Origin: an uncultured Roseiflexus sp.
Lineage (GTDB): Bacteria > Chloroflexota > Chloroflexia > Chloroflexales > Roseiflexaceae
Reading direction: 5' to 3'
Assembly: GCA_937935075.1 (NCBI GenBank)
Contig: CALGYB010000072.1
Location: 1 to 40,796, forward strand
Length of the DNA: 40,796 bases
Numbering within the stretch: the first letter of the stretch is position 1; every line of letters starts with the position of its first letter. Shown here one piece after another: positions 1 through 40,796 of the stretch. The notes below the pieces were generated by a model. It saw only the letters and a list, made by a program, of their open reading frames with translations. It was not told the DNA's origin and did no database searches. The translations under genes were made by a program, and so were the position numbers.

Positions 1-290
1 GGGCAAGAGCAGACGCTTCTCGCTCCCTCTCCCCCCTGCCCCCTCTCCCACGAGGGGAGAGGCTCCCCCCTCCCATTCCCTCCCCCCGCTGGGGGGAGGG
101 CAAGAGCAGACGCTTTTCGCTCCCCGCCCCCTCTTCCACGAGGGGAGAGGCTCCCACCTCCCATTCCCTCCCCCCGCTGGGGGGAGGGCAAGAGCAGACG
201 CTTCTCGCTCCCTCCCCCCTGCCCCCTCTCCCACGAGGGGAGAGGCTCTCCCCTCCCATTCCCTCCCTCCGCTGGGGGGGAGGGCAAGAA
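1..290. repeat. Tandem array of ~90-97 bp hairpin-bearing units
   Basis: Three units begin with the same GGGCAAGAGCAGACGCTT at 1, 98 and 186; a fourth partial copy starts at 282. Unit lengths are 97, 88 and 96 bases. Each unit holds two strong inverted repeats: CCTCTCCC/GGGGAGAGG around ACGA, and CCCTCCCCCC/GGGGGGAGGG around GCT. The array lies directly downstream of the minus-strand crtC-like gene and may act as a structured 3' end or terminator; it is cut by the window edge. Very pyrimidine-rich on the plus strand. No gene is seen here. Confidence 0.9.
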
Positions 291-322
291 TGGGGCGGGG
301 ATGGGGGGGAACAGTCGAGGCG

Positions 323-1741
323 CTACAGCGTCGTCGCCAGATCGTCGCACAGGCGGATAAGGCGGTGACGCTGCGGTTCGGCAAGGGTATCGAGCAGCGG
401 GCGCACGTGCTGTTCGAGCGTGCGCTTTGCCTGATCATTACGCTTTGCGTTGATAGCCGTGCGCACCTCGTCTATCCGCTGCACCAGCGCAGACGACGCC
501 TGCCCTTCGTCAACCAGAGGGCGCAGTGAGTCGTCGAGCGCCTGGCACAACTCCCACGGTCGCCACAAACCCAGGGTGCGTTCGTTGAACCCATAGCCGG
601 TCACCGGTCTGCCCGCCATCGTTCCTTCCAGGCGGGTCGGTCCGGTGAGATAGTCAACCGGCATGCGGTGCGCCGGAGCCGGCGCGAGCGGCGTACTTGT
701 CACCACCAGATCGAGCGACGGAACGTGTAACCGGTAGGCGTCGAGAAAATAGCGCGTGTCGCCACGCACCCCGAAGAGGCGCTGGATCGGCGCGTAGAGC
801 GGCGTGACATGCCCCTCGTCGCGGCAGTAACTGAGCGGTTCGACACGGTATTCGTCGGTGAATGACGTGCATCCCGCCGGGTCGGTGATCGTCAGCCCGC
901 TGAACGGAATCTCACGGTTGCGTTCGTGGCGAGCAAAATGCCGCCACAGGCTGAGTTCCCAACCGTTATCGAGCGACATCTGCGCCCACTGGTGGCTGTA
1001 GCGGTCTGCCAGAACACCGGAGTACGCACCAACATACTCAGGAAACCACTGCCGGTCGAGCCAGCCAATATCGCCGCGCACCGCCTCTTCCACGCCGCGC
1101 CACCGGAGCGAGCCGCGATAGCGCAGACTCTGGAAGTAGGAGCGGGTGTTGGGTTGCCCCATGACCGTGATGGCGCCGTGGTGAACCGGACCGCCGACCG
1201 GTTGCGGCGGTTTGATGGCATCGACGATCAGATCAAGCATCAGCGGATCGCCGTGGCTGTCGCGCCCGCATACATCGAGGGTATACCCGAACGGCACGGG
1301 GGCGCCCGACGCATCGTAGCGCGCCCAGAAGCGGCTCTTCCAGCGGGGGGAATGCCAGGCGACGCCAAGATGACCGCGCGTGATCGCCAGGCGTTTGCGG
1401 AACCAGCGTTTCGGCGGCAGATCGTATGAAGCAAATGTCGTATAAGCGCCGTTCGCAAGGTCGAACAATGCGCCGAGGTGCATATCGATGCCGGACATGC
1501 TCGAAAAACCGGAGAGGCGCGCAAAAATAACAAAGAAAGCATAGTGTTTCCCGGTCTGTTCACCCTGCACAAAGCCCGACGCATAATAGGTATCGCTCGC
1601 CATGCCCTGGCACCCTTCCGCCTGCGGGAAGTGCAGTTGCGGATCGTCGGGAACCAGGAGGTAGGGGTAGACATGCCACGAAGATCGGCGAGCGGCAGCG
1701 TCTACGGTCGGATCAGACGGATACCCGAATGCAGTTGTCAC
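323..1741 (-). CDS. crtC: CrtC/AttH-like carotenoid 1,2-hydratase family protein
   Basis: A 472-residue soluble protein resembling the hydroxyneurosporene synthase (CrtC) / AttH lipocalin-like family, whose members add water to the C-1,2 double bond of acyclic carotenoid ends or act on other isoprenoid or lipid substrates. Features supporting this are the W/Y/G-rich beta-barrel style sequence, the stretch GDIGWLDRQWFPEYVG near residues 228-243 and a second domain with HHGAITVMG before it. The C-terminal ~75 residues are a charged helical tail not needed for the barrel. The ATG overlaps the stop of the upstream glpX-like gene by 4 bases (ATGA), so the two are translationally coupled. Methoxylated and hydroxylated carotenoids are known in Roseiflexus, which fits a hydratase. 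The exact substrate cannot be read from sequence, and the family also contains non-carotenoid members. Confidence 0.65.
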   Translation of the reverse strand: MTTAFGYPSDPTVDAAARRSSWHVYPYLLVPDDPQLHFPQAEGCQGMASDTYYASGFVQGEQTGKHYAFFVIFARLSGFSSMSGIDMHLGALFDLANGAYTTFASYDLPPKRWFRKRLAITRGHLGVAWHSPRWKSRFWARYDASGAPVPFGYTLDVCGRDSHGDPLMLDLIVDAIKPPQPVGGPVHHGAITVMGQPNTRSYFQSLRYRGSLRWRGVEEAVRGDIGWLDRQWFPEYVGAYSGVLADRYSHQWAQMSLDNGWELSLWRHFARHERNREIPFSGLTITDPAGCTSFTDEYRVEPLSYCRDEGHVTPLYAPIQRLFGVRGDTRYFLDAYRLHVPSLDLVVTSTPLAPAPAHRMPVDYLTGPTRLEGTMAGRPVTGYGFNERTLGLWRPWELCQALDDSLRPLVDEGQASSALVQRIDEVRTAINAKRNDQAKRTLEQHVRPLLDTLAEPQRHRLIRLCDDLATTL

Positions 1742-2739
1742 GGTTCGCGCTCCTTTCTTAGCACGGCCTGGACATCAGGGAGCAGGTGTTCGGCGTAGAT
1801 AACCCGACGGGTGCGTGTTTCGCAGCGCAGGATAAGCGAATTGGTCTCGGCGCGGTCGCGCTGGTAGCGCACACCGTGGAGCAACAGACCATCGGTAATG
1901 CCGGTAGCGACGAAGAAGACCTCGTTGGTCGCCACCATATCATCGCAGGTGAGCACCTGTCGCACATCGAGACCGCGCTGTTCAATCGCCTGGCGCTCAT
2001 CGGCGCTCTGGGGCGCAAGGCGGGCAAGCATCGCGCCTCCAAGCGACCGCACCGCACATGCAGCGATGATGCCTTCGGCGGCGCCGCCGATCCCCATGAG
2101 CACATCGACTGGACCACCGGGCATAGCGGCGAGCACCGCGCCCGCAATATCGCCGTCGTCCGCCAGCATGACGCGCGCGCCAGCGGCGCGGATTTCGTTC
2201 ACGAGATCGACGTGGCGCGGTCGGTCGAGCACAAAGACGACCAGATCGCGGATGTCTTTGCCAAGGATGCGGGCAATCAGCGCCAGCGTCCATCCGGCAG
2301 GCGCGCCAAGGCATTCCGGCACCAGCGCGTGCGCTGTTTCGCGACTGACGACCAGTTTCTCCATGTATGCCGCCGGCGCAGGCGACCAGAGCGCACCACG
2401 CGGCGCGACCGCTGCAACAGAGATGGCGCCGGAGCGTCCTTGCGCCAGGAGACGCAACCCATCGACCGGATCGACGACCACATCGACCGGCAGACCGCCG
2501 CGCCCGACGCGCCGACCGCTGACGAGGGCAGCCTGGGTCTTCAGGCGCCCTTCCTCGCCGACAACGATGCAGCCGTCGAAATCGAGCAGATCGAGCGTCG
2601 TCGCCATAGCGCGTTCAGCGGCGGCATTGGCTTCACTATGCTGACCAAGCCCCATCCAGCGCCCGGCGCTGATGGCGGCGGCTTCGGTCGCTCGCACGAG
2701 ATCAAGCCCGGTGTTGCGACTGAGGTGCGTGACACTCAT
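1738..2739 (-). CDS. glpX: Divergent GlpX-like (class II fructose-1,6-bisphosphatase family) protein
   Basis: A 333-residue protein of the GlpX family (Li-sensitive, metal-dependent class II FBPase fold). The N-terminus (GLDLVRATEAAAISAGRWMG), the glycine-rich GIGGAAEGIIAAC segment and the C-terminal ITDGLLLHGV match the family. Metal-site motifs are altered: the usual GEGE(K/R)DEAPM reads GEEGRLKTQ (61-69), and DPLEGT reads DPVDGL (90-95). The ligand Glu is therefore Asp, and the conserved acidic pair after GE is absent. FBPase activity is not certain. I chose ATG 2739 because a strong promoter lies at 2776-2804 and upstream in-frame ATGs fall inside or before it; GAGGAACG gives a plausible ribosome site. 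First gene of a two-gene operon with the crtC-like gene. Confidence 0.75.
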   Translation of the reverse strand: MSVTHLSRNTGLDLVRATEAAAISAGRWMGLGQHSEANAAAERAMATTLDLLDFDGCIVVGEEGRLKTQAALVSGRRVGRGGLPVDVVVDPVDGLRLLAQGRSGAISVAAVAPRGALWSPAPAAYMEKLVVSRETAHALVPECLGAPAGWTLALIARILGKDIRDLVVFVLDRPRHVDLVNEIRAAGARVMLADDGDIAGAVLAAMPGGPVDVLMGIGGAAEGIIAACAVRSLGGAMLARLAPQSADERQAIEQRGLDVRQVLTCDDMVATNEVFFVATGITDGLLLHGVRYQRDRAETNSLILRCETRTRRVIYAEHLLPDVQAVLRKEREP

Positions 2740-2775
2740 AACGGCACACGAGATACGTTCCTCTGTGGCATCATC

Positions 2776-2804
2776 AGTGTAGGACAGAGCGTGATCACTG
2801 TCAA
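2776..2804 (-). promoter_or_regulatory. Sigma-70-type promoter of the glpX-crtC operon
   Basis: On the minus strand, TTGACA (2799-2804) is a perfect -35 box, followed by a 17-base spacer and TACACT (2776-2781) as -10. Transcription would start near 2769, leaving a ~30-base leader to ATG 2739. The fit in sequence and spacing makes this one of the two best promoters in the window, and it rules out the longer glpX reading. Confidence 0.75.
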
Positions 2805-2903
2805 CGCGCGAAGAAACACACATAGCGCACCGCATCGCAGCGCATAGCGGGATTCATGGTACCATTAGCGCGGTGGTCGTTCCCAAAGGAGAGGAGGAAG
2901 TCT

Positions 2904-4358
2904 ATGCCCGAAGGATTCCGCATCGAGAAAGACTCGCTCGGCGAAGTGCAGGTGCCGGCGAATGCGCTGTATGGCGCACAGACGCAACGCGCCGTAATGA
3001 ATTTCCCTGTGAGCGGCATGCGTCCGTACCCGGCATTCGTCTGGGCACAGGCGATGATCAAGCGCGCTGCTGCGGAAGTGAACCGCAACCTTGGACTGTT
3101 CAACGATGTCACGATTGGCGACCGCACGATTAGCGGCCGCCAGATCGCCGACGCTATCATTCAGGCCGCCGATGAAGTGCTCGACGGGCAGCATGCCGAT
3201 CAGTTCGTCGTCGATCCGTTCCAGGCAGGCGCAGGCACCAGCCACAACATGAACCTCAATGAGGTGATTGCCAACCGCGCCAACCAGATCCTCGGCTTTG
3301 CCATCGACGATCCGAAGAAACCGGTCAGTCCGAACGACCACGTCAACATGGCGCAAAGCACAAATGACACCATTCCGACCGCGATTCGTCTCGGATGCCT
3401 CTGGCGCCTCGACGAATTGCTGGCAGCCATCGACCGGCTTGCCGATGCGCTCGAAGCGAAGGCGGAAGAATTCGATCCGATCGTCAAGTCGGGACGTACT
3501 CACCTGCAAGATGCCGTGCCGGTGCGTTTGGGCCAGGAGTTCGGCGCGTATGCGCTGGCGGTGCGCCGTGATCGTGAGCGGATCGAGGTTGCCGCCGACC
3601 GTCTGCGTCGCCTGGGCATTGGCGGCACCGCCGTCGGCAGCGGTTTGAATGCCCACCCCGAATACCACGGACGCATGGTGGAGCGCCTGTCGGAACTGAC
3701 CGGGCAGGAACTGCGCTCGGCGGACAATCTGTTCGAGGCGATGCAGAGCATGGCCGATCCGGCGGATTTCTCGGCGTCGCTGCGCACATTGTGCATCACG
3801 CTGACGCGCATTGCGAACGACTTCCGCCTGCTGGCGTCTGGACCAACCACCGGTCTCGATGAGATTCGTCTGCCGGCGGTGCAACCCGGGTCGAGCATCA
3901 TGCCGGGCAAGATCAACCCGGTACTGGCGGAAATGCTGAACATGGCGTGCTTCCACGTCCAGGGGTGTGATCTGACGGTGTCGCTGGCAGCACAGGCGGG
4001 GCAACTCGAACTGAATGTGATGATGCCGATCATCGCGCACAATCTGTTCGAGATGATGCACGTCCTTATCGGCGCCATCAACGCATTCACCGAGAAGTGT
4101 GTCGTCGGCATCACCGCCAATCCTGAGAAAGCGACCGGCTGGCTGGCGAAGAACCCCATCCTGGTGACGGCGCTGAACCCGGTCATCGGCTACCTCAACG
4201 GTGCGGCGGTCGCCAAAGAGGCGCTGGCGAGCGGCAAGACGATCAAGGAAGTGGTGGTCGAGAAGGGTTTGCTCACTGCCGAGCAGGTTGATGAACTTCT
4301 CGATGTACGCGCAATGACCGAAGGCGGGATCATGGGCTTCGGCGGCGGCGGCGGGTAA
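2904..4358 (+). CDS. fumC: Class II fumarase / aspartase superfamily lyase
   Basis: A 484-residue cytosolic enzyme of the fumarase/aspartase superfamily, which reversibly adds water (fumarase) or ammonia (aspartase) to fumarate. Signature blocks in order: GAGTSHNMN (109-117), HVNMAQSTND (146-155), SGRTHLQDA (196-204, with the catalytic-type His 200), GTAVGSGLN (241-249) and GSSIMPGKINPV (329-340) with the catalytic-loop Ser. Length is close to the usual 460-470 plus a glycine-rich tail. Start ATG 2904 follows a very strong AGGAGAGGAGG at 2887-2897; the 16-codon upstream extension lacks such a site. The GG-TAVGSGLN block and the PGK form of the signature favour fumarase, but aspartate ammonia-lyase is not excluded. 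Fumarase could feed malate to SmtAB of the 3-HP bicycle encoded further on. Divergent from glpX. Confidence 0.85.
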   Translation: MPEGFRIEKDSLGEVQVPANALYGAQTQRAVMNFPVSGMRPYPAFVWAQAMIKRAAAEVNRNLGLFNDVTIGDRTISGRQIADAIIQAADEVLDGQHADQFVVDPFQAGAGTSHNMNLNEVIANRANQILGFAIDDPKKPVSPNDHVNMAQSTNDTIPTAIRLGCLWRLDELLAAIDRLADALEAKAEEFDPIVKSGRTHLQDAVPVRLGQEFGAYALAVRRDRERIEVAADRLRRLGIGGTAVGSGLNAHPEYHGRMVERLSELTGQELRSADNLFEAMQSMADPADFSASLRTLCITLTRIANDFRLLASGPTTGLDEIRLPAVQPGSSIMPGKINPVLAEMLNMACFHVQGCDLTVSLAAQAGQLELNVMMPIIAHNLFEMMHVLIGAINAFTEKCVVGITANPEKATGWLAKNPILVTALNPVIGYLNGAAVAKEALASGKTIKEVVVEKGLLTAEQVDELLDVRAMTEGGIMGFGGGGG

Positions 4359-4687
4359 GCGGTTGTCTAAGTGTTGGAGGACGGCTTATCGAGTATTCAC
4401 GCTCGCGCGCCTGTGCGTACAAATGACGACGGGACATGGATGCGCACGGATGGCAACCGACTCACACGTATGGAGGTGTACGCCTTTTGCATTGGTTAGC
4501 GGACACTTTCACGAGCGCGACTCTGCGGTTGCTACGTTTGACCTGATCGTTGCTGAAGATGCGGTTGTTGGGCGTCGTCACACGCCGTCGGCGCCGGCTT
4601 CAACAGGAGCAGCCGGCGCCGACCACGACAAGTCGGGCGATGCGTGAAAGGACGCAGGGCAGCGATCGACGAGTCGAAGGACCAGGC
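4359..4687. other. Intergenic region with an 11-nt-loop palindrome
   Basis: No convincing gene. The only strong structure is an inverted repeat at 4587-4623: 13-base perfect arms GTCGGCGCCGGCT / AGCCGGCGCCGAC around the loop TCAACAGGAGC. It belongs to the same family as elements at 11581-11615 and 20995-21025. It sits 64 bases before the restriction gene start. Confidence 0.8.
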
Positions 4688-5335
4688 ATGAAACCGAATT
4701 TGACGCTGGCTCTTCTGAAGCAAGAGGCTCAGGCATTTGCTAATCTTGAGCATGAAGATCAGACACTGCACGCTGTTACCGACGGAAAAGCGATTGGTAC
4801 GTACTTCGAGCATAAGTTCCGGTCTTATCTCCGTAACAGGTATGACTTTAAGGAGGGAAGTTCCGCAAGTGGAATAGATTTTCCCGAACTTGACGTTGAT
4901 GTGAAGGTAACAAGCATAGAGCAACCGCAATCGTCATGTCCGTTCAAATCCGCCTGGCAAAAAGTCTACGGTTTGGGTTATTCTTTGCTGATATTCGTCT
5001 ACAAGAAGACCGATAATCAACAGAAATCTATGGGGAATCTGAGCATCAAGCATACAATCTTTGTCAGTAAGGAGCACACCGCAGATTTCCAAACGACTAC
5101 AGGTTTGCGGCAAATTCTCGAAAACAATGGCAACAAGGATGACATCCTGGCGTTCATTGAAGAACGCAGACTTCCAGTGGATGATATTGGAGCATCAGCG
5201 CTAGCTGATGAAATTATCGCTCATCCTCCTGAGATCGGCTATCTGACCATCTCAAATGCCCTGCAATGGAGACTACAATATAGTCGAGTCATTGAGAAGG
5301 CCGGATCAACTCCGGGAGTAGAAAGACTGAGTTGA
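4688..5335 (+). CDS. Putative type II restriction endonuclease (PD-(D/E)XK-like)
   Basis: A 215-residue protein that I interpret as the endonuclease of a type II restriction-modification pair. The reasons are its position 1 base upstream of a DNA adenine methyltransferase, its size, and a plausible nuclease core: Asp64, then DVK at 71-73 at the end of a predicted strand (GIDFPELDVDVKVTS), preceded by a helix with Glu41. The motif is followed by QPQSSCPFKSAWQKVYGLGY, probably a substrate or structural segment. ATG 4688 follows GAAGGACC; the longer in-frame extension to 4550 runs through a palindrome and has no ribosome site. The gene is visibly A/T-richer than its neighbours, suggesting recent acquisition. 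Recognition sequence unknown. It could be another nuclease type, but context makes restriction most likely. Confidence 0.7.
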   Translation: MKPNLTLALLKQEAQAFANLEHEDQTLHAVTDGKAIGTYFEHKFRSYLRNRYDFKEGSSASGIDFPELDVDVKVTSIEQPQSSCPFKSAWQKVYGLGYSLLIFVYKKTDNQQKSMGNLSIKHTIFVSKEHTADFQTTTGLRQILENNGNKDDILAFIEERRLPVDDIGASALADEIIAHPPEIGYLTISNALQWRLQYSRVIEKAGSTPGVERLS

Positions 5336-5336
5336 G

Positions 5337-6914
5337 ATGCACGATCAGAAGCGATACAAGGCTGAATTCGGAGATTTTCAAACACCAATAAGCCTTACCA
5401 GAGAAGTCTGCTCTCTTATCGCCCAAATCGGTTTTCTTCCTGCTTCGATTGTTGAACCGACGTGCGGAAAGGGGACATTTCTCACAGCAGCTCTAGAAAC
5501 GTTCTCAGATGTACAACGTGTTCTTGGCTTCGAGATCAATCCATACTACGTAACGCAGGCTCAGCATGATCTTGCGCAAACATTTCCGCATGCGTCTGTT
5601 GAGGTTTGTCAGGCTGATTTCTTCCGCATGAATTGGTCTGAGATTTTGGAGACGCTACCTGAGCCAATTCTTGTCATAGGCAATCCTCCATGGGTCACAA
5701 ATGCAACATTAAGCACCCTGGACAGCAATAATCTTCCACAGAAATCGAACTTCGACAATCTTCGGGGCATTGATGCGCTTACAGGTAAGAGCAATTTCGA
5801 TATTTCAGAATGGATGTTGAGAAAGAGCATTGAATGGCTCGATGGCAAACATGGCGCGCTTGCGATACTATGCAAAACATCAGTGGCGCGTAAGGTTCTT
5901 TTGTACGCCTGGCAGCACGATCTACGAATTGAATCGGCATCGGTATATATTTTCGACGCTCATGAACATTTTGGAGCTTCAGTTGACGCCTGCCTGCTGT
6001 TCGTTCGAAGCAATCCCACAGGTAAAAGCAAGGAATGTTCTGTTTTTCGTTCCTTTCATGCGCAAAAACCTGATACGGTGTTCGGATTACAGGATGGAAG
6101 GATCGTGGCTAATGTCAAATTATACCAAAAATGGAAGATGCTTGCGGGAATAACTCTTAAGGGCTGGCGATCAGGCATAAAACACGATTGCAGTAAGGTC
6201 TTCGAATTGCATGTTGAGCATGGAAATCTTGTTAACGGCCTGAGAGAAGTCGTTGACATTGAACCAGATGTGCTCTATCCGTTGCTGAAAAGTTCCGATC
6301 TCGCATCACGCCGGAATCCGCGGCTTTGGATGGTTGTTCCGCAGCGAACAATCCATGATGAGCCGTACCGTCTCAAAATGGAAGCTCCCAGAGCTTGGAA
6401 TTACCTTCACGAGCATGCGCATCTTTTGGAAAGAAGAAAGAGTTCAATATACAGGAAACGTCCACCCTTTTCGATCTTTGGGGTTGGACCATATTCTTTT
6501 GCTCCGTGGAAGGTTGCTATCTCAGGTTTATACAGGAAAATGGAGTTTGTTCAAGTCTCGCCTTTTCAAGGGTGTCCAGTCGTTCTCGATGATACCTGCT
6601 ATTTCTTTCCATGTCATTCCGAAGAGGAGAGCCGCCTATTGTACGAACTCGTGATGTCCGAACCTGCCAGGGAGTTTTGGTCTTCCTTGATTTTCTGGGA
6701 CGCAAAGCGACCGATTACGGCTCAGTTGCTCAACTCGCTTGATCTGATGGCTCTTGCCCGGCTCATGAACAAGGAGTGTGATACTGCGCGAATGCTTGCG
6801 GAACGTCAGATGGTGGAATACACGGCGGGATTGCACCAGAGACTCCTTTTCAGAGAAGAAACCGCCGATTATGAGAGTGAACCGGTGCGCGATAGAGCAT
6901 CCTGGAAAGTCTAG
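5337..6914 (+). CDS. Type II DNA N6-adenine methyltransferase (gamma-type motif order)
   Basis: A 525-residue SAM-dependent DNA methyltransferase. Motif X-like GDFQTP (12-17) is followed by motif I EPTCGKGTFL (40-49), an acidic SAM-ribose site at GFEINPYY (64-71) and motif IV NPPW (116-119), the catalytic signature of N6-adenine (or N4-cytosine) enzymes. This X-I-IV order is that of the gamma class, as in TaqI- and Eco57I-like proteins. The C-terminal ~300 residues hold the likely target-recognition region. It starts 1 base after the nuclease stop and ends 3 bases before the ArsA-like gene. Low G+C compared with flanks. It would protect host DNA against the neighbouring nuclease; specificity cannot be read. 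Confidence 0.88.
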   Translation: MHDQKRYKAEFGDFQTPISLTREVCSLIAQIGFLPASIVEPTCGKGTFLTAALETFSDVQRVLGFEINPYYVTQAQHDLAQTFPHASVEVCQADFFRMNWSEILETLPEPILVIGNPPWVTNATLSTLDSNNLPQKSNFDNLRGIDALTGKSNFDISEWMLRKSIEWLDGKHGALAILCKTSVARKVLLYAWQHDLRIESASVYIFDAHEHFGASVDACLLFVRSNPTGKSKECSVFRSFHAQKPDTVFGLQDGRIVANVKLYQKWKMLAGITLKGWRSGIKHDCSKVFELHVEHGNLVNGLREVVDIEPDVLYPLLKSSDLASRRNPRLWMVVPQRTIHDEPYRLKMEAPRAWNYLHEHAHLLERRKSSIYRKRPPFSIFGVGPYSFAPWKVAISGLYRKMEFVQVSPFQGCPVVLDDTCYFFPCHSEEESRLLYELVMSEPAREFWSSLIFWDAKRPITAQLLNSLDLMALARLMNKECDTARMLAERQMVEYTAGLHQRLLFREETADYESEPVRDRASWKV

Positions 6915-6917
6915 ACC

Positions 6918-8021
6918 GTGGCAAAACTTCTCGTCTATACCGGATCGCCGGGCGTGGGCATCAGTCTTGCGGCAGCGGCAGAGGCAATGCGCTCTGCCGA
7001 CGCTGGAAAGCGCACAGTGCTGCTGACCTATGGTTCGACGGCGGGGCTGAGTGCGCTGTTGGGCGTTGCCGTCGGCAACACGCCGGTGGAAGTTGCGCCG
7101 CGCCTCGACGCCGTTGCGCTCGATGCCCGCAGCGAACTGTCAGCCGCGTGGGAAGAAACGCGCACCACACTCCTGCCGCCGTTCAGCACGCTCGCCGGAG
7201 ATGAACTCCCTCAACCGCCTTCGTCTAATGCTGCGTTTGCGCTGCTCCGCATCCGTGAACTTGTCCGCACCTATGAGCGCGTCGTTGTGGACGCCGGTCC
7301 GCACGATCCGCTGATCGAAGCGCTCGGCGTCCCCGACAATCTGCGCTGGATCGCGCGACTGCTCATTGGTCTCGATGGCCAGCCGGCGCAGGGGTCACTG
7401 CTGCCGGGGTTGCTGCTGCCGCCGGAGTTCACGAGCAATCTGCGACAGGTACTGACAGAAGCCGAACGCTTACGCAGCCTGCTCGACGCGCCTGCGGGCA
7501 TGGTCTGTTATGTACTGCGCCCCGATGCGGCGGCGCTGGCGGAGGCGCGCCTGGCGATCCCCGCCATTCAGTTGCACGGTGTCGCCGTCGGCGCGCTGGT
7601 TGCCGGTCCGCTCCTGCCACCGAACCCCGAAGACGTGCGCCTGGCGCCGCTCGAACGGTTGCAGGCGGCGCTGCTCGACGAAGCCGCCGCGCTCTGGTCT
7701 GCGCGACCGCTGCTCCGGCTCGACATCGGCGCGACTGCCGGGGGACATCTGCCGGTGCTGCTCGCCGGGCGCGCGATGGGTGACGCGGGTGCGGCAAAGG
7801 TGCGTTCGCCCATTGGCAACGAGTATCGCGGCGAACCGGCGCTGACCTTTGAACTCCCTGGTCTGCCGCAGGGCGCCATCGGGTTGACCCTCAGCGGCGA
7901 TGACCTGATCGTGCGGCTTGGACCCTACCGACGGCATGTGCCGTTGCCGCCGCGTCTGCGCGGCGTCCGCGCCGTGCGCGCCACCCGCGAGGGCGATCTG
8001 CTCGTGGTGCGGAAAAGGTGA
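6918..8021 (+). CDS. ArsA/Get3-like protein with degenerate P-loop and C-terminal HSP20-like domain
   Basis: A 367-residue protein with the layout of bacterial ArsA/Get3 (TRC40) ATPases carrying a small-heat-shock-like tail. The N-terminal KLLVYTGSPGVGIS (3-16) aligns with the family P-loop GKGGVGKT, but both lysines are replaced (Ser and Ile). The switch I DPA motif is missing (TYGST instead), while VVDAGP keeps part of switch II. The last ~80 residues (FELPGLP...GDLLVVRK) fit the ArsA HSP20-like domain. It may be a nucleotide-binding-dead paralogue or scaffold. The start is GTG at 6918 with GGAAAG upstream, 3 bases after the methyltransferase stop. High G+C returns here, so it is probably native, with the restriction genes inserted before it. 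Confidence 0.7.
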   Translation: MAKLLVYTGSPGVGISLAAAAEAMRSADAGKRTVLLTYGSTAGLSALLGVAVGNTPVEVAPRLDAVALDARSELSAAWEETRTTLLPPFSTLAGDELPQPPSSNAAFALLRIRELVRTYERVVVDAGPHDPLIEALGVPDNLRWIARLLIGLDGQPAQGSLLPGLLLPPEFTSNLRQVLTEAERLRSLLDAPAGMVCYVLRPDAAALAEARLAIPAIQLHGVAVGALVAGPLLPPNPEDVRLAPLERLQAALLDEAAALWSARPLLRLDIGATAGGHLPVLLAGRAMGDAGAAKVRSPIGNEYRGEPALTFELPGLPQGAIGLTLSGDDLIVRLGPYRRHVPLPPRLRGVRAVRATREGDLLVVRKR

Positions 8022-8023
8022 TC

Positions 8024-8237
8024 TGGCGCAGAGGACCGTCACCACGCCGGGTGCGCCAGCGTCCCCCGCAGGTGACGGTCATCGCTGCCAGAGGTGAGGA
8101 GCGGGGATGGTACCAGGCCGCGCCAGGGTCGGCGCAGAGGACCGTCACCACTGCGGGCGGCGCCAACCGGGCGCACTGCGCAGATGCGGGTGCGCCCGCA
8201 TCCCCCGCAGCGGTCGGCGGCGGTGACGGTCATCTCA
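8024..8237. repeat. Duplicated inverted-repeat unit between convergent genes
   Basis: GGCGCAGAGGACCGTCACCAC occurs near 8025 and again near 8131. Each copy is followed by TCCCCCGCAG and then the reverse complement GGTGACGGTC. The arms are 8034-8043 with 8071-8080, and 8140-8149 with 8222-8231. The two units could form long-looped hairpins between the converging ArsA-like and GH3 genes and may end transcription from either side, although no T-run is present. Confidence 0.7.
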
Positions 8238-10979
8238 TCACTGGATCTGCGCCAGATCCGCCGCAATCGAACCCAACAGATCTGGCGTGATCCGATCCGG
8301 CGCGAACCCGGCCATCTGTGCCAGTGTCAGCCCCATCATAACGCCGACGCCAGCCTGTTCGACAAAGCCGGGCATGTGGCGTTCCAGTACCGCGCGTGCA
8401 CCATCGTGTTCGACCAACGCTTTGACCGGCGAATCGACGCTCAGTTGCACCGGCGGCTTTGCCGGTCCGTCGAAGACGACGGAGTCGCTCAGGCGAAAGA
8501 CCGCGCGCGCCCGGATGTCCTGCGACGAACTGCCCACAAGAGCCTCGAATTCGCCCATCTCGGCGACCCAGGCATGCTGTGCATCGTCCCAGTACGCCAG
8601 CGCCTTGCGATCCAGATGGAGCGTGACGGTTTGTGTTTCACCCGGTTGCAGCGCGATCTTGACGAACCCTTTCAGATCCTTCTCCGGTCGGGCGACACGC
8701 GCAGCAATGTCGCGCACGTAGAGTTGCACCACCTCCTGGCCGGCGATCACCCCGGTGTTGGTGATGTCAATCTGCACGGTGAGCCGATCATCAGGACCGA
8801 TGACATCAGCGCTCAGATGCAGGTTGTCGTAGCGGAACGTGGTGTATGAAAGACCGAAGCCGAAGGGGAAGAGCGGCGCAACCTTCTTCTTCTCATAGTA
8901 ACGGTAGCCGACGAAGATGCCTTCGCCGTAGCGCACCCGCCCGTTTTCGCCGGGGTAGTTGATATATGCCGGGTTGTCTTCCAGCCGCATCGGGAAGGTC
9001 TGCGGCAGCCTGCCCGACGGGTTGACATCGCCGAACAGCACGTCGGCAATGGCGTTGCCGCATTCCTGACCGGGGTACCATGCTTGAAGAACCGCCGCCA
9101 CCCGATCCAGCCACGGCATAGTTACCGGCGAACCGGTTTGCAATACCACGATTGTGCGCGGATTAGCGGCTGCCACCCGCTCGACCAGTTCGTTCTGCCT
9201 GCCGACCAGGTCCATGTGCGGGCGATCATGTCCTTCACTCTCCCAGTCGGCGTTCAACCCGACGAAGACCAGCGCAATGTCGGAGTGCGATGCCAGGGCT
9301 GCGGCGCGCTCGATGGCGTCTTCGGCGATTGGCGGCAGATAGCCAAGCCGCACGGCGGCAAGCATGGCTGCGCCCTGATTGCTATACTCCAGGCGGAGCG
9401 CGTATGTTTGCCCCGCTTCGAGTTTGGTCGACGCCGTCGCTTCGGCGCTGCCCGCGCCAAAGAACGCATCGCCGCGCGTTTGCGCCGTCCAGTTGTCGAT
9501 AAGAAGTGCATCGTTGACGAAGAGACGGCTCAACCCGGCACTGATCAGGCTAAAGGTATGCACGCCGCTTTCGACAGGCACGAAATACGCAGTGAAGCGC
9601 ACCGAAAATTGGCGTGGATCGACGCCCGGCGCCACCTCGCCAAGCCAGACCTGCTCACTGCTCTCAGTTGTCGTCTGATAGACCGGATCGCCGGTCAGGT
9701 CGCTGCTGTTGTAATAGGCGACCGTAAACCCACGCCCGGCGCCGCCGCCCGGCGTCACCAGCGTGCTATCGAGGCGCGGGAGGTTGCGATGGTTCGTACA
9801 GCCGATTTCATACCCCAGCGTCACTCGGTCGCCGACCCGCGCCGCAATGCCGTCGTAGGGCGCAATGGCGTAGTGCGCATTCACCTGTGCGCTCCCGCCG
9901 CCCATGATCTGCGCCGTTTTTGCGTTGGGTCCGATGATTGCAATCGACGCCAGGTTCGGCAGGTTGAGCGGCAGAATGCCGCCATCATTCTTGAGCAGCA
10001 CCATACCCTCGGCGGCTGCGCGGCGGATAAGCGCGCGATGCGCAGGACGATCAATCGCCTGCTCAGGAGGGATCTCCGGGTTCTCAAAGGCGCCGGAACG
10101 CGCAATCGTGCGCAGCATGCGGCGCACCGATTCGTCGATGGACGCCATGCTCACCTGACCGTTTTCGACGGCGGCGATCAAGCGCTCACCGCGCCAGCGC
10201 GTCGGTCCCGGCATTTCCAGGTCCAGTCCATTGGCTGCCGCATCGACCACGCTCTTCGTGCCGAACCAGTCGGACATCACGATGCCGTCGAAGCCCCATT
10301 CGCGCTTGAGGATATCGACCAGCAGCATTGGATGTTCGCTGGCGTACACGCCGTTGACGCGATTGTACGCTGCCATGACCGCCCAGGTCTTCGCTTCCTG
10401 CACTGCGGCACAGAAGGGAGGCAAGTAGATCTCGCGCAGGGTGCGCTCATCGACCTCGGAACTGATCGTGTTGCGCTCGAATTCCGAGTCGTTACACACA
10501 TAGTGCTTAACCGTCGCACCAACGCCGCGCCGCTGCAATCCGGTGATGTAGGCGACCGCCATACGCGCCGAGAGGTATGGATCTTCGGAATAGCATTCGA
10601 AGTTGCGCCCATTGAGCGGTGAGCGGTGGATATTGACCGTCGGCGCCAGCAGGAGGCGCGCCCCTTTGGATTGCGCCTCTTCCGCCAGCGCTTCGCCGAC
10701 CTCTTCGACGAGGCTGGTGTTCCACGTGGCTGCCAGCGCAATCCCGACGGGGAAGCATGCAGCGGTGACGGCGCCGCCGACAAAGCCGCCTGCGCCGCGT
10801 GCGCCGTTTGGTCCGTCTGTGACCTTGATCGCGGGAATACCCAACCGCTCGATGGGGGTGGTCGTCCACATACTCGATCCTGCCAGGAGCGCGACCTTCT
10901 CTGCCAGCGTCATCTGCTGCAACAGCGAATTGATGCGCGCTTCTACGTCTTTGGTGAGAGCGACTCCGGTGTCGGTCAT
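8238..10979 (-). CDS. Glycoside hydrolase family 3 beta-glucosidase with PA14 domain
   Basis: A 913-residue GH3 enzyme that probably releases glucose or related sugars from beta-glycosides by a retaining mechanism. N-terminal GH3 barrel at ~20-320: substrate-contact motifs DGPNG (55-59), GRNFE (124-128) and KHY (158-160), and nucleophile Asp237 in VMSDW. The second alpha/beta sandwich starts near 340 (AAAEGMVLLKND) and is interrupted by a PA14 carbohydrate-binding-like insert (roughly 400-560, with YYNSSDLTGDPVY and LRLEYSNQG). The fibronectin-III-like domain follows (~690-800, with VQLYVRD), then an uncommon ~100-residue C-terminal extension. No signal peptide is visible, so it is probably cytoplasmic. 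ATG 10979 follows AGGGAGAAC. This domain order is the one known for K. marxianus BglI-type GH3 enzymes. Confidence 0.92.
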   Translation of the reverse strand: MTDTGVALTKDVEARINSLLQQMTLAEKVALLAGSSMWTTTPIERLGIPAIKVTDGPNGARGAGGFVGGAVTAACFPVGIALAATWNTSLVEEVGEALAEEAQSKGARLLLAPTVNIHRSPLNGRNFECYSEDPYLSARMAVAYITGLQRRGVGATVKHYVCNDSEFERNTISSEVDERTLREIYLPPFCAAVQEAKTWAVMAAYNRVNGVYASEHPMLLVDILKREWGFDGIVMSDWFGTKSVVDAAANGLDLEMPGPTRWRGERLIAAVENGQVSMASIDESVRRMLRTIARSGAFENPEIPPEQAIDRPAHRALIRRAAAEGMVLLKNDGGILPLNLPNLASIAIIGPNAKTAQIMGGGSAQVNAHYAIAPYDGIAARVGDRVTLGYEIGCTNHRNLPRLDSTLVTPGGGAGRGFTVAYYNSSDLTGDPVYQTTTESSEQVWLGEVAPGVDPRQFSVRFTAYFVPVESGVHTFSLISAGLSRLFVNDALLIDNWTAQTRGDAFFGAGSAEATASTKLEAGQTYALRLEYSNQGAAMLAAVRLGYLPPIAEDAIERAAALASHSDIALVFVGLNADWESEGHDRPHMDLVGRQNELVERVAAANPRTIVVLQTGSPVTMPWLDRVAAVLQAWYPGQECGNAIADVLFGDVNPSGRLPQTFPMRLEDNPAYINYPGENGRVRYGEGIFVGYRYYEKKKVAPLFPFGFGLSYTTFRYDNLHLSADVIGPDDRLTVQIDITNTGVIAGQEVVQLYVRDIAARVARPEKDLKGFVKIALQPGETQTVTLHLDRKALAYWDDAQHAWVAEMGEFEALVGSSSQDIRARAVFRLSDSVVFDGPAKPPVQLSVDSPVKALVEHDGARAVLERHMPGFVEQAGVGVMMGLTLAQMAGFAPDRITPDLLGSIAADLAQIQ

Positions 10980-11093
10980 GGTGCTGTTCTCCCTGGAATA
11001 TCCTCAATGGCGAATGTTGTCGGGCGCTCTTAGCATACCACGAGTCATGGACGTGCGCTTCATCCTTCTATGAACGCATGTGTTTACGCTTCT

Positions 11094-11155
11094 CCTGGGA
11101 GCGAGGGCATCCTGCCCTCAAGCACTGGCGCAGGCGAGACGCCCGCGCTCCCAGG
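11094..11155. repeat. Nested palindromic element
   Basis: Perfect 10-base outer arms (11094-11103 and 11146-11155) enclose a second perfect hairpin GAGGGC-ATCCT-GCCCTC (11103-11119). The form matches a dispersed intergenic palindrome. It lies about 115 bases upstream of the GH3 start. Confidence 0.75.
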
Positions 11156-11480
11156 CTTGCAGAGTTACCCAACTCTAAACACGCACCGATGAACGTAACT
11201 GTTCACCGTTGGGGGCAACAACTCCGCCAGCCGATCAAGACGGGGGGGCGGGGTGACCTTTGAGAACAACATCTAACGGTCGATAAACGCCAGCGTATGA
11301 CGCCCCGCCACCCCAGGGCATTGTGCAGACGCGACGCCAGCACACCCAGGGATGGCGTGCAACCCCACAGACAGGCGCGCGTTACCCGTCACTCATCACA
11401 ACCCGGCGGCAACGCCCAGCGCTCCCAGGAACAGTGTGAACAGTCACCCACAAACACCAGGAGATGATCCGAAAAAGTTG

Positions 11481-11509
11481 GATGGGCGAAGGCAGCGCCT
11501 TCACCTATC
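11481..11509. repeat. GGCGAAGGCA palindrome, copy 1
   Basis: GATGGGCGAAGGC faces GCCTTCACCTATC with two G-T type mismatches. Related copies are at 13926-13956 and 25188-25222. Confidence 0.75.
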
Positions 11510-11580
11510 ATTCAGACGCGCTCTCACAGAGCGAACAACCAGATGTTGCACAATAGTGGACCGTGTCGGACGTCCCACGG

Positions 11581-11615
11581 CTGACGCTGGCTTCGACAGG
11601 CTCAGCCAACGTCAG
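11581..11615. repeat. 11-nt-loop palindrome (TCGACAGGCTC), copy 2
   Basis: Arms CTGACGCTGGCT / AGCCAACGTCAG (one mismatch) enclose the loop TCGACAGGCTC. The same loop and arm layout is at 20995-21025, and a variant (TCAACAGGAGC) is at 4587-4623. Confidence 0.8.
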
Positions 11616-11866
11616 CCGCTCCGTACCCTTGATTGCCCAAGATCGCGTGACGGCGCGGCGCGGGCAGCGATCCTGCAGCCAGCGTCAGCCGCTCCATGTC
11701 CCTGATTGTCCAGGTTTTGGCCGATCGCACTCTAAGACGATTCTCATCTCATCTGCACTCTTTTCAAAACAATCCGAAGATATGATTACGTATGCCTTCA
11801 TGAGGCAGTCGTCCACACCGGCGCTCGTGCGCTGTTCTGTTCACAGTTAAAAGGAGAAACCCGAAT

Positions 11867-12694
11867 ATGAATCGAAACCGTGCGCTTCTGGCAGCCGTCG
11901 CTGCACTCATCGTCGTTGTCGCCGGTTGGTGGATTTTCGACAGTGTATTAGGCGACACACAGCCCGCCAGCGGACCAATGACCCCCATTCCGATCAACAT
12001 GCAGCCCACAGGTGCGCCTGAGCCAACCGCTGTGCCTGGCAACCCGACGCCGGCGCAGCCCGGAGAAACCGTTGCTGCGGCGACGGCGCCGCCCGCGCCT
12101 GCTGCGCCAACCGAGGCGCCAACGGCGCCGCCTGCCGATACTGCGCCCAATGAAGTCATCCGCTATCAGATCGCATCCGACGAGTCGACCGTCAGTTTTC
12201 GGATTGCCGAAGACCTGCGTGGTCAGCGGATTGAGGCGGTCGGCACGACGAACCAGGTTGCCGGTGAACTTGCGATTAACCCAAGCGATTTGACGACAGC
12301 GCAGATCGGCGTGATCCGGGTAAATGCCCGCACATTTACGACTGACAGCAGCAATCGGGATCGCGCGATCCGCAACTTTATTCTGAACACCGACCAGTAC
12401 GAGTTTATTACCTTCACGCCGACAGGCATCGAAGGACTGAGCGGAAGCGGCGCGCTTAATCAGCCGTTTACCTTTACCATCCGGGGCGATCTGACCATCC
12501 GCGACATCACGCGACCGGTGGCATTCGAGGCAACGGTGCGCGCCGAGTCTGCCGAACGGCTCGCTGGCATCGCCACCACAACGGTGAAGCGGAGTGATTA
12601 CAACCTCCAGATTCCAAGCGTTCCCTTCGTGGCGAATGTCAGTGATGACGTGGTGCTGACCATCGAGTTCGTGGCGCTGGCGGCAGCGCAGTAA
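11867..12694 (+). CDS. YceI family protein, membrane-anchored
   Basis: A 275-residue secreted or membrane-anchored protein. Residues 6-23 form one hydrophobic segment after MNRNR (signal anchor), residues ~38-95 are a Pro/Ala/Thr-rich linker, and ~98-275 form a YceI-like lipocalin domain: SDESTVSFRIAEDLRGQ, then GELAINPSDL, then TFTIRGDLTIRDITRPV, ending in VVLTIEFVALAA. YceI proteins bind isoprenoid-like or other amphiphilic molecules in the cell envelope. The ribosome site AAAAGGAGAAA precedes ATG 11867. It stands alone and is followed by a symmetrical terminator. Its ligand is not evident; a role with quinones or carotenoids is only a guess. Confidence 0.85.
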   Translation: MNRNRALLAAVAALIVVVAGWWIFDSVLGDTQPASGPMTPIPINMQPTGAPEPTAVPGNPTPAQPGETVAAATAPPAPAAPTEAPTAPPADTAPNEVIRYQIASDESTVSFRIAEDLRGQRIEAVGTTNQVAGELAINPSDLTTAQIGVIRVNARTFTTDSSNRDRAIRNFILNTDQYEFITFTPTGIEGLSGSGALNQPFTFTIRGDLTIRDITRPVAFEATVRAESAERLAGIATTTVKRSDYNLQIPSVPFVANVSDDVVLTIEFVALAAAQ

Positions 12695-12716
12695 GCGACA
12701 GCGAGAGAATTGACAA

Positions 12717-12745
12717 GGAAAAGGGCGTCCTGACGCCCGTTTTCC
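12717..12745. terminator. Bidirectional intrinsic terminator
   Basis: GGAAAA, then stem GGGCGT-CCTG-ACGCCC, then GTTTTCC. The A-tract and T-tract flank the stem symmetrically, so the hairpin can stop transcription in both directions between the convergent YceI gene and the epimerase gene. Confidence 0.8.
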
Positions 12746-12861
12746 CCGCATCCCCTCTGTCCCCCTTCTCCCATGAGAGGAGAAGGGGTTTGCGCTTCCG
12801 AATGTCTGAAACGGGCGATTCAGCATGAGGGCTTGCCGAAAACGTCTACCCTTGTGGGGAT

Positions 12862-13827
12862 TTATCCGTCCGATGCCAGCCGCTCCCGCCAGTACGCCAT
12901 CAATTCCTCGACGATCATTGGCACAGTGATCTGCGGTTGCCATCCCGTCGCCCGGCGCAACTTCGTGTTGTCTCCCACGAGCAACGGTTCATCGGACGGA
13001 CGAAGGCGCGCCGGATCGATGCGCACCTCCGTCCGCACACGCCCGTGTCGCTGCACCAGGGCGACAATATCGCCGATGCGGGTTGCGATGCCGGAGCAGA
13101 GATTGTAGATTTCGCCGGATGCGCCGTGTTCAAGCAGCAGCCAGAGCGCGCGCGCCACATCGCGCGTATGCGTAAAATCGCGCCGCGTTTCCAGATTGCC
13201 GACATATATGACCGGTTCCTGGCGATCACGCTCGATCAGCGCCATCTGACGGCAGAATGTCTGGATGGCGCACCGATCCCCCTGGTGCGGTCCCACGTGG
13301 TTGAATGAGCGGGTGACCACCACGTGCATGCCATAGTTGGCCGCGTACTGCAAACCGCTCAATCCGGCGGCGACTTTGCTGACGCCGTAAGGGCTGAGCG
13401 GGCGCGTGGGATGCGTTTCGGGAATCGGCGTTTCCTCTGGCTGAACCCAACCATACTCAGCGCTCGTGCCCGCGATATGCACCCGCGCGCGCGGCGCGCA
13501 GCGCCGCACCGCCTCGAGCAGGTTGATCGTCCCTTCGACGTTGGTGCGCATCGTGACGATTGGCGCATCCCACGACTCACTGGGGTAACTCTGCGCTGCC
13601 AGATGGTAGACGCGATCGGGCGCTGCCCGCTCCACTGCGCGCAAGACCGAATACGGGTCTTCGATATCCCCTTCGTGCAAGGTGATGCGCCCTGTGAGAT
13701 GTGCGATCGGGCGCGTATCGCTCCGCCAGCGCTTGAAAGCATGAACCTCGACGCCAGGCAGCGTTACCAGATAGTCTGCCAGGGCGCTGCCAACCGGACC
13801 GGTGATGCCGGTAATGAACACACGCAC
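12862..13827 (-). CDS. NAD-dependent epimerase/dehydratase (GDP-mannose 4,6-dehydratase-like, extended SDR)
   Basis: A 321-residue extended short-chain dehydrogenase acting on a nucleotide sugar. Residues 3-14 (VFITGITGPVGS) form the NAD(P)-binding glycine motif. YHLAAQS follows near 74-80. The Ser/Thr site TSAEYG is at 121-126, and the catalytic Tyr147-x3-Lys151 pair lies in SPYGVSK. NHVGPHQGD and RDFTHTRDVARAL match GDP-mannose dehydratase / GDP-6-deoxy-mannose reductase relatives. The start is GTG 13827, because GGAGGAAA (13832-13839 on the plus strand) precedes it at good spacing; a longer reading to 13899 has no such site. Probable role: a GDP-linked deoxysugar for glycans. Exact substrate not determined. 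Confidence 0.85.
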   Translation of the reverse strand: MRVFITGITGPVGSALADYLVTLPGVEVHAFKRWRSDTRPIAHLTGRITLHEGDIEDPYSVLRAVERAAPDRVYHLAAQSYPSESWDAPIVTMRTNVEGTINLLEAVRRCAPRARVHIAGTSAEYGWVQPEETPIPETHPTRPLSPYGVSKVAAGLSGLQYAANYGMHVVVTRSFNHVGPHQGDRCAIQTFCRQMALIERDRQEPVIYVGNLETRRDFTHTRDVARALWLLLEHGASGEIYNLCSGIATRIGDIVALVQRHGRVRTEVRIDPARLRPSDEPLLVGDNTKLRRATGWQPQITVPMIVEELMAYWRERLASDG

Positions 13828-13924
13828 AAGATTTCCTCCGTATGCCTTCATGCCATCGCTCTGCGCCGCCGCCCAATTCTGCTCTCGTGGCAGCCCCACT
13901 GGGGCTTGGCCGACCTGAGCAAGT

Positions 13925-13957
<33 letters not shown>

Positions 13958-14053
13958 TTCGCACGTCAGTCAGCAATTATTCGGATAGGCTCTTAGCCCG
14001 CAGCGCCAGGATGCCGTTTGACGATGTATGCCCAGACCCGATCGCCACAGCCG

Positions 14054-15241
14054 CTATTGCCGGTCAAGAATCTGCCGCTGATGCTCCGGCAGGATCGCCC
14101 AGATTGCCGGTGGACGTTCTGGCATGCGTGGCAGCGCCATTCCACCAACAATTGTCGTGGTGCACGTCAACCGCCGATTGCCGCGACGCGCATTCATCTC
14201 AACGTCGAAAAAGGTGCAATCGCCTTCCTCGATGCGAAAGATGGCAACATCACCGGGGCTGCCGGGATGGAGCGTTCCGAGTTCGGGCTTACCAATTGCC
14301 AGCGCCGGTCGGCGCGTCGCCCGATCAATGACATCGGGCAACGCCATGCCCAGGTTGAGGAACTTTGAGAGGGTCGTTGGCAGATCGAACATTGGACCCT
14401 GGACGCTGAGTTGGTGAATGTCGCTGCTGATGACATCCGGCAACACTCCTTCCTGAAGCGCTGCTTCAGCGGTGCGGTAACTGAACGATCCCGTGCCGTG
14501 CCCGATGTCGAGCAGAACGCCGCGCTGCTGCAATTCCCGCGCAACCGGGGAGAGACGCCCATCTGCGGTGAGCAGGCGATGCGTTCCGCCGGTGAAGCAG
14601 TGCGTCAGAATGTCGCCCGGGCGCAGCAGCACGACAATCTCTTCCAGCGGAGGCGGTCCATTGCCGATGTGCACCATGAGCGGCAGCGCCACCCGGTCGG
14701 CGAGGGCGCGCGCCAGGTGCAATGGGCGAATGCCGACGCCGCGCGTCGTGTTATGGTCGATACGCGCCTTGATCCCCACGATGATGTCGCGGTTCTCCTC
14801 AACCGTCCTGATCGCCAGATCGACGTCGCAGTAGTCGAGGTTGGCGAACTCCCAGGTTGGCGCGATCAGCCCGATCGCCGAGAGGTTGAGAAAAGCAAAC
14901 GTGCGCACCCGGCTGGCAGCGCAGATAAACTGGCGAAACCCTGGAAAACTGTAGGCGCCAGCGCTGCCCGCGTCTACCCAGGTCGTCACACCGCTGCGCG
15001 CAGCAACCGGGTCCGCCTCGATGCCCCAGTAGGTGGCGCCCCAGTAGACGTGGGTGTGCAGATCGACCAACCCCGGGGTGACGATCTGCCCTGCGGCGTC
15101 GATCACCTCACGCGCCTGCGCCGGATCGAGCGACGGCGCCACGGCGGCGATGCGTCCGTCACGGATCGCAACATCGGCAGGAGCGTCCAGATCGTTTGCC
15201 GGGTCAATGACATGTCCGCTACGAATAAGAAGGTCGTACAT
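14054..15241 (-). CDS. Metal-dependent amidohydrolase / deacetylase-type metallohydrolase
   Basis: A 395-residue amidohydrolase-superfamily enzyme with a full binuclear metal site. HTH (His62, His64) follows strand 1, the candidate carboxylated Lys158 is in VGIKAR, His191 is in MVHIG, His214 is in THCFTG, and the catalytic Asp274 is in SSDIHQ. The N-terminal beta-sandwich starts MYDLLIRSGHVIDP, as in dihydroorotases and the amidohydrolase/deacetylase family of EF_0837 type, which the THCFTG and SSDIHQ motifs favour. The reaction is hydrolysis of an amide or ester ring or N-acyl group, but the substrate is unknown. ATG 15241 has only a weak ribosome site. It lies upstream of the epimerase on the same strand, separated by 226 bases and a palindrome, so it is probably a separate transcript. 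Confidence 0.82.
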   Translation of the reverse strand: MYDLLIRSGHVIDPANDLDAPADVAIRDGRIAAVAPSLDPAQAREVIDAAGQIVTPGLVDLHTHVYWGATYWGIEADPVAARSGVTTWVDAGSAGAYSFPGFRQFICAASRVRTFAFLNLSAIGLIAPTWEFANLDYCDVDLAIRTVEENRDIIVGIKARIDHNTTRGVGIRPLHLARALADRVALPLMVHIGNGPPPLEEIVVLLRPGDILTHCFTGGTHRLLTADGRLSPVARELQQRGVLLDIGHGTGSFSYRTAEAALQEGVLPDVISSDIHQLSVQGPMFDLPTTLSKFLNLGMALPDVIDRATRRPALAIGKPELGTLHPGSPGDVAIFRIEEGDCTFFDVEMNARRGNRRLTCTTTIVGGMALPRMPERPPAIWAILPEHQRQILDRQ

Positions 15242-15287
15242 AGGTTGCTCGTTGCCGGGCTAAGCGGAACTGTGTGACGGATATTAT

Positions 15288-15422
15288 CTACGGAGAGGCG
15301 CGGGAATGCAACTGCCGCGCCCATGCGGCCAGGAGATCGTTTACCTCAATTGACGCCCAAGCAGACATTAGTTCGATCCGAAGCAGATCGAGACGACGGT
15401 CTGTGTTGCGTTCACGTTGCAT
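15288..15422 (-). CDS. Possible small protein (44 residues)
   Basis: Reads from ATG 15422 behind a strong CCAGGAGAGGG (15428-15437 on the plus strand). The product is a charged amphipathic helix (MQRERNTDRR..., then LLRIELMSAWASIEV) with no recognised domain. The ribosome site is the main support. It lies 46 bases upstream of the amidohydrolase start on the same strand and could be its leader gene. It may also be chance. Confidence 0.4.
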   Translation of the reverse strand: MQRERNTDRRLDLLRIELMSAWASIEVNDLLAAWARQLHSRASP

Positions 15423-15525
15423 GAGTCCCTCTCCTGGGGGTTGATGATAGCCTGAAGCAGTGTTAGCATCCAGGCGCACACCCCTTAGCGGGGATTTTCA
15501 GAACACACTTTTAGAAACATGAGTC

Positions 15526-15639
15526 CACTGCAAAAAGGCTTAACCACAAAGGACACGAAGTGCACGAAGGTGAATAAACATGAAGCGCCTTTCCTGTGTG
15601 TCCCTTGGCGACCTTCGTGGTTTCCAGCTCTTTGCAGTG
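15526..15639. mobile_element. MITE-like element, copy 1 (114 bp)
   Basis: Terminal inverted repeats CACTGCAAAAAG... and ...CTCTTTGCAGTG, with inner inverted segments ACCACAAAGGACACGAAG and CCTTCGTGGT. Flanked by TCC before and AAGTCA after. Copies 2 (15656-15780) and 3 (20814-20932) share ends, interior and flank GTC/AAGTC. No transposase inside; short open frames in it are not genes. Confidence 0.75.
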
Positions 15640-15655
15640 AAGTCATGGATGAGAC

Positions 15656-15780
15656 CACTGCACAAAGGCTTCACCACCAAGGGTACAAAGCGCACAAAGG
15701 TGAATAAAAACGAAGCGCATTTCCTTTGCGTCCCTTGGCGACCTTCGTGGTTACCTTCGCGGTTACCGCTTTTTGCAGTG
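15656..15780. mobile_element. MITE-like element, copy 2 (125 bp), tandem to copy 1
   Basis: Same ends CACTGCACAAAGG / CTTTTTGCAGTG and the same inner arms. It differs from copy 1 by a duplicated GGTTACC near 15749-15766. It lies 16 bases from copy 1 in the same orientation. Confidence 0.75.
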
Positions 15781-15826
15781 AAGTCAAACATGTATCAGGT
15801 CCATCATTGACAGAGAGGAGATTGCC

Positions 15827-16645
15827 ATGCAAACAACCGCCACCCTTCCCGCCGCCGAGCCGTATGTTATCGTCGCCCGCGACACGCGCGGCGTGGTACG
15901 GCTGACCCTGAACCGTCCACGGCAGTTCAATGCGCTCTCCGAGGAAATGCTCGCCGCGCTTCAGGCGGAACTCGACGCCATCGCCGCCGATCCGCAGGCG
16001 CGCGTGGTCGTGATCGCCGGTCAGGGGAAAGCCTTCTGCGCCGGGCATGACCTGAAACAAATGAGGGCGAACCCCAGCCAGGGATACTATGAAGAACTGT
16101 TTGCCCGCTGCTCGCAGGTGATGCTGACAATCCAGCGCATGCCGCAGCCGGTGATCGCGCGCGTGCATGGGATTGCCACGGCAGCCGGGTGCCAGCTCGT
16201 CGCCATGTGCGACCTGGCTGTCGCCTCGGAGGATGCGAGGTTTGCGGTATCCGGCATCAACGTGGGGCTGTTTTGCTCCACGCCGGCCGTGGCGCTGTCG
16301 CGCAACGTGGGGCGCAAAGCCGCCTTCGAGATGCTCGTTACCGGCGAATTCATCGATGCCCGCACAGCGCAGGCGCTCGGATTGGTCAATCATGTCGTCC
16401 CCGCCGCCGATCTCGACGCTGAGGCGCAGCGCCTGGCCGATGCCATCGTCGCCCGCCCGGCGGAAGCCATTGCGCACGGCAAGTCACTCTTCTACCGCCA
16501 GATTGAAATGGGCATCGCCGACGCCTACCGACTGGCGGGGGAGACGATGGCGTGCAACATGATGGAACCGTGCGCACAGGAAGGGATCGACGCCTTCATC
16601 GAAAAACGCCCTCCGGCATGGGCGTCGGGCAAAAACACCACGTAG
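15827..16645 (+). CDS. Enoyl-CoA hydratase/isomerase (crotonase) family protein, ECHDC3-like
   Basis: A 272-residue crotonase-fold protein acting on acyl-CoA. The oxyanion-hole segments are GQGKAFCAGHDLKQM (~65-79) and HGIATAAGCQLVA (~114-126). At the positions of the two catalytic Glu of true hydratases the sequence reads AGCQLVAMCD and NVGLFCSTPAVAL, which lack them and resemble ECHDC3-type members, so simple enoyl-CoA hydration is doubtful. The ribosome site GAGAGGAG precedes ATG 15827. The stop codon TAG (16643-16645) lies inside a CGTAGAGGCGTTGC repeat, so the native C-terminus may have been altered by insertion. The gene stands alone on the plus strand; proximity to the 3-HP genes may be accidental. 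Confidence 0.85.
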   Translation: MQTTATLPAAEPYVIVARDTRGVVRLTLNRPRQFNALSEEMLAALQAELDAIAADPQARVVVIAGQGKAFCAGHDLKQMRANPSQGYYEELFARCSQVMLTIQRMPQPVIARVHGIATAAGCQLVAMCDLAVASEDARFAVSGINVGLFCSTPAVALSRNVGRKAAFEMLVTGEFIDARTAQALGLVNHVVPAADLDAEAQRLADAIVARPAEAIAHGKSLFYRQIEMGIADAYRLAGETMACNMMEPCAQEGIDAFIEKRPPAWASGKNTT

Positions 16646-16665
16646 AGGCGTTGCGCTGCAACGCC
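16641..16665. repeat. CGTAGAGRCGTTGC palindrome, decayed copy
   Basis: CGTAGAGGCGTTGC, then GCT, then GCAACGCC. The inner arms GGCGTTGC/GCAACGCC (16647-16665) are perfect and the outer arm has decayed. Related to the perfect palindrome at 17044-17074. It holds the crotonase stop codon. Confidence 0.7.
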
Positions 16666-16759
16666 GCCGGTGCGGCGCATGGCATCGATTGCAAACAACG
16701 CACGGTCATATGGCTAAACGGCATCCATCCTGCTCTCACATCCATCATCGGGCAATGCT

Positions 16760-17355
16760 ATGACTCTGTTCAAATGCAGATACCGCATTGAAACCGCCCG
16801 TTTGCGCGGATAGGATTATGGCAGCGCTGGTTGGTATGTTGTCACCATCTGCACCTGCAACCGCCAACTATTTTTCGGCGCGGTGGAAAACGGCGTTGTG
16901 CGCCTTTCGCCCATTGGTGAAATCGCTAACGATTATTGGCTGCAAATCCCCCGCCACACCACGGCGAATGTGGCAATCGATGCGTTCGTGGTGATGCCCA
17001 ATCATATCCACGGGATTGTGGTGATTTTGGAACCACCCGCCGACGTAGAGACGTTGCAATGCAACGTCTCTACGCCGCCGCCACCGACGTCATTGCACAC
17101 CCTGACAACCACCTAGCGCACATATTCCCGCGAGCAGGGTCATTGGGCGCCATCATTCGTTCGTGCAAATCCGCCGTCTCGTATTGGCGCCACCACAACG
17201 GATACGCCGAATTCGGATGGCAGGCGCGTTTTTATGATCGCATCATCCGCACCCAACGCGCCCTGCGCATCGTTCGCCGATATATTGCCAGAAACCCGGC
17301 AAAATGGAAACATGACCGGAATTATCCCGAACAAAGAGGCAAATCTTCGCCATAA
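16760..17355 (+). pseudogene. REP-associated (IS200-like, HUH/Y1) transposase pseudogene
   Basis: Reading from ATG 16760 gives YRIETARLRG, an in-frame TAG at 16811-16813, then DYGSAGWYVVTICT. Relatives have Tyr at the TAG position (GYDYS.AG.YFVTICT), so one base change explains the stop. The frame continues through VVMPNHIHGIVVI with an intact HUH motif (His-Ile-His). It is then broken by the palindrome at 17044-17074 and resumes in another frame as SLGAIIRSCKSAVSYW and RFYDRIIRTQRALRIVRRYI, with the candidate catalytic Tyr in RFYDRIIR. These single-strand transposases mobilise short palindromes. Dead copy. Confidence 0.85.
17044..17074. repeat. Perfect 31-bp palindrome inside the transposase remnant
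   Basis: CGTAGAGACGTTGCA, a single A, then TGCAACGTCTCTACG. It lies between the HUH domain and the C-terminal part, at the point where the reading frame shifts. It is related to 16641-16665. It is probably a REP-like unit that inserted into the gene. Confidence 0.9.
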
Positions 17356-17395
17356 ACATCTTCGCGCCTTTGCGTTCGCCTGTCTGAGACACCTG

Positions 17396-18454
17396 CTAAA
17401 CCCGCCGCGGCATGAGCACGGTATAGTCGAAGTCGAGCACCACTGCCGGGTCGTAGGCGCCATCAGCGTTCTGGTACGGGAAGTCATGGCATGGGCGGTC
17501 CTTGGCGGCAATGGTGCGCACCCGCAGCGCGCCGATGTCCGAACGCCCCGGAATCTCCATCTTGTCGAGGATTTCTGACCAGGCGTAGATCGTGTCGCCG
17601 GCGAAACTCGGGTTGGTGTGGCGGCCGCTGTTGATCGCGGCGATGCTCAGCGCGTTCGCCAGCCCGTTGAACGACAGCGCGCGCGCCAGGCTAATGATAT
17701 GCCCGCCATATACAATCCGCCTCCCAAAACGCCCCTCCTTCTCGACATGCTGGTTGAAATGCACCCGCGCCGTGTTCTGGTACAGGCGCGTCGCCTGCAT
17801 GTGCTCGGCTTCTTCGATCGTGACGCCGTCAACGTGGTCGATCTTCTCGCCAACCTCGTAATCTTCCCACAGATACGGGCTTCCGGCGCGCGCAAGGTCG
17901 TACTGCCCCGGTTGCAATCGGTAGGGAACGGTCAGATCCGCTACAGCAACCGACTCCGGCAATGTCGGCACAACCGTTTCTGGCGCCGGGGCGTTCAGAT
18001 CGCGTTTGCGCACCATAACCCAGCGTGTGTATTCGAGCACCATTTCGTTACGCTGGTTGACACCAACTGAATGGACGTACACAACGCCGGTTTTGCCGTC
18101 TTTGTTCTGCCGCAGCCCGATAACCGTCGAGGTGGTCGAAAGGGTGTCGCCGGGGTACACAATCGCGCCGAAGCGCCCGCCTGCATATCCGAGGTTGGCA
18201 ATTGCATTCAGCGAGATGTCGGGCACGGTCTTGCCGAACACGATGTGAAACACCAGCAGACTATCGATCGGCGCCCGCTCCAGCCCCAGCGTTTGGGCAA
18301 ACGGCATCGAAGACGTCAGCGCAAACCGCGACCCGTAGAGCGATGTGTAGAGCGCCACATCTCCTTCGGTAACGGTGCGCGGCGTAGCGTGAACGATCTC
18401 CTGTCCCAACCGAAAGTCCTCGAAGAAATTGCCGGGATTGGTTTTGATCGTCAT
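17396..18454 (-). CDS. mch: Mesaconyl-C1-CoA hydratase (beta-methylmalyl-CoA dehydratase)
   Basis: A 352-residue MaoC-like double hot-dog enzyme that dehydrates (2R,3S)-beta-methylmalyl-CoA to mesaconyl-C1-CoA in the 3-HP bicycle. The N-terminal half opens with FFEDFRLGQEIVHATPRTVTEGD; the second hot dog starts LWEDYEVGEKIDH and carries the hydratase-2-like segment ARVHFNQH, then RRIVYGGHIISLARAL. Length and architecture fit the family, and its place directly after a malyl-CoA lyase gene makes the assignment firm. ATG 18454 is preceded by GAGGAGGG. The stop of mcl lies 15 bases upstream, so mct-mcl-mch form one operon, the same order known from Chloroflexus. Confidence 0.92.
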   Translation of the reverse strand: MTIKTNPGNFFEDFRLGQEIVHATPRTVTEGDVALYTSLYGSRFALTSSMPFAQTLGLERAPIDSLLVFHIVFGKTVPDISLNAIANLGYAGGRFGAIVYPGDTLSTTSTVIGLRQNKDGKTGVVYVHSVGVNQRNEMVLEYTRWVMVRKRDLNAPAPETVVPTLPESVAVADLTVPYRLQPGQYDLARAGSPYLWEDYEVGEKIDHVDGVTIEEAEHMQATRLYQNTARVHFNQHVEKEGRFGRRIVYGGHIISLARALSFNGLANALSIAAINSGRHTNPSFAGDTIYAWSEILDKMEIPGRSDIGALRVRTIAAKDRPCHDFPYQNADGAYDPAVVLDFDYTVLMPRRV

Positions 18455-18469
18455 GCCGCCCTCCTCTCT

Positions 18470-19513
18470 TCAAAGACCATACGCCTGCGCCAGGTCGGGG
18501 TCCTTCTTCGCAATCATGCGCGCCAGATCGACGATCACCTTCGCCTGCTTCCAGGTTGCGTCGTCCTGCATCTTGCCGTCGATCATGGCGACGCCAGATC
18601 CATCGGGCATGGCGTCGAGGATGCGTTTGGCGAACAGGACTTCATTGACATCGGGGCTGAAGACGCGCTTGGCAATCGGAATCTGGTTCGGCGCAAGCGA
18701 CCAGGCGCCGGTGCAGCCGAGGAGGAAGGCGTTGCGGAACTGAGCCTCGCAGGCGGCTTCATCCTTGATGTCGCCGAACGGCCCGTAGAAGGCGCGCAAT
18801 CCGTGGGCAACGGCGACATCGACCATGCGCGCAATTGTGTAGTGCCACAGGTCTTGCTGGTAGAAGGGACGATGCTCCTGCCCTTCCTGCGGATCGGCAA
18901 GGACGCCGTAGAACGGATGCCCGCCGCCGACGCGGGTGGTCTTCATGCCGCGTGACGCCGCAAGGTCCGCCGGTCCCAGACTGAAGCCGTGCATACGCGG
19001 GCTTGCGCTGGCAATCGCTTCCAGGTTCATCATCCCCTGCGCCGTCTCCAGCAGCGCGTGGATCAGGATCGGTTTCTGGATCTGGTGCTTCGCCTCCAGT
19101 AGCGCCAGGTACTGATCGACGAAGTGGATGTCCCATGGACCTTCAACCTTCGGGATCATCATGACGTCGAGTTTGTGGCCGACGGTGGCGACAATTTCGG
19201 CGATGTCGTCGAGGACCCAGGGGCTGTTGAGCGCATTGACCCGCACCCAGAGCGCCGTATCGCCAAAATCGGTCGTGCGGGCGACTTCGATGAACCCGGC
19301 GCGCGCTGCTTCTTTCGCATCCATCGGGATGGCATCTTCCAGGTTGCCGCACAACACATCCACCTGTTTCGCCACTTCGGGAATACGGGCGCGGATTTTC
19401 TCGACATGCGGCGGGAAGAAGTGGATCACGCGCTCAGGACGCACCGGCAATTCGCGGATCGGTTGCGGCGCGCCAACCGCCAGTGGTTTGTAGAAGTGAA
19501 TGGGAAGTTTCAT
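18470..19513 (-). CDS. mcl: Malyl-CoA / beta-methylmalyl-CoA / citramalyl-CoA lyase
   Basis: A 347-residue HpcH/CitE-type aldolase-fold lyase. In the 3-HP bicycle it cleaves (S)-malyl-CoA to acetyl-CoA and glyoxylate, condenses glyoxylate with propionyl-CoA to beta-methylmalyl-CoA, and cleaves (S)-citramalyl-CoA to acetyl-CoA and pyruvate. Visible sites: LEDA (58-61), Arg91 in WVRVN, IPKVEGP (120-126), the metal ligands Glu156 (LLETAQG) and Asp183 (SLGPADLA). Start ATG 19513 follows AAGGAGG, which overlaps the mct stop region, so translation is likely coupled. Three functions for one enzyme are known from the Chloroflexus protein; here they are inferred from similarity and cluster context. 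Confidence 0.94.
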
Positions 19514-19522
19514 ACTGCCTCC

Positions 19523-20749
19523 TTACGGGTCTTCAGGTCCGGCGACAATCCCTTCATCATGCAGTTTGCCGACTTCGCCCTCACTCAAGCCGAGCACCTC
19601 CAGCAGAATCTCGTCGGTGTGCTCGCCGAGTCGCGGCGCGCGCTGCGCCGGCAGCCGCAGCATTTGGCTGAAATCGAGCGGCGAAGCGGGCGCGAGATAC
19701 GTGCCGATGCCAGGTTGTTCGACCATGCTGAACATTGGATTGTCCGTCGAGCAGTCGGGGTCTTGCGCAATGGCTTCGCGCACCGTGCGGTATGGACCCC
19801 AGGTGACGCGGTGCTCCTCGAAGGCACGGCGCACCTCGGCAAACGTGCGCGCGTGGAACCAGGGTTCCAGCAGGGCGGCAATCTCTCTCCGCGCGCGAAA
19901 ACGGTCGCCCTCGTCGTTCATGTCGAGACCAAGGCGTTCCCCGAGCGCATTGAAAGCGTCGGTCAGCCCGGTTGCCTTGCCGAGCGCCTTCCATTGCAGG
20001 TCGGTCAATCCCACCACCATCACCCGTTTGCCGTCGAGAGTCTCGAAATCGCGCCCAAACGCGCCATACAGGTAGTTCCCCTGTTTGGGGCGATCGGCGT
20101 CGTTGATCATCACCTCGGCGATCATACCAAGATGACCAATCATCGCCAGCCCGACATCCTTCAGCGCCAGTTTGACCAACTGCCCTTCGCCGGTGCGCCG
20201 CCGGTGACGTTCGGCCGCCAACAGACCGAGCGCAATCATCTGACCGGTGACAATGTCCCACGCTGGCAGCACATGATTGACCACCTCCGGCGAGGTGAAG
20301 GGACCGGTCATAAACGGCAGCCCCAACTGCGGGTTAACCGTATAATCGACCTCCGAGCCGCCATCGCGCCGCCCCAGCAGGTTGACCATAATCAGATCGG
20401 CGCGATGCGCCTTCAGCGCCTCATAACTGAGCCAGCCGCGCGCCGGGAAATTCGTGATGAACAATCCTGCTTCGTCGCCGGGTGCGCAGATCAGGCGGGT
20501 CAACAACTCCTGCCCGCGCGGGTGACGAATATCGACGGCAATCGAGCGTTTCCCCTTATTGAGACCGGCCCAGAACAGACTGTATTTGCCGTCGAGGGTC
20601 ACAGGCCAGCGTTTATAATCAAGCCCGCCGCCAATCGGATCGAAACGGATGACATCCGCGCCCAACTGCGCCAGGGTCATCCCGCCGAGCGGCGCGGCAA
20701 CGAATGCTGAACCCTCGACGACTCGCATGCCACTGAGGATACCGTTCAT
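19523..20749 (-). CDS. mct: Mesaconyl-CoA C1:C4 CoA transferase (class III)
   Basis: A 408-residue class III (CaiB/BaiF) CoA transferase that moves CoA within mesaconyl-CoA from C1 to C4. The N-terminal GMRVVEGSAFVAAPLGGMTL and ADVIRFDPIGGGLDYKRWPV are family blocks. The candidate catalytic Asp165 is in LPAWDIVTG, at the position of the active-site Asp of formyl-CoA transferase. I start at ATG 20749; the in-frame extension to 20821 only translates heptamer repeats and part of a MITE-like element. First gene of the mct-mcl-mch operon. It is distinct from the two neighbouring SmtA/SmtB-type transferases, lacking their GDY motif. Confidence 0.9.
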   Translation of the reverse strand: MNGILSGMRVVEGSAFVAAPLGGMTLAQLGADVIRFDPIGGGLDYKRWPVTLDGKYSLFWAGLNKGKRSIAVDIRHPRGQELLTRLICAPGDEAGLFITNFPARGWLSYEALKAHRADLIMVNLLGRRDGGSEVDYTVNPQLGLPFMTGPFTSPEVVNHVLPAWDIVTGQMIALGLLAAERHRRRTGEGQLVKLALKDVGLAMIGHLGMIAEVMINDADRPKQGNYLYGAFGRDFETLDGKRVMVVGLTDLQWKALGKATGLTDAFNALGERLGLDMNDEGDRFRARREIAALLEPWFHARTFAEVRRAFEEHRVTWGPYRTVREAIAQDPDCSTDNPMFSMVEQPGIGTYLAPASPLDFSQMLRLPAQRAPRLGEHTDEILLEVLGLSEGEVGKLHDEGIVAGPEDP

Positions 20750-20777
20750 GGTGTGGTTCTCCAAGGTTAAGGGTTGC

Positions 20778-20805
20778 GAGAACTGAGAACTGAGAACTGA
20801 GAACT
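20778..20805. repeat. Heptamer tandem repeat (GAGAACT)x4
   Basis: Four exact copies of GAGAACT, followed by CATAAGTC and the MITE-like element. It lies 29-56 bases upstream of the mct start, in its likely leader or promoter. Copy number may vary by replication slippage. Confidence 0.9.
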
Positions 20806-20813
20806 CATAAGTC

Positions 20814-20932
20814 CACTGCACAAAGGCTTAACCACCAGGGACCCGAAGCGCACGAAGGGGAAGAACCATGAAGCGCATCGCCTGTGTGTCCCTTTGGGAC
20901 CTTCGTGGTTGTGGTTACAGCTTTTTGCAGTG
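20814..20932. mobile_element. MITE-like element, copy 3 (119 bp)
   Basis: Ends CACTGCACAAAGGC and GCTTTTTGCAGTG, inner arms AACCACCAGGGACCCGAAG and GGACCTTCGTGGTT, and flanks GTC / AAGTCA as in copies 1 and 2. It lies just upstream of mct. Confidence 0.75.
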
Positions 20933-20994
20933 AAGTCACTAATAGGAAGAGCAATCTCCCTCCGGCCAACCACGCTTGCACCGGTGAAGCGGTT

Positions 20995-21025
20995 GGCGTT
21001 GGCTTCGACAGGCTCAGCCAACGCC
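20995..21025. repeat. 11-nt-loop palindrome (TCGACAGGCTC), copy 3
   Basis: Perfect arms GGCGTTGGCT / AGCCAACGCC enclose TCGACAGGCTC, identical in loop to 11581-11615. Confidence 0.85.
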
Positions 21026-21075
21026 GATCACGAGATGATGGTCTCATATCCGTTGATCTTCCTACGAGGCGCGGC

Positions 21076-21093
21076 TGCGGGCTAAAGCCCGCA
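21076..21093. repeat. Short perfect palindrome TGCGGGCTAAAGCCCGCA
   Basis: Stem TGCGGGCT / AGCCCGCA with a two-base AA centre. It is of the intergenic type that is often dispersed in phototroph genomes. Only this copy is seen in the window. Confidence 0.6.
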
Positions 21094-21227
21094 CTACCAG
21101 CGGGAACGCCCCTCCCACGACTGGCCCCGCCTCGCCCGTCCCCTCACTCTCTCGCGCCTCACGCCTCTGTCCCGCGCCGCCAGGCGCCACTTTCAACCCG
21201 CAACCCCACTCTCCTCGCGCGTATGGG

Positions 21228-22445
21228 TCAGATCACCCGTTTGGCGCGCAATTCGCCGATCTGTTCGTCGCTCATCCCGAGCACCTCTTTGAGCACCTCA
21301 TCGGTATGCTCGCCGAGCCGGGGACCGGGACGCCTGATCCGTCCTGGCGTTTCCGACAGTTTGGGCACCACATTTGGCATAATGATCGTTTCGCCGAGAT
21401 CCTCCACATCGACGGCGACGAGATTGCGCCGCGCGTGCACCTGGCGATTGCCAAAGATATCGGCAATATCGTTGAGCGGCGCAGCCGGGGTGGCAGTTGC
21501 ATAACACCGCTCCAGCACTTCGGCGCGGGTCAGTGAACTGCACCAGTCGCGCACGATTTCATTCACATCGTTCGCATGCTCGAGACGTATTTTCTGCTCG
21601 CCATAAATGCTCGACGACGCCAGTTCGGGGCGGCCCATAGCCTTCGCCAGCCGCGCAAACAGTTTGTCGGTGGCGCAGGAAATAGCGACCCATTTGCCGT
21701 CTTTGGTCTGAAAATGACCATGGGGACAGGCAAAGTCGTTGTGGTGCGGTCCATGCCGCTCGCGCACTTTTTTGTACATGCCGTAGGCCGGTACCAGTTC
21801 ATCGCTACAGCGGAAGACCGATTCGTAGAGCGCCGCATCGATATACTGGCCACGCCCGGTTTGCTCACGGTAGCGCAGCGCCAGCAACACTCCGATGCAC
21901 CCGTACAACCCGGTCATATAATCGCCGAGCGTCGTCGAACCCGGCGTGACCGGCGTTCCCTTCGGCATACCGGCGAGATACGAGATACCGCCGACCGCGT
22001 GGGCAATGCGAGCAAAGCCGGGCCGATCCTTGTACGGACCCGTCTGCCCATAGCCGGTCACGCGCAACATAATCAGACCCGGATTGATCTGACTGAGCAC
22101 GTCCCATCCCAACCCCCACTTCTCCAGCGTGCCAGGACGAAAATTCTCGCACAGCACATCAGCCTTTGCGACCAGGTCCTTGAAAAGCTGCGCACCCTCT
22201 GGACGTTGCAGGTTAAGGGTTACCGAACGTTTGTTGCGCGACTCGCTGAGCCAGGTCAGCGTGTCGCCGCGCGTCGTCGGCGTTCCAAAACGGCGCAGGG
22301 CATCGCCGCCGACCGGATGCTCGATCTTCAACACATCCGCGCCAAATTCGCCGAGCAGCGTGGCGCAGAAAGGCGCCGCCACAACGGTTGCAGCATCAAT
22401 CACACGAATACCTGCCAGCGGCAGGGCGCTTTCGTTTCCGTCCAT
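21228..22445 (-). CDS. smtB: Succinyl-CoA:(S)-malate CoA-transferase, subunit B
   Basis: A 405-residue class III CoA transferase. With SmtA it transfers CoA from succinyl-CoA to (S)-malate, giving malyl-CoA for Mcl in the 3-HP bicycle. Key blocks: [20 protein letters not shown] (10-29), [17 protein letters not shown] (32-48), [14 protein letters not shown] (101-114), [15 protein letters not shown] (131-145) and the candidate catalytic Asp175 in TTLGDYMTG. It is a clear paralogue of the adjacent smtA product along its whole length. Start ATG 22445 follows GAGGTGAT; the smtA stop is 16 bases upstream, so the two form an operon. Which paralogue corresponds to A or B follows the order and N-terminal form known from Chloroflexus. 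Confidence 0.88.
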
Positions 22446-22461
22446 TGCAGATCACCTCGTG

Positions 22462-23907
22462 CTAGATAATCTTGCGACTGCGCAGGTTCTTGATCTCCTC
22501 TGCGGAGATGTTCAGCAGCTCGCGCAAGACTTCATACGTCGCATTGCCGAGCGGCGGACCCAGGTTCGTAATGCGGCCCGGAGTTTCAGAGAGGGTTGGA
22601 ATAACATTCGGCACGACCACTCCGCCAACGCCTTCCGCCTCGACGCACGCGAGGTTCCCGCGTGCTTGAAAATGCTCATCGTTGAAAATATCGGCAATAC
22701 TGTTCAACGGACCGATCGGCACTTCTTTGTCAAGGCAGCGCCGCATCACTTCATCGCGCGTCAGCGAACCAACCCACTCGATCGTAATCTGGTTGACCGT
22801 ATCACGTGCAGCCAACCGTTTGCGCTGATCGCCGTACAGTTCAGGAGACGCGAGTTCGGGACGTTCCATCGCCTCCGCCAGCCGCTCGAACATTTTGTCG
22901 GTCGTGCAGGCGATAGCGACCCACTTGTCGTCTTTGGTGCGGAAGTGACCGTGGGGCACCGCAATGAAGCTGCCTGAACCTTCACGTTCGCGGATCTTGC
23001 CGAATAGACCGTAGGCTGGCGCGATTTCGTCGAGCACCCGAAATACCGCTTCGTAGATCGCCACATCGATCACCTGTCCCTGCCCGGTTCGCTCTTTGTG
23101 TCGCAGCGCGATCAAGATACCGATTGCGCCAAACAGACTTGCGATATAGTCGCCAAGCGGCGCCGTTCCCGGCAGCACCGGCGTCTCGCCGGGGAACCCC
23201 GCCAGATAGGAAAGACCGCCAAACGCATGGGCAATGTGCGCAAAACCGGATCGACGGCGGTACGGACCGGTCTGACCATACCCCGACACGCGCAGCATAA
23301 CCAGTCCCGGATTGGCGGCGCGTAGCACAGGCCATCCCAATCCCCACTCCTCCATCGTACCGGGGCGAAAGTTTTCGATCAGGATATCCGATTTCGCCAC
23401 CAGTTTGAGGAACAGTTCGACCCCTTCCTTTTGGCGCAGATCGATCGTCACCGACTTGCGATTGCGCGCTTCGCTGAGCCAGGCGAGGGTTGCATCGTGG
23501 CGAACGGTAGGGGTGCCAAAACGCCGCATCGGATCACCGCCAATCGGATGCTCGACCTTCAACACCTCGGCGCCGAATTCACCCAGGATCGACGCCGCAT
23601 ACGGACCGGCAAGAAAGTTGCCAACGTCGATGACCCGAATGCCACTGAGCGGCATGCGATCGTGTTCAGGCGGTCGATCAGGTAATGGCATTGGTGCAAC
23701 ATATGCGCCACTGCTGCTGATCGCATGCGCCACAGGCTGTTCGGGTGATGATGCAGACGCTTCGCCGGTTGTGGCATCACCTTCGCTGAGCGCCTCGGAT
23801 GCCGTGCTCTCCGGCGCTTCTTCGGGAGTCGGCGCCGGAGCGTCAGCGCTCTCCACTGCACCTACCGCCTGACTCGCTGCTTTTGCCGAACGCGCCCCTT
23901 TTGTCAT
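22462..23907 (-). CDS. smtA: Succinyl-CoA:(S)-malate CoA-transferase, subunit A, with N-terminal low-complexity extension
   Basis: A 481-residue class III CoA transferase, partner of SmtB. The first ~85 residues are Ala/Ser/Glu/Pro-rich with no domain ([20 protein letters not shown] region), then [19 protein letters not shown] opens the transferase domain. Candidate catalytic Asp253 lies in [24 protein letters not shown] and [16 protein letters not shown] match SmtB. The start is most likely the second ATG of ATGATG (23907), 7 bases after GGAGG; a further upstream ATG (23922) would put the ribosome site inside the gene. First gene of smtA-smtB, divergent from meh. The acidic extension may be a linker or regulatory tail. 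Confidence 0.88.
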
Positions 23908-24239
23908 CATCCTTCCTCCCATACACCCTCAAGAATGCGAGATACAAACAGACTCTCCACCGGCGACGTTTGCCTCTGTCCACGATGGGTTCGTTTTCAC
24001 ATGGGCAAAATGTTGCCAGGAAGATCTGTGCCGAATGTGAATGTGAGGTTGCGCATGCAAGATACGGAGAATAGTGTATCATATGTGTAAAATATTGGTA
24101 ACTGCCGGTCTCAAATCGTAAACCCGCGCGGCGGAAACGTCGAACGCGGCGCATCGAGATGTGTCAGAGGGGCAGGTGGCCGATGGAAAGGCGACACGTC
24201 CTGACCCCAACCCCTTGACCGTAACCAAGGAGGAGAGGG
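23908..24239. promoter_or_regulatory. Divergent smtA/meh control region
   Basis: About 330 bases separate two 3-HP bicycle genes reading away from each other. An A/T-rich pocket near 24055-24105 (GATACGGAGAATAGTGTATC, then ATATGTGTAAAATATTGG) is the most likely promoter area for one or both. I could not find a -35/-10 pair of normal spacing, which may point to activator dependence or another sigma factor. AAGGAGGAGAGGG at 24227-24239 is the meh ribosome site. Confidence 0.5.
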
Positions 24240-25082
24240 ATGACCTCAGACGATCTGACTGCCTGGATTGGTCGGACGGAGCGCGTCGAGGATGACATCA
24301 GCCCCGCGCAGGCGGCAGCGGCGGCGGCGATGCTCGAACCTCCCCCGCCATTACCGACGAAAGGCGCGGCGCTTCCACCACTGTGGCACTGGTTTTACTT
24401 CCTGCCGCGTGCGCCACAGTCGCAACTCGGCATCGACGGTCACCCGCAGCGGGGCGGCTTCATTCCTCCCATCCCCTACCCGCGTCGCATGTTCGCCGGT
24501 GCACGCATCCGCTTCCATCAACCGCTCATCATCGGTCAACCTGCCCGGCGTGAGGGGGTTATTCGTAACGTCGCCCAAAAATCGGGGCGCAGCGGTCCGC
24601 TCGCATTCGTGACCGTCGGCTACAGCATTTACCAGGACGATACCCTCTGCATCGAAGAGGAACAGGACATCGTCTACCGTCAACCAGGCGCGCCTGTGCC
24701 GGCGCCTGTGCCGGCAGATCTGCCGCCGCCGCCGTCGGATGCGTGGGTGCGCACCGTGACTCCTGATACTCGCCTGCTCTTTCGCTTCTCCGCCCTCACC
24801 TTCAATGCCCACCGCATCCACTACGACCGCCCTTACGCAAAGCACGAAGAAGGGTATCCTGGATTAGTCGTCCACGGTCCGCTGACTGCCGTGCTGCTGA
24901 TGGAATTGGCGCGCCACAACGTCAATCGCCCAATTGTCGGGTTCAGTTTTCGCAGCCAGGCGCCACTGTTCGACCTGGCGCCATTCCGGTTGATCGCCGT
25001 ACCCGCGGGGGATCGTGTCGAACTCGAGGCGCAGGGACCCGATGGCGCCACCGCCCTTAGCGCCGTGGCGGAACTGGGATAG
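24240..25082 (+). CDS. meh: Mesaconyl-C4-CoA hydratase
   Basis: A 280-residue MaoC/HTD2-like hydratase that adds water to mesaconyl-C4-CoA to give (S)-citramalyl-CoA. The N-terminal half (ACT-like LTAWIGRTE, then LWHWFYFLP near 45-53) and the C-terminal hot-dog motif FNAHRIHYDRPYA, then EGYPGLVVHGPL, are those of HTD2-type 3-hydroxyacyl dehydratases. The assignment as Meh rests on similarity plus its position beside smtA and the mct-mcl-mch operon, as known in Chloroflexus. Strong ribosome site AAGGAGGAG. Divergent from smtA, convergent with the molybdoenzyme operon. Confidence 0.9.
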   Translation: MTSDDLTAWIGRTERVEDDISPAQAAAAAAMLEPPPPLPTKGAALPPLWHWFYFLPRAPQSQLGIDGHPQRGGFIPPIPYPRRMFAGARIRFHQPLIIGQPARREGVIRNVAQKSGRSGPLAFVTVGYSIYQDDTLCIEEEQDIVYRQPGAPVPAPVPADLPPPPSDAWVRTVTPDTRLLFRFSALTFNAHRIHYDRPYAKHEEGYPGLVVHGPLTAVLLMELARHNVNRPIVGFSFRSQAPLFDLAPFRLIAVPAGDRVELEAQGPDGATALSAVAELG

Positions 25083-25090
25083 GTTGAACG

Positions 25091-25126
25091 CTGAACGTTC
25101 CCACGTTCAGGCGGCATGCCTGTTTT
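25091..25126 (+). terminator. Possible terminator after meh
   Basis: A perfect stem CTGAACGT-TCCC-ACGTTCAG (25091-25110) starts 9 bases after the meh stop, followed at some distance by TGTTTTATCG. The T-run is not directly next to the stem, so strength is uncertain. Confidence 0.45.
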
Positions 25127-25136
25127 ATCGAATGTG

Positions 25137-25172
25137 AACCTCGAAGAAACCCGGTGTTCCATGAAACCATCG
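25137..25172. repeat. Dispersed repeat (GAAACCsGGyGTTCCATGAAACC), copy 1
   Basis: CTCGAAGAAACCCGGTGTTC and the following CATGAAACCATCG match 34600-34633 with few changes. It lies between meh and the molybdoenzyme operon, directly before the GGCGAAGG palindrome at 25188. Not coding on either strand as far as I can see. Confidence 0.8.
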
Positions 25173-25187
25173 ATGCGAAAAAGTCAG

Positions 25188-25222
25188 TTGGGCAGGCGAA
25201 GGTACTGCCTTCACCCGCCCAA
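25188..25222. repeat. GGCGAAGGCA palindrome, copy 3
   Basis: TTGGGCAGGCGAAGGTA faces TGCCTTCACCCGCCCAA with three wobble-type mismatches. It shares the following CGCACGTCA with the copy at 13926. Confidence 0.75.
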
Positions 25223-25323
25223 CCGCACGTCACATGGCAATGTTTCAGATAGCAAGAGCGGGTCCACCGTGAGGTCACAACAGTGCTGTACCCCAACCGC
25301 ACCTCATGTCACCCCAGGCGCCC

Positions 25324-28300
25324 TCATCCCACCTTCGCAAGTTTGACCCTTGAGTCGTAGAAAACGGCGCTCCCGCCAACCAGATCGCTGAGCGTCACAT
25401 TACCGAGCACCGGATCGACCCGCATCGCGGCGTTGGCATGCACCCCGGCGGCGCGGCGCGGGTCTGCCGGAATGGTGACGCCATCAATCACGATATCGCT
25501 GGCGCCACTGGCGAAATGGCCCCAACCGAGCGGGAACGAGATTACGCCCGGGCGAATGCCTTCAATCACCTTGACCTTGCCAATCATTGGCTTGCGCGTG
25601 CCATTCTGCAGATCCCAGACGCCATCGGGGTTGCTGGCTGAGCTGATCCGCACACGGTCCCCGTTGCGTAAACCGAGCCGTTCGGCATCGACGCGGTTGA
25701 TCAAGATGGCGTTTTCCGGCATGAGCGCCAGCAGCCAGTAGTCGGCAATACCGCGCGCTTTGGCCATCATTGCCTCTTTGTAGGTGATCAGGTGCAGGTC
25801 ATAACCCTCGTCCACAACCGGTGTGCCGTCGGCAGCCAATCCAGCCGGGATGTAGGCAGGATACCCGATCAGATGTTCACCGGTCATCGAGTTGATCGTG
25901 CTTGCTGTCTTCTCCTGGTAGACGTTGATCTGTTTGGCGTAGGGATTGCCGGCGAGATTGCCCTTCCAGCCCTTTTCGTAAGCCTGATAGCGTCCGCCGC
26001 GATTAAGCACGTAGACGGTTTGGCGCCAGAGTTGCTCGTCATTGCCCACTGCTGCGCGCCACCTGGCTTCGTCGAACACGTGTGGCGGCAGGAAGCGGCG
26101 CGCGTGTCGGAAGATCGCCAGTTCGTTGTCATCAGCCGGCGGCACGCCGTCGCTGCCGTCTTCCTTCTCGCCAAAAGCGACATTCGCAACCAGTTTGAGG
26201 TAAAGATGTTCGGGTCGCGTGAAGGGGACGCCTTCGCCAAAGCCATCAGGACCGAAGCCGGGCAGGTTGAGCCGCTCGGCGATAGCGAGCACGAGCGCCT
26301 CGAAGCTGAGCGGAATCTCTTCGCCGAAGACCTTGACGGTCGGCCAGTCGGGCAGGCTGATCGCGGGTTGGCGAATGTTTTCCACCTTCCATGGCACATT
26401 AGGGTGCGATCCGTGGAACTCCCAGCGTTCGAGGAAGCTCAGGTCGGGAAAGATATAGTCGGCGTAGGCGCTGGTTTCACCGACCATAATGTCGCTCGTA
26501 ATAATGAGCGGGATCTTCTTGGGATTGGCCAGTATCTCGATCACCGTCTGCGCTGCCGGCAGCGCATAGTTGATCGCCGACATGTAGAACATCGCAACCT
26601 TAATCTGATACGGGTACGCATCGCCCATCGAGGGCACGTCTTCCTGATAGACATCGGTCGCAAGCGGGAACCATGGCCGCCGCGCCGGATAGCCGTCGAA
26701 CAGCGTCGATTTTTCGTAGGCGGTGTTGGTGCGCAGCAGGTCGATGCCAAATGGCGCGTTGGCGCCATTGTTCATCTTGTCAATCAGGAATGGGCCTTTT
26801 GCCTTGCCGCCCAGCCGGTCGTAGGTGGTAGGCTTGATCAGACCGCCACGATGGTCGAAATTACCGACGAGCGCATTCAACGTGTAAAAGGCGAAATTGG
26901 TGTAGAAGCCGTTGGTATGCTGTGACGCGCCGCGGTGGATGTCGGCGACGGCGCGGGCGCCGTGACTGGTGAATTCGCGCGCAACGACGATAATATCCTC
27001 GTCTTTCACATCGGCGATCGCCGCCCACTCTTCGATCGTATGCATGCTGGCTGCTTCATAGATAATCTGCAAGCCGCTCTTGACCCGAATGCCGTTGATC
27101 TCGGCGTCAACCAGCAGATCACCCATCACCGGCGCGGCTTCGGGGTTGTTCGGATCGATGGGAGTCGGGATGCCATTGACCAGCGCAACGAAGGGATCGA
27201 AGGCAAAGATCGCGCCATCGGCGGTGGCGTACTGTTTGCTCTTTTTCCCTTCAGCATTAATCGTTTCAACGACCGTTGTCAGACCGATTTCGCTGGCGCG
27301 GAGGAACTTGCCCGGTTTGCCATCTTTGATCTTGACCAACCAGACCGCGTTCGTCCAGCTCGGCTCGCCGATAGCGGCGGCGGCGGCTTTGTTGGCGGCG
27401 GCGAGAAAGGCGGCATTGTAGCGTCGTTGCTCGATAATCCAGCGGATCATCCCCATCACAAAAGCAGCGTCGGTTCCCGGCTTGATCGGGATCCACTTCC
27501 ACGCCTTGCTGGCCAGTTTGCTCAGACGCGGGTCGAGCACAACGTACCGCATCCGGTTGTTGATCACCCCCTGCGTAATACGCGGTGATTGCGGCGTGGG
27601 ACCATAGTTGGCCTCGAAATGATTGGTTCCGGCAAAGAGCACGAACTCGGCGTTACCCAGATCGGCCTGCCAGTAGAACTTCTGGCCGCCGGTGAATTTG
27701 CCGGTGGACGGATCGAATTGTTCGCTCATCGCCTTGCCGGTGAAGTAGAGCGAACCCTGGCAGATGGTGGTATGGCCGTTGGCATTGACCGAGCCGAAAC
27801 CGCTCTTGACGAACCGCTGCACGAGATCGCCGCGTCCGTTCTTCAAGCGACCCCACACGAAGGCAAATTGGTTGTTCTTTGGTCCCAAATCGGGATGATC
27901 CGGATCGATCAACACGTCGAGATGCTCGGCAAAATCACGCTTGAACTGCTCGACAAGCGCGGGCTTCTCTTCGGGCTTAGCCGCGAGAATGTCGTTCACT
28001 GCGGCAGCCATCGCTTTGGCCAGCTTCGCATCTTTGAGCGCGTACAGCGCGCGCAACCCTTCCACCGGACCTTCACCAAACAGGTCGCCGCCTTCGACAA
28101 TCTCCGTGATCGCCTGATCGAAATCGATGGTCATCCATTGGCCAGCCCCGCGTGGCGTGCCCGGCTTGCGCTTGAGAACGCGCATCAACCGGTACGGATC
28201 GTAGGCCGTCTGGATACCGGCCTGCCCCTTGGGGCAGAGCGCGCCATCGACTGTTCCGCTGGCGCTGATCGGGGTACTGTAGGGCAACGGCGGCTCCATT

Positions 28301-28578
28301 GTCCAGGGGCTGTAGGGATTGCCTTCAAGCTTGGCAGCCACGCCGTCGATCAACTTGACCTTGAGGCCACAGCCGGTATTGCACTGCAAGCAGACGGTCT
28401 GAATCGAGTTGGCGGGATCGACCAGCGGTATGTCGATCGGTTCGCTGCGCGCGAGGCTGGCGAGCGGACCACAGCCGGCCAATGCTGCGCTGCCGCCGAG
28501 CAGAGCCGAGACCTTGAGGAAATTACGCCGGTTGATGCCGGCGCCGGTTGGCGTTGGGGCGTCGTACTGTCGTTTCAT
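25324..28578 (-). CDS. ttrA: Molybdopterin oxidoreductase catalytic subunit, tetrathionate reductase (TtrA)-like
   Basis: A 1084-residue DMSO-reductase-family catalytic subunit exported folded: Tat motif NRRNFLK (16-22), hydrophobic stretch and a lipobox-like LAGC (33-36). Residues Cys63, Cys66, Cys70 and Cys115 bind the [4Fe-4S] cluster (C-x2-C-x3-C...C). The likely Mo ligand is Cys273 in GHTTICQG. Its length exceeds PsrA and PhsA (~750) and ArrA (~850) and is close to TtrA (~1020). The segment DPDHPDLGPKNNQF (225-238), before the Mo-ligand region, also fits TtrA-like proteins as I recall them. It would reduce tetrathionate or another sulfur or metalloid oxyanion at the outer face of the membrane. 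Last gene of an FeS-NrfD-Mo operon (order B-C-A, as in ttrBCA). Arsenate or polysulfide reduction cannot be excluded. Confidence 0.8.
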   Translation of the reverse strand: MKRQYDAPTPTGAGINRRNFLKVSALLGGSAALAGCGPLASLARSEPIDIPLVDPANSIQTVCLQCNTGCGLKVKLIDGVAAKLEGNPYSPWTMEPPLPYSTPISASGTVDGALCPKGQAGIQTAYDPYRLMRVLKRKPGTPRGAGQWMTIDFDQAITEIVEGGDLFGEGPVEGLRALYALKDAKLAKAMAAAVNDILAAKPEEKPALVEQFKRDFAEHLDVLIDPDHPDLGPKNNQFAFVWGRLKNGRGDLVQRFVKSGFGSVNANGHTTICQGSLYFTGKAMSEQFDPSTGKFTGGQKFYWQADLGNAEFVLFAGTNHFEANYGPTPQSPRITQGVINNRMRYVVLDPRLSKLASKAWKWIPIKPGTDAAFVMGMIRWIIEQRRYNAAFLAAANKAAAAAIGEPSWTNAVWLVKIKDGKPGKFLRASEIGLTTVVETINAEGKKSKQYATADGAIFAFDPFVALVNGIPTPIDPNNPEAAPVMGDLLVDAEINGIRVKSGLQIIYEAASMHTIEEWAAIADVKDEDIIVVAREFTSHGARAVADIHRGASQHTNGFYTNFAFYTLNALVGNFDHRGGLIKPTTYDRLGGKAKGPFLIDKMNNGANAPFGIDLLRTNTAYEKSTLFDGYPARRPWFPLATDVYQEDVPSMGDAYPYQIKVAMFYMSAINYALPAAQTVIEILANPKKIPLIITSDIMVGETSAYADYIFPDLSFLERWEFHGSHPNVPWKVENIRQPAISLPDWPTVKVFGEEIPLSFEALVLAIAERLNLPGFGPDGFGEGVPFTRPEHLYLKLVANVAFGEKEDGSDGVPPADDNELAIFRHARRFLPPHVFDEARWRAAVGNDEQLWRQTVYVLNRGGRYQAYEKGWKGNLAGNPYAKQINVYQEKTASTINSMTGEHLIGYPAYIPAGLAADGTPVVDEGYDLHLITYKEAMMAKARGIADYWLLALMPENAILINRVDAERLGLRNGDRVRISSASNPDGVWDLQNGTRKPMIGKVKVIEGIRPGVISFPLGWGHFASGASDIVIDGVTIPADPRRAAGVHANAAMRVDPVLGNVTLSDLVGGSAVFYDSRVKLAKVG

Positions 28579-28621
28579 ATCAACACTCCTGTCGTGGACA
28601 CAGGTGTTCCTTCGCTATCGG

Positions 28622-29764
28622 TTAATCGGACGTGCCGGCAGATTCGGCCGGACGGGCGAAGAGCGGCAAGCGATCGGCGCCTGCGACGAATCCAATGGTG
28701 ACGGCGCCGACAATCCCAGCGGTCACTGCCCATTCCATCAAGCTAGGGCTATACGTAAAGCTCAGGTGCGGACCCTGGAAGGCGTCGCCCAGACCTTGCA
28801 GTTCGGGCAAGCTGAGCGCCGGGAAGATGATGTTAGCGCGGGCAACGGCTAACCCCAGCAGGACGCAGACGCCCATCAGACCGGTGACAAAGCTGTTGCG
28901 CCCTGGCGACATCGTGAGCACGATCAGCGGCAGGAGCATACCGAGACCGATTTGCAACAACCAGAAGGCCCAACCGTAGGGTCCGAACAGCACCAAATTG
29001 ATCGCCTCTGCGCCATGACTGCTATTCTGGTAGAGCGCCTGCGAAACGTCAGTCCAGAGATAGTACCCTTTGACCAGCAGCAACACCACTAGCGCCAATC
29101 CCAGCACCTGCAACTGCTGTGCGCGGCGCGGGTCGCGCGACGGGCCAAACCAGCCGATGGCGATCAACATCAGGGCGACGCCGGAGGTCAGGTTGAAGAT
29201 GGGAAATTGAGCCGGCAAGTTGCTGACATGCCAGCTGACCCGGTTCTGGTTGACGCCGAGCAGGGCGCCGATACCGCCGCTGAGGAAGATCGCCAGCACC
29301 AGACCAACCACCATCACCGGTTTCAGCCAGCGTGATGGCTGAGGACGGAAGCTGAGCCAGAGGCTCACGATCACGATGAGGAGAAAGATGGTATACCCCC
29401 AGACCAGTTGCGCCATCACCGCCCCAAAATTGGGCTGGACGTAGACCTTCCAGATCCGGGTCATATGACCAAGATCGAGACCGATGGCGGCGAGACCAGC
29501 CGGCAGGGTGACCAATGAACCCCACAGCGCCATACGGCCGCTGCCGCGGAAGAGCGGCAACTCGAACAAGAGATCGAGAGTCGCCAGCATAAAAGCGCCG
29601 GTAGCAATGCCGGCAAAGAACATATAGAGCGCCACCCACAGCCCCCATACCACATACGAGCCGTAGTTGGCGTTCATATGCCCGTAGACAAACCGGTCGT
29701 ACACTCCCCACAGGCCAATGAGCAGGCCAAGGGCGCCAGCTACATAGAGGAGTCGGTTCAGCAT
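28622..29764 (-). CDS. ttrC: NrfD/PsrC-type quinone-reactive membrane subunit (TtrC-like)
   Basis: A 380-residue integral membrane protein of the NrfD family with about nine hydrophobic segments, starting with LLYVAGALGLLIGLWGVYDR. It anchors the complex and exchanges electrons with the menaquinone pool. No heme ligand pattern is apparent, as expected. The start is ATG 29764, where GAGGAG lies 7 bases upstream. The in-frame GTG at 29779, which overlaps the ttrB stop, would put the ribosome site inside the gene. The gap to ttrB is 11 bases and to ttrA 43 bases. It transfers electrons between quinol and the four clusters of the FeS subunit. Confidence 0.88.
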   Translation of the reverse strand: MLNRLLYVAGALGLLIGLWGVYDRFVYGHMNANYGSYVVWGLWVALYMFFAGIATGAFMLATLDLLFELPLFRGSGRMALWGSLVTLPAGLAAIGLDLGHMTRIWKVYVQPNFGAVMAQLVWGYTIFLLIVIVSLWLSFRPQPSRWLKPVMVVGLVLAIFLSGGIGALLGVNQNRVSWHVSNLPAQFPIFNLTSGVALMLIAIGWFGPSRDPRRAQQLQVLGLALVVLLLVKGYYLWTDVSQALYQNSSHGAEAINLVLFGPYGWAFWLLQIGLGMLLPLIVLTMSPGRNSFVTGLMGVCVLLGLAVARANIIFPALSLPELQGLGDAFQGPHLSFTYSPSLMEWAVTAGIVGAVTIGFVAGADRLPLFARPAESAGTSD

Positions 29765-29775
29765 AGGTCTGCTCC

Positions 29776-30732
29776 TCACAGCAAATAATAGACACGCGGC
29801 TCAGTGCCGAGTTCTTCCTTCAACCGGATCACGTTCGGCTTCACAATCAATTCGCTCACAAGGCTTTCGGGATCGTTAGCGTCGCCAAAGAAGGTCGCGC
29901 GCCCGATGCACGTCGTCACACAGGCCGGCAATTCGCCATTCAGCACACGGTGCATGCAGAAGTTGCATTTGCGCACATTCCCAACCGGCGAATCGTGCGG
30001 ATCGCGGCGAGCGTGCGGCTTACCGTACTCAAAGGTACTCACTTGCTCGTAACTTGCCGCCTGATCGGCGCCAAGCATCGCGCCGGAGCTGGTTGTATTG
30101 GCGGTGTAGGTGTAGCCAAAGTCGAAGGTGCGGGCGCCGTAGGGGCAAGCGGTGATACAAGCGCGACAGCCAATACACTGCTCATAATCAACCGCGACAA
30201 CCCCGTGCTCGTTGGTGTACGTGGCCGAAACCGGGCAGACGCTCGTGCAAGGCGGGTTGTCACACTGCATACAGGGTCGGGGAACAAACCGGCGACTTAC
30301 ATGTGGATACCGTCCGGTCTCTTCTTCCAGCACCGGACGATAGACAACCCCGGGAGGCAGTTTGTTTTCGGCGACGCAGGCGATTGTGCAGCCGTGGCAG
30401 CCGATGCAGGCGCGCAGGTCAATCACCATGACCCAGCGTCGTTCGGCGACCGGCTTGCTCAGCGCGCGCAGCAGATCGGCGCGCATCCGTTCGAGATGAT
30501 CAACCGGCGTCCCACTGATGTTAGCAGCGCGCAAACGAGCGATTTCGGCTTCGTAAGCAGCGAGCGCCTCTTCGGGGGTCAAAACATTGATCGCTCCCTT
30601 GGGCGCCTCCGTCGCTGGATGCGGCGCCGCTTTTACCGCAGCGGCTGCAAGCGCGCCAGCGCCAGCCATCAGTGCGCCAAGCACGCCGCGCCGGCTGACC
30701 GGGGTGAGTGGAATGGTAGGTTGCCGAGACAT
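29776..30732 (-). CDS. ttrB: Tat-exported four-cluster ferredoxin subunit (TtrB/PsrB-like)
   Basis: A 318-residue electron-transfer subunit with 16 cysteines in four [4Fe-4S] motifs: C109/112/115/119, C154/157/162/166, C186/189/192/196 and C256/259/271/275. A Tat signal is present (SRRGVLGAL at 13-21, then an alanine-rich hydrophobic stretch). A ~60-residue helical insert (about 45-100) precedes the first cluster and makes the protein longer than typical TtrB or PsrB (~240). It links the NrfD subunit with the Mo subunit. Ribosome site GAGGAG before ATG 30732. First gene of the operon; a 21-bp palindrome lies 99-119 bases upstream of the start. Confidence 0.9.
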
Positions 30733-31200
30733 AGGCTAAGCTCCTCGGAATCAGCAGAGTACTGCCAGCCTTACTGTACGGCGTTTATTGTGCTAGCGGT
30801 AGCAGGAAAAATGCGGCGCCGCCGGTGCGGTTGTCAGAGTTTTCCTGACAAAGGGAGGTAATACTAACCTGCGGTCAGTCAAACAAGATGTTCGCGCGTT
30901 CGTTGTGCAAGGCGTAACGTGCAACGTGCAGCGGCAGACGTGTCGTGGACGCATGACTGCGCCCTGGCATCAGCAGCCCCAGGGGGGCTTGCACGTGCGG
31001 TGCGTGCGGTGCGCGCCGTCGAACTGCGTGCGGTGAGCATCGTCGAATCGCGTCCTCAGCGAGGGTTTTCGCCCGCAGCGTCCCAGCAGTATGGCACGAA
31101 TGACCGCGCATGAGTATTACTCGTCCGATTTCAGGGTGAGACATGGTTCGCCCATATCACAGAGCGCGCACGGGTTTGCAGGGGCGGGCAACCACATACG
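30733..31200. other. Control region between response regulator gene and reductase operon
   Basis: About 470 bases with no credible gene. It includes the palindrome at 30831-30851 and, further on, GTGCGGTGC-type direct repeats near 30995-31035. The promoter of the reductase operon (minus strand) must lie between roughly 30733 and 30900; I find no good sigma-70 box pair. Confidence 0.6.
30831..30851. promoter_or_regulatory. Candidate operator TTGTCAG-N7-CTGACAA
   Basis: Perfect 7-base inverted arms separated by AGTTTTC, 99-119 bases upstream of ttrB. Size and symmetry suit a dimeric two-component response regulator, and the NarL-type regulator gene next door is the obvious candidate. No other copy is seen in the window. 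Confidence 0.5.
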
Positions 31201-31848
31201 CTACGCCGGGGTCAGCAGGTTGTGATCGAGCGCAAACTGCACAAGCGCAGCGCGCGAACGCAACCCGAGTTTCTCCATACCGCGGGTGCGGTACGTCTCG
31301 ACCGTTTTGGGGCTAAGGTTCAGCTGAGCCGCAATCTCGGCGGCGGTGTATCCACGCGCCACCAGCGCCAGCACCTCTCGTTCGCGCTCGCTAAGACTTT
31401 CCCACGGGCTAACTGGCGGCGTTTGCGGCAAGAGATCTTCGAGCAAGCGACGGGTGAGGGCGGGATGGATGTACATTTCACCGCGTAACACAGCGCGGAT
31501 CGCTGCAATCAACTCGGCGTCGGCGGCCCGCTTCAGAACATAGCCGTGCGCGCCGGCAGCCAGCGCCTGCCGCACATAGCCCTCATCGTCGTGCATCGTG
31601 AGCACCAGAATACGCGCGTGCGGCGCTGCGGCGCGCAATGATGGGATCGCAGCCAGCCCGCTGCCATTGGTCAGGCTGAGGTCGAGCAAGATCAAGTCAG
31701 GTTGCAGCGCAGCGACTTGCATCGCCGCCGTGCGTGAATCTTCGGCCTCGCCAACCACGTGCAGATCAGATTGCGCATCGAGCAACAAGCGTAATCCGGC
31801 ACGCAACACGGCGTGATCATCGACCAACAGAATACGGTTCACAGGCAT
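31201..31848 (-). CDS. NarL/FixJ-type response regulator (TtrR-like)
   Basis: A 215-residue regulator. The receiver domain (1-120) has the acidic pair Asp10/Asp11, phosphoacceptor Asp56 (LLDLSL), Thr84 in VLTMHD and Lys105 in GYVLKR. The LuxR/GerE helix-turn-helix (about 148-208) reads LSEREREVLALVARGYTAAE and then SPKTVETYR. It overlaps the end of the kinase gene by 32 bases, so the two are made together. Position beside the reductase operon suggests it controls that operon, as TtrR does in enterobacteria. Confidence 0.92.
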   Translation of the reverse strand: MPVNRILLVDDHAVLRAGLRLLLDAQSDLHVVGEAEDSRTAAMQVAALQPDLILLDLSLTNGSGLAAIPSLRAAAPHARILVLTMHDDEGYVRQALAAGAHGYVLKRAADAELIAAIRAVLRGEMYIHPALTRRLLEDLLPQTPPVSPWESLSEREREVLALVARGYTAAEIAAQLNLSPKTVETYRTRGMEKLGLRSRAALVQFALDHNLLTPA

Positions 31849-33301
31849 AGGATTCCTCGGCTGATGCTAGCAAGGGAAATTCGACATACAGCGTCGTGCC
31901 GTTGCCCGGGGCCGACTCGATGATCAGATGACCATTCAACAACGCTGCCCGCTCGCGGATCCCGTTCAGGCCGAGATCACCATCGCCACGCAGAGCAGCC
32001 GGATCGAACCCACAGCCATTATCTTCAATAATCGCGCGCAACCGGCCATCACGCCGCTCGATCACAATACTGGCAGTGGTCGCGTGAGCATGACGGATGA
32101 CATTGGTCAGCGCCTCTTGCACGATCCGGTAGAGTGCGGTTTCGAGCGCCGGATCGAGCCGTTCGCCGTTTAAGTCGGGCATTGCGAGATCGATCGTCAA
32201 TCCGCTCCGAGCGCGGCAATCGGCAACGTAGCGTTGAATAGCGGCAGCCAGCCCTAAATCGTCGAGGACGCTGGGACGCAATTGGCGGGCGAGTGCATGC
32301 AAGTCATGCAACACCTGCCCGACTATCCCGCGCAGATCGTCAACCTGCCGTCTCAGATCAGGCGAGCGGTGGCGGTCGGCGAGCGAACGCAATCCGATCA
32401 GCAGCGAAGTGAGCGCCTGGCTCGTGCTATCGTGGAGTTCGCGGGCAATCCGCTTCCGCTCCTCTTCTTGGGCAGCAATGATCCGGGTCACATACTGCGC
32501 CCGCATCTGCTCGCGCTCGGCCCGTTCGCGTTCGGCTTGAGCCAGCGCATCACTCATCGCATTAAGGGCATCAGTCAGCGCGCCTATCTCATCATCGGCC
32601 CAACGCTGTGCACGCCGGCTAAAATCGCCGCCGGTCACCGCTTTGGTCAGCTCAACCAACTGCAAGATCGGGCGGGTGAGGATCCACGTCAGCAACGCGG
32701 CAGCAGTGATCCCAATCGCCGCAGCCATAATAGTCGTAATCAACAACTGACTGGTCACCGCAGCGACTGTCTGCTCGCGGGCGGCTAATGATAAGCCGAC
32801 GCGGGCGACACCGGCGCGACCATCGAAGATCGGCACCGCAGTATCCCAAACATCGCCTTCATCGGTGGCTAACAACACACTGCGGTGATGTTCATTCGAT
32901 GTCACGATATTGGCATCGTACAATCCCGCCGGGAAGCCGGCGCCGAATGTATGAGCGATGATCGCACCTTCAGAGTCGATCACGAACGCATAGCGCAGAT
33001 CAGGATTATTGGCTTGTGTGTCGCGTAACAGGCGGAACAGGCCGTAGTAATCGCGCATCAGTGTGAGATCGGTCGCGCGTGCTGCCACATCACGCGCCAC
33101 TGCGACCGAGTGTTCGCGGGCTTGAGTCGTGAGGGTTTGGTCGAGTAACAGCCGCACTTCAATGGTCGCTGCTACTCCCATTAACACCACCAACCCCAGC
33201 ACGATCCCAAGGATCTTGGCCCGGATGTTGACGGCGCCAATCACCTGCCAGATTGCAGTCGCCCATCGTTTCAGCCGATGTGATACACGCATGGTATTCA
33301 T
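31817..33301 (-). CDS. NarX-type sensor histidine kinase with periplasmic sensor and HAMP domain
   Basis: A 494-residue membrane kinase. TM1 is about 28-46, a periplasmic Cache-like domain spans 50-184 (RDYYGLFRLLRDTQANNPDLRY region), TM2 about 185-207, HAMP about 208-262. The HisKA_3 dimerisation domain holds phosphoacceptor His290 in ELHDSTSQAL. The HATPase domain ends the protein (DNGCGFD, LGLNGIRERA, GNGTTLYVEFPL). Its ATG overlaps the stop of the binding-protein gene by 4 bases and its end overlaps the regulator gene. TtrS of enterobacteria carries a PhnD-like sensor fused to the kinase; here that module is a separate upstream gene, and the kinase has its own sensor domain. Confidence 0.92.
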   Translation of the reverse strand: MNTMRVSHRLKRWATAIWQVIGAVNIRAKILGIVLGLVVLMGVAATIEVRLLLDQTLTTQAREHSVAVARDVAARATDLTLMRDYYGLFRLLRDTQANNPDLRYAFVIDSEGAIIAHTFGAGFPAGLYDANIVTSNEHHRSVLLATDEGDVWDTAVPIFDGRAGVARVGLSLAAREQTVAAVTSQLLITTIMAAAIGITAAALLTWILTRPILQLVELTKAVTGGDFSRRAQRWADDEIGALTDALNAMSDALAQAERERAEREQMRAQYVTRIIAAQEEERKRIARELHDSTSQALTSLLIGLRSLADRHRSPDLRRQVDDLRGIVGQVLHDLHALARQLRPSVLDDLGLAAAIQRYVADCRARSGLTIDLAMPDLNGERLDPALETALYRIVQEALTNVIRHAHATTASIVIERRDGRLRAIIEDNGCGFDPAALRGDGDLGLNGIRERAALLNGHLIIESAPGNGTTLYVEFPLLASAEESYACEPYSVGR

Positions 33302-34221
33302 GGCGACAACTGACCTATCCGAGACCGTAAGAGCCGCGCGCTCGCGTAAGCAGCGTCATCAATCATGACAAACCGGTCAATACCAAGCGCCGCCAGCGCC
33401 TGTTGCGCTAGCGGCGATGGATCATCGGCCATGCCAAGCAGGATATTCTGCAACTCGGCGCGTAACTGCGGGCGCACACCCGGCCCTACCACTACCGGCG
33501 GAACGCCGAACGGCGGTGAGGTGTGGATGGCCTTCACTTTAGCAGCCAATGTCGGATCGCGCGCCAGCGCAAAATCGAACACAAGGCTATCGACCGCTGC
33601 GCCGTCAGCCAGCCCGTTCGCCACTGCTTCGATTGCTTTGTCGTGGCTGTAGGTAAAGAAGATGTCGTAAAAAAAGGTTTCCGGCTCTTCCCCCAACTCG
33701 CGCACCAGCGCCGTGGGGTAGACCCGCCCGCTAAACGAGGTCGGGTCGGTGAAGGCAAAGACCTTGCCGCGCAGATCGGCCATCGTTTGGGCAGGGCTGT
33801 TTGCCGGTACAATCAACAGTGAATGATAGGTTGTCGCCCCATTGACTTGCGGCGCAACCAGCAAGCTCATCCCGTAGCGGTCGCGGCCATCGATATAGGC
33901 GCTGGTGCAGACAAAGGCCACATCGACTTCGTTGCGCCCGATCAGCTCGTTGGTTTCGGTATAGGTGCGGCGCTGCACTAATACCACCTGCCGTCCTAGC
34001 CGCGCACCGAGATAATCGAGCAGCGGCTGATAGCTCTGCACGGCGCCCTGTGGCGAAATCACCGATGCCACCGATACTCGCAGCGGCGGCGACGTGACCG
34101 GCGTTGGCATTGGTAACGGCTGCAAGTCGTTGAGCCGGATGCTCGTCGTGGGCGCCGGTGATGCGCCGCACGCAGCGAGCATAAAGATGGTGAAAACGAT
34201 AAGGCTGAGACGCTGTGCCAT
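33298..34221 (-). CDS. PhnD-type periplasmic binding lipoprotein, putative sensor component
   Basis: A 307-residue lipoprotein: hydrophobic signal (5-16) with lipobox MLAAC (Cys18), then a type 2 periplasmic-binding domain of the PhnD/AioX family (LRVSVASVISPQGAVQSYQP, later RNEVDVAFVCTSAYIDGR and VFAFTDPTSFSGRVYPTAL). No ABC permease or ATPase is nearby. Instead it overlaps a kinase gene by 4 bases. Proteins of this family sense arsenite (AioX) in three-component systems and form the sensor half of TtrS. I therefore infer a sensor, not a transport function. The ligand is unknown; an oxyanion is likely. Confidence 0.85.
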   Translation of the reverse strand: MAQRLSLIVFTIFMLAACGASPAPTTSIRLNDLQPLPMPTPVTSPPLRVSVASVISPQGAVQSYQPLLDYLGARLGRQVVLVQRRTYTETNELIGRNEVDVAFVCTSAYIDGRDRYGMSLLVAPQVNGATTYHSLLIVPANSPAQTMADLRGKVFAFTDPTSFSGRVYPTALVRELGEEPETFFYDIFFTYSHDKAIEAVANGLADGAAVDSLVFDFALARDPTLAAKVKAIHTSPPFGVPPVVVGPGVRPQLRAELQNILLGMADDPSPLAQQALAALGIDRFVMIDDAAYASARLLRSRIGQLSP

Positions 34222-34279
34222 AGATATCGTTATTGCCTTTGCTCATTCTCAAGATAACCACACGAGACATGCCAGAGGC

Positions 34280-34308
34280 ATTATAGATTTTGTCCGTCAT
34301 CTACCGGT
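34280..34308 (-). promoter_or_regulatory. Candidate activator-dependent promoter of the sensor operon
   Basis: On the minus strand a perfect TATAAT (34280-34285) stands 17 bases from ACCGGT (34303-34308), which is a poor -35 box but part of a direct repeat (second ACCGGT at 34314-34319, one helical turn away). A perfect -10 with a repeat in place of the -35 suggests control by an activator bound there. Transcription would start near 34273. Confidence 0.6.
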
Positions 34309-34381
34309 ACGTGACCGGTGCGAACCTTAATCTATGTGACGGAAAGATCATATCACGCAGTGCGTCAGGATACCAGAAAGA

Positions 34382-34447
34382 GTTCGTAACCAGTAGTGAA
34401 AGGGTTCGTAACCGGTAATGAAAAAGTTCGTAACCGGCAGTGAAGGG
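34382..34447. repeat. Three exact-period 22-bp direct repeats (iteron-like)
   Basis: Units at 34382-34403, 34404-34425 and 34426-34447, consensus GTTCGTAACCGGTAGTGAAA with variable last bases. Each carries ACC(A/G)G(T/C), 22 bases apart, i.e. on the same face of the helix. A related inverted copy (GTTCGCACCGGTCACG on the minus strand) lies at the promoter near 34308-34325. Confidence 0.85.
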
Positions 34448-34596
34448 TAAGAGGACGGAGAAGCCATTCTACCGGTCAACCAAACGTCAGACCATCCTGG
34501 CGCAGGATCGCCTGGAGTGGCGGGCGGTCCAGCCCAGACCGGTCTTCGCCGTTGAAGCAGCGCTGGAAGTGGCGCGCCCCATTCTCGTCGGGCGTG

Positions 34597-34633
34597 GACC
34601 TTGAAGAAACCGGGCGTTCCATGAAACCATCGT
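34597..34633. repeat. Dispersed repeat (GAAACCsGGyGTTCCATGAAACC), copy 2
   Basis: Matches 25137-25172 over about 35 bases with few differences. It lies ~180 bases before the transposase remnant. Confidence 0.8.
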
Positions 34634-34811
34634 TATCGTTATAGCATCAATATGATAACGAGACGTGTCATCCCAAGCGCAGCAAGGTATCTGAAGCATG
34701 TGCCGTGGAAGAATCCTGGCTGCAATCAGGGTGACCGACGATGGTCGGCATTAGCATGCGCGTTCACGGCGATGTCTCGTTGTCGTATCAACCTCTACCT
34801 CTCAACAATAC

Positions 34812-35303
34812 ATGGACCTTGATGATGAAATCAAAGCCGAGTTAATCAAAACCGCCCAATCGCTGAAAGGCAGCGAACGCCGGATCTTCATGGCGCGCAC
34901 CGTTCGGGCGTTGGGTCCTGGCGGGCAGCGTCTCGCTGAGCGCGAACTTGGCTGGAACCGCGCAACCATCCGCAAGGGCATGCGCGAACTCGAAAGCGGT
35001 CTGACATGCATAGACGCCACCCATCTCCGGGGACGCAAACCGGTCGAGGCGCGTCTGCCCAATCTCCTGCACGACATCCGCGACATCGTGGAAGCCCGGC
35101 GCCGCAATCACGCCGAATGCCGCAGCGACGCCCGGGCGCCCTGCATGAGCGTCGAAGAGGTGCGCCACGCTCTGATTGAACAGAAAGGGTACCACCCCGA
35201 CGATCTCCCCTCCATTCAGACTATCGCTGCCCGCCTGCGCGCGCTTGGATATCGCCCGCGCCGCTCGATGCGCTATCTGCGTCGCAGGCGTCGCCAGCAA
35301 TAA
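34812..35303 (+). pseudogene. ISAzo13-like transposase, N-terminal remnant
   Basis: A 163-residue reading frame matching the N-terminal part of ISAzo13-type transposases: SLKGSERRIFMARTVRALGP, GGQRLAERELGWNRATIRKG with a helix-turn-helix, then RGRKPVEARLPNLLHDIRDI, MSVEEVRHALIEQKGY and IQTIAARLRALGY. Full proteins are about 400 residues or more and carry a DDE catalytic domain after this point. Here the frame ends in an arginine-rich tail (YLRRRRRQQ) and no DDE region follows, so it cannot transpose. I see no terminal inverted repeats. Confidence 0.8.
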
Positions 35304-35838
35304 CTGGGATGCTCAAAAAGTATAAACTTGATCAAACCACAATTTTCCGTAGCAATCTTTTTACTCATCTTCCTGACAGCTTCTGTTACACTCTCAACCA
35401 CAACGATATACCCCTTCTCTGCAAATCTCGAAATGATACAAGTCAATATCGACGGCGAGAAGATGACAGCGACGCTCCGCTGTGATCGTGTGTTCACTTC
35501 CGACAGACAGACTGGCGGCTGTACCCCGTTTTGTGCCCTCCGCCACGGATATGCGAGAGGGAATGCGCCAGAAGGATCGTTCATATCCGACGACCGTATC
35601 TGTGTCTGCGCGAGTAACGTCTGAGCCTCGCTTTGTCACGCGCAGCGAGACGTCTGGTTGATCCTGTCGCGGGACGCAGAACGTGCGGTTCCGTTACCTG
35701 TCGCTTGCAGCACATGCCGTGCGTCAAAGCATTGCGGCCGCATCAGATACCGCCGCTGACGCGCAATGGCGCCGTATGCTCATCCACATCCCTGTTCCGT
35801 CTATCGGTATCCGACGATACGTGAGGGAGGTCAGTCGC
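35304..35838. other. Intergenic region, A/T-rich in its first part
   Basis: The first ~150 bases are clearly A/T-richer than the surroundings. A TTG-initiated frame at 35328-35624 would encode a hydrophobic N-terminus (VAIFLLIFLTASVTLS) and a cysteine-rich end, but it has no ribosome site or recognised relative. The rest holds the promoter area for the iron-sulfur gene; no clear boxes found. GAGGGAGG at 35823-35830 is the ribosome site of the next gene. Confidence 0.6.
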
Positions 35839-37386
35839 ATGGAAGCGGAAATGCACGCTTTTGTTGACTCACTGCGCAAGAACATCACTGCCGAGGACGT
35901 GGTCAATCTCGAAGCCTGTATGGACTGTAAGATGTGCGGGGAAGCCTGCGCATGGTATCTGGTCACCGGCGACGAAAAACTACATCCCACCCACAAAACC
36001 GGACTGATACGCCAGGTCTACCAGCGCTACATGACGATCGAGGGACAGATCGGCGGCGCTCTTGGGCTGATCCCCACTCCGACGGTCGACGACCTGAAGG
36101 AAAACATGCGTTATTTCTGGGCATGCACGGCATGCGGGCGCTGCACGCTCGCCTGCCCGGCGGGTATCAGCACACGCCGCATTGTGCGTCTTGCGCGCGC
36201 CGCCTATGCCGACTCCGGCTTGAGCCACGCCAATCCAACGATCAAATCGATTATCGACAACACCGAGCGCTACCGTCACAGTTTCGGCTTGACCATCCCG
36301 CAGGTGATCGGACGGGTTGGTCTGTTCCTGCGCAGCGAAGGGATTGAAGTGCCAGTCGATGTGCACGGCGCCGAACTGCTCTTCGTCTGCCCGGCGGCAG
36401 GCAATACCAAAATCCCCGATTACGGCATCAAAATGGTCAAAATCCTCAATGCCGCGGGGGTCAGTTACACCATCTCTCCACGCGTCATCGACACCGGCAC
36501 TGAGATCGACCACATTGCAGTTCACCACAATCTCTCGAAGCGGATGCTGGAAGAGTGGGAAGAGGAAGCGGATCGGCTCGGCGTCAAGAAAATCCTGCTG
36601 GTCGAATGCGGCTGCGACGCGCGTACACTCTACGCCGAGGCGTCGGAAGTGCTCGGACGCCCCTTCCGCTACCCGATTGTGAGCGTCGATACCCTCATGC
36701 TCGACCTGATCCGGGAAGGACGTCTGCCGATTGAAAAGACCGACCTGAAGGTCACGCTGCACGACCCGTGCTACGCCACCCGCCTCTCCGGGTTGGGCGA
36801 CGTGTTCCGCGACCTGTTGCACCTCGTGACCGACAACTTTGTCGAGATGACCCCGAATCGCGAGCACAACTACTGTTGCAACGGCGGCGCCGGCGGCATG
36901 CGCCTGCCTGAAAACACCGATCTGCGGCGCAAGATTTCGGTGCTGAAAGCGAACCAGATCCGCGCAACCGGCGCCGAGTATGTCACCTCGCCGTGCGTCG
37001 TCTGTACACTGTCGCTGGAAGACACCTGCCGCACGTATGGGCTGGCGCAACCTGACGAACGCATGGCGCTGGTGTTGTTCGAGGTCGTCTACGAAGCCAT
37101 GGAACCGGCGCTGGCGAAGCGCGGCGAACTGGACCGTATGTATGTTCCGGCGGAATTGCGCCACCGCGATCCCGATTTCTTCCTGGAACACAGTATCGAA
37201 GGGCGGATGGCAGCGTTGATGCAGATGCCGGAGTTCCCGGCGCTGCTCGACTGGCTGGAGCGCGATGAGATCGTCCAGCGTTTCGCCAAAGACCATCCGC
37301 AGGTGCATGATCATTTGCGCGCACTGCGCGACATGGCGATGCCGACGATGCCAGCGTTGCGGGCGCGAGCCGTGGCGGGGCAGTAA
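35839..37386 (+). CDS. HdrD/DsrK/GlpC-like iron-sulfur protein with CCG domains
   Basis: A 515-residue cytoplasmic or peripheral membrane protein. Two ferredoxin-type [4Fe-4S] motifs: C27/30/33/37 (CMDCKMCGEAC) and C96/99/102/106 (CTACGRCTLACP). Two CCG-type regions follow. The second is complete, with HDPCYATRL, then NYCCNGGAGGM and SPCVVCTLS; the first is degenerate (VCPAAGN, VECGCDAR). This is the architecture of HdrD, DsrK and GlpC, which transfer electrons between membrane quinone/cytochrome b partners and a cytoplasmic thiol/disulfide or dehydrogenase. The start is ATG 35839, directly after GAGGGAGG; an upstream extension has no site. The next gene encodes the matching cytochrome b, so they are probably two subunits of one complex. 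Substrate unknown. Confidence 0.82.
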   Translation: MEAEMHAFVDSLRKNITAEDVVNLEACMDCKMCGEACAWYLVTGDEKLHPTHKTGLIRQVYQRYMTIEGQIGGALGLIPTPTVDDLKENMRYFWACTACGRCTLACPAGISTRRIVRLARAAYADSGLSHANPTIKSIIDNTERYRHSFGLTIPQVIGRVGLFLRSEGIEVPVDVHGAELLFVCPAAGNTKIPDYGIKMVKILNAAGVSYTISPRVIDTGTEIDHIAVHHNLSKRMLEEWEEEADRLGVKKILLVECGCDARTLYAEASEVLGRPFRYPIVSVDTLMLDLIREGRLPIEKTDLKVTLHDPCYATRLSGLGDVFRDLLHLVTDNFVEMTPNREHNYCCNGGAGGMRLPENTDLRRKISVLKANQIRATGAEYVTSPCVVCTLSLEDTCRTYGLAQPDERMALVLFEVVYEAMEPALAKRGELDRMYVPAELRHRDPDFFLEHSIEGRMAALMQMPEFPALLDWLERDEIVQRFAKDHPQVHDHLRALRDMAMPTMPALRARAVAGQ

Positions 37387-37484
37387 GGGTCTGACCACGC
37401 CGGCGCACCTCGCAATGATTGCAAAAACACAACTGCCAGGCAGGTTCCGGGTCGTTGTTTGCTCTCAGCAAAAGGAGGCGGAAC

Positions 37485-38309
37485 ATGATCATCGTTGATG
37501 TGCTGAATATCATCGCGCCGATCGCCATCGCCGTTTTTCTGATCGGCGTCGGGGTGCGGTTGGGGCGGTTCGTATGGGCGCTTGTGACGCGACGACGATT
37601 TCGCGGCGTGTCTCCAACCTTCGAGCGCGCACCACGCCGATTAGGTTTCTTCGAGGCGCTGCACGCGGTCGTGTTCGGTCCGATCCAGCATTTCTACAAA
37701 CGCGCCAACCCGACGTGGGGACGCGGCTATCTCTACTACCACATCGCTATCATCACCGAAGTCACCGGCTATACCATCTCGGCGCTCATCGTTTTCGCCC
37801 ATGTCTTATTCGGCAAACCGGTGCCAGATGTAGCGCTGCATATCGAAGAGAGTTTCAACTACACGCCGGCAAACCTGCTAGCGCTCATCTTCGGCAACGG
37901 CGAGGCGCTCCAGTCACACTTCCTGTTCGGCGCTGCCGCACCCTATTTCGTGGGCATCACGTGGATCGCCGTCGGGTTTGCAGTGGTCGGCAACCTGCAC
38001 TTAATGGTTACATTGCTGCGGCGACGGAGCGGCGCAGTTGTGGGAGATATCGACGACGCAGCGCGCGGCATCCGCACGCCAGGACGTCTGCCGTGGGATC
38101 GGCTCCTGGTGCGCAGCATCATTTTCTGCATCATCTGGACAGAACTGTTCGCGCGCTTGAATGTGGTGCATGGCATCGTCTACGTCCACGCATTGCTGGG
38201 ACTGGCGCTCTTCACGCTGCTGCCATTCACGTATCTGTTCCATATGATCTATAATTTCATCGCGGTGTACTATGCCGTGCAGCGTCGCATGGCGCGCACC
38301 ATCGCGTAA
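37485..38309 (+). CDS. Membrane cytochrome b subunit (NarI/DsrM-like)
   Basis: A 274-residue membrane protein with about five transmembrane segments: residues 5-33 (VLNIIAPIAIAVFLIGVGV), ~82-105, ~135-165, ~200-220 and ~227-262. Several His in or near helices (HIAIITEVTG, FAHVLFG, NLHLMVTL, VHALLG, LFHMIYNF) could bind heme b, as in NarI and DsrM. AAAGGAGGCGG precedes ATG 37485. The stop of the iron-sulfur gene is 98 bases upstream. The pair resembles the DsrM-DsrK core and would link the quinone pool to the iron-sulfur protein. No other Dsr or Hdr genes are in the window. Confidence 0.78.
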   Translation: MIIVDVLNIIAPIAIAVFLIGVGVRLGRFVWALVTRRRFRGVSPTFERAPRRLGFFEALHAVVFGPIQHFYKRANPTWGRGYLYYHIAIITEVTGYTISALIVFAHVLFGKPVPDVALHIEESFNYTPANLLALIFGNGEALQSHFLFGAAAPYFVGITWIAVGFAVVGNLHLMVTLLRRRSGAVVGDIDDAARGIRTPGRLPWDRLLVRSIIFCIIWTELFARLNVVHGIVYVHALLGLALFTLLPFTYLFHMIYNFIAVYYAVQRRMARTIA

Positions 38310-38330
38310 ATGGTCGAAGAGCGGTTAACT

Positions 38331-38359
38331 TGCATCTCCGCCAGGAAACGTGTATAGTA
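38331..38359 (+). promoter_or_regulatory. Sigma-70-type promoter of the phosphorylase gene
   Basis: TTGCAT (38331-38336), a 17-base spacer and TATAGT (38354-38359). Start of transcription is expected near 38366, giving a ~90-base leader. It lies only 21 bases after the cytochrome b gene stop. Confidence 0.75.
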
Positions 38360-38361
38360 CG

Positions 38362-38385
38362 AACAGCGCGCAGTGGCGCTGTTCT
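38362..38385 (+). promoter_or_regulatory. Leader hairpin of the phosphorylase mRNA
   Basis: Perfect 9-base arms GAACAGCGC / GCGCTGTTC around GCAGTG, beginning at about the expected transcription start. It could protect the 5' end, act as an operator, or terminate upstream transcription. No T-run follows, so a stability or operator role is likelier. Confidence 0.6.
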
Positions 38386-38458
38386 CCGCGTGTATCCTGA
38401 TCCATCTCCATGACGATGATCGTCACCGGCGATGGCTGATGAGGTCAAGGAGGCGTCC

Positions 38459-40600
38459 TTGAGTATCAGAAGCGCCGATTTACTCTTTACACCGATTCCT
38501 GAACGGATCGCCCGTCTCCGCGATCTGGCGTACAACCTGTGGTGGAGCTGGCATCCCGAAGCGCAAGACCTTTACCGCCACATCGACGCTGATCTCTGGG
38601 AAGAGGATTACCACAACCCGGTCGATTTCCTGCGCGATGTGCGCCAGCGTAAACTCGAAGCCGCCGCTGCCGACCCGGCGTACCTGGCTCAATATGATCG
38701 GGTCATGGCGGCGTTCGACCGGTACATGGCGGCTGAGGACACGTGGTACCGCCGCACGTTCGGCAATGGCAACGGCAATGAGGTGACGATTGCCTACTTC
38801 TCAGCAGAGTTTGGCCTCCACGAGTCGCTGCCGATCTATTCGGGCGGCCTTGGCGTGCTGGCAGGCGACCACGTGAAAGAGGCGAGCGACCTGGGGTTGC
38901 CGTTCGTCGCCGTCGGGTTCATCTACCCGCAGGGGTATTTCCGGCAGCGGTTGGACCAGAGCGGCTGGCAGGAGGCGATCTATTCCAAACTCAATTTTGC
39001 CGACATCGCCGCCATGCCCGCGCTGACCGCCGATGGACGCGAGGTGGTTGTCGAGGTCGATCTGCCCGGTCGCACCATCTATGCCAAAGTCTACCGTATT
39101 CAGGTCGGACGGGTGTCGTTGTTCCTGATGGATACGGACATTCACCCGAACAGTCCGCAGGACCGCGAACTCTCGGCGCGTCTGTACGGCGGCGATCAGG
39201 AAATGCGCATCGCTCAGGAAATCGTGCTGGGTATCGGTGGGGTGCGCGCGTTGCGGCAGCTCGGCATTCACCCGAATGTCTGGCATATGAACGAAGGGCA
39301 TTCGGCGTTCCTGGTGCTCGAACTGGTGCGCGAGAAAGTTGCACAGGGCATGCCGTTCGATGAAGCGTGGCGCGATGTGCGCGCACAGTCGGTTTTCACC
39401 ACACACACGCCGGTTCCGGCGGGCAATGATGCCTTCCCACTCCACCTGATGGAGAAGTACTTCGGTTCGTTCTGGCCCCAACTCGGTCTGACGCGCGAGC
39501 AATTCTTCAACATTGCACTGCAACACCAGCAATGGGGACCGACCTTCGCCATGACCGTGCTGGCGCTGAAGGGATCGCACGCGCACAACGGCGTAAGCAA
39601 ACTGCACGGTCACGTGGCGCGCAGCATGTGGCGCTGGCTCTATCCAGGCGCAGCGCAGGACGAGGTGCCAATTACCTCAATAACTAACGGCGTCCATAGC
39701 AGCACATGGCTGGCGCCCGCCATGCGCCGCCTGTATGATGAGGCGCTTGGTCCCGATTGGGAAGAAGAACTCGACAATGTTGCGCTCTGGGCGAATGTGC
39801 GGAATATTCCCGATGAGCGGTTGTGGGAAGTGCGGCAGGCGCTGAAACGAGACCTTGTTGCCGTCGCGCGTGAACGTGTTCGCCAGCGTCACCTGCGATT
39901 GGGATCACCGCCGCAAATCTGGCCCGTGCTCGACGAAGAGATACTCACTATTGGCTTTGCTCGCCGCTTTGCCACCTACAAGCGTGCGACGCTGCTGTTC
40001 CGCGAGCCAGAGCGCCTGAAGGCGTTGCTCAACCGCAGCGACCGTCCGGTGCAGATTATCTTTGCGGGCAAGGCCCATCCGGCTGACGATCCGGGGAAGC
40101 TGTTCATCCAGCAGGTCTATCAGATGTCCCAGCAGCCCGGGTTCCTTGGGCGCATCCTGTTCCTTGAGGAGTATGACATGGCACTGGCGCGCGCGCTGGT
40201 GCAGGGAGTGGATGTCTGGCTCAATACGCCGCGTCGTCCGCACGAGGCGAGCGGCACCAGCGGGCAGAAGGCAGGGTTGAACGGCGTCGTCAACGTCAGC
40301 ATTCTCGATGGCTGGTGGCCTGAAGCGTACAACGGCAAAAATGGCTGGGCAATCGGCGAGGAGCGTGAATACAGCAGTCAGGATGAGCAGGACTGGCACG
40401 ACTCGCAGCATCTCTACCGCATTCTGGAGCAGGAAGTCATTCCGACGTACTACGACCGCGGTTCCGATGGCATTCCGCATCGGTGGCTGGCAATCAGCAA
40501 GGAGTCGATTGCCACAATTGCGCCGGTATTCAGCACCCGCCGCATGGTCAAAGAGTACGTGACGCGATTATACCTGCCTGTGGCGGAAATGCAGGCGTAG
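38459..40600 (+). CDS. glgP: Alpha-glucan (glycogen/maltodextrin) phosphorylase, GT35
   Basis: A 713-residue PLP-dependent phosphorylase of the short GT35 type found in Thermotoga, Thermus and actinobacteria; it releases glucose-1-phosphate from glycogen or maltodextrin. It opens with the NLWWSWHPEA motif of this group. YFSAEFGLHESLPIYSGGLG, then GDHVKEASDLGLP and HMNEGHSAFL follow. The PLP site is EASGTSGQKAGLNG with Lys604, then LDGWWPEAY. I start at TTG 38459, because CAAGGAGG lies 5 bases upstream; the in-frame ATG 38432 has no ribosome site, though it would add only nine residues. The gene has its own promoter and leader hairpin. Confidence 0.9.
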   Translation: MSIRSADLLFTPIPERIARLRDLAYNLWWSWHPEAQDLYRHIDADLWEEDYHNPVDFLRDVRQRKLEAAAADPAYLAQYDRVMAAFDRYMAAEDTWYRRTFGNGNGNEVTIAYFSAEFGLHESLPIYSGGLGVLAGDHVKEASDLGLPFVAVGFIYPQGYFRQRLDQSGWQEAIYSKLNFADIAAMPALTADGREVVVEVDLPGRTIYAKVYRIQVGRVSLFLMDTDIHPNSPQDRELSARLYGGDQEMRIAQEIVLGIGGVRALRQLGIHPNVWHMNEGHSAFLVLELVREKVAQGMPFDEAWRDVRAQSVFTTHTPVPAGNDAFPLHLMEKYFGSFWPQLGLTREQFFNIALQHQQWGPTFAMTVLALKGSHAHNGVSKLHGHVARSMWRWLYPGAAQDEVPITSITNGVHSSTWLAPAMRRLYDEALGPDWEEELDNVALWANVRNIPDERLWEVRQALKRDLVAVARERVRQRHLRLGSPPQIWPVLDEEILTIGFARRFATYKRATLLFREPERLKALLNRSDRPVQIIFAGKAHPADDPGKLFIQQVYQMSQQPGFLGRILFLEEYDMALARALVQGVDVWLNTPRRPHEASGTSGQKAGLNGVVNVSILDGWWPEAYNGKNGWAIGEEREYSSQDEQDWHDSQHLYRILEQEVIPTYYDRGSDGIPHRWLAISKESIATIAPVFSTRRMVKEYVTRLYLPVAEMQA

Positions 40601-40602
40601 GA

Positions 40603-40621
40603 GGCAGGTCTGCGACCTGCC
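40603..40621. terminator. Hairpin after the phosphorylase gene
   Basis: Perfect GGCAGGTC-TGC-GACCTGCC two bases after the stop codon. A related hairpin GGGCAGGTC-TCG-GACTTGCCC is at 40683-40703. No T-run, so this may be a dispersed palindrome that doubles as a 3' end. The last ~90 bases of the window hold nothing else I recognise. Confidence 0.5.
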
Positions 40622-40682
40622 CCCTGTGGTCGCCGCTACGACTGTGAGCGATTGGAGGGGCGCAGCACCGCTGCCGCTATAC

Positions 40683-40703
40683 GGGCAGGTCTCGGACTTG
40701 CCC
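40683..40703. repeat. Second GGCAGGTC-type palindrome
   Basis: Nine-base arms with one G-T pair around TCG, related to the hairpin at 40603-40621. Confidence 0.65.
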
Positions 40704-40796
40704 ACGCTGTCCTTTCAGGGGGAGGTTTTCTGACAGGCGCGTGTTAGAGCCTGTTATGTACTTTCGAGCATAAAGGTAATGAACCGCTTCAGCCAC

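Follow-up and report, generated by a model that had tools for sequence, protein, structure and literature searches.

The window analyzed here, a 40,796-nucleotide stretch of DNA from an uncultured Roseiflexus sp., contains a respiratory molybdoenzyme operon adjoined by genes for a binding lipoprotein, a sensor kinase and a response regulator, and raises the question of which oxyanion such an operon senses and reduces in a phototroph. The original prediction took the regulatory trio for a split TtrS-like system of intermediate layout, with tetrathionate as the first-choice substrate. The six open reading frames were confirmed at the positions given there, all on the minus strand:

33298 to 34221, minus strand: X, an oxyanion-binding lipoprotein of the ArrX/AioX type with lipobox LAAC (PF12974, PDB match, pocket, AF2 model).
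31817 to 33301, minus strand: S, a membrane sensor kinase (Pfam and hydrophobic segments).
31201 to 31848, minus strand: R, a response regulator with receiver and GerE domains (LuxR/FixJ-type) and no AAA+ domain (Pfam).
29776 to 30732, minus strand: B, a 4Fe-4S subunit for electron transfer whose leader (SRRG) is TAT-like (Pfam).
28622 to 29779, minus strand: C, an NrfD-type membrane quinol subunit (PF03916, 5.9e-25).
25324 to 28578, minus strand: A, a Mo-bisPGD catalytic subunit with a TAT signal, a Cys ligand in HTTICQGSLYF and a place in the TtrA superclade (Pfam, tree, motif).

The genes are tightly packed, with overlaps of 4 nt between X and S, 32 nt between S and R, and 4 nt between B and C, a spacing of 43 nt between C and A, and a gap of 468 bp between R and B. 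In Pfam searches, X was assigned to Phosphonate-bd (PF12974, 1.3e-65), S to sCache_3_2, HAMP, HisKA_3 and HATPase_c in that order, R to Response_reg and GerE without AAA+, B to a 4Fe-4S dicluster family, C to NrfD, and A (1084 aa, with a twin-arginine signal) to Molybdopterin, Molydop_binding and Molybdop_Fe4S4. The Cache domain of S, enclosed by hydrophobic segments 20-55 and 178-201, was absent from the original description. As described there, lipoprotein, kinase and regulator are encoded by separate genes next to a phototroph's respiratory molybdoenzyme of the oxyanion type (Pfam, gene positions), and no ABC permease or ATPase accompanies the binding protein among the window ORFs scanned. 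The gene order is kept in five Chloroflexus genomes, and the arrangement is thus not a product of chance.

Both PF12974 and TIGR01098, which X also matched, cover phosphonate transporters, and X could accordingly be read as a phosphonate or phosphate uptake protein with a kinase gene incidentally beside it. We regard this as highly improbable, since no permease or ATPase is located nearby, the overlap with S is conserved, and transporter proteins lack the pocket Cys described below. Apart from X, the genome encodes a single strong PF12974 protein, on contig C158; its gene is followed by one for an ABC ATPase, and it does not have the AioX-type pocket. A transporter role for X was rejected on the pocket residues and the presence of this separate protein.

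The best PDB relative of X by sequence was ArrX of Chrysiogenes arsenatis (E 3e-60), followed by AioX (3e-32) and then the phosphite-binding PtxB, and X scored 207 bits for ArrX, 115 bits for AioX and 19 bits for the TtrS model (NF040750, cut-off 750). The structure comparison suggested with the original prediction gave the same ranking. For an AF2 model of X (pLDDT 86.9), ArrX was the top match in both Foldseek and VIA-align, with Z 31.4 and 40% identity to the arsenate-bound form 6xl2 and Z 31-32 for ArrX overall, as compared with 29.5-30.9 for AioX and 28.3 or below for PtxB. Seven residues of the AioX pocket (Tyr88, Cys106, Tyr131, Ser161, Ser163, His192, and Asp210, AioX numbering) served as a test, and all seven are present in X as Y-C-Y-S-S-H-D, identical to ArrX and AioX. 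Among the fetched loci, every X encoded beside a TtrA-type enzyme keeps the pocket, the fifth residue being either Ser or Thr. The pattern is missing from ABC-transporter binding proteins and from E. coli TtrS, which reads LNIAGAP at these positions. X is a member of the AioX/ArrX sensor subfamily and shares the layout of the AioX/ArxX/ArrX group, in which kinase, regulator and molybdoenzyme genes are adjacent without a permease; in the tree of X proteins, ArrX sits on a long branch and its joining point is ambiguous. With an AioX-subfamily pocket and so weak a TtrS match, X does not qualify as a split-off TtrS domain, and the idea of an intermediate layout was likewise abandoned. ArrX binds arsenate (1 uM) and phosphate (150 uM); the remaining oxyanions tried, tetrathionate, thiosulfate, selenate, and sulfate among them, were not bound (PMC5908839). 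By analogy, X would bind arsenate, and X-S-R is very probably an ArrX-type three-component system.

The regulator and the promoter upstream of B point in the same direction, and two further features were located there:

30832 to 30850, minus strand: operator TGTCAGGAAAACTCTGACA, the predicted R site upstream of B (genome motif search, nine-locus alignment).
30733 to 30870, minus strand: conserved promoter region with the palindrome, then the half-site TTTTCCTGCTA, then TACAGT, which is -10-like (nine-locus alignment).

R is of the FixJ/CitB type with only receiver and GerE domains, and scored 60 bits against a TtrR model that requires 290. The original prediction was right that Aio and Arx systems use other regulator types but overlooked ArrXSR, in which ArrR is FixJ/CitB-like (PMC5908839). 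ArrR of C. arsenatis lacks AAA+, unlike AioR and ArxR, and a putative ArrR site, tcaggtttttccctga, is found upstream of arrA in that organism (PMC5908839). The 19-bp palindrome TGTCAGG-N5-CCTGACA upstream of the enzyme genes in the window (full text before B: TTGTCAGGAAAACTCTGACAA) resembles this site in its tcagg...cctga core. An alignment of nine loci, drawn from Chloroflexus and other families of Chloroflexota, shows the TTTTCCTGCTA half-site after the palindrome and, in most of the loci, the TACAGT box. With at most one mismatch, each of five Chloroflexus genomes has a single occurrence of the operator, always upstream of the BCA operon, and the window genome holds one exact copy plus one site with a single mismatch on contig C89; a same-genus genome that lacks the operon had none. 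When upstream regions were scanned, scores of at least 12/14 upstream of B were confined to X-linked loci, with none in loci without X, and the low score of L034, where the operator is visible in the alignment, is due to an open-frame boundary. The upstream regions of most X-linked loci from Desulfobacterota and Myxococcota had no operator match. As the operator is nearly unique in each genome and the scan hits are restricted to X-linked loci, R, with its predicted operator, probably has essentially one target. That X-S-R controls BCA through the palindrome is, in our judgment, likely.

The kinase core differs among the relatives. It is HisKA_3 in Chloroflexota and Desulfocapsa and HisKA in Nitrospirota and Myxococcota, and HisKA kinases occur in some of the X-linked Desulfobacterota and Myxococcota loci without an operator match. 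In L053, L054, and L066, an AioX-type X lies beside the same enzyme clade with a HisKA kinase replacing HisKA_3. The sensing part, X plus Cache, has thus been kept among the relatives while the output part was exchanged. In L066, from Anaeromyxobacter sp. PSR-1, one stretch holds a single AioX-type X and two B-A(-C) sets, which belong to different subclades.

For the catalytic subunit, TtrA was the best NCBIfam model, at 487 bits (NF011567) and below its cut-off of 1750, followed by PhsA with 190 bits and ArrA with 119 bits (NF041714, cut-off 1600). In a quick tree of 102 proteins with long reference branches and hence tentative deep joins, A was placed inside a 90-member TtrA superclade (SH-aLRT 100), outside the clade of TtrA from enterobacteria, Proteus, Pseudomonas, and Aeromonas, for which the references were taken from plasmid records, and away from ArrA/ArxA and Psr/Phs. 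This phylogeny, which the original prediction had proposed as a check, bore out its placing of the Mo subunit among oxyanion reductases, in the TtrA superclade, but not a grouping with authentic TtrA, ArrA/ArxA or Psr/Phs. The Mo ligand of A is Cys273, in a motif that reads HTT[VI]CQGSLYF in A and most of its relatives, as compared with CGLAYRAG in authentic TtrA and CAEAEKMG in ArrA (HSAICAEAEKMG). A second group of X-linked enzymes has CE[LQ]SHHIA, resembling an enzyme that a plasmid of Citrobacter arsenatis encodes within an ars operon. On that conjugative plasmid (L175, 6791-9817), a TtrA-superclade B-C-A operon is located within an ars locus, and related copies, about 32% identical to the window A, are found on plasmids of Citrobacter, Salmonella, Enterobacter, and E. 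coli. The structure that AlphaFold predicted for A had a mean pLDDT of 52.7 and was left out of the analysis.

A is accordingly neither an ArrA nor, by score, clade and ligand motif, a TtrA in the strict sense. Neither the window genome nor the Chloroflexus genomes gave an ArrA hit exceeding the curated cut-off, and no bona fide TtrA was found via G438 (a group of 46 genomes). The superclade holds tetrathionate, selenate, and alternative arsenate reductases (PMC7331816, PMC10100899), and the motif of A is unlike those of both ArrA and TtrA, so that the substrate of A cannot be named from sequence. Tetrathionate as first choice was given up. A split system of the TtrS kind, serving tetrathionate or some other oxyanion of sulfur, has in its favor that TtrA is the best model for A, but the shortfall of A against that model, its place outside the authentic TtrA clade, the absence of the TtrS pocket pattern, the weak TtrS and TtrR matches, and the failure of ArrX and AioX to bind tetrathionate or thiosulfate make it improbable.

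Links to arsenic were observed around the relatives of A. Besides the window, 26 loci in Chloroflexota, Desulfobacterota, Myxococcota, and Nitrospirota have an AioX-type X on the same stretch as a relative of A. In nine of the 21 genomes with a full acr3, this gene is located within about 10 kb of A (0.17 expected; P 3e-14, assuming uniform placement), an association of the wider enzyme clade that does not occur in the subclade nearest to the window A. In L057, acr3 is located between X-S-R and B-A, and Geobacter sp. OR-1, which has a separate ArrA too, carries an ars cluster beside B-A. In the window the operon has no ars gene next to it, and acr3 lies at another place in the genome; beside the Chloroflexus operons there were only weak ArsR/ArsB-like hits, and the Chloroflexus genomes gave no acr3 hit over the cut-off. 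In Melioribacter roseus, a Ttr-type locus lies behind 'ArrTSR' and ars genes and its ttrA transcript rises on arsenate, but only a Psr/Phs-type gene was significantly induced under this condition (PMC5492636). As this locus was published in 2017 (PMC5492636), the layout itself is not new. A combined literature search returned no paper linking tetrathionate reductase, arsenate, PhnD, and histidine kinase, and the genome paper of C. aurantiacus did not discuss the operon under the terms searched.

Taken together, the genes most likely encode, at somewhat better than even confidence, a three-component system of the ArrXSR type and, under its control, an arsenate reductase other than Arr. Anchored outside the membrane, X would bind arsenate and dock on the Cache domain of S, which would phosphorylate R; R would then bind TGTCAGG-N5-CCTGACA and the half-site near the -35 region of the BCA promoter. 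BCA would take electrons from menaquinol via C and B, and arsenate would be reduced at the Mo site of A, both substrate and direction of the reaction being putative. We hold arsenate to be ligand and substrate alike with a confidence just above even.

The same sensor layout could instead serve another metalloid oxyanion, with BCA acting as an AnrA-like antimonate or SrdA-like selenate reductase, which we consider unlikely. Acr3 pumps also export antimonite, in keeping with such a role; antimonate is octahedral, unlike arsenate and phosphate, the known ligands of this type of pocket, which speaks against it. Geobacter relatives fall in the same large enzyme clade as A, and OR-1 has its separate ArrA. 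The dissimilatory antimonate reductase AnrA has been named in Geobacter sp. SVR (cited in PMC13284237), and SrdA of Bacillus selenatarsenatis, compared by description only, belongs to the same superclade (PMC7331816), but selenate is not bound by ArrX (PMC5908839). BCA might also work backwards, oxidizing arsenite and passing the electrons to the photosynthetic chain, as Arx does in purple bacteria; the hosts are phototrophic, and enzymes of this type are able to operate in both directions, as ArxA and ArrA illustrate (PMC7331816). X and R are, however, closest to the arsenate-type ArrX and ArrR rather than to AioX/ArxX with their AtoC-type regulators, and C. aurantiacus reportedly uses AioA for arsenite (PMC7331816), so that we give this reading little credence. 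Arsenate reduction under ArrX-type control remains the preferred reading.

The distribution of the operon was reflected in the following features of the window:

about 25100 to 34811, no strand: inserted segment, absent from four same-genus genomes in which the flanks abut (genome comparison).
25134 to 25172, plus strand: left-hand member of a pair of 39-nt direct repeats that enclose the cassette (repeat search).
34594 to 34632, plus strand: right-hand member of this pair, at 90% identity (repeat search).

The left and right neighbor genes of the operon are adjacent in four same-genus genomes, and because of this empty site the 9.5-kb cassette was gained recently, from a donor resembling Chloroflexus. 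A shares 89-92% identity with its Chloroflexus counterparts and had no match in the five same-genus genomes searched; for the proteins encoded in the flanks, identity is 92-96% with same-genus relatives and 72-87% with Chloroflexus. Bin contamination as the source of the operon was rejected, given same-genus-like flanks on the same contig and a clean empty site in four relatives. No other copy of the 39-nt repeat was found in the window genome or nine relatives. At 34376-34447, in the stretch that separates X from the cassette's right end, a 22-bp unit (GTTCGTAACCNG...) is present three times in tandem; among ten genomes this was found only in the window genome.

Elsewhere in the window, a type II restriction endonuclease and methyltransferase (4550-6914, plus strand, 47.5% GC) are encoded on an insertion between fumarase and ArsA-like genes, a pair missing in the relatives read. 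The ArsA-like ATPase with an HSP20-like tail (6918-8021, plus strand) is found in the same place across the genus and is probably unconnected to the operon. A CoA-transferase, a MaoC/mesaconyl-CoA hydratase, and an HpcH/HpaI lyase at 15827-25082 resemble a 3-hydroxypropionate cycle cluster.

The host, a photosynthetic bacterium of hot-spring type, may thus breathe arsenate without the marker gene used in surveys. In a 2026 study of a hot-spring mat rich in Roseiflexus and Chloroflexus, arsenate respiration was denied because no arrA or arrB was found (PMC13171826). Both genera that host the cassette dominate such mats, and if BCA reduces arsenate, arrA surveys undercount arsenate respiration. 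More tentatively, and at somewhat less than even confidence, the HTT[VI]CQGSLYF branch may be a second, widespread bacterial class of arsenic-oxyanion reductases under ArrX-type control that arrA-based surveys miss, and that in filamentous anoxygenic phototrophs would move as a compact cassette conferring arsenate respiration in the dark. Being compact, and with what may be only one target, the pair of sensor and operator lends itself to testing ligand specificity.

Among known systems, AioXSR and ArxXSR share the sensor subfamily and gene order but have sigma-54 regulators of the AtoC/NtrC type and serve arsenite oxidases. Enterobacterial TtrRS-TtrBCA has the same B-C-A order, TtrA superclade and PhnD-like sensor fold; its sensor is fused to the kinase, unlike the separate X and S genes of the window, and its pocket, Mo-ligand motif and clade are different. 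PAE1265 of Pyrobaculum aerophilum, a TtrA-clade, arsenate-induced candidate for a non-Arr arsenate reductase according to PMC5492636 and PMC9751042, is archaeal and is likened to A by description. In M. roseus, a PhnD-like protein, kinase and regulator ('ArrTSR') are encoded directly upstream of a Ttr-clade molybdoenzyme (PMC5492636); that locus, likened here by its published description, adjoins arsRPCB and belongs to a non-phototroph. ArrXSR of C. arsenatis controls a canonical ArrA, unlike the TtrA-superclade BCA with its different Mo-ligand motif in the window, but shares with it the X-S-R order, the closest relative of X, the same seven pocket residues, a FixJ/LuxR-type regulator without AAA+, and a closely similar palindrome before the enzyme genes (PMC5908839).
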